The notes beneath the pieces were generated by a model. The model saw nothing but the letters and a program-made list of their open reading frames with translations. It was not told the origin of the DNA and did no database searches. Below, piece by piece: positions 1-46,204 of a stretch of 46,204 bases of DNA (position 1 is the first letter of the stretch; each line of letters opens with the position of its first letter). Origin of the DNA: an uncultured Eubacteriales bacterium (GTDB lineage Bacteria; Bacillota; Clostridia; Oscillospirales; Acutalibacteraceae); assembly GCA_900315605.1 (NCBI GenBank), contig OMZU01000012.1, forward strand, positions 1 to 46,204, in the 5' to 3' direction. Both the position numbers and the translations under genes were made by a program.

Positions 1-204
1 CAGCGACAAATGCCTGCCGATATCGTTCTCGCCGAACAGCTTCACGCTGACGTCGCTCTTTTCTTCATCGTCGATAATATGGATTTGGTCTGATAAGCGC
101 TCGATGCCGACGGATCGAATCTTCATCTCCAAATCAATGCGGTCGCGCGGCAGATCCACCACAAGCGTACCGCCCTTCGTTTGCAATAATGCTGTGAGTA
201 TCAT
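1..204 (-). CDS. N-terminus of an uncharacterised mobile-element protein (runs off the left edge)
   Basis: An open frame of 68 codons continues off the left edge of the window. The ATG at 204-202 follows a good ribosome site, GGAGGTGAAATCAA, which decides the start. The protein begins MILTALLQTKGG and carries acidic DDEE and VKLFGENDIG segments. I recall similar N-termini on small proteins in clostridial integrative elements, but I cannot name a family with confidence. It sits directly downstream of the S51 peptidase gene, with a terminator-like hairpin between them. The tail of the protein is not visible, so it cannot be tested for the shared C-terminal motif found on its neighbours. Confidence 0.7.
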   Translation of the reverse strand, partial: MILTALLQTKGGTLVVDLPRDRIDLEMKIRSVGIERLSDQIHIIDDEEKSDVSVKLFGENDIGRHLSL

Positions 205-217
205 TTGATTTCACCTC

Positions 218-243
218 CAAAAAAGAAAAGCCACAAGGCTTTT
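218..243 (-). terminator. Rho-independent terminator after the S51 peptidase gene
   Basis: On the minus strand a 7-bp stem (AAAAGCC/GGCTTTT) with a TTGT loop is followed by CTTTTTT. It lies between the peptidase gene stop and the ribosome site of the next gene. The next gene may therefore have reduced readthrough or its own promoter. Confidence 0.65.
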
Positions 244-318
244 GACCTCATGGCTTTGGTGTATGTATGTTATCAATGATAGTTATGAAACTACAAATCA
301 GAATTTGTCGCTATTTCT

Positions 319-1122
319 TCAATCTTTCATGCTTAATAGCAGATCGAGTTTTTTGAAATCTGCAGTTTCAGAAATCTCTTCTTCAAACATATTTCCGTTT
401 TTCCAATATGTACGAAGAACATACGGTCTGAAGCTTCCGTCAGCAGGTGTTGATTTTATAACACGGTATTGGTCGTCGATGATCTCAATCGCACTGCAAT
501 TTGATACCGAAAGCCCGACTTTATCAATATGTTTCAAACTGTTGATTTCGCTCTCGCGTTTTCCTTCTTTGTTACAATGTGGTGAGAAATAGGCGTCAAT
601 AAATCCCAACCCCGGGATCTGATTGACTTCTGCTTCCTTATATCCCGGCACGTCTGTGTTTCCCAAAGCAAACCAGCAAATCGCGCCTGCTGATACGCCG
701 CACATTACTTTTCCTGTTTTCCAAGCGTCTCTCAAAAGATTATCAAAGCCTGTTTTTTTCCACAGTTCTACCATTGCAACGGTATTACCACCACCTTCAT
801 AGATGATGTCTGCCCATGAAACGTCGTTTTGTGCTTTTTCAAAATTATCTGTAAGTTCAGATGCTTTCAGCCACCTGAAATCACAGCCGAACATATCACC
901 GTATATTTTTTTGATTGTTTCGTAATACCTTAATTCATTTTCAAAGCCAAAAGATATTTGTGCGTGCGCGAGAAACAGTACGCGCGGCTTTTTCCTCCCT
1001 GTCAGCCTGATAATCTCACTGTCTATTTCAGATAATTCATAAGGCAGTTTTTCACCTTTACTATTGATCCTGCCATTTTCACCGCCGCCTATGGCAATGA
1101 TTTTTCTGACCGTCTTACTCAT
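319..1122 (-). CDS. S51-family peptidase (dipeptidase E / cyanophycinase-like)
   Basis: This 267-residue cytoplasmic protein has the class I glutamine-amidotransferase-like fold of peptidase family S51. The glycine-rich IGGGENGR lies at residues 11-18 and the nucleophile serine is in GVSAGA (Ser144). A downstream SPHCNKE segment (His182) fits the catalytic histidine. Family members hydrolyse dipeptides with N-terminal Asp or cyanophycin-like substrates; the substrate here cannot be told. The start is placed at the ATG at 1122 because CGGAGGTG precedes it. An ORF reading 14 codons further upstream lacks such a site. It is a metabolic gene in a run of mobile-element genes, so it is probably cargo. 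Confidence 0.8.
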   Translation of the reverse strand: MSKTVRKIIAIGGGENGRINSKGEKLPYELSEIDSEIIRLTGRKKPRVLFLAHAQISFGFENELRYYETIKKIYGDMFGCDFRWLKASELTDNFEKAQNDVSWADIIYEGGGNTVAMVELWKKTGFDNLLRDAWKTGKVMCGVSAGAICWFALGNTDVPGYKEAEVNQIPGLGFIDAYFSPHCNKEGKRESEINSLKHIDKVGLSVSNCSAIEIIDDQYRVIKSTPADGSFRPYVLRTYWKNGNMFEEEISETADFKKLDLLLSMKD

Positions 1123-1165
1123 CACTACACCTCCGCAAATTCCAGTTTGTCTTAAAACTATCATA

Positions 1166-1516
1166 TCAGATAAAACCGAGATTGTCTACAAGTTTTTGCG
1201 CTTGCATAACAGGCTGATAAACCGTAAACTCCGATCTGCCCTGCCAATGCACGTCGGGATGTGTAAGGAACTGTTCGCCTCTGCCGGTAAACGCGGCGAC
1301 CTCATAAATGTTGGCGATAAAGACCTCGCCTTCGCCATAGAGGTAGGTATCGACCTCGGCTTTGACGGATTTGCTGTCGAGGTTGTCCGACATGAACTTC
1401 TGATAAATCGTCCAGTCCTCCAAATCGTAATGATCCTTTGGGGAACCGGAGCAGAGGAGAGTTGCTGTATTACCGTTGTCGGCGGTCAGCGTCACCCTTG
1501 AAAACATCACGCTCAT
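1166..1516 (-). CDS. Small uncharacterised element protein, paralogue A
   Basis: This 116-residue protein is clearly a paralogue of the next gene upstream. Both begin MS-x-FSRV-[TS]-LTADNG, then share C-x-G-x-P, a Y-x-x-F-x-x-DN-x-D pattern, a YL-x-GEGE/GDGE segment and an RGE-x-FL segment. No known family is recognised. The start ATG overlaps the upstream stop as ATGA, so the pair is probably translationally coupled. The C-terminus ends in LGFI without an acidic tail, unlike its paralogue, so the shared tail may have been lost or replaced here. No signal peptide or membrane segment is seen. A cytoplasmic, possibly antirestriction-type role is only inference from the neighbouring ardA-like gene. 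Confidence 0.75.
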   Translation of the reverse strand: MSVMFSRVTLTADNGNTATLLCSGSPKDHYDLEDWTIYQKFMSDNLDSKSVKAEVDTYLYGEGEVFIANIYEVAAFTGRGEQFLTHPDVHWQGRSEFTVYQPVMQAQKLVDNLGFI

Positions 1517-1851
1517 GTCATTTCCTCCATAGAAAAGCCCTCGCTGCCAATCGGGATGACGAACCGGTTATAGTCCAAATAATCCACTTCATCGCTGTTG
1601 AGGAAATCCTCACCGCGCTTTTCAAATTCCGCGATATCGTCCTCATCGGCGTTTTCGCTTTCGCCATCGCCGTTAAGGTAGTGCTCGACATCTACTGTAA
1701 TGCTTTCCGCGTCGGGATTATCCTCGAGGAAATCACAGTAGCCGTCGGTATCGGCGATCTGTTCCTCGGTGTCGGGCATTCCCGGGCAGAGATATTCGTC
1801 CGCAGAGCCGTTATCGGCAGTCAGGCTTACTCTTGAAAACAGCTTGCTCAC
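1513..1851 (-). CDS. Small acidic element protein, paralogue B
   Basis: This 112-residue, strongly acidic protein is the tandem paralogue of the gene that follows it. It shares the FSRV-x-LTADNG start and the YLNGDGE and RGEDFL segments. It ends SEGFSMEEMT, a version of the EGFSM tail seen on many proteins of this array, here with four extra residues. It lies 1 bp from the end of the ardA-like gene and overlaps the next gene by 4 bp, so it belongs to one operon. The family is not recognised. Tandem duplication with divergence of the tail is what the sequence shows; function is unknown. Confidence 0.75.
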   Translation of the reverse strand: MSKLFSRVSLTADNGSADEYLCPGMPDTEEQIADTDGYCDFLEDNPDAESITVDVEHYLNGDGESENADEDDIAEFEKRGEDFLNSDEVDYLDYNRFVIPIGSEGFSMEEMT

Positions 1852-1852
1852 G

Positions 1853-3013
1853 CTACATTCCTCCCATTGTCATCGAACTGTTCTCATCCTCGAGCTTGTC
1901 CATAAAAGAATCAAACCCGTCCTCTCCGTCGTAGAAGACAAATCCGCCGCTTACAAACTGACCGCCTTTTTCCTCCGCCATATGAGCGCCAAACCCTGCA
2001 TAGTCGAAAAAATCGCACAGCTCATCGCTGATCTCATATTCGTCATAGTAATCGTTGTCAACGAAGTATCTTCCGATCCCCTCGTAGTCGCCGTAGCTGA
2101 TATCATTCAGATACTCAAACTCGTCAAGGTGATCGATCAGCGTGATGATGTTTTTTGAGGATTTGATGTCGGTCATCTCCATCGCGGCGTCGAGCTTTTC
2201 GGTGTCGATGTCATAGGTGTAAAACTCATACGCAAGCGCGTTCAGAGCGGCAATGCCCTCATTGTCGAGGATGTCCTCAAAGCGGACGGAGAAACGCCCG
2301 AAATTGGGATTCTCATATTCACAGGTCAACTCGCAGTCGTCAATGGACTCCGCGCCGAGCCTGCGGACAGCCTTATCAATTGCGAGCTGCGATTCAGGCA
2401 GGAACAAGCTCTCAAATCTGCCCTTGTACTCCACATCGACGTTGACGATGAACGATTGGTAGGCAAAGCCCGGAAAGATTTTGCCGTCATAGGCTTCCTC
2501 GATTGGTTTATCCTCAACAAACAGCAGTCCGCGCTCGGTAAAGACGCCGCGTCCTGATGCGAGGAGCTTTCTGCCGATTTCGGCATACTTTGCGTCGTAT
2601 CGTGAATCGGCGTTTGCGCAGCCCTCGGTGTTGAGCGTGTACTCTCTGCCGACCTTTGTCATATCACCGACGTTCTTAATAATGGTGAATTTGTCGAGGT
2701 TATAGGTGAGATTGATCAAGTCCTTCAGGTTCTTGGCGTTTCGCTGTTCAACAGCCGCATAAAACTGCTCAATCTCATCATCGGTAAACGAATCCAACCG
2801 CCTTGCGAGGAAATTCAGCTCGTCGAGATTAATCGTCCGCGCATTCAAGGCAGACAGCTCCAACGGATAATGGACGTCCTCGACAAAGAACAGTTGGGTC
2901 GTATCCGTCGGCATCTTCGACTCTATGAGAATATCGTTTAGCATTTCATCGCTGACAGGGAAATCGATATCTGCGGAGTTCCCTTTATAGCTGATATTTG
3001 CTGAAATATACAT
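1853..3013 (-). CDS. ardA: ArdA-like antirestriction protein, double length
   Basis: This 386-residue acidic protein shows the features of the ArdA antirestriction family: LDELNFLARRLDS, LKDLINLTYNLDKF and an IGRKL segment. ArdA proteins mimic B-form DNA and block type I restriction enzymes when a conjugative element enters a new host. At 386 residues it is about twice the classical ArdA of roughly 165-170, and the second half (from about residue 190) again carries an LNALAYEFYTYD-type segment, so it is probably a duplicated or fused form. The start is the ATG at 3013 after AAAGGAGTGATACAA; an 11-codon upstream extension is not supported. It ends SSMTMGGM, close to the shared tail. A hairpin precedes the ribosome site. 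Confidence 0.75.
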   Translation of the reverse strand: MYISANISYKGNSADIDFPVSDEMLNDILIESKMPTDTTQLFFVEDVHYPLELSALNARTINLDELNFLARRLDSFTDDEIEQFYAAVEQRNAKNLKDLINLTYNLDKFTIIKNVGDMTKVGREYTLNTEGCANADSRYDAKYAEIGRKLLASGRGVFTERGLLFVEDKPIEEAYDGKIFPGFAYQSFIVNVDVEYKGRFESLFLPESQLAIDKAVRRLGAESIDDCELTCEYENPNFGRFSVRFEDILDNEGIAALNALAYEFYTYDIDTEKLDAAMEMTDIKSSKNIITLIDHLDEFEYLNDISYGDYEGIGRYFVDNDYYDEYEISDELCDFFDYAGFGAHMAEEKGGQFVSGGFVFYDGEDGFDSFMDKLEDENSSMTMGGM

Positions 3014-3031
3014 TTGTATCACTCCTTTGAA

Positions 3032-3063
3032 GAATCCCCGAACCATCGCTGATCCGGGGATTC
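3032..3063 (-). terminator. Hairpin in front of the ardA-like gene
   Basis: A perfect 9-bp stem, GAATCCCCG/CGGGGATTC, with a 14-nt loop lies between the lipoprotein stop and the ardA-like ribosome site. The following minus-strand bases have only a short T-run. It could act as a partial terminator that lowers ardA relative to upstream genes, or protect the 5' end of a processed message. Confidence 0.5.
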
Positions 3064-3073
3064 TGATAATTAT

Positions 3074-3895
3074 TTATCCGTATACTACATAGATCTGACC
3101 GCCGCTCGCGACGACGTTGAACATGATATCGGACGGTACCGCGCCTAAGTCTGCGTAATAGTACGGGACGTAATCGACGTCGCTGTAGCAATCCGCCGTA
3201 GCTGCGTCCGTGTCGGTGTAACCGCTGATATCCGTCGGTGGGAACCAGCCCGCGTTTCCGATGCCGAGAGAGCCGTTGTAAACCATGCCGAGACTCTGAC
3301 CGTAACCGATTAGATTGCTGACTACCTGATTGTAGTCGAGGTATTTTCTTTCCGCCGGCGGCTCGGTCGGCTCCGGCTCGGGAGCTTTAGTAGGCTTCGG
3401 CGCCTCGGTCGGTTTTGGCTTTGGCGCTTCCGTAGCTTTGGGCTGAGTCGCTTGGGTAGGCTTCGGCGCGGGATTGCTCTGCGGATTTTCGGTGGTTTTC
3501 GGGGAACGGCTCTGACTGTTTCCGCTCTGTTTCGGAGTGTTTTCACGCGAACTTTCTGAGCTTTGCGTCACTGAGCTTTCGCTGTTCTGCACACTCACGT
3601 CGTTCTCCGAAACGCCGTCCTGTTTGCGCGACGTTTGCCCAACACCGGCTTTATTCGGCGAGGTCGGGTACACACCCGAAGGCTCCTGAAAAGCCGACAC
3701 AGGCGATTTCTCGGCGTTTTTCGTTTCGGATGTTTCAGTGCCGAAAATATCAGTATTTATGCGGCTTTCTGCTTCATCCGCCGTCGCGGAATATGTTGGC
3801 TTTTGGTGGATATAATTCTCTTTTTCTGCCTGTGAACAGGCGCTCATGCTGCTCGCTGCCATTAAAATGGCTATGATGATCGCTAACTTTTTCAT
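3074..3895 (-). CDS. Secreted lipoprotein with proline/threonine-rich stalk
   Basis: This 273-residue protein starts with a lipoprotein signal peptide, with lipobox S-A-C at residues 18-20, so it should be lipidated and outer-face anchored. Residues about 40-150 are a low-complexity Ser/Thr/Gln linker. A run of PKPTEAP-type repeats follows (about 145-185), then a compact C-terminal domain of about 90 residues with many Tyr and Asp and a YLDYNQVVSNLIGYG start. The layout is that of a cell-surface protein whose C-terminal domain is held away from the membrane. The C-terminal domain is not recognised. It is in the element's operon between the SpoVG-like gene and ardA, and may have a mating-surface role; this is inference. 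Confidence 0.75.
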   Translation of the reverse strand: MKKLAIIIAILMAASSMSACSQAEKENYIHQKPTYSATADEAESRINTDIFGTETSETKNAEKSPVSAFQEPSGVYPTSPNKAGVGQTSRKQDGVSENDVSVQNSESSVTQSSESSRENTPKQSGNSQSRSPKTTENPQSNPAPKPTQATQPKATEAPKPKPTEAPKPTKAPEPEPTEPPAERKYLDYNQVVSNLIGYGQSLGMVYNGSLGIGNAGWFPPTDISGYTDTDAATADCYSDVDYVPYYYADLGAVPSDIMFNVVASGGQIYVVYG

Positions 3896-3955
3896 ACAGT
3901 CAGCCTCCTTTCAACGAGCAGTATAGTCGCGCCGTTTCGCAAAGTCCAGAGAGAA

Positions 3956-4390
3956 TCACATACTTTGTGAAAAACCTTCGAACTCGTCCTCATCCTCGTC
4001 GAACGGAAGGTCGCCGTCGTCCTCCATCTCGGTAAAGCCATTACTTTCGCTTTCCTGCAATGCCTGATTGTACGCTTCGAGCACCTTGTCGTTGATCGCG
4101 TCGCGCGCCGCTTTTGTGACGGGATGAGCGATCTCGCTGTATTTGGTATTGCCGCCTGCGTCCTTGTACGATTCCTGCGGCATGGATACGAACAATCCGT
4201 TGCGCGAATTGACTACGCGCAGGTTATGGATCGCCACTGCTCCGGCGATATTCACGCTGGCATAGGCGCGCGTGTTGCCGTCGTTGTTTACGAGTCTGTC
4301 AATTTTTGCACTGATACCCGGCGTATGCGGTTGCCGTTTCTGCTGATCCTGATTGTTCCTCTGATAATTCTTTCTGCTTGTTTGTGCCAT
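3956..4390 (-). CDS. SpoVG-domain protein with acidic C-terminal tail
   Basis: This 144-residue protein has a SpoVG-like domain at about residues 30-110. The segments are IDRLVNNDGNTRAYASVNI, then IHNLRVVNSRNGLFVSMPQ and IAHPVTKAARD, matching the known pattern of SpoVG. SpoVG proteins bind nucleic acid and act as pleiotropic regulators. Unlike chromosomal SpoVG (about 90-100 residues), this one has a basic, Gln/Asn-rich N-terminus and a long acidic tail with DLPF and ending EGFSQSM. The ATG at 4390 follows AAAAGGAG and is preferred over a GTG 7 codons upstream. The DLPF segment is reminiscent of the acidic tail of single-stranded DNA-binding protein. A role in element DNA handling or regulation is inferred. 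Confidence 0.8.
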   Translation of the reverse strand: MAQTSRKNYQRNNQDQQKRQPHTPGISAKIDRLVNNDGNTRAYASVNIAGAVAIHNLRVVNSRNGLFVSMPQESYKDAGGNTKYSEIAHPVTKAARDAINDKVLEAYNQALQESESNGFTEMEDDGDLPFDEDEDEFEGFSQSM

Positions 4391-4407
4391 GATAAACACT
4401 CTCCTTT

Positions 4408-5088
4408 TCACAATCCATAAAGTGTAAACCCGACGTCAGCTTGCGTTTCCTCGTCGCTGATATCCTCGGGTTCCGCGTATTTTTCCATGTATCTGCTGAC
4501 CTCATCATCCGTCAGCGATCTGAAATCCTCGCCCGCATCGCCGCAGATGAAGAAGGGTCCGGCGATGACTCCGCCGCCGTCAAGGTGACGGTTGCCCTGC
4601 ATCCCTCTGAGCTTGCTTTCTTCATTCGCGACAAGTACGCAGCCGTCGTCCATAAAAATGGGTTCAATGAGACCGTCACAGACGGCGCGCTGCATACTGC
4701 GAAGCTCGTTGCGAATCTCCGCTTCATACGGTACTTTGCCGGGTTCGACATAAAGCACGCGCATGAGATCGTCCGGCTTCTGTGTCTTTGATTCATCAAA
4801 ATCAATCTGCTTAAAGCCTACGCTGTCGCAGAAGAACGCTCCCTTGCCGGTAACGACCACGTCGGATACCGAAAGTGAGTGACCTTTGAAAAGTGGGTGT
4901 TTTTCCGTGTTGAACCGCACAAAGATGTCTTCGAGATCGTCGGTATCCAACTCCGCGTTGAACACCTCGTCGTAAAGCGAGGGGTCGACAGAATCCACGC
5001 CCATAAATTTCTTCATGCTTTCTAAGCTGAGAAACTTAATCAGGTGAAGGTCACGGTCAGCATTCATCTGATATATTTTTACTCTCAC
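4408..5088 (-). CDS. YodL-like / DUF3846 protein
   Basis: This 226-residue cytoplasmic protein has two parts. Residues 1-100 resemble the YodL-like domain found in many clostridial mobile elements, with GHSLSVSDVVV followed by a CDSVGFK strand. Residues about 110-200 resemble DUF3846, with VLYVEPGKVPYEAEI, a DDGCVLVANEE segment and an IAGPFFICGD core. The function of both domains is unknown; they are typical of integrative-element cargo. The stop lies 17 bp before the SpoVG-like start, and the start overlaps the DUF3849 stop by 4 bp, so it is part of the same operon. It ends QADVGFTLYGL, a weak form of the shared acidic/hydrophobic tail. Confidence 0.75.
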   Translation of the reverse strand: MRVKIYQMNADRDLHLIKFLSLESMKKFMGVDSVDPSLYDEVFNAELDTDDLEDIFVRFNTEKHPLFKGHSLSVSDVVVTGKGAFFCDSVGFKQIDFDESKTQKPDDLMRVLYVEPGKVPYEAEIRNELRSMQRAVCDGLIEPIFMDDGCVLVANEESKLRGMQGNRHLDGGGVIAGPFFICGDAGEDFRSLTDDEVSRYMEKYAEPEDISDEETQADVGFTLYGL

Positions 5089-5807
5089 GATTGATTCACC
5101 TCCAAAGCTGTATCGCTTTCATCTATGTCCAACTTTTCTCTGATGTCGTTGAGCTTTTCGAGCGCCCAATCCGGTAATGCCGCGTCATTGGCTACGCCGT
5201 AAAAATCATGGCGACGGAAAGACGTAAACTCGTCGTCCTTCAAAAAGAAGCCAAACACCCGCGCGCCGATCTTTTTCGGGTTGCATCCAAAGCCGTCGGT
5301 GGCATAGAAAAGCTGATAATCGGGCGTTCGGTATTCATTCTTCAATACCGTCGGTTTGAGGATCAAGAGCTGATCCTCGTAGTTCGATTCGTCGGTAACG
5401 GCAGCTCTATCGAACAGTCCCAGCTCATTCCATGCTGCTCTGAGCTGATTGGCGAAGATATCGACCAAACCGGGATGGGCTGTCACGCAGAAGTGCCAAT
5501 TCTGGTCGTTGCTCAAAACATCAAACCCTTCAGCCCACTCCTTATTTTCTGCTGAATATCTGCCGTCCCGGATGCCCTCGCGGATTGTGTTGGCGATCAC
5601 CCAATTGACGCGGTCAAAGCCGTATTTGTCCAGTAGCGGCTTAACGCAGTCGTCGAGCCGGTTGTCGTGATAGTGGCTGTTGATGGCATCAGTGATGTCG
5701 TTGGCGCACTTGCAGTTTTCGCGGTGGCTCTCGCGCCACTGCTCCACCTCGTCGAACTCGTTCGCGTTTTGAAGCGTATAGCGGTAAAGCGGCTTGAACT
5801 CAGGCAT
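5085..5807 (-). CDS. DUF3849-type mobile-element protein
   Basis: This 240-residue protein matches the pattern of DUF3849 proteins of clostridial elements: PLYRYTLQNANEFDE, a WRESHRENCKCAND segment, VNWVIANTIREG and DGRYSAENKEWA. The C-terminal half has a second conserved block (LLILKPTVL, GFGCNPKK, DFYGVAND). Its biochemical function is unknown. The ATG at 5807 follows AAGGGAGCG and overlaps the upstream AbrB-like gene by 8 bp. A reading that begins 73 codons further upstream runs through that gene in another frame and is rejected. It lacks the shared C-terminal tail, ending ALEVNQS. Confidence 0.75.
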   Translation of the reverse strand: MPEFKPLYRYTLQNANEFDEVEQWRESHRENCKCANDITDAINSHYHDNRLDDCVKPLLDKYGFDRVNWVIANTIREGIRDGRYSAENKEWAEGFDVLSNDQNWHFCVTAHPGLVDIFANQLRAAWNELGLFDRAAVTDESNYEDQLLILKPTVLKNEYRTPDYQLFYATDGFGCNPKKIGARVFGFFLKDDEFTSFRRHDFYGVANDAALPDWALEKLNDIREKLDIDESDTALEVNQS

Positions 5808-6102
5808 TTTCCGCGCTCCCTTGCTGACTTGCAACTTGCATTGACAAATGGACAAGCGCCGCCGCTTTCTGCTCGGGCGAAAGACTGTTGAGGAAGTCAA
5901 GGAGGGTTTCCTTCTTTTCCTCAATCGGCGTTCTCGCGTTGCAGACGCAAAGGCTCTCGCGGCTGATGATGATTCTGTCGTCGTCCAGTTCCTCAAAGGA
6001 AAGGATATCCCCGTGCTGTAAATCAAGACTTTCCCTGATGGCGTAGGGGATGGTGATTTTTCCGTGCTTTCCCAAAAATCTGAAAATAATATCTCCGGTC
6101 AT
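5800..6102 (-). CDS. AbrB/SpoVT-like DNA-binding protein
   Basis: This 100-residue protein has a swapped-hairpin AbrB fold at residues 1-47: GKHGKITIPYAIRESLDLQHGD, then strands with an LDDDRIIIS core. Members are dimeric transition-state regulators or antitoxins that bind AT-rich promoters. The C-terminal half (about 55-100) is helical and Cys-containing at CVCNAR. It overlaps the DUF3849 gene by 8 bp and lies 10 bp after another AbrB-like gene, so the two could form a hetero-complex or regulate the operon. No toxin partner is recognised next to them. Confidence 0.75.
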   Translation of the reverse strand: MTGDIIFRFLGKHGKITIPYAIRESLDLQHGDILSFEELDDDRIIISRESLCVCNARTPIEEKKETLLDFLNSLSPEQKAAALVHLSMQVASQQGSAENA

Positions 6103-6112
6103 ACTTTCCTCC

Positions 6113-6343
6113 TTAAGCAGTCTTTTCGTGTGCGCAGTCGATAATTCGGAACGGACAGTTCACGCAGTCTTCGTCACATTCGAAGCTCTCAATGTCCTCC
6201 GGCTGCAACTTGTGAATAATGACCTTGCCGTCCTCCGCATAGATTTCGACAGCATCAGTTGGGGTAATTCCCGCTTCAATAAGTGCTTCTACGGGCATTG
6301 TGATAAAAATATGGGGCTGTGCTGTTACTGAAATAATTTTCAT
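6113..6343 (-). CDS. Small AbrB-like protein with a cysteine cluster
   Basis: This 76-residue protein has an AbrB/MazE-like start (ITMPVEALIEAGIT, then VEIYAEDGKVIIHKL). It is followed by a short tail with four cysteines spaced CDEDCVNC...C, which suggests metal binding. The ATG at 6343 overlaps the stop of the methyltransferase remnant by 1 bp (TAATG), pointing to translational coupling. It is possibly a regulator of the adjacent genes; there is no direct evidence of the target. Confidence 0.7.
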   Translation of the reverse strand: MKIISVTAQPHIFITMPVEALIEAGITPTDAVEIYAEDGKVIIHKLQPEDIESFECDEDCVNCPFRIIDCAHEKTA

Positions 6344-7304
6344 TAAATCTTACTCTCCTTCAAAATTTTATTAAAATAGTCCATCTTCCCGGCGTCGTCA
6401 AAAAGAGTCAGCTGTTGCGGCTGATTCTTTACACGCTCAAAGAAGTCATAGTTTGCAATCAATAATTCCTTAAATTCCTTTCCTGCTTCATAACGCTGTG
6501 CCATCGAATGGGTTCGGGAAAAGCTGAAGATTTCACAATCCCTGTAAAGTTCCCGAATCTCGGGGCAATCGTTATATGACAGCAGGAACCTGCCTTTGAT
6601 GGAAAACAGTAAATCCCTCAACCGCTCATGATCGTCCGTGCCGAAGCCGCCGGGATACATTCCCTCGGTTGAGAAGTACGGCGGATCAAGATAAAAGAAA
6701 GCGTCGTCGCGGTCATAGTGCCGCACAAGCGTTTCAAAATCCTGATTCTCAACGATCACGTTCGCCATGCGCTTTTCAAGCTGTTGAATCAAGTAAAACA
6801 GTTTGCGAATGTCGAACGGCTGAGAAGCGTATGATTTACCGCTGCTTGAATAGCTGTAGCGCTGTAATTTGAGATACATCGCCGCTTTGCGAACATCATA
6901 GTCCTGCGTATATTTCAGGAAAAGCTCCGCGGCAGCATGATTTCCGTCAGTTCCAATTCCTCGGCGAGATATTCATCGGTGAAAACCTCATGCTCGAAGA
7001 ACCTTATGATAACGTCAAAATCATCTCTGGAGTTGAGATTGCAGAAGCCAAGCTCTCGGATGACAGCCATCGGTCTTGCTTTCATACAGCGGAAGAGATT
7101 GACCAGATTGCGGTCAAAGTCGTTGAATACCTCAAAGGCGTCTATTGTCGGCTTGCCGAGCAATACGCTGCCTGAGCCGCCGAATACATCTATGAACCTG
7201 CCGTAATGAAGCGGAAACAGGTTATAGATGATGTGTAGGATCGATGTTTTGTTTCCTACTCGTGATACCGGTGTTCTGATTTTGATCCCTCGTTTCAGAG
7301 GGTA
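6343..7304 (-). pseudogene. Broken D12-class (Dam-type) adenine-N6 DNA methyltransferase
   Basis: Two pieces of one D12-class adenine methyltransferase are in different frames. The N-terminal piece (about 7304-6915) reads TPVSRVGNKTSIL, then the cofactor motif FIDVFGGSGSVLL and ELTEI. The C-terminal piece (from about 6935 to 6343) starts AAELFLKYTQDYDVRKA and has the catalytic motif DPPYF and an AQRYEAGKEF end. The shift lies near 6930-6940 and amounts to one lost base or two gained. Also, no ATG, GTG or TTG exists between the upstream TGA (7307-7305) and the first conserved residues, so the 5' end is also damaged or uses a rare start. The intact protein would methylate adenine and protect element DNA. 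Confidence 0.8.
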
Positions 7305-7362
7305 TCAATCCCCGCAGAGATCGGACGGTATCATTCGCCGCGGGGTTTGCGATTGATACCCT
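7299..7362. repeat. Inverted repeat with TGATACC boxes upstream of the methyltransferase remnant
   Basis: Arms AGGGTATCAATC (7299-7310) and GATTGATACCCT (7351-7362) are perfect 12-bp complements. They are extended inward by CCCCGC/GCGGGG. A further GGTATCA lies in the loop (7327-7333) and a TGATACC at 7263-7269. It could be a hairpin in the message or an operator with four boxes. It lies in the non-coding stretch between the DUF3789 stop and the methyltransferase remnant. Confidence 0.6.
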
Positions 7363-7375
7363 GTAGTTTTATTTC

Positions 7376-7528
7376 TTATCGAGAATTATTCATGTTATCG
7401 ACAATGCTGCGGAGTCTGCGAATTTCCGCTTCGTACTTATTGACTCTGTGGATGGACAGGCAGCACATCAGAAAAACTCCAAAACAGCCGCCGACCATCA
7501 TACCCAAGAAAAACCAGAGAAATCCCAT
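7376..7528 (-). CDS. DUF3789-like small membrane protein
   Basis: This 50-residue protein consists of one glycine-rich membrane helix (about residues 2-24, with FLGMMVGGCFGVFLM), then a polar amphipathic tail. It resembles DUF3789 proteins common in clostridial conjugative elements. The ATG at 7528 overlaps the upstream stop by 1 bp (TAATG), which decides the start; a reading 34 codons longer overlaps the neighbour and has no ribosome site. It probably sits in the cytoplasmic membrane. Function is unknown. Confidence 0.65.
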   Translation of the reverse strand: MGFLWFFLGMMVGGCFGVFLMCCLSIHRVNKYEAEIRRLRSIVDNMNNSR

Positions 7529-7896
7529 TACAAGCTCATCCCTTCCATAGCCGTTTCGCCGTTGACTACAGCAAATTTGATTTCCAATCCCAGCAGCACA
7601 TCCTCGGTTGCCTTGTCGGTGTAACCGCACAGGGCGTTTGCGACAAGCTCTTCCAGCTGATTGGATTCAGCAACGGAAAGCGGAAGAACAACCGTGCCGC
7701 TTTTGTCGGTGATGCTAAACGTATCGGGATTCTGACGGTATTCCTTATACCTTTCGAGGGAGAGCTTCTCATAGAATTCTCCGAAACCGGCACCGTCCAT
7801 CCGGCTTCTGTCTGACGCGGCAAAGGCGCACCACTGACGGCACGCCTCGTCGAGCAGACCATATTTTTGTTTGAATTTTTGATAACTTACAATCAT
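7528..7896 (-). CDS. Uncharacterised element protein with GMSL tail
   Basis: This 122-residue soluble protein is not recognised. Visible features are a helical N-terminus (YQKFKQKYGLLDEACRQW), an aromatic YKEYRQNP segment, and a C-terminus ending TAMEGMSL, one of the shared tails. It lies in the operon directly upstream of the small membrane protein, with a TAATG junction, and 28 bp after the previous stop. The codon use looks like its neighbours. Nothing suggests catalysis. Confidence 0.7.
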   Translation of the reverse strand: MIVSYQKFKQKYGLLDEACRQWCAFAASDRSRMDGAGFGEFYEKLSLERYKEYRQNPDTFSITDKSGTVVLPLSVAESNQLEELVANALCGYTDKATEDVLLGLEIKFAVVNGETAMEGMSL

Positions 7897-7924
7897 TTAT
7901 TCTTCATCCTGTTCTGTAGTGATT

Positions 7925-8254
7925 TTATAAATTGAAACTGAAATCTTCCTCTTCCTCGGGAAGCGAGGCGCTTTGCACCGCGTCCTCGCCGAGTGACGAA
8001 AGAATCTGATTATACTGCTCCGTGTCAAAGCAGTCCCTTATACCGAACTCGGCGCAGAGCTGCTCATATTCGGCAACGTCTACGCTGTCGGTGTCGATAC
8101 TGTCATTGAGCTGCAGCCAAGCCTTGCACTTATCCCAATTCACGCAGAGCGAGGTGGGGTAACCGCCTGTGCGGTCACATTGAAAGTCGGGCGAAACATA
8201 CACGTCGCCGTCGTTCAGCCGTTCAAGCTGGCTGGCGAAATCCTCATATCTCAC
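7925..8254 (-). CDS. Uncharacterised acidic element protein
   Basis: This 109-residue acidic protein has no recognised family. It has a WDKCKAWLQL helix and a run EEEEDFSFNL at the C-terminus, which matches the acidic-then-hydrophobic pattern of the neighbouring tails. The start overlaps the upstream stop by 4 bp (ATGA), so it is co-translated with the preceding gene. No signal peptide or membrane segment is seen. Confidence 0.7.
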   Translation of the reverse strand: MRYEDFASQLERLNDGDVYVSPDFQCDRTGGYPTSLCVNWDKCKAWLQLNDSIDTDSVDVAEYEQLCAEFGIRDCFDTEQYNQILSSLGEDAVQSASLPEEEEDFSFNL

Positions 8255-8820
8255 AATGACATCCCCTGACCTTCATCAAAATCCTCGCTCTCCGAACCGT
8301 CGGTGATGTTGACATAATCGCCGATTACGCCGAGGGCTTCGTCGTAGCTGCCGGAGCTCATTACCTTATCAAGCATTTCCCGCGCTTCCATCCTCATGCC
8401 GTTTTGCTTGAGGGTTTGCGCCGCTTTTCCGGCAAGATGAAAAATGTTGCCGTTCTCGCCGATCAGGGCGCAGTCGGGCTTGACTCTCTCTCCGAGATAA
8501 CCGCCAAGCTCATTGGAAACGTAGTCTGAAAGCCAAGTGCCGCCGAACTGACTGTGCGTTGACAGTCTCCACATAGCGAGCTTGCCGGTATCGAACTTTA
8601 CGTCGGGATTGAAAGGAAACAACAGACAGGTCAGCCCGTTGTTTTCAAAGCGGTAAACGTCGGAAAACCTTTTGCCGTCAAGCAGCACTTTGCTCTCTGT
8701 CAGCATATCGTTGATGCCGTCAACCCACTCCTGCAAATCGCCGCCGCAGCCCTGAAAAACAAGACCTTCGGTTTTCTTCATTCGCCGAAGGTCAGTAGTT
8801 GAAATATCCTTGATGCTCAA
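8251..8820 (-). CDS. Uncharacterised two-part element protein with GMSL tail
   Basis: This 189-residue protein has a first part (residues about 15-110) with LVFQGCGGDLQEWVDGIND and a MWRLSTHSQFGGTWLSDYV block. A second part (about 115-170) contains CALIGENGNIFHLAGKAA and GSYDEALGVIGDYVNI. Both blocks look like segments I have seen repeatedly in clostridial mobile-element proteins, but I cannot name a characterised family or activity. It ends DFDEGQGMSL, a clear shared tail. It overlaps genes on both sides by 4 bp, so it is part of one translationally coupled string. Confidence 0.7.
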   Translation of the reverse strand: MSIKDISTTDLRRMKKTEGLVFQGCGGDLQEWVDGINDMLTESKVLLDGKRFSDVYRFENNGLTCLLFPFNPDVKFDTGKLAMWRLSTHSQFGGTWLSDYVSNELGGYLGERVKPDCALIGENGNIFHLAGKAAQTLKQNGMRMEAREMLDKVMSSGSYDEALGVIGDYVNITDGSESEDFDEGQGMSL

Positions 8821-10352
8821 AGATTCATACCTCCTATATAAAAATCTTCGTCGCTGTCCTCTGTAAAATCCGTTGCGGCGAATTCTTCCGTTGTCATAAA
8901 GCCTCCGAGAAAGTTCGGCTCTGTATCGTAATCGAGCTCAATATATCCGTCTGTACCAAGATCAAGTGGTTCTTTCACGATAAATGAGCCTGCGTGATCA
9001 ATGTGTACGTTCTTCTCGATCGAACCGTAGTAATGATCCTCTGAACCGATTGCCTCTCTGAAATCATAACGGTACATTCCTTCGGGAACTTCGCTGTCGT
9101 ATATACGGCTGTCGCTGAATAAGGCTTTTTGTCCGCAAATCTCGATCAGCTCGTATTTTTCAAGCTCATCGTAGCCGGTCAGCGCAAATAAACTGTCTTG
9201 CTGCTTGGAAACTATGCCGTAGGATGTTACCTCGGCTCCCAACCGTTGAAGCAGTCTGTCGGCGTCGATTTCGGAGCGAATGCCGTCAAGCCAGCGAGTG
9301 TCAAAATTGGTCGGCGCGTGGTAGGCAAGATATTCCTTAAAGAAGTCGTCCGCATCCTCCGCGTCAAACGAAAACTCATAATCATTAATGCTCTTGAAAG
9401 CGGAAACGGCGCCGTCCAGCGTGCTGACATTTCTTCTCTCCAAAACGGCTTTGAACATCGTCCGTTCCTCTGCGGAAAGGGACAGATAATTCAATGCAAG
9501 CTCGTTGAGCTTATCGATATCACTCATGCTTTGAAGCATATATCCTCCAAACTGAGGAATACCGCTTTTGAAATCATAGAAAACACAGTCCTCAATCAGC
9601 GACGCGCCGAGCTGTTTCGCCAAGGCGTTCATTTCGTCCTTGCTCTCCGGCAAATGAAGCCACTGCGCGGATTTTAACACTTCGTCAGGATCGGTCTTGG
9701 GTGCTTTGGCAACAAGCAGACTGAAAACAGCGCCGTCCGATGGGGATTCAGGCAGAAGCTGACTGCCGTCATACACATTCTTCAGTTCATGGTACCTTGT
9801 GGGAACGTAGTATTTGCCATAAAATACGCCGTCGTCGCGTTCTCTGAATTCCTTGCCGATGGATTTGTAATCAAGATAGGACAAGGCAGCGTCCGGAACA
9901 TTTTCGAAGCGTTCGTCGAAATCATTTTCAACGACGAATTTGCCCAGCTCGTAATCCGTACCGACATTGACCGCCAAAGGTATCATATCCAATCCATACG
10001 TCATATTGATGACCGAACCGACATGAATTTGCTCGTCCTCCTGCATTCCTCTTGTGCGGGCGTAATACAGCGCCTCAAATTTGATCTCATCTTCCTCCGA
10101 CAAACTGTCAAGGCGCTTCGCCAAATAGTTCAGCGCATGAATATCGTCTGCGGTGACCGACAGATGGGAAGGATCAAACATCACCGCTTCCTCAATGTCG
10201 ATAAACTTTTGGGAGGACTCGTTTTGAAACCGCGCTCTGCTGAGAGCATCTTCGATCTGCAGCTCTGTCGCGGGCAAATCCAGTGTGGCACGGTAGAACT
10301 CGTGCTTTCTCGGCTTTTCAGCCGACAACTCTATTGTCATCTGTGTACTCAT
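8817..10352 (-). CDS. Large ArdA-like / LPD28-like element protein
   Basis: This 511-residue acidic protein has ArdA-type segments: IHALNYLAKRLDSLSEEDE (about 65-85), a VINMTYGLDMIPL segment, then a repeat near LNELALNYLSLSAEE (about 285-300). The C-terminal part (about 405-480) resembles the polyvalent-protein domain often called LPD28: YELIEICGQKALFSDSRI, VPEGMYRYD, and HIDHAGSFI. These domains occur in proteins brought in with conjugative or phage DNA. It ends DEDFYIGGMNL, a shared tail. The ATG at 10352 follows GAGGTGAGG. Antirestriction is a reasonable inference for the ArdA part; the LPD28 part has no known activity. Confidence 0.7.
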   Translation of the reverse strand: MSTQMTIELSAEKPRKHEFYRATLDLPATELQIEDALSRARFQNESSQKFIDIEEAVMFDPSHLSVTADDIHALNYLAKRLDSLSEEDEIKFEALYYARTRGMQEDEQIHVGSVINMTYGLDMIPLAVNVGTDYELGKFVVENDFDERFENVPDAALSYLDYKSIGKEFRERDDGVFYGKYYVPTRYHELKNVYDGSQLLPESPSDGAVFSLLVAKAPKTDPDEVLKSAQWLHLPESKDEMNALAKQLGASLIEDCVFYDFKSGIPQFGGYMLQSMSDIDKLNELALNYLSLSAEERTMFKAVLERRNVSTLDGAVSAFKSINDYEFSFDAEDADDFFKEYLAYHAPTNFDTRWLDGIRSEIDADRLLQRLGAEVTSYGIVSKQQDSLFALTGYDELEKYELIEICGQKALFSDSRIYDSEVPEGMYRYDFREAIGSEDHYYGSIEKNVHIDHAGSFIVKEPLDLGTDGYIELDYDTEPNFLGGFMTTEEFAATDFTEDSDEDFYIGGMNL

Positions 10353-10363
10353 ATAGCCTCACC

Positions 10364-11389
10364 TCACATGCTCATTGAGAAGCCTTCGTCCTCATCTTCA
10401 GTGTCCATATCGTCCGAAAAATCTTCATCCGCGCTTTCGCTGGGCATAAGAGAATCCGCTTCATAAAGCGTTTTTCCCCGGTAGGAGATCTCGGTGATAT
10501 CTTCGGGAGTGAAGTCGCTGTATCTGCCGAAGCGCTCGTAAAAGCCGTCCCTGTCTTTAGGCGGGATTTCCCACGCGCTGTATCTGCCATCCAAGTAACG
10601 GCTCAGCCTGTCCGCGCTGTACTTAAAGCTGTATTCCTCGCCGCCCTTGATGATGGTAACGTTTACGGTTTTCGCTCCGCTGTCCTTGACAGCGTCCATG
10701 ACAGCCTTCTGTTTATGCAGAGGATGATTCGGATTCGCTTCGAGCACACGGAGCTTTTCGCGGAGAATCTCATTCTTGCGCAACTCGAGCAGCATATCGT
10801 CCTGATGAGTCTGCCAATATCCCGTTGCCGCTTCCTCGACCGTCGCGTCGCGGTACTTCAAATACCGCAGCATTAAGGCGGAACTGCTCCGATCCAAATA
10901 ATAACCGCATTGAAACCTGATGTCGTCAGCCGAATCGCCGCCGAGATACATCCTTGTCACGATAGAATCAGCATAGTTGCGCCTGAAATCGTCGAGGCGG
11001 TTATCGTACTTTGCATCCTCAAAAGACGGGCTGCGTAGATGATCAACATCGTTGCCGACAACCCCTTCGATAAAAGCTCGGACGTCATCATTGAACTGCT
11101 GCTCAATATCAAGCATGGATTTTGTGGAATCCATGTCGTCAAGCTTACCCTTCAAAGGAAACTTGACGTCATAAAGCTGTCCGTCGAGCTTGTTATAGAT
11201 GCCGCAGTAAGCCATATTCGCATTGACAGTCAGCGGTTCGCCGTTGTAGCTGTTCTGATGAAACAAAAAGTCAAAATCATAATCGTATGGCACACGAATA
11301 ATGGTGTCCGCATAGTCGCCGTTTCTTATAGCGGCAGGCTTCGTGATATCGTCCTGAAGCCATTTGCTGAGTTCACTGTAGTCTTTCAC
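10364..11389 (-). CDS. Uncharacterised 341-residue element protein with EGFSMSM tail
   Basis: This soluble protein of 341 residues has no recognised family. It has a YDYDFDFLFHQNSYNG segment near the start, a helical, charged middle (about 190-250, with LLELRKNEILREKLRVLEANP) and a strand-rich part around VNVTIIKGGEEYSFKYSADRL. The last 40 residues are acidic, ending EDEDEGFSMSM. This is the clearest example of the shared tail. Its start overlaps the cytosine methyltransferase stop by 4 bp, so it is coupled to that gene; a partner role with the methyltransferase is possible but not shown. Confidence 0.7.
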   Translation of the reverse strand: MKDYSELSKWLQDDITKPAAIRNGDYADTIIRVPYDYDFDFLFHQNSYNGEPLTVNANMAYCGIYNKLDGQLYDVKFPLKGKLDDMDSTKSMLDIEQQFNDDVRAFIEGVVGNDVDHLRSPSFEDAKYDNRLDDFRRNYADSIVTRMYLGGDSADDIRFQCGYYLDRSSSALMLRYLKYRDATVEEAATGYWQTHQDDMLLELRKNEILREKLRVLEANPNHPLHKQKAVMDAVKDSGAKTVNVTIIKGGEEYSFKYSADRLSRYLDGRYSAWEIPPKDRDGFYERFGRYSDFTPEDITEISYRGKTLYEADSLMPSESADEDFSDDMDTEDEDEGFSMSM

Positions 11390-12498
11390 GGTTCACACCT
11401 CACAATCTGATATTTCTCATTGACCGCCCTGATTTTCTCGCCGATAGCTGAGATGACCGGGACGGTGACTGAATTCCCAGCCATTTTGTAAAGTCTGGCA
11501 TCGGACAATCCCATCGCCTGCGCCTTGTAGAACTGTTCGTCGGTAAAGCCTTGGAGCCGCCAGCACTCGATTGGCATAAGGGTTCGTATCCTGCCCTCAT
11601 GCATCACGCCGTGCCTGTCGGTGGCGGTGATGGTAAACATCGGCTCGTCGGGCTCCTTGACGCGCCTGCCGTTCTGTCGAACCTTTTCCTTCTGCGGCGA
11701 GATGATCGCCCTCGGCTTGTCCTCGATCAGCACACCTGAATTGACGCCCTTGTGGTTGGTCACGCCCGCGTTGTGACGGGCGATGATCGTTCGCGCTTCG
11801 TCGGTGATCATCGGGTCGGGGTTCAGGTCGATGAAGTATAACCCTGTTTTGCCGCCCTGACCGCCCGAGCCCGCGCACTGCGTACAGGCTATGCCGTCGG
11901 GGTCGTAGACGCGCTGCCCTTGGCTGCCGCCGATAATCTGCCTGAGATTTTTCGCATTGCGGCTTGCGAGAGGAAATATTTCTCCGGCACATCGGTCATC
12001 AAGATATCCGACAATGTACAGCCGTTTTCGCTGCTGGGGAACGTAATATCTGCTGTCAAGCACGCACCATTCAAAACAATACCCCACTTCAATAAGCGCG
12101 GAGTAGATGGTTTCAAGTGTCCTGCCTTCGTCATGCGATAACAGTCCGACGACGTTTTCCAGAAGAAAAAATGCAGGCCGTTTCGCCTTAAGCAGTCGGG
12201 CAACCTCAAAGAAGAGAGTACCTCGGGTATCCTCGAAGCCAAGCCGCCTTCCCGCCACGCTGAAACTCTGGCAAGGAAAACCTGCGCAGACAAGGTCGAA
12301 GTCGGGCATTTCGTCGGGATTGATCTTTCTTGCGTCGTCACAGTAATATTCACCTCTCGTATCAAAAATTGCGTTGTATGCTGTGTTCGGGTAAGGGTCG
12401 ATTTCGCAGTGACCGATGCATTCAAAGCCGCCGACGGCCTCCAAGCCACTGCGAAAACCACCGATACCCGAAAACATATCAAAAAATCGGATCACCAT
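11386..12498 (-). CDS. C5-cytosine DNA methyltransferase (Dcm-type)
   Basis: This 370-residue enzyme has all the main C5-methyltransferase motifs in order: motif I FSGIGG (9-14), IV with catalytic Cys76 in PCQ, VI ENV (114-116), VIII QRKR (156-159), a variable target-recognition region (about 190-300), and motifs IX/X ending in GNSVTVPV. It transfers a methyl group from S-adenosylmethionine to cytosine in a specific site. No restriction endonuclease is visible beside it, so it probably works as a solitary methyltransferase that shields the element from host restriction. It has no acidic tail. It overlaps the following gene by 4 bp. Confidence 0.92.
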   Translation of the reverse strand: MVIRFFDMFSGIGGFRSGLEAVGGFECIGHCEIDPYPNTAYNAIFDTRGEYYCDDARKINPDEMPDFDLVCAGFPCQSFSVAGRRLGFEDTRGTLFFEVARLLKAKRPAFFLLENVVGLLSHDEGRTLETIYSALIEVGYCFEWCVLDSRYYVPQQRKRLYIVGYLDDRCAGEIFPLASRNAKNLRQIIGGSQGQRVYDPDGIACTQCAGSGGQGGKTGLYFIDLNPDPMITDEARTIIARHNAGVTNHKGVNSGVLIEDKPRAIISPQKEKVRQNGRRVKEPDEPMFTITATDRHGVMHEGRIRTLMPIECWRLQGFTDEQFYKAQAMGLSDARLYKMAGNSVTVPVISAIGEKIRAVNEKYQIVRCEP

Positions 12499-12530
12499 AC
12501 GGCATCCGACCTAAGTAAAAGTACCCTCCT

Positions 12531-13076
12531 TTACATGCTCATTTCAAAGCCTTCGTCCTCGGCTTCATCGTCTTCGAAGTCCTCGTCGTCGGATTCTTCG
12601 TCGTCGAACTCGGAATCTTCCTCGTCGTATTCATCCTCGGACTCGTCCTCAAACTCGTCCTCGTCGGAATCGCCCTCAAAATCGTCCACAGCGTCTTTTT
12701 CGCTGTAGTCGGGTTCATCTTCGTCCTGCTCGTTTTCGCGCTCAAAACCGGCGTTCTCGCTCTCACGGGCGGTCTGCTCGCGGTCGAGCTCGCGCTCTAT
12801 GAGTCCGAGCAGGAACTGCTTCTGTGTCATGTTGTTGCGGTGCAGGTAGTCCTTGATGCGCTGAAACATTTCCTCGGGCACCTGAAACGCAACAGTTCTT
12901 GTGTTTGCCATGATATTTCCTTCTTTCTCTGAAATTTTTGGGTGGAGTTCGTTGTCCAAGGCAACGGCAACGAACTCCGACATTGTCATGCCGTGGCTGC
13001 GGATATATTCGCTGACCTCCGCGTGAAGCTCCGCAGCCACCTTTACGGTAATGCCTTTCTTTGCGACGTCAGGCAT
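12531..13076 (-). CDS. Double ribbon-helix-helix protein with long acidic tail
   Basis: This 181-residue protein begins with two ribbon-helix-helix-like units, residues about 7-46 (ITVKVAAELHAEVSEYI, MTMSEFVAVAL) and about 58-95 (RTVAFQVPEEMFQRIKDYL, MTQKQFLLGLI). The rest (about 100-181) is almost all Asp and Glu, ending EDEGFEMSM. An internal ATG at 12911 (residue 56) follows AGAAGGAA at good spacing, so a shorter single-domain product is possible. RHH proteins of mobile elements act as repressors or as accessory factors at transfer origins. The acidic region could compete with DNA for the RHH surface or serve as the shared tail's spacer; both are inference. It overlaps the small upstream RHH gene by 8 bp. 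Confidence 0.8.
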   Translation of the reverse strand: MPDVAKKGITVKVAAELHAEVSEYIRSHGMTMSEFVAVALDNELHPKISEKEGNIMANTRTVAFQVPEEMFQRIKDYLHRNNMTQKQFLLGLIERELDREQTARESENAGFERENEQDEDEPDYSEKDAVDDFEGDSDEDEFEDESEDEYDEEDSEFDDEESDDEDFEDDEAEDEGFEMSM

Positions 13077-13206
13077 TTTTGATCATCCTTTCCAAGTAGT
13101 TTTTGATTGCCGACTCCACGATTTCCTCAACGGAAAGTCCTGTTTCGGCGGCGTAAGCCAAAAGCGGCTCAACGAGCTGCGACGGGATTTCAATGTAATG
13201 CTCCAT
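13069..13206 (-). CDS. Small ribbon-helix-helix protein
   Basis: This short gene (45 codons) reads MEHYIEIPSQLVEPLLAYAA, then LSVEEIVESAIKNYLERM. The pattern of a short strand followed by two helices with LSVEEIVESAI fits a ribbon-helix-helix unit. It overlaps the start of the double RHH gene by 8 bp and begins just after the DUF4314 stop, so it fills what otherwise looks like a gap. Such proteins usually form dimers that bind operators. Together with the next gene there are three RHH units in a row here. Confidence 0.7.
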   Translation of the reverse strand: MEHYIEIPSQLVEPLLAYAAETGLSVEEIVESAIKNYLERMIKNA

Positions 13207-13213
13207 GAAAACC

Positions 13214-13504
13214 TCACAGCTTCATCGTCGGTGCTTCGCTCTCGTCGACACTCTGTTCCTCCGCGATTTCCTCGGCGGTGAGAATGCGGAAGGTGTCCTC
13301 GCCGGGAATCATGCCCAGGCTCCTGCCGTTATCGAAATCACAGTGAACCGTGCCGATATCATCTACGGCAACTACTGTTCCTTTGCTGTTCGGCTCGACC
13401 GGTCTCGGGTCGCTGCCCATGTGAAGCAGCATAACGCGCGTTCCCGCGGGATATCTGTCTTTGATCATTTGCGCCCGTCTGTGCAGGCGATCCCATTCTG
13501 TCAT
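13214..13504 (-). CDS. DUF4314-type protein
   Basis: This 96-residue protein matches DUF4314: IKDRYPAGTRVMLLHMGSDP, then KGTVVAVDDIGTVHCDFDNG and LGMIPGEDTF. It is probably a small beta-barrel of about 70 residues followed by an acidic tail (EEIAEEQSVDESEAPTMKL), a weaker shared tail. The ATG at 13504 follows GGAGGTAACAAA and overlaps the sortase stop (ATGA). DUF4314 proteins are common in clostridial conjugative elements; activity is unknown. Confidence 0.78.
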   Translation of the reverse strand: MTEWDRLHRRAQMIKDRYPAGTRVMLLHMGSDPRPVEPNSKGTVVAVDDIGTVHCDFDNGRSLGMIPGEDTFRILTAEEIAEEQSVDESEAPTMKL

Positions 13505-14364
13505 TTTGTTACCTCCGTAGCTTGCCGAAACCTCCGCCGTTTCCTGCGCCAAAAATAGATTTTTACAATCACAACGGCTATAACGGCAAGTCCGGCGATG
13601 ATGATTTGTAGCTGATGGCTTTTCGGCACCGTTCTTGTTACCTGAGATACCGTCGCTGCCGAATCTGATGTGGCGGCTTCAAATGGCGCGCGCTCCGCGT
13701 GAACCAACAGCCTATGGCTGTTAACGCCGTAGGGAGTGCAGGTCACGAGCGTCAGCAAATCCTTTCCCTGAACGACCTCCAGCTTGCTCGAATCGTCAGG
13801 CTCTACCACATCCGTACCGATGACGGAGTATTTCAGCGTCCGGTCAAGAACGTAAATATAGATTTCGTCACCGTTTTCCAGTTCGTCGATATCGTCAAAG
13901 AACTTCTGCGTCGGATAGCCGCAGTGCGCGGAAATGCAGGCGTGAGTGTTTTCGCCGCCGATCGGAAAGGAAGTATGCTCCAAATGTGCGGCGCCTTTCG
14001 TCAGCACATCTTCGCTCTCGCCGTGATAAATCGGGAGACGGACATTGATTGACGGGATTTCGACATAGCCCATAATGCCGTCGTCCAAATCGAGAATCTC
14101 ATCATAGTGAGACAAAATTGAGAGTTTGCTGTCGTCTGTGCTGACGTCGGTTGCCAGTGCATCGTTGTATTTTTCCGCAACGGAAAAATAACCATCTAAA
14201 TCTTCCTGTGAAAAGGAATCGACGTTATTGTTGTAATCGTCGATTCGACTCTCGTTGTACTGCTCATTGATCGCGTTGCTGATTGCGGGATAGAGGAAGC
14301 ACACCGCGCTGAACAGTATCAGCGCGGTGGTCAGTATAACGAACAGAGGTTTCAGCTTTTTCAT
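13501..14364 (-). CDS. Class C (pilin-polymerising) sortase
   Basis: This 287-residue membrane enzyme has an N-terminal membrane helix (about 7-28), an extracellular catalytic domain and a C-terminal membrane helix (about 240-272) followed by basic residues. The catalytic set is His147 (SAHCGYP), Cys209 (TLVTC) and Arg218 (SHRLL). A C-terminal membrane anchor with this layout is typical of class C sortases that link pilin subunits through lysine-isopeptide bonds. It lies directly after the major pilin gene, 9 bp away, so the pilin is its likely substrate. Confidence 0.88.
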   Translation of the reverse strand: MKKLKPLFVILTTALILFSAVCFLYPAISNAINEQYNESRIDDYNNNVDSFSQEDLDGYFSVAEKYNDALATDVSTDDSKLSILSHYDEILDLDDGIMGYVEIPSINVRLPIYHGESEDVLTKGAAHLEHTSFPIGGENTHACISAHCGYPTQKFFDDIDELENGDEIYIYVLDRTLKYSVIGTDVVEPDDSSKLEVVQGKDLLTLVTCTPYGVNSHRLLVHAERAPFEAATSDSAATVSQVTRTVPKSHQLQIIIAGLAVIAVVIVKIYFWRRKRRRFRQATEVTK

Positions 14365-14373
14365 CGTTTTAAC

Positions 14374-15879
14374 TTACTTGCTGTTCTTCTTGCTTCTTTT
14401 GATGATAATAAGCATCACGCCGCCGAGGACGAGCGAAGCCGCGCCAGCGATGTAGAGATACATCACATAGCCGCCGGTCTGAGGTACGATCAGCTTGGTA
14501 TCGGTGACGGTCACGGAAGCGGTTCCGTTTGTGGGAGCGTTCTGTACCCATGTGCCGTTGCTGATGGCAGTGCGGTAGGTCGCGGTGATAGTGACGGGAA
14601 TGACCTTGCCGTAGACGTTGTAGCCCGAAGGCGCCTGTGTCTCGACGATGTAGTAGGTGCCGCTCTGGAGCTTGACTTCCTCTCCTGCGGAATTGAGGAA
14701 GGTCACCTTGCCGTTGGAGTCGGATGTGCCTGAACCGATAGCGCTTTGGTTATTCTGCGCGTTGGCGCTTGTCTTGTAGATGCTGAACTTCGCGCCGCTC
14801 AGAGCGGAGCCGTTCTCGTTCTTCTTCATGACGTTAACGCCGTAGGTGTAAACGTACACGGTATTGCCGGGAACGCTCGCGACGGATGAAGAGTTTCCGT
14901 AGGTCAGCTCAACATCCTCATTGGGGTTGCCGGTTGTGCCTACAACAGCGTACTTGTTAATAACCGCAGAATAGGTGACGATCACATAGCTGATGTTGGA
15001 AGCATAGAAATCGCTCTTTGCGAGATAGGTTTTGTTCAGCGCGATATTGAACTCTGTGTCCTTGCCGTCGCCCTCGGAGGTAACGTTAAGCTTGTAGTCG
15101 GTGTCCTTGGTAAGATCGGCGATCTTTGTCTTGCTGCTGTCTGCGAGGTAAACCTTGACGGAATCCTTGTTGAAGGTCAAACCCTTTGTCATCTTATCCT
15201 TGACGGTGTACTGCTCGAGCTTGTTCGAGGTCGAACCGGCGGTTGTGTTGTACAGTGCGAAATCAACGGTGTCGCCGAGGGAAACGTCGGTATAATTGAC
15301 ATTGCTCTTGGTGGAATTGGTGATTTCCTTCTGTGTGGTGGGCGTATCGTCGGCTACCTTGTTGGCGAGGTTGATCGCGGAAAGCGTGTAGACCCACGAG
15401 TTGTTCTGGAAGTAGGGCAGCGCGAACACGGAGTTTGTCACGGATTTCACGCCTGCGGGGTACTTGGTGCATTTGACGTAGTAAATACCCTGCGTCAGGC
15501 TCGAAAAGGTCTTTGTGGTTGTTGAAGTGCTCGAAGCAAAAGTTCCGCAGGAAACCGCGCCGGTCGGCATCGCCGTATTGATGGGAGACAGCGAGTCGAG
15601 CTTGGCAAGGAGATTCTTGCTGTTGCCTGCTTTTACCTCTGTAGCAATGCTGTCAAAGAGCGGAGTGTAGACAGTTTCGTTGGTGGTGCCTGATGTTGTT
15701 TTGAGGTCTGCGACTCTGAACAGCTCAAAGGTGTAGCCGGGCTTGGAGCAGTTCAGCGTGACGGAAACCTTCTTGCTTTCGTCCAAGACCGTTGCCGCGG
15801 ATGCGAACGGAATCGCGGTGATGATAAGGGTGAGAATGATAATAAATGCTGATGTGGTTTTGACTAAATACTTTTTCAT
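14374..15879 (-). CDS. Major pilin subunit, LPXTG-like anchored
   Basis: This 500-residue secreted protein has a signal peptide (1-28, ending FASAA), isopeptide-type pilin domains, an E-box near residue 412 (YYIVETQAPSGY) and a sorting signal starting at 464 (VPQTGG, a variant of LPXTG), followed by a membrane helix and a KRSKK tail. The E-box Glu and the Cna-B-like layout fit a fimbrial backbone subunit polymerised by a class C sortase. The ATG at 15879 follows AGGAGGATTTTATC. A longer reading would translate through the upstream terminator and is rejected. The terminator allows separate control from the adhesin gene. Confidence 0.87.
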   Translation of the reverse strand: MKKYLVKTTSAFIIILTLIITAIPFASAATVLDESKKVSVTLNCSKPGYTFELFRVADLKTTSGTTNETVYTPLFDSIATEVKAGNSKNLLAKLDSLSPINTAMPTGAVSCGTFASSTSTTTKTFSSLTQGIYYVKCTKYPAGVKSVTNSVFALPYFQNNSWVYTLSAINLANKVADDTPTTQKEITNSTKSNVNYTDVSLGDTVDFALYNTTAGSTSNKLEQYTVKDKMTKGLTFNKDSVKVYLADSSKTKIADLTKDTDYKLNVTSEGDGKDTEFNIALNKTYLAKSDFYASNISYVIVTYSAVINKYAVVGTTGNPNEDVELTYGNSSSVASVPGNTVYVYTYGVNVMKKNENGSALSGAKFSIYKTSANAQNNQSAIGSGTSDSNGKVTFLNSAGEEVKLQSGTYYIVETQAPSGYNVYGKVIPVTITATYRTAISNGTWVQNAPTNGTASVTVTDTKLIVPQTGGYVMYLYIAGAASLVLGGVMLIIIKRSKKNSK

Positions 15880-15900
15880 TGATAAAATCCTCCTGTAATT

Positions 15901-15922
15901 AAAAAAGCACCCGTTTGGGTGC
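15901..15922 (-). terminator. Intra-operon terminator between adhesin and pilin genes
   Basis: On the minus strand a GCACCC-AAAC-GGGTGC hairpin is followed by six T. It lies 10 bp after the adhesin stop and 20 bp before the pilin start. It is probably an attenuator or partial terminator, or it ends an adhesin message while the pilin has its own start. The T-run makes it a convincing rho-independent site. Confidence 0.75.
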
Positions 15923-15932
15923 ATAGTGACAA

Positions 15933-18866
15933 TTAGTATTTCTTTTTTCTGTAGTATGTGAATACCGCTAATGCGGCAAAAAGTGAAATCAAGCCTGATC
16001 CGTAAAGAGCAAGCCGCCCTCGGGAACCGGTGTTAGGCATAATGATATTGTTGTCCTTGACGGAGATCGTCAGGTTGAGCGTCTGCGTACTGTCCGGCGC
16101 GATGGTGAACGGAATCTTTTTGCCGTTAGCCATTTTTCCGCTCGGTGCGGCCGTCTCAACGAGGTAGTAACTGCCCAGCGGAAGATTGATCGCGGTCAGC
16201 GTCGTGTTGACGGTTGAGAGCGTTGTTACCGATCCGATTTCCGTATAGGTGTACATGCCCTCGGATACGCGGTAAAACTTTACTTCCGCATTGTCGGAGG
16301 TGTAGATCTTCCACTGCGCGCCGACAAGCACCTGACCGTTCCCGTCGTACTTCTTGATCTCAATCTGACCGGTCTTTTTACGGTTGATCATCCTGACCGT
16401 CTGTACTTCGGCAGTGTCCTGAACGGTGAATGACACATCCTTGCTCAGATTGTATTCCGTCAGGGTTTTCACCTCGTGCAGTTTATATGTCTGACCGATC
16501 TCGAGCTTTCCCGTGATTTCATACGGATTGCCGTCTGTCGTCCACGTCGGGATAACTACCGCACCCGAGCTATTTAGAATTTGAAGCTGTACGCCCTTGA
16601 GCGGATTGTTCCTTTCATCGACCTTGATGATTTGGATTCTGGTCGGTGTCTTTTTGTCGGTGACTGCCAGCTCGTAAACAATCTCGGTTTCTTCCTTGGC
16701 CTCAATCTTTACGGGATAGATAGTCTCCGACAGCTCATAACCGGACGGCGCCTCGATTTCCTTGACGTAATACTGCTCACCGCACGGGTATTTCTCGGCG
16801 GTGACCGCCTCACCGTTGCTGTCGGTTTGTGGGAACTGATAGATCAGATTTAAGCAATCTTCATCTGAAAACAAGCCGTAGGTCGCTCCGGCAACGGGAT
16901 TGCTGCCGCCTTCCTCGGTTTTCCTGAGCTTGATTTTGCCCTCGCACTTATTTTCAACGTTGACGATGACGGACTGATGACCGCTTTCAAGCGCCTGCTT
17001 GTAAGTGTCAGCGGATATCTCAAAATCAACGGGCATAGGCTCCGCAAACCGTTCGGGAATACTGTACACGCCGTTTTTCTTCAAGCCGAGCTCCGTCAGG
17101 GTGTATCTGCCCTCGGGGAGCGTCAGATAGTAACGCCCGTCGGCAGCGTGAACCTGATGACCTGCGCAAAGCGTTCCCTTTGCCGTGACATGAGCTGTGT
17201 ATTCCTCGGCTGTATCGCGGTTGACGATTTTGAAATAGTAGTTCGCGGTCGAGCTGCCGTCGTCGGTCGTCTTATTGATCTCCAACGGAATGCTGAAAAT
17301 ATTGGTGTAGTAGCAGTCGTAGATCGTCGTTGTGTTGCTGTCACCGGAGGTGGATTTGAACAGATAGGAGCGGGTCTTCGCTTCCGGCTCATAGAAGTCG
17401 GGCATAACGTATGCCGAACCTTCCTTTCTGCCGATTTCCGTCACCTCATAATAATCTGACGGGACAAGCTCGCTGACGTCGCTGCAGTCAAAGTGCTCCT
17501 GAACATATTCGCCGACGGTCTGCGTCAAGCCCGCTTCATCGGTGGGACCGAGTATGAACGCGGTGGTATTGTAATATCGGCAAAAGGTCGAAACATTGGA
17601 TACCTTTATCTGAAAATACCAGCCTTTGAGATTCTCGGCAGTGGAAGCAACGCCGTCGATCACGTCCTCGTCGCAGTTATCGTACTCGTTTTGTGTGCCG
17701 ATGACCTTGCGGACTCTGAAATCCGCGTTGAGCTTGGCGTTCTGCGATACCGCAACTTTGACGTTGAAATATGCCGTCGGAGCTGTGACCGTGCCGCCTG
17801 AAACAACGTCCTGATATGTTGATGCATAGGCGATGAGCTTCGCCTCGTTTGTAGTGGGTACGCCTGTTTTATTCGCATTCAGCGTCACGGTTTTGCCGGT
17901 GGTGTTCAGCTTGGCGGCTGACGGTGTGAGCGTCACCTTGTTGCCGCTCACCTTAACTGTTACGGTTGCGTTACCGACGTCAACGGTCTTATTATTGAAA
18001 GCCGCGAACTGCGCCATGATGCTGTTGCTGTCGGTCAGCGTCAGGGGATTGTATTTCCACTTCTTCGTGACGTTGTTGTACACAGCGCTGAGCGTATAGG
18101 TCGGTGCGCCGGACGAGGCTTTGTTGGCGAACGACGGCACGGTTTGCGCCGAAGCCATCGCGTTCTCAATGCGGCGGTAGGCATTGGAGATATTGCCGTT
18201 GCAGCCGTCGGCACAGTACATGGACAAATAGCCGTTGCCATTCAGCGAATACGGAGCGGTCGCGTTGCGTTCACCCTTGATGATCTCCCATACGATGAGC
18301 TGTGTTGCGATGTAGCACTCGTCGGAGTTGATCGAGGTGTTTCCTTTTATATTGGAAAAGTTGCCCTCTCTGCCGTAGCACAGAGCGGTGTTGACCGCTT
18401 CTTTCTGATTGGCTGATAAACCCGCCCAAACGCCGCTCGAGGTCGTCTGCGTCAGGGAGGAGCCCGTGTTCAGCGCCGCTCCGGGCTGAATACAGTAAGC
18501 GCGTGATCCGTTGACGGTGATCATCAGCGCCGACTCGCCTACATACTGACCGATCATCGCTCGGCGAACGGTTATGACATTTCCGCCGGTATCATAGCAA
18601 AACGCAAAGCTCGGGTTGTATGAAGCTCCTACGGAGCCGTCGCTTAGCATAGCGGAATATTCCGTTTTAGAAATATATCCACCATAGGACACCAACTCGC
18701 CGAGCTCATCATTGGAAATGTATTCGCCGTAGCTACTGAGATCAACGTCGCTGTCGCCGCCGATTTCCGCCGCCTTGACTGCATCCATTGTTACAGAACA
18801 GGCTGTCAGAAGGGCAACTGTCAAAATGAGCAGAACGGCGATCGCTCTTTTGATATTGCTTTTCAA
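15933..18866 (-). CDS. Thioester-domain, Cna-B-type pilus adhesin
   Basis: This 977-residue surface protein has an N-terminal thioester domain, with Cys125 in AYCIQPG and Gln189 in ATQLIVWEI, which fits an internal Cys-Gln thioester able to bond covalently to host surfaces. It is followed by several Cna-B-like repeats (YYLTLPEGRYTLTELG, EQYYVKEIEAPSGYELSE, KLEIGQTYKLHEV). The sorting signal MPNTG starts at 943, then a membrane helix and a basic tail. The start codon is TTG at 18866 after GGAGAGAAAAC. The signal peptide contains LLTAC at 19-23, a lipobox-like sequence, so cleavage by either peptidase is possible. It is probably the tip adhesin of the pilus built by the neighbouring sortases. 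Confidence 0.87.
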   Translation of the reverse strand: MKSNIKRAIAVLLILTVALLTACSVTMDAVKAAEIGGDSDVDLSSYGEYISNDELGELVSYGGYISKTEYSAMLSDGSVGASYNPSFAFCYDTGGNVITVRRAMIGQYVGESALMITVNGSRAYCIQPGAALNTGSSLTQTTSSGVWAGLSANQKEAVNTALCYGREGNFSNIKGNTSINSDECYIATQLIVWEIIKGERNATAPYSLNGNGYLSMYCADGCNGNISNAYRRIENAMASAQTVPSFANKASSGAPTYTLSAVYNNVTKKWKYNPLTLTDSNSIMAQFAAFNNKTVDVGNATVTVKVSGNKVTLTPSAAKLNTTGKTVTLNANKTGVPTTNEAKLIAYASTYQDVVSGGTVTAPTAYFNVKVAVSQNAKLNADFRVRKVIGTQNEYDNCDEDVIDGVASTAENLKGWYFQIKVSNVSTFCRYYNTTAFILGPTDEAGLTQTVGEYVQEHFDCSDVSELVPSDYYEVTEIGRKEGSAYVMPDFYEPEAKTRSYLFKSTSGDSNTTTIYDCYYTNIFSIPLEINKTTDDGSSTANYYFKIVNRDTAEEYTAHVTAKGTLCAGHQVHAADGRYYLTLPEGRYTLTELGLKKNGVYSIPERFAEPMPVDFEISADTYKQALESGHQSVIVNVENKCEGKIKLRKTEEGGSNPVAGATYGLFSDEDCLNLIYQFPQTDSNGEAVTAEKYPCGEQYYVKEIEAPSGYELSETIYPVKIEAKEETEIVYELAVTDKKTPTRIQIIKVDERNNPLKGVQLQILNSSGAVVIPTWTTDGNPYEITGKLEIGQTYKLHEVKTLTEYNLSKDVSFTVQDTAEVQTVRMINRKKTGQIEIKKYDGNGQVLVGAQWKIYTSDNAEVKFYRVSEGMYTYTEIGSVTTLSTVNTTLTAINLPLGSYYLVETAAPSGKMANGKKIPFTIAPDSTQTLNLTISVKDNNIIMPNTGSRGRLALYGSGLISLFAALAVFTYYRKKKY

Positions 18867-18938
18867 GTTTTCTCTCCTTTCTTTGGAATGGTCTGTTGAA
18901 GAATTTTGCGGGTCTGTCGCGTGTACGGTAAAAGTGTT

Positions 18939-19784
18939 TCATGTGGATTTCCTTTCACAAATTAAATAGAACCGGTCAAAGCCGCCGTGTCCGTTCGAGA
19001 CGCAGGTGATGAGCGTGAGCAAATCCCTGCCCTCGGTGATGTAGCAGTCTGCCGATTCGTCTTTTTTATGGATTTGTTTGTCAATGATCTTGTAGGTCAG
19101 AGTGTTCCAGTAGTTCTCGACGGTGATCTCGTCGCCGATACTCAGACTCGGAATGTAGTCAAAGAATATCCTGCCGATGTATCCGGAATGACCCGACAGC
19201 ACACAGTTAGTGCTTTTTCCGCCGACAGGAAGTGAGGTGTAGGTCATGTGCGCGGCTCCGAGAGCCATGTTGTCATCGTTTCCGCCGAGATAGATGGGTA
19301 ACTCCAAACCGATGGCCGGTGCTGAGATATATCCGAAAACGCCATTTGTGATCCCGTAGCTGCTCAGATTCAAAGCAGGAGATTGGTAGGACTGTTCATT
19401 TGTAAGCAGCTCGTGTTGGTGTTTTTTCAGATTATCGTTGTACGCTATGCTGTCGGAATAGAGGCGGTCAAAATCAACAGTAGTGTTTTCCGACATGGAC
19501 AGTTCTTCCTCAAATATTGTTCCATCGTTATTTTGAACAATAGAAGCATATTCGTTTTGTGCATTATTCTTTTTCGGCTTTGTGTTCGCCGAACTGTCCT
19601 CAGACGATTCGTCCTTTTCCGTCGGTTCATCGGACGTCGCCTTGCTTTTCAACGCCTTGAAATCCTCAATCGTGGTATGGGCTATTTGCTCACCGACGCG
19701 GTTGGATATTCTCGGAGCGATCAGCATCGTCAAGCCTACTATCAGAAGAACTACCGCTAAGGCCGTGAGTAGTTTTCGGTTCAT
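18939..19784 (-). CDS. Second sortase (class C-like, without C-terminal anchor)
   Basis: This 281-residue protein has an N-terminal membrane helix (5-24), a low-complexity Ser/Glu/Lys region (about 45-80), and a catalytic domain with His199 (LSGHSG), Cys261 (TLITC) and Arg271 (FDRFYLIC). It lacks the C-terminal membrane helix of the other sortase, so the two probably have different tasks, such as polymerising and wall attachment. It overlaps the cysteine-cluster gene by 4 bp and lies 72 bp before the adhesin, so the adhesin is its likely substrate. Confidence 0.85.
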   Translation of the reverse strand: MNRKLLTALAVVLLIVGLTMLIAPRISNRVGEQIAHTTIEDFKALKSKATSDEPTEKDESSEDSSANTKPKKNNAQNEYASIVQNNDGTIFEEELSMSENTTVDFDRLYSDSIAYNDNLKKHQHELLTNEQSYQSPALNLSSYGITNGVFGYISAPAIGLELPIYLGGNDDNMALGAAHMTYTSLPVGGKSTNCVLSGHSGYIGRIFFDYIPSLSIGDEITVENYWNTLTYKIIDKQIHKKDESADCYITEGRDLLTLITCVSNGHGGFDRFYLICERKST

Positions 19785-20485
19785 GTTTTCTTCTCATCGG
19801 TGATCTGTATTGCTCCCAAACCGAATTTGCGGATTGCCATCGCGTTACAGATAAGCGCAAAGGTTTTTGCGTTGATCAACTTATTGTCAGCAAGATCGTT
19901 GATGGTGATGTGTTTGGTGCCGAGATACAAATCCTTCGCCGCGCAATAGAGGGGATAGGAATGCTCGGAGCAGTTCTTCGGTCGGAGCTTGCCGAAGCTG
20001 ATGCCGTGGTTCTCGACATATCTCCGTGTTTGATTCCATAGTCGGAAATCGGCTGTCAGTAAATACAGAGCCGCGACAAGCGCGCAGTTCTTTCTGTCAT
20101 ACTTTCCGATCCTGTCGAGTGCTGCGTTAAAACTCAGTCTGTGCTGTTCGCTCAAGAATGTCATGGGGATGACCTCGCTTTCCTTTATATATTTTCTCAG
20201 TCGGCGGAGAAACCCGCTGTGCTTGATTTCAGACATTGTTTCTTTCATTACCTCTTTGAGTGAAGCGACGCCGACGGCGATCCGTTCCTCTAAGCAAACA
20301 CAGCGAGGAACCTTGCAGCCTCTCAGCTTACCTCCGTAGTGTTCGCACAACCGGCAGTCGCACATGTCTGCGGTATACTCAAATCTGCTGGTCACGACGA
20401 TTCCCGAACCTCTCGGGTAAAAGTTCGGTATGCCCTTCATCATGCTTTCGATGCTGCGGTCATACCGGTTTTCTGTAAAATACAT
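19781..20485 (-). CDS. Uncharacterised cysteine-cluster protein at the head of the operon
   Basis: This 234-residue soluble protein is the first gene of the accessory operon. The N-terminal third has a cluster of cysteines (MCDCRLCEHYGG, GCKVPRCVC, residues about 38-65) that may bind a metal. The C-terminal two-thirds are helical, with LSFNAALDRIGKYDRKNCALVAALYLLTAD and KHITINDLADNKLINAKTFALICNAM. I recall such a protein next to the start of clostridial element operons, but no function is known. It has a good ribosome site (AAGGAGTTGATAATCA). It overlaps the sortase start by 4 bp, so the pilus genes are coupled to it. Confidence 0.75.
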   Translation of the reverse strand: MYFTENRYDRSIESMMKGIPNFYPRGSGIVVTSRFEYTADMCDCRLCEHYGGKLRGCKVPRCVCLEERIAVGVASLKEVMKETMSEIKHSGFLRRLRKYIKESEVIPMTFLSEQHRLSFNAALDRIGKYDRKNCALVAALYLLTADFRLWNQTRRYVENHGISFGKLRPKNCSEHSYPLYCAAKDLYLGTKHITINDLADNKLINAKTFALICNAMAIRKFGLGAIQITDEKKT

Positions 20486-20514
20486 TGATTATCAACTCCT
20501 TCAAAATTTTTTGA

Positions 20515-20558
20515 AAATAAAAAAAGAGCCAACCGCTTATTTCTAAACGATTGGCTCT
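20515..20558 (-). terminator. Leader terminator/attenuator ahead of the accessory operon
   Basis: On the minus strand an 8-bp stem (AGAGCCAA/TTGGCTCT, arms 20558-20551 and 20532-20525) is followed by a run of seven T and AT-rich sequence, 30 bp before the first start codon. A terminator this close to the operon's first gene is probably a leader attenuator, or it blocks readthrough from the tRNA side. Confidence 0.65.
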
Positions 20559-20730
20559 GAAAGTGAGATTTTTTCAATTGTAAGTAGTATTCCTTAAGTT
20601 GAATTGCCTAAGAAAAAGTTAATTTTGTAGACTGGTTTTCTGTTCTTCGGGGGTTCATTTCCCTGAAAAACGGTAAAATAGCCGTTTTACATCTACGTTT
20701 TTGTACGCTCGCGGACATGCCTCTGAGACG
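20559..20730. other. Non-coding stretch between the accessory operon and the tRNA
   Basis: No ORF is supported. It contains a 7-bp stem AAAACGG/CCGTTTT (20667-20688). Near 20700-20730, on the minus strand, is GTCTCAGAGGCATGT, which is similar to a segment in the loop of the hairpin at 24618-24681. No clear sigma-A promoter for the accessory operon was found here. If the tRNA is an attachment site, the end of the element lies in or near this stretch. Confidence 0.4.
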
Positions 20731-20732
20731 TG

Positions 20733-20758
20733 AAAAAGCCCGATAAAATCGGGCTTTT
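20733..20758 (-). terminator. Terminator of the tRNA-Met gene
   Basis: A 10-bp stem, AAAAGCCCGA/TCGGGCTTTT, with a TAAAA/TTTTA loop lies 32 bp past the tRNA 3' end. On the minus strand the second arm runs into TTTTTC. The A/T-rich arms make it usable in both directions. Confidence 0.8.
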
Positions 20759-20789
20759 CGGGGCGAATATCTTTTTTATTCGCATAGGA

Positions 20790-20866
20790 TGGTGCGCCAA
20801 CAGGGACTCGAACCCCGGACCGACCGGTTATGAGCCGGTAGCTCTAACCAACTGAGCTATTGGCGC
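20790..20866 (-). tRNA. tRNA-Met (CAT anticodon)
   Basis: This is a 77-base cloverleaf with acceptor stem GCGCCAA/TTGGCGC, then A and an encoded CCA. The D-arm is GCTCAGTTGGTTAGAGC, the anticodon loop CTCATAA (anticodon CAT) and the T-arm loop TTCGAGT. The 7-bp acceptor, 5-bp anticodon and T stems all pair. CAT could also be a modified Ile tRNA; the A-stem is closer to elongator Met. It has a strong promoter and a terminator. The 3' end faces the accessory region. Confidence 0.92.
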
Positions 20867-20884
20867 GTATTTTGCACAAGTCTT

Positions 20885-20913
20885 ATTATATCAGAAAACT
20901 ATTATTGTGTCAA
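20885..20913 (-). promoter_or_regulatory. Consensus promoter of the tRNA gene
   Basis: Perfect TTGACA (20913-20908), 17-bp spacer, perfect TATAAT (20890-20885) on the minus strand, about 19 bp from the mature 5' end of the tRNA. Confidence 0.85.
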
Positions 20914-20921
20914 TATTTTTA

Positions 20922-20950
20922 TTGTATAACTGTTCATTTTATGATATAAT
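20922..20950 (+). promoter_or_regulatory. Likely promoter of the DUF1015 gene
   Basis: A perfect TATAAT (20945-20950) stands 47 bp before the start codon, with TTGTAT 17 bp upstream as a poor -35. It is nearly back to back with the tRNA promoter. Confidence 0.5.
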
Positions 20951-20996
20951 GTGTATCGTAGTTTAAATTTGTATTACGAATGAGAGGTATATTTTT

Positions 20997-22286
20997 ATGG
21001 CAGTAATCAAGCCCTTTAAAGGAATCCGTTATGACACAGCCGTTGCAGGCGACATTTCACAGCTCTGCTGTCCGCCCTACGACATCATCAGCGACGAGCA
21101 GAGAATGAATTTTATTATGCAGAATCCGCAAAACGTTATCCGCCTTGAGCTTCCGCGCGAGGGTGCGGATATCTATGCGACCGCAGGAGATATCCTTGAT
21201 ATGTGGCGCAAAAACGGCGTTTTGCTCGTTGAGGACAAGCCGGCTATCTACGTCTATGAAATGGCTTTTGAGGCTCACGGAAAGCCTTTGAGTGTCAAAG
21301 GAATAATCGCCCGCGTTCAGCTTGAGGAATTTTCAAAGGGCATCATTCTCCCCCACGAATTTACTCTTTCAAAAGCAAAAGAGGATCGTTTCAATCTTAT
21401 GAAAGCGACAAACAGCAACTTTAGCCAGATCTATGCCCTCTATATGGACGGCGGCCACAATACCCTTGGCACGATCAACGAACAGTCGCAGGGCGATTCT
21501 GTTTATGAAGTCACCGACGCGGACGGCGTTGTTCATCGCCTTTGGATCATCACCGACGAGGATATAATCGCCAAGCTGTGCGCAGATTTTGCCGACCGCA
21601 AGCTCTATATCGCCGACGGTCACCACCGCTACGAAACCGCGCTCAACTACCGCGACTATTGCCGCAAGCTTGGACTTTCAAAGCCCGGCGATCCGCAGGA
21701 TTTCCAGATGATATATCTTGTTAATATGGAGCACCCGGGTCTTGTTGTGCTTCCGACGCACCGCATGGTACGTGACCTCAGCGACTATGACAAGGACAAG
21801 GTACTTGCAGGCTGCGCCGAGTATTTTGATATTACCGCACATGACTCCGCAGAAGGTATGGAGGCTCTGCTTGAGGAGCAATACAACCTCGGCAAAAAAG
21901 CGTTTGGCTTCTACTGCGGCAAGGGCGAGTGGTATATGCTCACCCTAAAAGACACAGAGATCATGTCTCAGATGCTCCCCGAACTCAGCAAGGCATCGCA
22001 GCAGCTTGATGTCAGCGTGCTTCACACCCTTGTTCTGGAAAAAATCTTCGGCATCGATAAAGAAAACATGGCGAATCAAATCAACCTTACCTACACAAAA
22101 TATTTTGAAGAGGCTATCGGCTTTGTTGACGAGGGCAAGTTCCAGTGCTCGTTTATTTTGAACCCGACCCGCGTAACCGAGATCCGCGACGTTGCCGCTG
22201 CCGGCGAAAAAATGCCGCAGAAGTCAACATATTTCTATCCAAAGATGATAACCGGTCTGGTTATGAACGACCTGAGCATTAAATGA
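20997..22286 (+). CDS. DUF1015 family protein
   Basis: This 429-residue cytoplasmic protein is of the DUF1015 family, which is widespread in Firmicutes and has no agreed biochemical role. Family segments are FKGIRYD and CCPPYDIIS near the N-terminus, a SKAKEDR segment, then YIADGHHRYETAL with a conserved DGHHR. The C-terminal half carries a regulator-like HPGLVVLPTHR block. Length agrees with the family (about 400-420). The start ATG follows GAGAGG at 10 bp. It is the first plus-strand gene to the right of the tRNA and is followed by asparaginase. Confidence 0.85.
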   Translation: MAVIKPFKGIRYDTAVAGDISQLCCPPYDIISDEQRMNFIMQNPQNVIRLELPREGADIYATAGDILDMWRKNGVLLVEDKPAIYVYEMAFEAHGKPLSVKGIIARVQLEEFSKGIILPHEFTLSKAKEDRFNLMKATNSNFSQIYALYMDGGHNTLGTINEQSQGDSVYEVTDADGVVHRLWIITDEDIIAKLCADFADRKLYIADGHHRYETALNYRDYCRKLGLSKPGDPQDFQMIYLVNMEHPGLVVLPTHRMVRDLSDYDKDKVLAGCAEYFDITAHDSAEGMEALLEEQYNLGKKAFGFYCGKGEWYMLTLKDTEIMSQMLPELSKASQQLDVSVLHTLVLEKIFGIDKENMANQINLTYTKYFEEAIGFVDEGKFQCSFILNPTRVTEIRDVAAAGEKMPQKSTYFYPKMITGLVMNDLSIK

Positions 22287-22368
22287 TTTTCGGCAAATGC
22301 CTTATCTGTTTTTTTAAACGTTTTTAAAAAGTTGAATATACGATTTGATTATGAACGAGGGTGAAGGC

Positions 22369-23307
22369 TTGAGGCTGCTTTTGATCCACACAGGCGGAAC
22401 GATCGCCACAGAGCGAAAAGAAAATACGCTTTCGGTGACCGAGCACGGTGTAAACCGCCTTGTTGAAAAATACAGGGAGCTTGGCGGTAAGGCTGAATTT
22501 GAAATCGACAGTCCCTATGATATCCTCAGCGAAACACTGGACGCAGAAAAATTGCTGAAGCTGGGGGAATGCCTCAAAAAGCACATTTCGGGTGACTTTG
22601 ACGGCATTATAATCACTCACGGAACCGACACGCTCCAGTACACCTCAGCCTTTCTTTCGTATTATCTCGGAAGCATTTCCATTCCCGTCGTCATGGTTTC
22701 GGCGAATTATCCGCTCGACGATAACCGTTCAAACGGACTTAAAAATCTTTTCGGCGCAGTTGTTTTTATCAGAGAAGCAAAGGCCGCAGGAGTTTTTGCG
22801 GCGTATAAAAACACCTCGGACAGCCGTGTTACTATTCACCGCGGCACAAGACTGCTTGCGCATGAAGCGTATGAGGATTCGCTGAAAAGCGTCTTTGATT
22901 CTCCGTTCGGCTACATTGAGGGAGAAAGCTTTGCTGCAAACCCCGGGTTCACCGACGACGAGCCATACAAGGCGATAACCCCTGATTTTGGCAAGCCGGT
23001 GCTGTATCTTAGGGCGTATGTCGGCATTGAATACCCAAGTCCGCTCGGCTTTAAGGCGGTCTTGCTAGAGGGCTATCACAGCGGAACGCTGAACACCTCG
23101 GACAAAGGCTTGATTAGACTTTGCAAGCAAGCCTCGGAAGAAAATATCCCTGTTTTTTTGACCGGTGATCCAAAAGGCTTTGAATACGAAACCAAACAAA
23201 TTTACGCTTCGCTGGGGATCGTTTCTCTCCCCCCTGCTGCTCCGATCGCAGCTTATGTCAGACTAATGATGCTGCCGGAAGCGTCGCTGCGAGATCAAAA
23301 AAATTAA
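22369..23307 (+). CDS. L-asparaginase, type I-like
   Basis: This enzyme of about 312 residues hydrolyses asparagine to aspartate and ammonia. It has the two conserved threonine motifs of the family: HTGGTIA near the N-terminus and ITHGTDTLQYT near residue 80. The chosen start is TTG at 22369, because GAGGGTGAAGGC lies just before it and the resulting start MRLLLIHTGGT matches the family. An ATG at 22351 is in frame but lacks a ribosome site. No signal peptide is present, so it is cytoplasmic. It is followed by a strong bidirectional terminator. Confidence 0.85.
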   Translation: MRLLLIHTGGTIATERKENTLSVTEHGVNRLVEKYRELGGKAEFEIDSPYDILSETLDAEKLLKLGECLKKHISGDFDGIIITHGTDTLQYTSAFLSYYLGSISIPVVMVSANYPLDDNRSNGLKNLFGAVVFIREAKAAGVFAAYKNTSDSRVTIHRGTRLLAHEAYEDSLKSVFDSPFGYIEGESFAANPGFTDDEPYKAITPDFGKPVLYLRAYVGIEYPSPLGFKAVLLEGYHSGTLNTSDKGLIRLCKQASEENIPVFLTGDPKGFEYETKQIYASLGIVSLPPAAPIAAYVRLMMLPEASLRDQKN

Positions 23308-23326
23308 GGGCACCTATAAAAATAAA

Positions 23327-23370
23327 GGCAATACCGCGCACCTTAAATGTACGGTATTGCCTATTTTTTA
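23327..23370. terminator. Bidirectional terminator between asparaginase and dapL
   Basis: A 10-bp perfect stem, GGCAATACCG/CGGTATTGCC (23327-23336 and 23352-23361), is followed by TATTTTTTA on the plus strand and by TTTATTTTT on the minus strand. It serves the two convergent genes. Confidence 0.85.
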
Positions 23371-23375
23371 ATATA

Positions 23376-24557
23376 TTATTTTGTCAAAAGCTTGATTATT
23401 CTTTCAACCGCTTCAATGGTGCTTTCTCTGTCGCCGAATGAAGTCAGTCTAAAGTAGCCTGCGCCGTTTTTGCCAAAGCCCTCGCCCGGAGTGCCGACAA
23501 CGTTCGCTTCGCTGAGAAGCAGGTCAAAAAACTCCCAGCTGCCCATTCCGTTAGGGCATTTGAGCCAGATATACGGCGAGTTCTTGCCGCCGGTGTAATA
23601 GATGCCAAGCTTGTCAAGAGCAGAAGCGATTATTCTTGCATTTTCCTGATAGTAGGCGATGTTTTCTTTGATTTGTCGCTGACCCTCTTCGGAAAAAACT
23701 GCCGCTGCCGCGCGCTGAACCGGCCATGAAACTCCGTTAAATTTGGTTGCCTGACGGCGGTACCAGGTGGAATAAATATTGTGACCGTCGCGCTCAAGCT
23801 CCTTTGGGATAACCGTGTAGCCGCAGCGTGTTCCGGTAAAGCCGGCAGTTTTGGAAAGCGAGCACATTTCGATCGCACAGCTTCTCGCGCCCTCGACCGC
23901 AAATATAGAGCGCGGCAGATCCTCGGTGATGAACGCCTCATACGCGCTGTCATAGAGGATGATAGCGTCGTTTTTGATCGCGTAGTCAACCCACGCCTCC
24001 AGCTGGTCGTAGTTATACGCCGAGCCGGTCGGGTTATTCGGAGAGCAAAGATAGATTATATCAGCCGAAACGCTGTCGTCGGGCATAGCGGCAAAGCCGT
24101 TTTTCTCGTTGGAACCGGCATAGATTATCTTTCTGCCTGCCATGATATTTGAATCAACGTAAACCGGATAAACCGGGTCGGTGACCAAAACAACATTGTC
24201 CTTGTCAAAGATGTCGCCGATATTTCCGCAGTCCGACTTTGCGCCGTCCGAAACAAAGATCTCGTCCGCACCGACCTCAACGCCGAAGCTTTTGTAGTAG
24301 CCGGAAATCGCTTCTCTCAAAAATTCGTAGCCCTCATAATCCGGATAACCCTTGAAGGTCTCCTTGTTTCCAAGCTCCTGCGCGCCTTCCTTCATAGCCT
24401 CGACCACAATGGGCGCAAGAGGAAGCGTAACGTCGCCGATCCCGAGGCGGATTATTTTTTTGTCGGGATTTGCCGCCGCATATTCCGCGGTCTTTTTTGC
24501 AACGTCGGCAAAAAGATAGTTAGGCACAAGGTTGTCAAAGTTTTTGTTGATTTTCAT
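23376..24557 (-). CDS. dapL: LL-diaminopimelate aminotransferase
   Basis: This 393-residue PLP enzyme converts tetrahydrodipicolinate directly to LL-diaminopimelate in lysine and peptidoglycan biosynthesis. Characteristic blocks are IRLGIGDVTLPLAP, FKGYPDYEGYEFLREAI, FVSDGAKSD, LCSPNNPTG and the PLP-lysine in SLSKTAGFTGTRCGY. Length fits the family (about 400). It follows the carB-dapF fusion, and DapF uses its product, so the two are neighbours in the pathway. A long hairpin lies in its leader. Confidence 0.93.
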   Translation of the reverse strand: MKINKNFDNLVPNYLFADVAKKTAEYAAANPDKKIIRLGIGDVTLPLAPIVVEAMKEGAQELGNKETFKGYPDYEGYEFLREAISGYYKSFGVEVGADEIFVSDGAKSDCGNIGDIFDKDNVVLVTDPVYPVYVDSNIMAGRKIIYAGSNEKNGFAAMPDDSVSADIIYLCSPNNPTGSAYNYDQLEAWVDYAIKNDAIILYDSAYEAFITEDLPRSIFAVEGARSCAIEMCSLSKTAGFTGTRCGYTVIPKELERDGHNIYSTWYRRQATKFNGVSWPVQRAAAAVFSEEGQRQIKENIAYYQENARIIASALDKLGIYYTGGKNSPYIWLKCPNGMGSWEFFDLLLSEANVVGTPGEGFGKNGAGYFRLTSFGDRESTIEAVERIIKLLTK

Positions 24558-24617
24558 TTTACATCTTTCCTTCGCTTCGGCATAAAGCCGTTAATAAGCT
24601 TTTCCTAATATCATCAT

Positions 24618-24681
24618 AAGCCTGTTTAGTATCCCTGCGTACATGTCCTCTCAGACTGTATTTGCGATACTAAACAGGCTT
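24618..24681. repeat. 16-bp perfect inverted repeat in the dapL leader
   Basis: Arms AAGCCTGTTTAGTATC (24618-24633) and GATACTAAACAGGCTT (24666-24681) enclose a 32-nt loop. On the minus strand CTGCGTA (24688-24682) just outside can instead pair with TACGCAG inside the loop, so two exclusive folds are possible. There is no long T-run, so it is not a plain terminator. The loop carries GTCTGAGAGGACATGT, resembling a stretch next to the tRNA-Met gene. Confidence 0.7.
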
Positions 24682-24737
24682 TTACGCAGCAATTTAATAT
24701 TTTTCTTTTTCAGAATTAAAATGCAGTTAACAAATTA

Positions 24738-27700
24738 TTATATCTCGATTTCTCCGTCAAAGATCTTCTCGGCGTTTCCGGTCATATAAACTGTGTCGTC
24801 GGTGTAGTTTATAATCAAATCTCCGCCTTTAAGCTTGACCTTGATATCTTCGCCCTTCTTGCAGAAGCCGTTTTCACATGCTGCAACAGCAACAGCGCAC
24901 GCGCCTGTTCCGCAAGCCCAGGTCTCGCCGGAGCCTCTCTCCCACACTCTCATTTTGATCGTGTGCTCGTTGAGAACCGTAACAAATTCTGTGTTCACCC
25001 TCTCCGGGAAGAGCGGGTCGTTCTCAAATTCGGGTCCGACCTTCTCTATATCAATGTTGTCGATATCGTCCCTAAACACAACGCAGTGCGGATTGCCGAT
25101 CGAAACGCAGGTTATGCTGTACTCTTTGTCTCCGATCGTCACATTTCTGGCAACGATCTTTTCGCCCTCAAGTGCTACCGGGATCTCGCTTGGGCTGAGT
25201 ATTGCCTTGCCCATATCAACCCTGAGAGTATTAACCTCGCCGTCAGAGGTGTATGCCTTGAGCTTCTTGATGCCGCTGAGGGTCTCGATCGTGATCTCGT
25301 CCTTTTCAGCGTAATCCACCATGCCGTGGTCATAGAGGAACTTGCCCACACAACGGATACCGTTGCCGCACATCTTGCCCTCTGAGCCGTCGCGGTTGTA
25401 CATCTTCATCTTTGCGTCGGCGATCTTTGACGGGCAAACCAAGATCACGCCGTCACCGCCGATTCCGAAATGACGGTCGGAAAGCCTTACCGCAAGTGCT
25501 TCGGGGTTGTTGATCTCCTGGTCAAAGGTGCTGAAATATACATAGTCGTTGCCGATCCCCTGCATCTTGGTAAATCTGAGGGTCTGCTTTGACTGTCTCA
25601 TATCGTTGATGTTCACAAGCTCGGTGCTGTGCTGCGAGTAGCGGCTCTTTAGGCAGTCTGCAAGCGCGTTAGCTGTGTCGAGCGAGGTAAGACACGGAAT
25701 ATTTCTTTCAACTGTCTTTCTGCGGATTTTAACAGAATCACGCGAGGGGATCCTGCCCTTTGCCGAGGTTGAGATAACATACTGGATCTTTCCGCTCTCG
25801 ATCAAAGTGAGCGTATTGTTTGTGCTGTTTTCGTGGATCTTATTAACTCTTACCGCGTCGATGCCGTACTTTTCAAGCACCTCAGCAGTGCCGCCGGTAG
25901 CATAGATAGTAAAGCCGAGGTCGTAGTATTTTTTGGCGATCTCACCGATCTCGGACTTGTCGGAATTGCGGACTGTGATGAACACGCCGCCGTTCTTTTT
26001 CATCTTGTAGCCTGCGGCGATAAGACCCTTGTAGAGAGCCTCCTCAAGCGTGCTCGCGATACCGAGGACCTCGCCGGTCGATTTCATCTCGGGTCCAAGG
26101 TGGTTGTCAACGTTGATAAGCTTTTCAAAGCTGAATACCGGAACCTTGACTGCGATATAGGGGCTCTTTCTGTAAAGTCCTGTGCCGTAGCCCATATCGC
26201 GGAGGTTTTCGCCGAGCATAGCTCTTGTTGCAAGGTCAACCATCGGAACTCCGGTAACCTTGCTGATGTATGGGATCGTTCTTGAAGAACGCGGATTTAC
26301 CTCGATTACATAAAGCTCGCCCTTATAGATAAGGTACTGAATGTTCACAAGACCCTTTGTTTTTAGGTCGATCGCAAGATTGCGCGAGCTTTCGATGATG
26401 GTCTGAGTCATTTCGTCGCTGATGTTCCATGCCGGATAAACAGCGATCGAGTCGCCCGAATGAACGCCTGCGCGCTCAACGTGCTCCATGATGCCGGGGA
26501 TCAAAATATCCTCGCCGTCGCAGATCGCGTCAACCTCGATCTCGGTGCCCTGCAAGTATTTGTCAATAAGAATAGGATTCTCAATATTCTGTGCAAGAAT
26601 AATAGCCATGTATTCCTTGACGTCAGCCTCGTTAAAGGCGATGATCATATTCTGACCGCCGAGAACGTAGGAAGGACGAAGGAGCACCGGATAGCCGATA
26701 TTTTCGGCAACCTCAAGGGCTTCCTCGGTCGTCATGACCGTAACGCCCTTTGGACGCTTGATGTGATATTTTTCAAGAAGCTCGTCAAAGCGTTCTCTGT
26801 CCTCAGCCATGTCGATCGCGTCGTAGGAGGTGCCGAGGATATTGATTCCGCTGTCGCTGAGGAATTTTGTCAGCTTGATAGCGGTCTGTCCGCCAAAGGC
26901 AACAACCACGCCGTAGGGCTTTTCGGTGTTGATGATGCCCATAACATCCTCAGAGGTGAGCGGCTCAAAATAAAGTCTGTCGGCTGTATCAAAGTCGGTC
27001 GATACGGTCTCGGGGTTGTTGTTTACGATAACAACGTCGTAGCCCGCCTTTTTGAGAGCCCAAACACAGTGAACCGAAGCGTAGTCAAACTCGATGCCCT
27101 GGCCGATTCTGATAGGACCTGAGCCAAATACGATAATAGTCTTTTTGTCGCTGTTTTTTTCTTTGATAAACTCAACAGCCTCGTTTTCCTTGTCAAAGGT
27201 CGAATAGAAGTAAGGAGTTTCCGCCTTGAACTCGGCTGCACAGGTATCAACCATCTTGTAAACCGGAACAAGCGGATTCTCAACCTTTTTGCCGGTGTAC
27301 TGCTCAATAGTCTTGTCAAGGAAGCCGATGTTCTTTGCTTTTATGTAAAGCTCGCGATCCATTTTTCCTTCCTTGAGTTCGTTTTCGACCGCGATTATAT
27401 TTTTGAATTTTTCGAGGAACCACTCGTCGATCATGGTGATCTCGTGGATCTTGTCAACGGAAATGCCTCTCTTGAGTGCCTCATAAACACAGAATATCCT
27501 TCTGTCGTCGCACACGCTGAGTCTGTCGAGCACAGAAGCGTCGGAATACTCCGAAAACTCCTTGTCGTTGAGGGTGTCGTGAGAGATCTCTGCGCCTCTT
27601 ACAGCCTTCATAATAGCCTGCTCAAAGGTCGGCGCAATAGCCATGACCTCACCGGTAGCCTTCATCTGAGTGCCGAGCGCGCGCTTTGCATATACAAATT

Positions 27701-28790
27701 TATCGAATGGCCATTTTGGGAATTTTACAACGATATAGTCGATTGAGGGCTCAAAGCAAGCGTAGGTCGTTCCCGTAACGGCGTTCTTGATTTCGCTGAG
27801 TGTGTAGCCGATCGCGATTTTTGCCGCAACCTTTGCGATCGGATAACCTGTAGCCTTTGAAGCGAGAGCCGAGGAACGGGATACTCTCGGATTTACCTCG
27901 ATTACCGCATATTCAAAGGACTCGGGATCGAGCGCGAACTGGCAGTTACAGCCGCCCTCGACCTTGAGCGCGGAAACAATGCTGAGAGCCGCGCTTCTGA
28001 GGATCTGAAACTCCTTGTCTGCAAGAGTGATCGAAGGAGCAACAACGATCGAATCTCCTGTGTGAACGCCAACGGGGTCAAAGTTCTCCATTGAGCAGAT
28101 GGTGATAACGTTTCCTTCGCTGTCGCGCATTACCTCAAACTCGATTTCCTTCCAGCCCGAAACGCACTTTTCAACCAAAACCTGGGTGATAGGCGAAAGC
28201 TCAAGACCGTTTGAGGTGATCTCAACAAGCTCCTCCTCGTTGTTTACGATACCGCCGCCGGTGCCGCCGAGGGTGAACGCCGGGCGGATGATTACCGGAT
28301 AGCCGATTTCGTTTGCGAACTCGATCGCAGACTCAACGTCGTTTACGACTGTTGACGGGATAACCGGCTGATTTATCGAGATCATCGTATCCTTAAAGAG
28401 CTGTCTGTCCTCTGCCTTGTCGATCGTTTCGGGGTTTGCGCCCAACAGCTTTACGCCGTATTTGTCAAGGAAGCCCTCCTTGGCAAGCTGCATTGAAAGC
28501 GTAAGACCTGTCTGACCGCCCAGAGTGGAAAGCAGGCTGTCGGGGCGTTCCTTTTTGATGATCCTCTTTACTGTTTCAAGCGTGAGCGGCTCAATATAAA
28601 TCCTGTCCGCCATCGCATTATCTGTCATAATTGTAGCCGGGTTGGAGTTTACGAGAATAACCTCCAGACCCTCTTCCTTGAGTGCGCGGCACGCCTGGGT
28701 GCCGGCATAGTCAAATTCAGCCGCCTGTCCGATTACGATAGGACCTGAGCCGATAACCATTACCCTTTTTATATCCTTCTTGAGTGGCAT
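24738..28790 (-). CDS. carB-dapF: Carbamoyl-phosphate synthase large subunit fused to diaminopimelate epimerase
   Basis: This unbroken 1350-residue frame contains a full CarB (1 to about 1063) and a full DapF (from Met1064). CarB has two ATP-grasp halves (VMVIGSGPIVIGQAAEFDYAG; IVFGSGPIRIGQGIEFDYAS) and the C-terminal allosteric MGS-like domain (FTIYATGGTAEVLEKYGI). DapF has the two active-site cysteines (MCGNGIRC and ACGTGAC) and starts FTKMQGIGNDY. CarB makes carbamoyl phosphate for pyrimidine and arginine synthesis; DapF makes meso-diaminopimelate for the cell wall. Their junction is end to end, with no linker and no ribosome site before the internal ATG (25601-25599). Upstream is carA; downstream is dapL. 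Confidence 0.88.
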   Translation of the reverse strand: MPLKKDIKRVMVIGSGPIVIGQAAEFDYAGTQACRALKEEGLEVILVNSNPATIMTDNAMADRIYIEPLTLETVKRIIKKERPDSLLSTLGGQTGLTLSMQLAKEGFLDKYGVKLLGANPETIDKAEDRQLFKDTMISINQPVIPSTVVNDVESAIEFANEIGYPVIIRPAFTLGGTGGGIVNNEEELVEITSNGLELSPITQVLVEKCVSGWKEIEFEVMRDSEGNVITICSMENFDPVGVHTGDSIVVAPSITLADKEFQILRSAALSIVSALKVEGGCNCQFALDPESFEYAVIEVNPRVSRSSALASKATGYPIAKVAAKIAIGYTLSEIKNAVTGTTYACFEPSIDYIVVKFPKWPFDKFVYAKRALGTQMKATGEVMAIAPTFEQAIMKAVRGAEISHDTLNDKEFSEYSDASVLDRLSVCDDRRIFCVYEALKRGISVDKIHEITMIDEWFLEKFKNIIAVENELKEGKMDRELYIKAKNIGFLDKTIEQYTGKKVENPLVPVYKMVDTCAAEFKAETPYFYSTFDKENEAVEFIKEKNSDKKTIIVFGSGPIRIGQGIEFDYASVHCVWALKKAGYDVVIVNNNPETVSTDFDTADRLYFEPLTSEDVMGIINTEKPYGVVVAFGGQTAIKLTKFLSDSGINILGTSYDAIDMAEDRERFDELLEKYHIKRPKGVTVMTTEEALEVAENIGYPVLLRPSYVLGGQNMIIAFNEADVKEYMAIILAQNIENPILIDKYLQGTEIEVDAICDGEDILIPGIMEHVERAGVHSGDSIAVYPAWNISDEMTQTIIESSRNLAIDLKTKGLVNIQYLIYKGELYVIEVNPRSSRTIPYISKVTGVPMVDLATRAMLGENLRDMGYGTGLYRKSPYIAVKVPVFSFEKLINVDNHLGPEMKSTGEVLGIASTLEEALYKGLIAAGYKMKKNGGVFITVRNSDKSEIGEIAKKYYDLGFTIYATGGTAEVLEKYGIDAVRVNKIHENSTNNTLTLIESGKIQYVISTSAKGRIPSRDSVKIRRKTVERNIPCLTSLDTANALADCLKSRYSQHSTELVNINDMRQSKQTLRFTKMQGIGNDYVYFSTFDQEINNPEALAVRLSDRHFGIGGDGVILVCPSKIADAKMKMYNRDGSEGKMCGNGIRCVGKFLYDHGMVDYAEKDEITIETLSGIKKLKAYTSDGEVNTLRVDMGKAILSPSEIPVALEGEKIVARNVTIGDKEYSITCVSIGNPHCVVFRDDIDNIDIEKVGPEFENDPLFPERVNTEFVTVLNEHTIKMRVWERGSGETWACGTGACAVAVAACENGFCKKGEDIKVKLKGGDLIINYTDDTVYMTGNAEKIFDGEIEI

Positions 28791-28846
28791 AATATCATCC
28801 TCACCTTTATTTCAATCTGATTAATAGAATTCTTCAGTATCTGCTT

Positions 28847-29929
28847 TTACTGCTTGTTTTCGTCAATAAGCTGCATAAAGCGTTCAAACAAGAAGTCTGT
28901 GTCCTGCGGACCGCCGCAGGCTTCGGGGTGGAACTGAACCGAGAACGCAGGCATATCCTTGTAATTTACGCCCTCACAGGTGTTGTCGTTGGCGTTTACA
29001 AAGCTCACCTCGGCATTTGAGGGCAGGCTGTCGCTGACAACCGCGTAGCCGTGATTCTGAGAGGTGATGTATACCTTGCCGGTTTTGAGGTACTTTGCAG
29101 GCTGGTTTGCGCCGCGGTGACCGTATTTGAGCTTTTCGGTTTTTGCTCCCTGAGAAAGCGCGAGAAGCTGATGACCGAGGCAGATTCCGAACAGCGGGAT
29201 CTTTTTGTCGGCAAGCTTTTTGATTTCTTCAATAACTGCGGTATTATCGGCAGGGTCTCCCGGTCCGTTTGAAAGCATGATTCCGTCGGGCTCCAGCTTC
29301 ATAATATCCTCAGCCGAGGTATCTCCGGGAACGATCGTCAAATCGCAGCCGTGACGAACAAGCTCGCGGCAAATGTTCAGCTTTGCGCCGAAGTCCATCA
29401 AAACTACCTTTCTCTTGGGATCCTCAGCCTTGAACTCCTCCGGAACGCCGGTAGAGGTCGCCTTGACCGAATCCTTGATAACATATTTCTTGATCTCCTC
29501 AAGCTCTTCCCCGCTGAGCTCGTTTGAGTATTTTATCTTGCAGTTAAGCACGCCGTACTCGCGCACGATCCTGGTAAGTGCGCGGGTGTCGATCCCGTAG
29601 ATTCCGGGAATGTCGTTCTCTTTTAAAAAGGCGTCAAGCGTACCCTCGCAACGGAAGTTGGAAGGAGCTTGGCACCATTCTCTAACAATATATCCTCTGA
29701 GAGCCGGGGCTTCGCTCTCAAAATCAAAAGGAATAACCCCACAGTTTCCAATCAACGGGAATGTCTGAATAACCACCTGACCGTAATAGCTGGGGTCGGT
29801 GAGTGTTTCAAGATAGCCTGTCATTGCAGTTGTAAAAACAAGCTCTCCGATAGTTTCTTTCTCGGTGCCAAAGGGTTTGCCCTCAAACACCATGCCGTTT
29901 TCAAGAATCAAGTATGCCGTTCGGCTCAT
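28847..29929 (-). CDS. carA: Carbamoyl-phosphate synthase small subunit
   Basis: This 360-residue glutaminase subunit supplies ammonia to CarB. The N-terminal small-subunit domain is MSRTAYLILENGMVFEG..., and the C-terminal glutaminase has nucleophile Cys in GICLGHQLLALS, and the His/Glu pair in FHPEACGGPQDTDFLF. The ATG at 29929 is chosen because the family starts at that point; in-frame codons a few residues upstream have no better ribosome site. A gap of 56 bp separates it from the carB-dapF fusion, so the two are probably co-transcribed. Confidence 0.92.
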   Translation of the reverse strand: MSRTAYLILENGMVFEGKPFGTEKETIGELVFTTAMTGYLETLTDPSYYGQVVIQTFPLIGNCGVIPFDFESEAPALRGYIVREWCQAPSNFRCEGTLDAFLKENDIPGIYGIDTRALTRIVREYGVLNCKIKYSNELSGEELEEIKKYVIKDSVKATSTGVPEEFKAEDPKRKVVLMDFGAKLNICRELVRHGCDLTIVPGDTSAEDIMKLEPDGIMLSNGPGDPADNTAVIEEIKKLADKKIPLFGICLGHQLLALSQGAKTEKLKYGHRGANQPAKYLKTGKVYITSQNHGYAVVSDSLPSNAEVSFVNANDNTCEGVNYKDMPAFSVQFHPEACGGPQDTDFLFERFMQLIDENKQ

Positions 29930-30022
29930 AACAATGCACATTCCTTTCAACTAATAGTATTTATCCAAAGCTGACCTCCGCTGCCGCTGCAAGGCTTGTG
30001 TAACGCAAAAGCAGCGCGATAG

Positions 30023-30595
30023 TCAGTTTTCATAGGTTTTGATAACCTGCTTTGCAACAGCGACCTTGCTCACCCTCAGATCCATAGACTGCTTTTCTAT
30101 ATATCGGTGAGCCTGATTTTCGGACATATTAAGGCACGAAATCAGCAAAAGCTTTGCGCGGTTGATGACATTCATATCCTCAACATAATGCTTTAGCTTT
30201 TCGTTTTCGTCGCTGAAACGAAGTATTCTCGTCCTAAAGCAGTCGGAGAATTGCAGAAAATGATGAAACAGATGCCTGTTTATCGGCTTTGAAATCACAA
30301 GCACTCCGCAAGGCGAAAGAACGTCGTTGATTTCGTCGGCGTTTTTTTGAGGCACGATGATAACAACGCAGGAGCGCGTTGTATCGGCAAGCCGCTTTGA
30401 AAGCTCAATGCCGTTTTCGTCGGGAAGCGGCGCGTTCACACAAACAAGGTCAAACTCGTCGTCCTCAACAGCTTCAACGGCTGAATAAGCGGCAAAACAG
30501 GTCTTAACGCTGTCGTAGCCCTCCTGCCTGAGCAGTGAAGCAAGCGAAGCCGCGCTTTGACCGGAGTTAGAAACCAAAAGTGCCTTTTTCATCAC
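30023..30595 (-). CDS. ANTAR-domain response regulator
   Basis: This 190-residue protein has an N-terminal receiver-like domain (residues 1 to about 118) and a C-terminal ANTAR domain (about 130-190: INRAKLLLISCLNMSENQAHRYIEKQSMDLR). ANTAR proteins bind paired hairpins in RNA leaders and prevent termination, commonly at nitrogen-metabolism genes. The classic phospho-acceptor block is degenerate (VNAPLPDENG), so phosphorylation is uncertain. It is downstream of the type III glutamine synthetase gene, separated by a repeat region, which supports a role in nitrogen control. Two tandem ATGs occur at the start. Confidence 0.85.
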   Translation of the reverse strand: MMKKALLVSNSGQSAASLASLLRQEGYDSVKTCFAAYSAVEAVEDDEFDLVCVNAPLPDENGIELSKRLADTTRSCVVIIVPQKNADEINDVLSPCGVLVISKPINRHLFHHFLQFSDCFRTRILRFSDENEKLKHYVEDMNVINRAKLLLISCLNMSENQAHRYIEKQSMDLRVSKVAVAKQVIKTYEN

Positions 30596-30607
30596 ACCAC
30601 CGCCACA

Positions 30608-30639
30608 CTGTTTTATCCATCATCTGTTTTATCCATCAT
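30608..30639 (-). repeat. Perfect 16-bp tandem duplication before the ANTAR gene
   Basis: CTGTTTTATCCATCAT occurs twice in succession (30608-30623, 30624-30639), 13 bp upstream of the ANTAR start. It may be a slippage product or a protein-binding repeat in the leader. Confidence 0.85.
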
Positions 30640-30694
30640 ATTATTTTACAAGATTATAAGCAATTTTAAATTACATAAAGGAATTAAACAAAAA

Positions 30695-31048
30695 TTTTTA
30701 ATCCGAGCAGAAGGCTCGGATTAAAAAGAGACCTCGCTTTCCCGAAAATAACCTTCATCAAAAAATAACGTTTTTAGGAAACGTTCATTTTTTATTTGTT
30801 TTCTATCACATTTTCTGTCTCAAGAATCAATTATACTTAGTATACACACCGTAGGGTCGCACCCATGTGTGCGACCTCGTTACTGCATTTTTTACTCCGA
30901 GCAGAAAGCTCGGAGTAAAAAGAAACCTCGCTTGCCCGAAAATAGCCTTCATCAAAAAATAACGTTTTTAGGAAACGTTCATATTTGATTTGTTATAAAA
31001 TATAATACTTAGTTTACACACCCATGTGTGCGACCTCGGTACAGCACG
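30695..31048. repeat. Two tandem copies of a hairpin-rich repeat of about 194 bp
   Basis: Copy 1 starts at 30695 and copy 2 at 30889. Each starts with a 14-bp perfect hairpin (TTTTTAATCCGAGC/GCTCGGATTAAAAA, and TTTTTACTCCGAGC/GCTCGGAGTAAAAA). This is followed by an ACCTCGCTT-CCCGAAAATA segment, AACGTTTTTAGGAAACGTT, and near the end a CCCATGTGTGCGACCTCG segment, which in copy 1 forms a GTCGCAC/GTGCGAC stem. One base pair has changed on both arms (A-T to C-G) between copies, a compensatory change. No ORF is present. Confidence 0.8.
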
Positions 31049-31058
31049 ACCTTATTAA

Positions 31059-31087
31059 GGGGCTATCGCATAACACGCGACAGCCCC
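31059..31087 (-). terminator. Terminator of the glutamine synthetase gene
   Basis: An 11-bp stem with one mismatch, GGGGCTATCGC/GCGACAGCCCC, lies 13 bp past the gene's stop codon. Only a short T-run follows on the minus strand, so efficiency is uncertain. Confidence 0.6.
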
Positions 31088-31099
31088 TAACCCTTATTA

Positions 31100-33193
31100 T
31101 TATACTCCGAACAAAAGCTCGGTATATGTCGGATACGGCCAGCACTCCTGCGAGGTTTCGGTCTCCATACTGTCGCCCACTGCTCTGAGCTCCTGCATAA
31201 CAGAAAATACAGAATTGCGGTAATACTTTGCGATGTCAAGAGCGTCCGCGCCGCAGTCGCCTGCCTTGATGACCGCGTCCTCAAGCTCTGCGGTTTTCTT
31301 TGAGAAGCAAACGAGCTTTCCGGAAAGGCTGGTGATAAGCTCCTCCTCGACCGAGGTCGGAATAGCCTCCGAAAGCGATTTTTTGGCAAGAGCGGTCTCG
31401 GTGAGCTCCTTAACATATGCGGTCACTGCCGGAATGATCCTCTTTTTCGCCATATCTATCATTGTAAGTGCTTCGATATTGATTTGCTTTGAATAGGTCT
31501 CAAGCTCGATCTCATATCTTGCGCGCAGTTCGTCCTCGGAGCAGATCTTGTTCCTCACAAAAAGGTCGATATTCTTCTGATCCATAAAGTGAACGTAAGC
31601 GTCCGGAAGTGATTTTAGATTGAGCAAACCTCTCTTTTCAGCTTCCTCGACCCACTCGTCGGCATAGTTGTCGCCGTTGAAAATGATTCTCTGATGCTCG
31701 GTGAACACCCTCTTGATAAGCTTTTTCAAAGCCGGCTCAAGCTCCTCGGCGTCCTTGAGTTCATCATAAAACTGTGCAAGCTCGTCGGCAACCATTGTAT
31801 TGAGCATATAGTTCGGGCAGCCGATATTGAGCGAGGAGCCCAAGGAGCGGAACTCAAACTTGTTGCCCGTAAAGGCGAACGGCGAGGTGCGGTTGCGGTC
31901 AGAGGTATCCTTTCTGAAATCGGGCAGAACGTCAACGCCTGTTTCCATCTTCTGCTTGCCGCGGCTGACATATTCCCTGCCCTCTATGATCGACTCAACG
32001 AGTGCGCCCAAATCGTCGCCGAGATACATTGAAATGATCGCCGGCGGAGCCTCGTTCGCGCCGAGTCTGTGATCGTTGCCTGCGGAAGCTACCGTGATCC
32101 TGAGCAAGTCCTGATATTCGTCAACAGCCTTGACGATCGCCGCCAGGAAAAGCAAAAAGCGGAAATTTTTTTCGGGGAATTTTCCGGGGCTGAGCAGGTT
32201 TTCGCCTGTATTTGTAGAAAGCGACCAGTTGTTGTGCTTGCCTGAGCCGTTGACCCCGGCAAATGGCTTTTCGTGAAGCAGGCAAACCAGTCCGTGCTTC
32301 TCGGCGATCCTCTCCATAAGCTCCATTGTAAGCTCGTTGTGGTCGTTTGCAATATTCGCGTTCGTGAAAATCGGCGCAAGCTCATGCTGAGACGGAGCGA
32401 CCTCGTTGTGCTTTGTCTTTGCGAGCACGCCGTGCTTCCAAAGCTCCTCGTCAAGCTCCTTCATATATGAAGATACTCTCGCCTTGATCGCACCGAAATA
32501 GTGGTCGTCAAGCTCCTGACCCTTGGGTGCTTTCGCGCCGAAAAGAGTTCTGCCGGTAAGCTTTAGATCCTCTCTTTTTTCATAAAGGCTGCGGTCTATA
32601 AGAAAATATTCCTGTTCGGGTCCAACAGTGGGGGCTACCCTTGTAACGTCGGTTTCACCGAGCAAATGCAAAATCTTTACCGCCTCGTTGCTGATACGCT
32701 CGATCGAGCGCAGAAGCGGAGTTTTTTTGTCAAGGATCTCTCCCGTATACGAGCAAAACGCCGTTGGGATATACAGAGAGCCGTCTCTTACAAAGGCAGG
32801 AGAGGTCGGATCCCAGGTCGTGTAGCCCCTTGCCTCAAAGGTGGCGCGGATGCCGCCGTTGGGGAACGACGAAGCGTCGGGCTCGCCCTTGATAAGCTCC
32901 TTGCCCGAAAATTCCATGATTACCTGACCGTCTCCGTTGGGAGTAATAAAGCTGTCGTGCTTTTCGGCGGTGATACCTGTCATAGGCTGGAACCAGTGGG
33001 TGTAGTGAGTACAGCCCTGCTCGATCGCCCAATCCTTCATCGCGCTGGCAACAACGTTCGCAACGCTGAGATCAAGCGGCTCACCGTCGTTGATCGTTTT
33101 TTTCAACGCCTTGTAGGTGGATTTTGGAAGCCTTTCCTGCATTTTCTGGTCGTTAAAAACCATGCATCCGAACATCTCAGGTACTTTTGCCAT
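31100..33193 (-). CDS. glnN: Glutamine synthetase type III
   Basis: This 697-residue enzyme makes glutamine from glutamate and ammonia with ATP. Length and sequence fit type III (GlnN), not type I (about 450). Family segments are [30 protein letters not shown] (metal-binding Glu residues), [28 protein letters not shown] and [16 protein letters not shown]. It has its own consensus promoter and a leader attenuator at its 5' end. The ANTAR regulator gene lies downstream on the same strand. Confidence 0.95.
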
Positions 33194-33242
33194 AAAAAAT
33201 CTCTCCTGTCCAAAAAATCTGTCGGTTTTTTAAAAAGAAACA

Positions 33243-33278
33243 GGCACCGCAGACCTTTAGTCCGCAGCGCCCTTGCTG
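33243..33278 (-). promoter_or_regulatory. Leader terminator and overlapping hexaloop hairpin of glnN (candidate ANTAR target)
   Basis: On the minus strand a 12-bp stem (33271-33260 with 33254-33243, three G-T pairs) is followed by TGTTTCTTTTT, a terminator 50 bp before the glnN start codon. A competing hairpin CAGC-AAGGGC-GCTG (33278-33265) overlaps its 5' arm. The six-base loop has A at position 1 and G at 4, the ANTAR target rule. Only one such hairpin is seen, and the predicted start of transcription lies close to it, so ANTAR control is plausible rather than shown. Confidence 0.55.
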
Positions 33279-33289
33279 TCATTGCTGAT

Positions 33290-33318
33290 AGTATATTCTA
33301 ATTTTTTGGATTTGTCAA
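33290..33318 (-). promoter_or_regulatory. glnN promoter
   Basis: Perfect TTGACA (33318-33313), 17-bp spacer and TATACT (33295-33290) on the minus strand, about 100 bp upstream of the glnN start codon. Confidence 0.8.
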
Positions 33319-33424
33319 TAGCTTTGCAAACAAAAAATTCATAAACCTGTTGATTATTAGCTCAAAATATGTTATTTTAATATAGAAAAATATTTTGTAA
33401 AGGACTTGAAAGAGGGTTCAAACT

Positions 33425-33829
33425 ATGCAGCTCAAGGAATCGGGCGAAATGTATCTTGAAACAATATATGTGCTCAACAAGCGCACAGGCTTTGTGCGGT
33501 CAATTGACGTCTGTGATGAAATGGGCTACTCAAAGCCCAGCGTCAGCAGAGCGGTTTCTATTCTCAAGGACGGCGGTTATCTGACCGTAGGAAAGGACGG
33601 CTCGCTCAACTTGACCGAGCTTGGCAAGGAGGTTGCCGAGCGCACCTATGAACGTCACACCGTGCTTTCGGAGTTTTTTGAAAAGCTGGGTGTTGATCCC
33701 GAGGTTGCCGCTGCGGACGCCTGCAAAATCGAGCATGTTATCAGCTCCGAGACCTTTGCTGCGGTCAAGCAGCATTTGAACGAGAGTTTTACAAACAGCG
33801 ACTGCGGAAAAGAGGAAGCCCAATGCTGA
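33425..33829 (+). CDS. DtxR/MntR-family metal-dependent regulator
   Basis: This 134-residue DNA-binding protein has the DtxR-type winged-helix domain (residues 1 to about 65: YLETIYVLNKRTGFVRSIDV..GYSKPSVSRAVSIL) and a metal-binding dimerisation domain with HTVLSEFFEKLGV and an ACKIEHVIS helix. Such regulators sense Mn or Fe and repress uptake genes. It lacks the C-terminal SH3-like domain of long DtxR proteins. It overlaps maf by 7 bp, so the two are co-translated. The target is not visible here. Confidence 0.88.
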   Translation: MQLKESGEMYLETIYVLNKRTGFVRSIDVCDEMGYSKPSVSRAVSILKDGGYLTVGKDGSLNLTELGKEVAERTYERHTVLSEFFEKLGVDPEVAAADACKIEHVISSETFAAVKQHLNESFTNSDCGKEEAQC

Positions 33830-34386
33830 TACTCGCCTCTGCTTCTCCAAGGCGGCAGGAGCTTTTGAAGCTGATCGACAGCAGCTTTGTCTGCGCTCCG
33901 GCAAATATTGACGAAACTGTGACGGAAAATATCGAAACCGAAATGATCCCCGAATACCTCGCGCTCAAAAAGGCGCGCCATGTCTACGGCTCAAATCCCG
34001 GCTCAACGGTCATCGGCTGCGACACAGGAGTTTTTCTTGACGGAGAAATGATCGGCAAGCCAAAGGACGAAGCCGACGCCTTTGAGATTTTGAAAAAGCT
34101 TTCGGGCAGAACTCACAAGGTCATAACCGGCTGCGCAGTGATCGGCAAAAACGGAGAAAAAAGCTTTTCGCAGATCACCGAGGTCGATTTTTACACAATG
34201 AGCGACGATGAGATCCTAGACTATATCAAAACCGGCGAACCGATGGACAAAGCAGGTGCCTATGGGATACAGGGCTTCGCAGCAAGGTTTATCAAAGAGA
34301 TCCGCGGAGATTACTTTAATGTTGTGGGCTTGCCGGTCTCTATGCTGTACCGCGCTTTGAGAAAAAACGATAATCTCAAGAATTGA
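33823..34386 (+). CDS. maf: Maf-family nucleotide pyrophosphatase
   Basis: This 187-residue enzyme of the Maf family hydrolyses non-canonical or canonical nucleoside triphosphates to monophosphates. It starts LILASASPRRQELL, the family N-terminal motif, and has GCDTGVFLDGEMIGKP, a KLSGRTHKV block and a GKAGAYGIQG-like end (DKAGAYGIQGFA). Length fits (about 190). It overlaps the regulator gene upstream. Its stop lies within the -35 box of the next gene's promoter. Confidence 0.92.
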   Translation: MLILASASPRRQELLKLIDSSFVCAPANIDETVTENIETEMIPEYLALKKARHVYGSNPGSTVIGCDTGVFLDGEMIGKPKDEADAFEILKKLSGRTHKVITGCAVIGKNGEKSFSQITEVDFYTMSDDEILDYIKTGEPMDKAGAYGIQGFAARFIKEIRGDYFNVVGLPVSMLYRALRKNDNLKN

Positions 34387-34411
34387 CATTTTTGCAGCTT
34401 TGGTGTATACT
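34383..34411 (+). promoter_or_regulatory. Promoter of the first PqqD-like gene
   Basis: Perfect TTGACA (34383-34388), 17-bp spacer, TATACT (34406-34411). The -35 box overlaps the maf stop codon, so the small gene has its own strong promoter. Confidence 0.8.
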
Positions 34412-34463
34412 GAATCCGATATGGAAAAATATCCAAAAATATAAAATAAAGAGGTAAATGATT

Positions 34464-34718
34464 ATGAAACTTAAAAAAGAATTTATCGTTCAGGATATGG
34501 GCGACACACAGGTTATGGTATCGACCGACGCAAGCTTCAACGGTATTGCGCGCAGCAACAAGACGGCGGCATTTATTATCGATCAGCTCAAAAACGACGT
34601 TACAGAGGATGATATCGTAAAGGCAATGGCTGAAAAGTATGACGCTCCCGAGGATGTTCTCAGAACAGATGTAAAGGAAGTTATCGCGACCCTCAACAGC
34701 ATCGGCGCAATTGAATAA
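34464..34718 (+). CDS. Stand-alone PqqD-like protein (RiPP recognition element fold)
   Basis: This 84-residue protein fits the PqqD/RRE family: a strand-rich N-terminus (FIVQDMGDTQVMVST), FNGIARSNKTAAFIIDQL, then a helical VTEDDIVKAMAEKYD and LRTDVKEVIATLNSIGAIE. RREs bind the leaders of ribosomally made peptides for a modifying enzyme. Here no radical SAM or other enzyme is beside it; the gene has its own promoter and terminator. The ATG at 34464 is better spaced from AAAGAGG than the ATG at 34458. A second such gene lies about 5.5 kb away on the minus strand. Confidence 0.8.
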   Translation: MKLKKEFIVQDMGDTQVMVSTDASFNGIARSNKTAAFIIDQLKNDVTEDDIVKAMAEKYDAPEDVLRTDVKEVIATLNSIGAIE

Positions 34719-34749
34719 GCCACAAACGACCGTAATTTTGTAACATTCG

Positions 34750-34775
34750 GCGGCAGCATTTGGCTGTCGCTTTTT
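34750..34775 (+). terminator. Terminator of the PqqD-like gene
   Basis: An 8-bp stem, GCGGCAGC/GCTGTCGC (one G-T pair), is followed by five T. Confidence 0.75.
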
Positions 34776-34821
34776 GTTTGCCCGGGAAAACTGTGTTTAT
34801 GCGTTTTCAACATAAAAATTA

Positions 34822-34849
34822 TTGACATATCAAGCTAATATGGTATAAT
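34822..34849 (+). promoter_or_regulatory. Promoter of the NlpC/Fn3 surface protein
   Basis: Perfect TTGACA (34822-34827), 16-bp spacer, perfect TATAAT (34844-34849), 48 bp before the start codon. Confidence 0.8.
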
Positions 34850-34896
34850 TTATATATGAAATTGTGGGAAATTTCCTTTATCAAGGGTGATGGTAT

Positions 34897-37340
34897 ATGA
34901 TTAGAAAAGCAAACAAGGTGTTCTCTGTATTACTGGCTGCTCTTATTGCTGTTTCCGCAGTCATGGCTCAGGGAGCTTCAACTCCCGTTGCACAGGCGGC
35001 AAGCTGGAACGGAACCAACTACGGCGGCGGCTCGGTCACGGGCTACAGGACCTTTCTTGAAGCCTTTGGGATCGACTATGATGTTACATGAACTGGATGA
35101 AAAGTCACGAGAACGATAACTATTATCTGGGAACACCCTACGTTGCCTACGACCACCGCAATCCGCGCGGCGACTGCGGCGGCGCACACGGCGAGCTCGA
35201 CATTCCCGGACAGGCAGCCCTGAACTGCACCGGCTTTGTATGGCACGTTCTCTACAAGGCGGCAGTGCTTTCGGGCGCGTCGCGCAGCCAGATCAACTCT
35301 CTGCCCGTCATGGGCAACGTCACCCCAACCTGGTCGCGGCTGGGAGTTTACCGCGTTTATTTCAGAACCAAGGAAGAAGCCCTGAGATCCGGTATTCTCG
35401 AAAAGGGCGATCTGCTCTGGATCTACGGCACAAAGGACTGCCACAACGCCATATTCTACGGTGACAACCCGTCTCACGACAAGTTTTGGCACTCGGCAGG
35501 TCCCAACAGCTTCGGCAGGATCGACGCTCCCGGAGATTTTCTCGGAATATGGGTCGCAAAGGTCACCCAGCCCGACAATATCGAGCTGCACATAAACGCT
35601 TCGGGCAAGTCCAATATGGGCAGCGAAAGCTTTGGAACAAAGTACAGCATTTTTACAAGCAAGAGCGACGCCTCCGCTGCGCAAAGCCACCCGAACGATA
35701 TGTCGATTTGGGACAGACGTATCGGCACGATCGTGCTCAATTCAAGCGGCTTTGGCTGTCTGCGCAAGGCTGACGCACCCTCAAAAGCCGAGCTTTGGTA
35801 CAAGGGGACCACCCGAACAAATCACAGCTATTTTGATTCAGCCGCACGCAAGGTGAACGCTTGGAACACCTATTATGCGGTGCAGTGGAGCCCTGCTCCC
35901 GGCATGGGCGAGGACGACGAGATCTATGAGCTGCGCGATTCGGGAAAGCGCACACCGTCGGGCTACAGGATATATTCAGCCACAGTCAGCAAGCGGACGA
36001 TAACCCCTGATTTTTCTCAAATAAAAAGTACCGCAGACGGAGTCAAGCTTAGTTGGGACCCGGTCAAAGGCGCGGACAAATATCGTCTCTATTACAAAAA
36101 CAGCCGCGGCGGTTGGACAAGGATGGCGGAAACAACATCAACAAGCTACACTGACTCCGACGTTACGCTCGGCAACACATACACCTACACGATCCGCTGT
36201 GTTGACAAAAACGGCTCGTTTATCAGCGATTTCATTGGCTCGGGCAGAAAGCACACCTACACCGGGATCTCCACGCCAAAGCTCACGAGCCTGACGAGCG
36301 AAAGCGAAGGCATCCGCCTGAAATGGAACTCAGTTCCGGGTGCGGAAAAATACAGACTGTATTTCATCAACAGGAGCGGCGGCTGGTCAAGGCTGGGCGA
36401 AACCACCTCAACTGAATTTCTTGACAATGAGGTTTCCGCCGGAAACAGCTATACCTATACTATCCGCTGTCTGAACAAAAGCGGCAGGCTTGTCAGCGAC
36501 TACGTAAAAAGCGGATGGAAGCACACATTTGCAGGGATCGCGCAGCCAAAGCTTGAGTTCAAGGACGAAGCCGAGGGCATACGCCTGAGCTGGAACAAGG
36601 TTTCGGGCGCGTCAAAATACAGACTCTATTACCTTAACAAAAACGGCGACTGGGCGCGCCTGGGAGAAACTGCCGATACCGAATTTCTTGACAAAGAGGT
36701 TTCCGCCGGCAAAGCCTACACCTATACGATCCGATGTCTGAACAGCAAGGGCTACACCAACAGTGACTACGAGAAAAGCGGCTTTACGCACACCTTTGAG
36801 GGCATTGCCGCACCGAAGCTCAGGAATATCAACAGCGAAGCCGAGGGAATAAGGCTGAGCTGGAACGCCGTTTCAGGTGCAGCAAAATACAGGATATACG
36901 TCAAGGACGAAAACAGTGACTGGAACAAGATCGGCGAAACCTCCTCTACTTCATTTTTGAGCGACGGACTTGACGTCGGGAAAAACTACACCTTTACCGT
37001 TCGCTGCCTGAACAGCGTCGGCTACACAAACAGCGGCTTTGATCCTGCCGGTTGGAGCTGCCGTTATGACGGAGTAGCCACGCCGCATATAACAAAGCTT
37101 GAAAGCCAAAGAAGCGGCGTAAAAATAAGCTGGAGCAAGGTTGAGGGCGCAAAGCTTTACCGCGTTTTCTACAAGGGCAGGACCGGTTGGAAGCGACTTG
37201 GCGACACGACCTCGTTGTCTATGCTTGACACCGACGTATCCTTTGGAGGTTATTACACCTACACGGTAAGATGCGTAGGCGAAAGCGGAAGCTATATCAG
37301 CAGCTTTGAGGACGGAAAAAGTATAATCTTCATGGGTTAG
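34897..37340 (+). pseudogene. Frameshifted secreted NlpC/P60-like protein with five Fn3 repeats
   Basis: The first frame (34897-35091, 64 codons) encodes a signal peptide (ending AQAAS) and the start of a domain. The second (35088-37340, 750 codons) continues the same domain without a signal peptide, so the two are one gene split by a -1 shift at 35088. No slippery heptamer is present. In the second frame, Cys47 (LNCTGFVWHVL) and His119 (DCHNAIFYGD) fit an NlpC/P60 cysteine peptidase. From about residue 305, five Fn3-like repeats of 89-90 residues follow, each with WxxVxGAxKYRLY and YTYTIRC. It would cleave cell-wall peptides if the frame were whole. Confidence 0.75.
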
Positions 37341-37390
37341 TTTTTCTCCTATCTAAAAGAACAAAGATATTATAATTTTGATATTATTTA

Positions 37391-37420
37391 AGGGCGCACA
37401 AACGAGTGCGCCCTGTCTTT
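37391..37420 (+). terminator. Terminator after the NlpC/Fn3 gene
   Basis: A 9-bp perfect stem, AGGGCGCAC/GTGCGCCCT, with loop AAACGA is followed by GTCTTTTG. Confidence 0.75.
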
Positions 37421-37749
37421 TGCCCTATTTTAGCGTGTATTATAAAAATCACGATGAAACAAAATATAAATACAGTCGTAAACAAACGTGTTTTCTGCAT
37501 TCAAACTCTCACGAATAAATAATCCGTTGTCAATAATTAACTGCGACGAAATAACGCCGTGCTTTTCCGAGTAAGCATACATAGGTACGATACTGCAAAT
37601 AAACAATAATATTACATCTCTGCCCTATAAACTTTCGCATTTATTTTTACCGACCAAAAATGCCCGTGGGCACTCTCGCCTGCCTATCCAAACTGCACTG
37701 ATAACATTATCCGTGTTCAACGTCAAAGTCAAGCAGTTTCTTATAACGA
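37421..37749. other. Non-coding AT-rich stretch
   Basis: No ORF with a ribosome site and no recognisable RNA gene is seen. The only structure noted is a short TGCCC-GT-GGGCA palindrome near 37660. It separates convergent genes, whose terminators flank it. Confidence 0.5.
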
Positions 37750-37785
37750 TAAAAACGACCCCGAACGAAAGCATCGTTCGGGGTC
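37750..37785 (-). terminator. Terminator of the 569-residue secreted protein gene
   Basis: A 12-bp perfect stem (GACCCCGAACGA/TCGTTCGGGGTC, 37757-37768 and 37774-37785), on the minus strand, is followed by GTTTTTATC. Confidence 0.85.
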
Positions 37786-37846
37786 AAAACTTTTTAAGAA
37801 TTGTTAATCATGTCTTTATAGTAACATGTTTTGGATAAATCTGAAA

Positions 37847-39556
37847 TTATCCTGCTGCGTATGCCTTTGCAGCCTCACCATAGAGGTACATTGAGTTGAG
37901 AAGGTTAGCAAGGTTAGCGTAAGCACCGGTGTCGTTTGTATGACCTGAAACATAAGACTCGATGCTGTATGTAGCTGTGTTGCTTGCCAATACGTCGTTT
38001 ACGTAAGCCTTGAAAGTAACTGTCTCTCTCATGTCGTTAGCAAGGAGATTGTTAAAGATCAACTTTTTCCTTCCATTAGTGCCGTCAACAAAGTCCTCGC
38101 TTGTGAACTCATAAGAAGTTCCTCTTACAGTAGCAACTATCTTTGTATTGTCAACATCAGGTGTTGTGAACTGAATTGAAATGCCTACTGTGCTGCCGAG
38201 TGAAAGGCTTGCTGCACTAAATGTTACTGTAGGATTGTCAATTACTTCTGCATTATAATTTCTAACGTTGTTGAGTGTACCAACATCTGTGAGAGCCCAA
38301 CTCTGCTGCTCAGCTGTGAGATCCTTGTTTGCAAGATCATTTGTCTTGTAGTTAACGTATGTCTGAGCGTTTGCACCGTAGTTGAGAAGATTTACGAGAA
38401 GTGTATGGAACTTAGCCCACTGTGCGTGATCAAGCCTTGAAAACTGGTTGTTGCAGTAGCCCTTTACTGACTTTGTGTAAGGAGCACTGTAGTGATCAAC
38501 GATACCATCCTTTGCGTGAAGAACTGCTGTAACATCTTCTGCCAAGAGCTGAGGATAAATCTTGTTGAACTTGAATGTGTAAACTCCGCCTGCAACTGTG
38601 TAGTCTGTAAGGGTTGTTTCATCGCCTGCGCAATTAACAACTACATAAGGATCTGTTAAGCCTGCGAGAACTGACTCATTAACGTTGAAGTTCATCTCGA
38701 TGTTGCTTGCGAGTGAAAGTGAGTAGTTCTTGAACTTGAGGTTAGCGTCCTCAACTTCTGTTTGCATAACCTCGTCGTTGATTGTGATTGTGAACTTTGC
38801 GCCTGTTCTTGAAGCAAGGTCAAACTCTGTGAGGTCAAGTCTCAATACAACTGTTGAATCATCTTCATCAACATCAAAAGTGATGTTTGCACCGTTGTAG
38901 TCAGCAGTAGTCTCAATGCCTGAACCTACAAAATCGCCGCCCCAGTTGTTTACCCATGAGCCGTCTGTGAACTTAACCTGATAGCCCATGTTCTCTGAAA
39001 CGTTCTCAAAAGTGATCTCATAGATACCGGGTTCAACCTCTGTCATTTCGTTTTCAGAAGCAGCAGGATCCCAACCAATACCGTTGAGGAAATTAGGATC
39101 AGCAGTAGGATCGCCGTTACCTGCAGCAACGATTCTCTCAATATTCAGAACTGCATCTTTAACATATGTACCACTAACAGTAACAACCTGTGTAGTGGGG
39201 TTATATGTAACTACGAGGTCACTTACATCTGTGATATTTACTGTGAAATTGTTGCCTGTTGAGTCGCCGTGCCAGATTGCAGCGCCGCCGTTTGCAGGAT
39301 TCTCAACAACCTTGATCTGAACATTGTTCTCGGGACCAACATTGGTGTAAACCTTTTCGTATGTGCCGTCCTGCTTCTGAGTCATCTGGTTGTCCTCAAA
39401 TGTCTCATTCCAAGTCATTCCGAAAATAGACTCGGAACTACCTGCAACAACGAATGTTGGGTCGCCTTCAGCTGCTGAAACGCTTACTGCTGCAGCAGAG
39501 ATGGATGTGATGATGAGCATTGCTGATAGCAAAATGCCAAGTGCTTTTTTGATCAT
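37847..39556 (-). CDS. Secreted protein with tandem X25-like (starch-binding type) modules
   Basis: This 569-residue protein has a signal peptide (1-29, ending VSAA). Two modules follow, about 33-125 (FVVAGSSESIFGMTWNE, NQMTQKQDGTYEKVY) and about 140-260 (GIGWDPAASENEMTEVEPGIYEI). They resemble X25-type modules seen in pullulanases and other starch enzymes. The C-terminal part (about 290-569) has a YSLSLASNIEMNF start and a TLLVNLLNYGANAQTYV segment; I recall it from other Ruminococcus secreted proteins but cannot name it. No catalytic domain, dockerin or sorting signal is seen. A starch-binding or surface role is inference. The promoter is fully consensus, so expression is probably high. Confidence 0.7.
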   Translation of the reverse strand: MIKKALGILLSAMLIITSISAAAVSVSAAEGDPTFVVAGSSESIFGMTWNETFEDNQMTQKQDGTYEKVYTNVGPENNVQIKVVENPANGGAAIWHGDSTGNNFTVNITDVSDLVVTYNPTTQVVTVSGTYVKDAVLNIERIVAAGNGDPTADPNFLNGIGWDPAASENEMTEVEPGIYEITFENVSENMGYQVKFTDGSWVNNWGGDFVGSGIETTADYNGANITFDVDEDDSTVVLRLDLTEFDLASRTGAKFTITINDEVMQTEVEDANLKFKNYSLSLASNIEMNFNVNESVLAGLTDPYVVVNCAGDETTLTDYTVAGGVYTFKFNKIYPQLLAEDVTAVLHAKDGIVDHYSAPYTKSVKGYCNNQFSRLDHAQWAKFHTLLVNLLNYGANAQTYVNYKTNDLANKDLTAEQQSWALTDVGTLNNVRNYNAEVIDNPTVTFSAASLSLGSTVGISIQFTTPDVDNTKIVATVRGTSYEFTSEDFVDGTNGRKKLIFNNLLANDMRETVTFKAYVNDVLASNTATYSIESYVSGHTNDTGAYANLANLLNSMYLYGEAAKAYAAG

Positions 39557-39600
39557 TTACTTTTTCCTCCTTAAATTTACAATGCTTAAAAAGCAAGTTT

Positions 39601-39629
39601 ATTATATACCTCATTATGGCAAATGTCAA
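39601..39629 (-). promoter_or_regulatory. Consensus promoter of the 569-residue secreted protein
   Basis: Perfect TTGACA (39629-39624), 17-bp spacer, perfect TATAAT (39606-39601) on the minus strand, 45 bp before the start codon, which also has AAGGAGG. Confidence 0.88.
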
Positions 39630-39725
39630 TAAAATATATAAATTTGCTTTAAAAATTTTTAAATAATTAAAACACTGATATTAAGCTTCAAAAATATTGC
39701 TCAGAATTAATTTGAATAAATAAAA

Positions 39726-39741
39726 CAATTTGTACAAATTG
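39726..39741. promoter_or_regulatory. 16-bp perfect palindrome upstream of the secreted-protein promoter
   Basis: CAATTTGTACAAATTG reads the same on both strands. It lies about 100 bp upstream of the -35 box in a 330-bp non-coding stretch (39557-39885) and is a candidate operator. Nothing else is seen in that stretch apart from the promoter. Confidence 0.45.
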
Positions 39742-39885
39742 CTCTGAGGAGAAACAAATGTGAAATTTCATATCGTGATAAAAAATATCGGCGGTAATTC
39801 TCGCCCTCAAATCTGAGCCGCACCGATAACAATAACATTGTTCAACAAGGAGTTTTTGTCGGGCATTTAACGTTGGAATTATATA

Positions 39886-40176
39886 TTATGTTTCTTCTCG
39901 GAGTAAAAAAATCGCTCCCATTGATTTGAGCTTGGCGATGACCGAGCGAACGTCCTCTGCCATTTCTTTGCGGCTTCCGTCAAATTCGGCAGCAAGGGCG
40001 TCTACGATTTCTTCCTCGGTGGTACCCTTTGTCAGACAATTCAGAATAACTCCAACCGTTTTGTTCCCTTCTCCCAAGCCGTGAAAGGGAGCCTCGGCAG
40101 TCGGCACCAGCAGGGTCTCCTCGTTCATATTATAAACAACAAAGTTTTTACTGATCCTCATTTTTTGTTTCTTCAT
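39886..40176 (-). CDS. Second PqqD-like protein (RiPP recognition element fold)
   Basis: This 96-residue protein has the same layout as the PqqD-like protein at 34464: an N-terminal strand block (ISKNFVVYNMNEETLLVP), FHGLGEGNKTVGVILNCL, TEEEIVDALAAEFD, and a helix ending SVIAKLKSMGAIF. The ATG at 40176 follows GGAGAGA and is preferred over a start 11 codons upstream. The upstream frame of the membrane protein ends 29 bp before it, so the two are co-transcribed. This favours a small membrane-and-RRE operon, possibly handling the small peptide encoded next to it. Confidence 0.78.
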   Translation of the reverse strand: MKKQKMRISKNFVVYNMNEETLLVPTAEAPFHGLGEGNKTVGVILNCLTKGTTEEEIVDALAAEFDGSRKEMAEDVRSVIAKLKSMGAIFLLREET

Positions 40177-40205
40177 GGCTTTTATCTCTCCGCAGTATTT
40201 TGTAA

Positions 40206-40832
40206 TCATATCGGCAAAGACGCTACAGCGTACTTTGGAGGAAGCAAGAAATACACAGACAGGCTGATAAAGCCCATATAAAACACAGGACGAATGACCA
40301 TAGTCCTCAGCGGATTTGCCTCCAAGCCGACACCGTATTTATAAAAAAGAACGATCTCCAGCACAAAGCTGCCCAAAAACAGCAACAAAGCAAACAGAGG
40401 CAGGATGACGGACGCCTTTGGAAATAACGGAAGATTCCTTACAACAATGGCGTAATAGAAAAACAAAACCAACAGTGCCGCCAGCGTCATGAAATACGCG
40501 CCGCAATACACAATAGTTTTTACCTTTGAAAAATCAAGATACGCAATAACCTGATTTATCATTCGCAGCTTGAGCGCGAATATCACAACCAGCGATACTA
40601 TAAATACCGCCTTGCGTATGTTAAGAAAGCGGATGTCCTTAAATTCCGACGTCCATGCAAAAGCGGCAAGCAAAGCAAACATTCCTGCGACAACCGCGGT
40701 AATTGCAATTCCGTATGTGGGTATATATTCGCCGTCCCTGACAATGATAAACACATTGTATACAGAATAAACAGCGAATAGTATCCCTGCAAGCTTAATT
40801 ATAAACCATCTGGGCGTTAGCTTTTGTTTCAT
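40206..40832 (-). CDS. Multi-spanning membrane protein
   Basis: This 208-residue integral membrane protein has about six predicted hydrophobic spans (around residues 11-30, 40-60, 73-92, 105-128, 140-163 and 180-199). The N-terminus is basic (MKQKLTPRW). No transporter motif or catalytic residue pattern is recognised. It is co-oriented with the PqqD-like gene downstream and the small peptide gene upstream. A role in export, immunity or sensing for the small peptide is possible but not shown. Confidence 0.75.
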   Translation of the reverse strand: MKQKLTPRWFIIKLAGILFAVYSVYNVFIIVRDGEYIPTYGIAITAVVAGMFALLAAFAWTSEFKDIRFLNIRKAVFIVSLVVIFALKLRMINQVIAYLDFSKVKTIVYCGAYFMTLAALLVLFFYYAIVVRNLPLFPKASVILPLFALLLFLGSFVLEIVLFYKYGVGLEANPLRTMVIRPVFYMGFISLSVYFLLPPKYAVASLPI

Positions 40833-40900
40833 GATTTCCTCCCAAACAAATTACCGGTCCTGCCGGCAAAAAATATTTTATTATATCGCAAAATCAAAAT

Positions 40901-40927
40901 AAGGGCGGAGCAATTTGTCCGTCCCTT
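40901..40927 (-). terminator. Hairpin between the small peptide gene and the membrane protein gene
   Basis: AAGGG-CGGA pairs with TCCG-T-CCCTT with one bulge. On the minus strand it runs into CTTATTTTGATTTT, so it would terminate the peptide message. Confidence 0.5.
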
Positions 40928-40998
40928 TTTGAAAAAGTTGTACCATGACCCGATAAAATGCTTTATCATCCGTTAGAAGCATTTTAACAGAAACAGTG

Positions 40999-41166
40999 TT
41001 AAAACCAAGAACCCGGCATACCAAAGTCATCAAAAGAACCGTATGCATTTTCTTTTTCGGATAAAGGGTTCGTCGGATCAATGGGAAGCGCACCGGAGGT
41101 GGTGATCACGTCCTCTGAATCAAACTCCGTGATTGTAAAATTTTCACGTTCATATGCTGGTTTCAT
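40999..41166 (-). CDS. Small peptide, possible RiPP precursor
   Basis: This 55-residue peptide has a good ribosome site (AAAGGAGAGTATTAT, ATG at 41166). It starts MKPAYERENFTITEFDSEDV, then ITTSGALPIDP and a Gly/Phe/Trp-ending tail. Peptides of the form MK-x-YE-x-P/E-x-x-x-x-x-x-FD-x-EDV-x-TTSG are common in Ruminococcaceae and Lachnospiraceae; function is unknown. The split into a conserved acidic leader and a variable tail fits a precursor. A PqqD-like gene and a membrane protein follow, but no modifying enzyme is visible, so the precursor idea is a hypothesis. A terminator-like hairpin separates it from the membrane protein. Confidence 0.65.
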   Translation of the reverse strand: MKPAYERENFTITEFDSEDVITTSGALPIDPTNPLSEKENAYGSFDDFGMPGSWF

Positions 41167-41237
41167 ATAATACTCTCCTTTAGGCAATACCGCACAAATC
41201 AAATGAACGGATCGCAAAATAAGGTTTTTACACGATA

Positions 41238-41266
41238 AATACCAATTCCTAACAGAAATTGGTATT
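41238..41266 (-). terminator. Terminator of the dockerin gene
   Basis: A 10-bp stem, AATACCAATT/AATTGGTATT, with a 9-nt loop lies 10 bp past the dockerin stop; the following T-run is short. Confidence 0.55.
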
Positions 41267-41275
41267 AGAATAAAA

Positions 41276-41767
41276 TCAAGGTTTAAAGATCACGCGACCC
41301 CAGCCGTCATCGTCTGTCACCGGCTGCGTCGGAGGGCAGGTAGTTATTTTAGTCGCCGGCTCGGTGGGCTGCTCGGTTATCAGCTCGGAGGTAGGTTCAA
41401 CCGTGGCTTCGGCTGTAGTCTCAGTGGATTGTTCAAGCTCTCCGCCAATCGGATAAAGATTTTCAAGGCTTGCGAGCCAGAGCTGGATATGGGTTGCGTC
41501 AGATATGTCAACAACTTCATTTTTGTCTACATCTGCTGCCAATTCCGAAAAACTGTCTTTTAGCGGAAGCTCGGCAAGAACCATCTGAATAGCAGTGACG
41601 TCTTTTATGGAAACAGTTCCGTCACAGTCAGCGTCTCCGAGAATAGTTCCTGCGGAGGCGGTAACAGTGCCTGCAAGCGTCACCGCCACAGCTGCGACAA
41701 CAGACGCAAGCGTCAAAACGGCAGTGTTAAATAATGCAGATCCTGTTTTGCGAAGTTTAAAGGTCAT
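41276..41767 (-). CDS. Secreted dockerin protein with Thr/Pro-rich tail
   Basis: This 163-residue protein has a signal peptide (about 1-39). A dockerin (about 44-100) has two calcium-binding repeats: DADCDGTVSIKDVTAIQMVLA and DVDKNEVVDISDATHIQLWLA. Dockerins bind cohesins on scaffold proteins in cellulosome or amylosome complexes. After the dockerin comes a Thr/Pro/Glu-rich tail ending in WGRVIFKP. No enzymatic domain is present, so it is unusual to have dockerin plus linker only. It overlaps the end of the restored lipoprotein frame by 11 bp and is expressed from the same promoter. Confidence 0.88.
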   Translation of the reverse strand: MTFKLRKTGSALFNTAVLTLASVVAAVAVTLAGTVTASAGTILGDADCDGTVSIKDVTAIQMVLAELPLKDSFSELAADVDKNEVVDISDATHIQLWLASLENLYPIGGELEQSTETTAEATVEPTSELITEQPTEPATKITTCPPTQPVTDDDGWGRVIFKP

Positions 41768-42370
41768 TAAAATTCACCTCAGCGTTATCTCTTTCCCTTG
41801 TGTTTTCAGGGATATCCGGGGCTTTTTCAGTCGGACGGGCAGCATCCGGCTCTGAGCCTTGGCGGTCATCATTTTGACTTGTACGGTTGTCATTTGACGA
41901 TTTTTCTTTATTCTGAGCCCCGTCGCTGTCAGAGCTTTTTTATCGTTTTTGCTTGTCCGGCTGCTTTCGGCTTCGGACTTGTCGTTCTTCTGCGCTCCGC
42001 TGCTTTCATTGCTTTTTGGCGCAGATACAGCTTTTTCGCCTGCCGGCGAGTCGTTTTTATCATAGCCGCCGTTGCCGGAGTTATCGCTGCCGGCTTCATG
42101 CTTTTCGGCTTTGTTATCGGGGGCTTGCGCATTACTTTGGGAGTCGTTGTCTCCCGAGCCTTTATCATCGCTGCTTTGTGCAGAGGTTTCGGCAACGCCC
42201 GAGGCCTTTTGAGTTTGAGAAGCTGACTGCCCTGTGCTGATTTGCGAAGGCGTTGAAGAAGCAGGATCTGTATCGTTGTTACCGCCGCAAGACGACAGAC
42301 ACAAAACGAAAATAACAAGCATTGCCGCCAATACCAATATTATATTAAGCTTAGAATCGATCCGCGACAT
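41757..42370 (-). pseudogene. Ser/Asn-rich lipoprotein with a frameshift at a poly-A run
   Basis: The frame opened at 42370 starts with a lipoprotein signal (lipobox LSSC, Cys near residue 28), then a Ser/Asp/Asn/Lys-rich stretch of repeats. At a run of six A (41941-41936) the reading becomes basic and unlike the rest. In the next frame the same composition continues (SSDSDGAQNKEKSSND..), to a TAA at 41759-41757 overlapping the dockerin start. One extra A would join them. The frame as it stands ends at 41774. The gene is either a slippage on/off switch, a recent mutation, or a sequence error. Confidence 0.7.
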
Positions 42371-42453
42371 AATATTTCACCCTTGGCTTTCATCATCTGT
42401 ATTCCCAAATGAATACAAAATCAAAGCAATATTAAAATGCAAGTAGATAGATT

Positions 42454-42482
42454 ATTCTACTACTCTTATAACCAAAAGTCAA
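42454..42482 (-). promoter_or_regulatory. Promoter of the lipoprotein/dockerin operon
   Basis: TTGACT (42482-42477), 17-bp spacer, TAGAAT (42459-42454) on the minus strand, about 84 bp from the lipoprotein start. Confidence 0.65.
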
Positions 42483-42506
42483 CAAGAATTTATTACTATT
42501 CTTGTT
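42481..42506. promoter_or_regulatory. Inverted repeat overlapping the -35 box
   Basis: AACAAGAAT (42481-42489) and ATTCTTGTT (42498-42506) are perfect 9-bp complements with an 8-bp gap. Position next to the -35 of the minus-strand operon fits an operator; the regulator is unknown. Confidence 0.5.
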
Positions 42507-42649
42507 AATTATTTTAGCAATTACACTATGAACGACCATACGCGATCAGCAGCACAGCCTTAGTTTTTCCTTATGATCCAGATTTATCTCAGGATATCCG
42601 CATAGTTTTTTGCTCTCAATTATATAATATGTAATCTATCACAAAAAAC

Positions 42650-42678
42650 TTGCAAAGCTCTCAAAAAAATGGTATCAT
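42650..42678 (+). promoter_or_regulatory. Promoter of the DUF362/ECF-S operon
   Basis: TTGCAA (42650-42655), 17-bp spacer, TATCAT (42673-42678), 43 bp before the start codon. Confidence 0.6.
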
Positions 42679-42721
42679 AATAACAGAACAATTATCAAAA
42701 ATCAATAAGAGGTGAATTTTT

Positions 42722-43735
42722 ATGTCAAACGAAAAACCAACCGCCGGCAAGGGCGGCGAACGCTATGTTCCTTTCTGCGAGAGGACGGGCAACGAATCTA
42801 TTGTATATTTTACGCGCGACCTTTCGCCGGAGGGCTTGAAAAAAGCATACGAAAAGGTCAACGGCACATTAACGGGAAAAATCGCCGTAAAGCTCCACAC
42901 AGGTGAGCAGCACGGTCCAAACATTATCCCCCACGAATGGGTCAGGGAGCTCATGGCATTTGAGCCGGAGCTGAAAAACGCCGCGATTGTTGAAACCAAC
43001 ACCTACTACGAGGGCGACCGCTACACCACCGAGCAGCATTTGGAAACGCTCAAGGTCAACGGTTGGACGTTCTGTCCTGTTAACATCATGGACGCCGAGG
43101 GCACGGTCTGCCTTCCCATTGAGGGCGGCAAGTGGATGAAAGAAATGTGTCACGGCAAAACCATGACCGACTATGATTCCATGCTTGTGCTCACTCACTT
43201 TAAAGGCCACGCAATGGGCGGCTTCGGCGGTTCAAACAAAAACATCGGTATCGGCTGCGCAGACGGCAGGATCGGCAAAAAATGGATACACACGCGCGAG
43301 GGCGACGATATGTGGTCTATCGCCACCGAGGAGCTTATGGAAAGGATCACCGAGTCAACCAAGGCAACGATCGATTTCTTCGGAAAAAATATCACCTATA
43401 TCAATGTTATGCGAAACATGTCTGTATCCTGCGACTGCGAGGGGATCCATGCCCAGCCTGTTGTCACGCCAAACGTCGGCATCCTTGCTTCCACCGATAT
43501 TCTCGCGCTTGACCAGGCTTGCGTTGATTTGATTTACGCAATGCGTCCCGACGAAAACCACGACATGGTCGAAAGGATCGAAACTCGTCACGGTCATCGT
43601 CAACTGAGCTGCATGAAAGAAATGGGAATGGGCAACGACAAATACATCCTGATCGATCTTGACAACGGCGAAAAGCGTATCGATCAGAAAACGGCTGTTG
43701 AAAACCTAAATCCCTTTAAAAGAGAAGGAGAATAA
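42722..43735 (+). CDS. DUF362-family protein
   Basis: This 337-residue soluble protein fits DUF362: AVKLHTGEQHGPNIIPHEWVREL, VNIMDAEGTVCLPI, LTHFKGHAMGGFGGSNKNIGIG and ASTDILALDQACVDLIYAM. DUF362 proteins often carry ferredoxin-like iron-sulphur sites; here no CxxCxxC cluster motif is visible, though several cysteines are spread (SCDCEG). Function is unknown. It is the first gene of a three-gene operon with an ECF-type substrate-binding subunit and a DUF1893 protein, which suggests a part in cofactor or vitamin handling. Confidence 0.85.
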   Translation: MSNEKPTAGKGGERYVPFCERTGNESIVYFTRDLSPEGLKKAYEKVNGTLTGKIAVKLHTGEQHGPNIIPHEWVRELMAFEPELKNAAIVETNTYYEGDRYTTEQHLETLKVNGWTFCPVNIMDAEGTVCLPIEGGKWMKEMCHGKTMTDYDSMLVLTHFKGHAMGGFGGSNKNIGIGCADGRIGKKWIHTREGDDMWSIATEELMERITESTKATIDFFGKNITYINVMRNMSVSCDCEGIHAQPVVTPNVGILASTDILALDQACVDLIYAMRPDENHDMVERIETRHGHRQLSCMKEMGMGNDKYILIDLDNGEKRIDQKTAVENLNPFKREGE

Positions 43736-43737
43736 CT

Positions 43738-44316
43738 ATGCTTGAAAGTATTATGACCCAAAAACACATCGCAGCACAAAGAAAAATCACACTGAAAGCA
43801 GTTTTGTCCGTCGGCTTGATCGCGCTTGCGGTTTTGCTGCCGCAAATCGTTCACATCGCGCTGGGACAGCCCGGTGGAGTTCAGCTTCTTCCGATGTATT
43901 TGCCCGTTCTTATCGGCGGTTGCCTGCTCGGATGGAAATGGGCACTTGCCGTCGGCGTACTCTCCCCCATTATCAGCTTTGCGATCACCTCTATGATGGG
44001 CACACCCATGCCGCCGCTTCCGAGGCTTCCGTTCATGATCGCGGAGCTGGCAGTGTTCGCACTGGTTTCGGGATTGTTTTCAAAAAAAATCTATCAAAAC
44101 GGTCTTTGGGCGTTCCCTGCCGTTATCCTCGCACAGCTTTGCGGCAGAGCGGCTTTTCTGGGCTTGGTAGCAATTTTTCAGGGAATCGCACCGTTCACTG
44201 TTGAAATGATTTGGTCGCAGATTTGTGCAGGCTGGATCGGTCTGCTTATCCAGGCGATCGCGGTTCCTCTGCTTGTAATTGCACTGAGAGCTGCCTTGGT
44301 AAAGGAAAATGACTGA
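43738..44316 (+). CDS. ECF transporter S-component-like membrane protein
   Basis: This 192-residue protein has about six hydrophobic spans (around 22-40, 50-68, 72-92, 100-120, 128-150 and 158-183). Its sequence is like S-components of energy-coupling factor transporters, which capture a vitamin or metal: PMYLPVLIGGCLLGWKWALAVGVLSPI, then GRAAFLGLVAIFQG. The ligand cannot be told. The shared ECF energising module is not in the window. The start follows AGGAGAATAACT, 3 bp after the DUF362 stop. It overlaps the next gene by 8 bp. Confidence 0.75.
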   Translation: MLESIMTQKHIAAQRKITLKAVLSVGLIALAVLLPQIVHIALGQPGGVQLLPMYLPVLIGGCLLGWKWALAVGVLSPIISFAITSMMGTPMPPLPRLPFMIAELAVFALVSGLFSKKIYQNGLWAFPAVILAQLCGRAAFLGLVAIFQGIAPFTVEMIWSQICAGWIGLLIQAIAVPLLVIALRAALVKEND

Positions 44317-44725
44317 TCTACAAATCGCCAAGGCTAATCTGAAAGGGCACAGCATTTGCCTGTGCAAGGACGGAAAATTCTTCACCGACGACGGCAGAGG
44401 GATCTCGCCGATGATGAATTATCTTGAAGAAAAGCGCGTGCTTAGCGGATTTTCGGTGGCTGACGTGATCGTTGGCAAGGCGGTAGTAATGCTCTTTGTC
44501 AAAGCAGGTATAGCCGAGGTTTACGGAGAAGTGATGTCAGTTTCGGCGCGCGATTACTTAACGCAGCATAACATTCCCTGCTCCTTTGGCACCTTGACCG
44601 AACGCATTATAAACCGAAAGGGAGACGGAATATGCCCGATGGAACAAGCGGTCGCGGAAACCAACGACTGTGAAGCAGGCTATCTGGCTCTTAAAAAGCG
44701 GTTAGAGGAATTAAAGCAACACTAA
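44309..44725 (+). CDS. DUF1893 protein
   Basis: This 138-residue protein matches DUF1893: ICLCKDGKFFTDDGRGISPMMNYLEEKRVLSGFSVADVIVGKA. Later there is an NIPCSFGTLTERIINRKGDGICPMEQAVA segment. DUF1893 proteins belong to the cytidine-deaminase-like fold and have conserved cysteines here (IPCS, GICPME). The role is not established. Its start overlaps the ECF-like gene by 8 bp; a terminator follows it. The operon as a whole suggests salvage or uptake of a small molecule, which is inference. Confidence 0.8.
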   Translation: MTDLQIAKANLKGHSICLCKDGKFFTDDGRGISPMMNYLEEKRVLSGFSVADVIVGKAVVMLFVKAGIAEVYGEVMSVSARDYLTQHNIPCSFGTLTERIINRKGDGICPMEQAVAETNDCEAGYLALKKRLEELKQH

Positions 44726-44730
44726 AATTT

Positions 44731-44772
44731 ACCGCACTGTCACGGAGCGATTCGTAACAGTGCGGTGATTTT
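44731..44772 (+). terminator. Terminator of the DUF362/ECF-S/DUF1893 operon
   Basis: A 10-bp perfect stem, ACCGCACTGT/ACAGTGCGGT (44731-44740 and 44757-44766), is followed by GATTTTTT. Confidence 0.85.
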
Positions 44773-44816
44773 TTAGCATTATTTAGAAGAATAAATCTTT
44801 AGGTTATCTGCGATCA

Positions 44817-45116
44817 TTAATCGTTGTGAACAAGCTTTGTTCCGATCCAAATAAAAATCACTGCCGTGACAAGCAAAACGATAAATGCCGCCGTCATATT
44901 CCATAATCCGGTCAAAGCACTCAGCGCAGGGGAACAAGCGACAAGCGCGATAACCTTTGCAAACTGCGCCGTATATTCCTTAGGATTTTTAGGCTTAACC
45001 GATATCTGCGCCCTAATCGGAAGCATATTATAATCCTTAAATATAGCCAGCAATCCGGCATATATCCAAAGTGCAACAGCAAAAAATCCCATCAGAACAG
45101 AATATCCGTATTCCAT
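44817..45116 (-). CDS. Small membrane protein with three spans
   Basis: This 99-residue protein has hydrophobic stretches at about 5-27, 50-66 and 70-92, with a positive loop after the first (ISVKPKNPKEYTAQ). The start has a good ribosome site (GGAGAGATTTT). It is unrelated by sequence to neighbours and no family is recognised. It is followed by the terminator of the opposite operon on its 3' side and preceded by the second dockerin gene on the same strand, 59 bp away. Confidence 0.65.
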   Translation of the reverse strand: MEYGYSVLMGFFAVALWIYAGLLAIFKDYNMLPIRAQISVKPKNPKEYTAQFAKVIALVACSPALSALTGLWNMTAAFIVLLVTAVIFIWIGTKLVHND

Positions 45117-45175
45117 AAAATCTCTCCAAAATAGTTTTTAGGCAATATCGCTCGCCTTGATGTATTCTTGATTAG

Positions 45176-46003
45176 TTAAAGCCCGGGAATCAGATCTGCA
45201 AGGAACATCTGGATCGCGGTAGCGTCGTCGATATCAACTAAGCAGCTTTCATTGATGTCGGCGGCATTCTCCTGTTCTTCGGTAAGCGTTGTCAGCTCTG
45301 CGAGAGCAAACTGGATAAGCGTCGCGTCCGAAATTGAAATAATTCCGTCGTTGTCAACATCGCCCTTTTTAATAACAGTTACAGGCTCGGTCATAGGAGC
45401 AGTGGTGTATTCCGCCGGTGCAGTTGTCGATTCAGGAGAACCGTAAATGCTATCATGCAATCTGTAATACGCCTCTGACATCTCAACCCCCGGACCTTCG
45501 ACCCAGATATCATCGGTTGACTCATCATAATAAATGGTAATCGTTCCTTTGGTGCGGGCGTAAAATCCAATATTGTTGCCGTTTTTGTCGCCAATCCAGT
45601 CGTCGGCATCGTAGATCCACGTAGTTCTATGCACCATTAATTCATAGCGAGCGTCAGAGCCGCCAAAATCATGAATAGTCGCTGTAAAAACACCGCCGTC
45701 GTCGGGCAGAAAGCTCATAGAATACACGGATGCTCCTTGATTAGAAACGGAAGGCTGATAAATAACGACAGAGTGGAGATACATTGGGTCAATGTCTTCC
45801 TCCTCCGGCACTGTGGTCATCGGTTCTTCAGTCGTTTCTTCCTCATAATAGGGAGACCCGTCGGGCTTGGTAAGATCCGCAATATCCCGATTGTCGGTTA
45901 CGCCGTCCGTCGCAAAAGCGTTGGCGGTCATAGCGATCATTACTCCAATTGACAGCATCGAGCTTAGGGTAACTGCAATAGCTTGCATAAAGTGTTTGCG
46001 CAT
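45176..46003 (-). CDS. Secreted protein with C-terminal dockerin
   Basis: This 275-residue protein has a signal peptide (about 1-31, ending NAFAT), an acidic Thr/Glu linker, and a strand-rich domain (about 75-185: VVIYQPSVSNQGASVYSMSF, WIYDADDWIGDKNGNN). A Thr/Pro linker and a dockerin (212-275) follow. The dockerin has two repeats, DVDNDGIISISDATLIQFALA and DINESCLVDIDDATAIQMFLA. The middle domain could be a carbohydrate-binding or adhesion module; no family is recognised. As with the other dockerin gene, there is no catalytic domain. It has its own promoter and AAGGAGG site. Confidence 0.88.
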   Translation of the reverse strand: MRKHFMQAIAVTLSSMLSIGVMIAMTANAFATDGVTDNRDIADLTKPDGSPYYEEETTEEPMTTVPEEEDIDPMYLHSVVIYQPSVSNQGASVYSMSFLPDDGGVFTATIHDFGGSDARYELMVHRTTWIYDADDWIGDKNGNNIGFYARTKGTITIYYDESTDDIWVEGPGVEMSEAYYRLHDSIYGSPESTTAPAEYTTAPMTEPVTVIKKGDVDNDGIISISDATLIQFALAELTTLTEEQENAADINESCLVDIDDATAIQMFLADLIPGL

Positions 46004-46033
46004 ATAAATGCCTCCTTAAATTTTATCAATATC

Positions 46034-46062
46034 ATCATAACATTTATTGTCAATAAAATCAA
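46034..46062 (-). promoter_or_regulatory. Promoter of the second dockerin gene
   Basis: TTGATT (46062-46057), 17-bp spacer, TATGAT (46039-46034) on the minus strand, 31 bp before the start codon. Confidence 0.6.
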
Positions 46063-46107
46063 TAAAATATTATTTGATTTTGTTAAAAATTACATAATTC
46101 TGAATAA

Positions 46108-46204
46108 ATCGAGTAGGAGGCTGCCCATTAATTGAGCAGCCGACCTCTCACACCACCGTGCGTACGGTTCCGTACACGGCGGTTCAATAGTTTGAGTGCA
46201 GTAC
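46108..46204 (-). mobile_element. 3' end of a group II intron (partial)
   Basis: On the minus strand, the sequence from the right edge reads GAACCGCCGTGTACGGAACC, then CGTACGCACGGTGGTGTGAG, the catalytic domain V hairpin pattern. A GGCTGC...GCAGCC hairpin (domain VI) follows and then CCTCCTACTCGAT, a typical 3' end of clostridial group II introns. The rest of the intron and any reverse transcriptase are outside the window. Its 3' junction lies about 45 bp from the -35 box of the dockerin promoter. The exact boundary cannot be set without the other end. Confidence 0.75.

Follow-up and report, generated by a model that had tools for sequence, protein, structure and literature searches.

A shared Met/Gly-rich C-terminal tail on proteins of conjugative elements in Clostridia, a candidate type IV secretion signal

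Tailed proteins of the window

The window, by which we mean the whole stretch of 46,204 nucleotides analysed here, contains an operon of a mobile element from a gut bacterium, in which about ten proteins, with mostly unrelated bodies, end in a similar short Met-rich C-terminal tail (Table 1; genes are named by their first coordinate). All C-termini quoted in the original prediction were confirmed, including the weaker ones of 7925, 13214 and 4408, although these three fail the tail rule given below. That the bodies are unrelated is correct for most; however, 1853 and 8817 each contain an ArdA domain, and 1513 has a tail-less paralogue in 1166-1516 (38% over 99 amino acids). An acidic stretch generally precedes the tip, as had been proposed, but it is weak in 7528 and 1513. 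At least four Asp or Glu residues, the two being mixed, occupy positions -21 to -7 in 10 of the 13 cargo-type window genes. The claim that methyltransferases, sortases, pilins (by Pfam) and AbrB-like proteins lack the tail was also borne out. The element's own channel lies beyond the contig.

Table 1. Coordinates and C-termini of the tailed proteins of the window and of neighbouring proteins without the tail
Gene	Strand	Product	Tail	Full end	Tail coordinates	Remarks
1513..1851	-	112-aa protein	GFSMEEMT	SEGFSMEEMT	1513-1539	tail overlaps next gene's ribosome-binding site and start
1853..3046	-	ArdA-domain protein (PF07275)	SSMTMGGM		1853-1879	tail overlaps ribosome-binding site of next gene
3956..4411	-	SpoVG-domain protein (PF04026)	FEGFSQSM	EDEFEGFSQSM	3956-3982
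4408..5088	-	YodL-DUF3846 protein	VGFTLYGL	ADVGFTLYGL		divergent tail, fails rule
5085..5810	-	DUF3849 protein				tail-less in window
7528..7896	-	122-aa protein, no family assigned	TAMEGMSL	ETAMEGMSL	7528-7554
7925..8254	-	109-aa protein	EEDFSFNL	EEEEDFSFNL		weaker tail, fails rule
8251..8820	-	189-aa protein, no family assigned	DEGQGMSL	DFDEGQGMSL	8251-8277	tail overlaps ribosome-binding site of next gene
8817..10352	-	ArdA + LPD28 protein	FYIGGMNL	DFYIGGMNL	8817-8843	tail overlaps ribosome-binding site of next gene
10364..11389	-	341-aa protein, no family assigned	DEGFSMSM	EDEDEGFSMSM	10364-10390	tail: last 8 codons and stop
11386..12498	-	C-5 cytosine methyltransferase, same operon				tail-less; internal negative
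12531..13076	-	protein with weak ribbon-helix-helix-type matches	DEGFEMSM	EAEDEGFEMSM	12531-12557
13214..13552	-	DUF4314 protein	APTMKL	SEAPTMKL		weaker tail, fails rule
13501..19784	-	element sortases (two) and pilin-like proteins (two)				no tails, internal negative

A PADLOC search with ten window proteins gave no match, and an NCBIfam search with ten gave only sub-cut-off matches, in two of them. The RepB-RCR_reg match of 12531 falls slightly under the cut-off, and a Pfam and NCBIfam search of 10364 returned no match. The AlphaFold model of 10364, built from three sequences, is poor (mean pLDDT 48.5); its residues 314-341 score under 50, which, as weak evidence, would agree with a flexible tail.

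Enrichment over host proteins

A protein was scored as tailed if it had at least two Met among its last six residues, or a Met in the last three together with a Gly in the last six. This rule was formulated after the tails of relatives had been seen; later loci were scored with the rule unchanged. The host sample comprised 40 stretches (486,863 of 2,423,823 bases) and 20 open reading frames (ORFs) from the host side of the window. ORF calling was mechanical, taking the longest start and applying an overlap filter, and therefore includes some wrong starts and misses some small genes. The rule is passed by 8 of 25 element proteins and by 4 of 413 host ORFs (P = 1.5e-8), a host set that excludes the stretch of a second conjugative element in the same genome. 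Equal frequency on host proteins of matched acidity, the outcome against which the original prediction was to be judged, was not seen: 0 of 58 acidity-matched host ORFs pass, versus the same 8 of 25 (P = 2.7e-5). Plain acidity as the cause was consequently rejected, the tip being absent from these matched proteins.

M-x-[ML] stands at the C-terminus of 6 of the 25 element proteins; in the host sample it does so in 1 of 435 ORFs, and this lone host case lies in the second conjugative element, adjoining a TraG/VirB4-type ATPase. A DNA scan of the whole genome for [G/D/E]-F-x-M-x-M-stop gave two matches, both in the window operon. We considered whether the window and G000:C72 form one element and rejected this; their ends do not overlap and the protein start encoded at the left end of the window has a complete counterpart, 94% identical, in C72, so C72 is treated as a second element.

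Homologues in related elements

Related elements keep the same kind of tail, although the exact residues vary, so the original prediction also withstood its other refuting outcome, a lack of conservation of the last seven residues. Relatives of 10364 retain DEGFSMSM in L045 and L046 (both loci found by the tail pattern) and end in DEGSTMKM in G002; those of 12531 end in DDGYEMSM (L046), DEGFSMSM (L044, pattern-found), TEGMVMRM (G166) and GFTMGGM (L266). The ends DEGMGMRL, DEGMNLNM and GMEMTDV occur in relatives of 8251, and SHRMKL in the G002 relative of 7528. The rule is passed by 3 of 4 homologues of 3956, 8 of 11 relatives of 8817 and 6 of 8 relatives of 1853, several of the last ending in FQMGGM. 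For the genes with weaker tails, relatives end in GQGLKL (G002) and EEMQL (L167) for 7925, in APTMQM (L046), GMKMKM, GGMTLG, GGMSL and MTMTMG for 13214, and in GFRIISF, GMSMSQF and TMSMTL for 4408. Homologues of the DUF3849 protein 5085 pass in 8 of 15 cases, two of these with a different, basic type of tail.

In 24 loci not selected by tail, 37 of 64 homologues of window families pass the rule, which was written after these tails had been seen; five of the 37 qualify through a separate basic EMER/EMEL ending. The set leaves out six homologues matched only to reference proteins of G002, C72 or L032, some of these references having been selected by tail. Twenty loci fetched later, scored with the rule unchanged, gave 8 of 33 window-type homologues (P = 1.5e-7 versus host), a lower rate that slightly reduces our confidence. 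Failures thus number 27 of 64 and 25 of 33; nine of the 25 belong to DUF3849 and have a basic ER ending, and several more carry Met-containing tails outside the reach of the rule. Full independence of the samples is not given, since near-duplicates occur among the loci (62 distinct ends of 64).

None of 43 channel, sortase, pilin, methyltransferase, AbrB, lipoprotein and MobC-like homologues in the relatives passes, nor does any of 22 channel, sortase, pilin, methyltransferase and similar homologues in the later loci. Labels of VirB4, VirB6, sortases and pilins were checked by Pfam, and those of MobC-like and excisionase-like proteins by eye; a Pfam search of two MobC-like proteins gave no match. 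The rule is also passed by 12 of 286 and 12 of 240 unlabelled ORFs from these loci, more often than in the host.

Within an element, non-homologous proteins have tails that resemble one another more than after shuffling within families (8 of 2000 shuffles reach the observed likeness; 48 of 2000 once the basic-tail elements are removed). Between the window and G002, an element of the same genus, Ser/Thr/Asn is replaced by Lys/Arg at 10 of 13 tail sites versus 18 of 327 body sites (P = 6e-10, with residue classes picked after the tails were seen), and the change occurs in nine of ten orthologous pairs. A common element-specific receptor would explain this concerted change better than a host receptor.

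Relaxases

Relaxases are the canonical substrates of conjugative channels. A DNA scan of 84,980 genomes for [DE][DE]GF(S/T)M(S/T)M-stop gave 19 matches, of which 17 are in-frame C-termini in Clostridia; 14 of these 17 are relaxases, four with HMM support. The loci found in this way also encode an integrase and MobC-like proteins, both without the tail, and some of the tailed relaxases lie in small units resembling mobilizable elements. The strict pattern had no match in 2.9 million viral contigs, and a phage origin of the tail was rejected on this ground. Among 295 genomes of the order, 11 pattern matches were found outside G000; four of five inspected are C-termini of mobile-element proteins, and the fifth, in G043, is at no ORF end.

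When relaxases were chosen by HMM and not by tail, 20 of 64 MobL proteins passed the rule and 44 failed, and 21 of the 64 end in Met versus 5 of 413 host ORFs (P about 1e-15); some of these 64 ends come from fragments, and one (L101) from a frame interrupted by a stop. For PF03432 relaxases chosen likewise, 4 of 28 pass and 24 fail. Several complete conjugative elements with tailed cargo have a relaxase without the tail, namely G002 (KKFGLGLH), G000:C72 (AHGLKHG) and G257 (EQKLITY).

A candidate targeting signal and its alternatives

We propose, with a probability of roughly 0.6, that the conjugative type IV secretion systems (T4SSs) of Clostridia recognize the tail as a portable C-terminal targeting signal. 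The signal would consist of a flexible, usually acidic linker and a short Met/Gly-rich tip (GFSMSM, GMKL, MGGM); its receptor would be a product of the element, most likely a VirD4-like coupling protein or its partner. Mobilizable elements, which the small tailed-relaxase units probably represent, would tag their own relaxase and so be accepted by the channel of a resident conjugative element. Conjugative elements would tag early proteins: ArdA-type antirestriction proteins, SpoVG, YodL/DUF3846, DUF4314, a Toprim primase-like protein and several of unknown fold. Such proteins would be docked at the channel and would probably pass into the recipient alongside the DNA. Evidence against the proposal comes from the tail-less relaxases of complete elements with tailed cargo, from the many relaxases and window-family homologues that fail the rule, and from the unlabelled ORFs that pass more often than host ORFs. 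The export or recruitment tag suggested originally receives strong indirect support from the relaxases, from the absence of the tail on channel, sortase, pilin and methyltransferase homologues and from the concerted change; entry into the recipient is the part that does not follow, as docking alone fits equally.

A tag that merely gathers proteins at the donor relaxosome or coupling complex, without export, rests on the same data as the export reading and fits them just as well, and DNA-binding cargo could act on donor DNA. We nevertheless hold it unlikely by arguments from function: it is the recipient that would gain most from ArdA-type antirestriction proteins and a Toprim primase-like protein, and the tail is found on 0 of 12 Dam and Dcm homologues, methyltransferases whose work could be done in the donor. 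Exposed non-polar C-termini are known degradation signals, and the tail could in principle limit the life of element proteins through a ClpX-like or tail-specific host protease. The window element and that of G002, which share a genus and are probably exposed to nearly the same proteases, differ in tail type in concert, however, and the presence of the tail on relaxases fits transfer better, which makes a degradation signal very improbable. Slimmer still are the chances of a tip like that of single-stranded DNA-binding protein (SSB), recruiting proteins to the single-stranded-DNA machinery of element or host. The acidic linker with a hydrophobic end, and an internal DDGDLPF of the SpoVG protein 3956, do recall the SSB tip; but the tips are of Met/Gly, the internal motif is lost in the G002 relative, and relaxases bear the tail. 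Identity with the SSB tip was rejected, as no window tail and no listed homologue tail ends in PF, and the comparison with SSB made in the original prediction is not borne out, the relaxase link pointing elsewhere.

The remaining alternative would make the tail a by-product of translational coupling, the GGAGG of the next gene being read as Gly-Gly or Glu-Gly and its ATG as Met. The overlap with the next ribosome-binding site is real at 8817, 8251, 1853 and 1513, where it could account for part of the Gly/Met content, and an SD-like word occurs within the last 15 coding bases of 19 of 41 tailed homologues. The other 22 have no such word, 10364, 12531 and 3956 show no overlap, and the tail is still present in 25 of 36 homologues in which over 12 bases separate the stop from the next start, as well as on relaxases without an overlapping next gene. 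Moreover, tail Ser is encoded by both TCN and AGY and tail Gly by four codons, indicating selection at the protein level. As a full account, this explanation is largely refuted and very unlikely, though it contributes at some junctions.

Comparison with known systems

The C-terminal signals of VirB/D4 substrates are short, lie at the extreme C-terminus and are common to unrelated substrates. The tail likewise occupies the extreme C-terminus of otherwise unrelated proteins and is found on relaxases, a known kind of substrate, though several relaxases of complete elements lack it. The Agrobacterium-type signals are, however, basic, to judge from the title of Vergunst 2005 as cited in PMC8406263; in these Clostridia elements the C-terminus is not net positive, the linkers being mostly acidic and the tips carrying Ser/Thr/Asn or one or two Lys/Arg beside Met/Gly. 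The Glu-rich (E-block) signal of Legionella Dot/Icm is an acidic C-terminal stretch bound by DotM that recruits unrelated proteins to the T4SS coupling complex, with a receptor surface that, the authors suggest, may co-evolve with the type of tail (PMC5802825). Dot/Icm serves effector injection by a Gram-negative bacterium, whereas the present case concerns conjugation in Clostridia, the last six residues hold most of the pattern, and relaxases share the tail.

Delivery of several plasmid proteins besides the relaxase is known from the conjugative T4SS of the F plasmid pED208, which transfers ParA, ParB1, ParB2, SSB, PsiA and PsiB; in the accessible text of that study, however, no common C-terminal motif is described and the TraI signals are internal (PMC8406263). 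The polyvalent proteins that conjugative elements are predicted to send along with their DNA overlap with our set in the domains ArdA, YodL, LPD and Toprim; for them an N-terminal ArdC-N header was suggested, in a text that contains neither 'C-terminal tail' nor 'secretion signal' (Iyer 2017, PMC5512222). In the accessible parts of the open-licence literature (including PMC12857230, PMC6540685, PMC5704250 and PMC11389934) we found no description of the shared tail. The portions of reviews examined describe no C-terminal translocation signal for Gram-positive conjugative T4SSs and give little coverage to what determines a helper's acceptance of a mobilizable-element relaxase.

A readable tag would allow prediction from sequence of the element proteins that travel with the DNA and of the mobilizable elements that can use a given helper; it would also indicate where the receptor lies, and it would make the proposed delivery of polyvalent and antirestriction proteins checkable by tail deletion. 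More tentatively, with chances somewhat below even, the tag may act as an evolvable address code: some ten early proteins, among them antirestriction, nucleic-acid-binding and primase-like ones, would enter the recipient as protein through the element's own coupling complex, tag and receptor would drift together, and the tag of a relaxase would pick its helper. On the other hand, R388 ArdC is reported to be required by the recipient but dispensable for the donor (PMC7213743), so antirestriction need not travel as protein. The types drifting with the receptor would be Ser/Thr, Lys/Arg, MGGM and a separate basic one ending in ER. This last type occurs in Tn1549-like elements, whose own relaxase mostly ends in HGQR, and is no more than suggestive.

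Distribution of the tail

The original prediction held that about ten unrelated proteins of one mobile-element operon in the window share an acidic C-terminal stretch followed by a short Gly/Phe/Met/Leu end. The observation is real, every quoted tail being found in the window sequence. A protein was scored as tailed if its final six residues held two or more Met, or if a Met among the final three was accompanied by a Gly among the final six. By this rule 8 of the 25 element proteins in the window qualify, as do 4/413 ORFs of a host sample and, in a check that could have told against a tag, 0/58 host ORFs of matched acidity. The ending M-x-[ML] occurs in a single ORF among 435 of a wider host sample, and that ORF belongs to a second conjugative element of the same genome (G000:C72).

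Among 24 loci retrieved by homology (ArdA-LPD28 or DUF3849), 37/64 homologs of window families follow this rule, five of them through a different ending (EMER/EMEL), compared with 0/43 channel, sortase, pilin, methyltransferase, AbrB, lipoprotein and MobC-like homologs; the rule was formulated with these tails already known, and this is not a blind test. Scored by the unchanged rule, twenty more DUF3849 loci gave 8/33 homologs of window families (P 1.5e-7 versus host) and 0/22 machinery homologs. Most of these later loci contain just one DUF3849 protein, of a basic ER type; the three with a window-type operon (L264, L266, L268) gave 7/18, with endings including GPTMSM, GVSQTM and GFTMGGM; other ends there contain Met but fall outside the rule (FIQSM, EGMNLS, IAPSM). 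Unlabelled ORFs exceed the host rate in both the first (12/286) and the later loci (12/240).

The tail on relaxases

We scanned 84,980 prokaryote genomes at the DNA level for sequences encoding [DE][DE]GF(S/T-type)M(S/T-type)M followed by a stop and obtained 19 matches, 17 of which are in-frame gene ends in records titled Clostridia or their families. Fourteen of the 17 are relaxase gene ends; of the other three, two belong to relatives of the window protein 10364 and one to a relative of the window protein 12531. The relaxases are HMM-supported for L036, L034 and L051 (MobP3/MobL; L034 carries the same gene as L047) and for L042 (PF03432), the remainder being assigned by visible similarity (from a partial sequence view for L037, L040, L041, L047 and L054). 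Several sit in small units that also encode a MobC-like protein and an integrase (assigned by Pfam for L036), neither of which has the tail. The other two matches, one from a Bacillus record and one from a Bacteroidales record, lie out of frame and are due to chance. The strict pattern had no match in 2.9 million viral contigs.

Relaxases were also sampled independently of the tail. In 295 genomes of the order, 20 of 64 distinct MobL relaxase ends satisfy the rule and 21 have a terminal Met (host 5/413); endings include QGGMVMGGM, GGMTMGGM, SWGMSMSM, AFGMRM and DFKMHM. Four of the 28 PF03432 relaxases taken from the loci with the best scores also qualify (GPVMGGM, GPTMKM, PVMSGM, GFGMSW). Judged by eye, many MobL relaxases (L097-L126, L177-L216) share a KIxEKKxAxGxK-like C-terminal segment, which may be extended by the Met-rich tail; others end at the segment (HGLKQ), the G000:C72 relaxase nearly so. 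The tail thus behaves as a module gained or lost by relaxases. Since some elements combine tailed cargo with a tail-less relaxase, this cuts both ways for the interpretation of the tail as an address.

Origin and possible role of the tail

The tail could be a by-product of translational coupling with the next gene, and four window tails do overlap the ribosome-binding site of the following gene. However, among the homologs of the first loci, 25 of the 36 whose next start lies >12 bases beyond the stop are tailed nonetheless, 22/41 tailed ends have no SD-like word within the last 15 coding bases, and the tail Ser is encoded by TCN or by AGY, depending on the gene; consequently, coupling cannot be the general cause.

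Comparison with a congeneric element, G002:C60, whose operon proteins are roughly 46-64% identical to those of the window, points to concerted change. Ser/Thr/Asn tail sites of the window became Lys/Arg in G002 at 10/13 positions, spread over nine of ten orthologous pairs, against 18/327 sites outside the tails (P 6e-10, for residue classes picked after inspecting the tails). Examples are GFSMSM to GSTMKM, GQGMSL to GMGMRL, IGGMNL to SGGMKL, MTMGGM to MRMGGM and FTLYGL to FRIISF. Across 19 elements, tails of non-homologous proteins are more similar within an element (8/2000 shuffles; 48/2000 when basic-tail elements are left out). Such a pattern would be expected if the tails were read by a common receptor encoded in the element. 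The tail might instead be read by a host protease or host partner, yet such a factor would probably be nearly identical in two members of one genus, whose tails differ.

The relaxase is the sole protein that a mobilizable element must pass to the coupling protein of its helper. A tail common to relaxases and early conjugative-element proteins would most simply be one address for the coupling complex. We infer docking there; export of docked cargo to the recipient would be one step further. The predicted export tag is the best reading, with the relaxases as its key link, although it is not proven and the smaller share of tailed homologs in the later loci makes it slightly less likely. The cargo, which includes ArdA-type antirestriction proteins and, in locus L032, a Toprim protein (ENFIMTM) and an amidoligase (GFSMSM), fits a role early on in the recipient, while the tail is found on 0/12 homologs of methyltransferases, enzymes that would be of use to the donor. 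Protein delivery by a conjugative T4SS is known for the F plasmid pED208 (PMC8406263), polyvalent-protein delivery has been proposed earlier (PMC5512222), and Legionella has an acidic C-terminal signal whose receptor is known (PMC5802825). As counter-evidence, ArdC of R388 was required in recipients and not in donors (PMC7213743).

Other tags

Loci L157-L164, L176 and L254-L263 resemble Tn1549-type elements. Their YodL, DUF3849 and giant helicase-type proteins (Pfam for L160) share a basic stretch and an E-x-E-R/E-x-R/ER end (RGAEMER, KREPER, KQEMEAR, KQHEEVR). An E-x-R or ER ending occurs in 1/413 host ORFs and 8/28 PF03432 relaxases, and nine DUF3849 proteins of the later loci end in ER; relaxases within the basic-tail loci mostly end in HGQR. 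These are hints that other conjugative families may own separate shared tags.

The second conjugative element, G000:C72 (L089/L095), is represented by a part that encodes a MobL relaxase as well as a TraG/VirB4-type ATPase. Its DUF6329 protein ends in GEESGMSM, a primase-like piece in CQMSLS and a 285-aa protein without Pfam match in GGVMTQ.

The element of the window

The element, which is partial, occupies the first 20.5 kb of the window (contig 29 of 93 in a 2.42 Mb genome), with every gene on the minus strand. Pfam identified DUF4314, C-5 methyltransferase, ArdA+LPD28, a D12-class methyltransferase piece, DUF3849, YodL+DUF3846, SpoVG, ArdA, peptidase S51 and a MazE/AbrB-like protein, a second such protein scoring below cut-off. 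The tRNA-Met gene is a plausible integration site. The same kind of operon in G002:C60 runs on into a TraG/VirB4-type ATPase, a TrbL protein and a CHAP-lysozyme protein, and reaches a MobP3 relaxase and a CD1115-type coupling protein, so the window element is probably conjugative.

Selected features of the element and its border
Feature	Position	Strand	Remark
SpoVG-domain protein	3956-4411	-	Internal DDGDLPF, SSB-tip-like, directly ahead of the tail
D12-class adenine methyltransferase	6343-7163	-	Apparently in two open frames, 6343-6879 and 6915-7163
Two sortases and two pilin-like proteins	13501-19784	-	SpaA, GramPos_pilinBB and thioester domains (Pfam); element's own
Last element gene	19781-20485	-	
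tRNA-Met	20790-20866	-	Just past the last element gene

The internal DDGDLPF of the SpoVG-domain protein is absent from its G002 relative. At the position of the D12-class methyltransferase, the related locus L024 has a single 261-aa frame.
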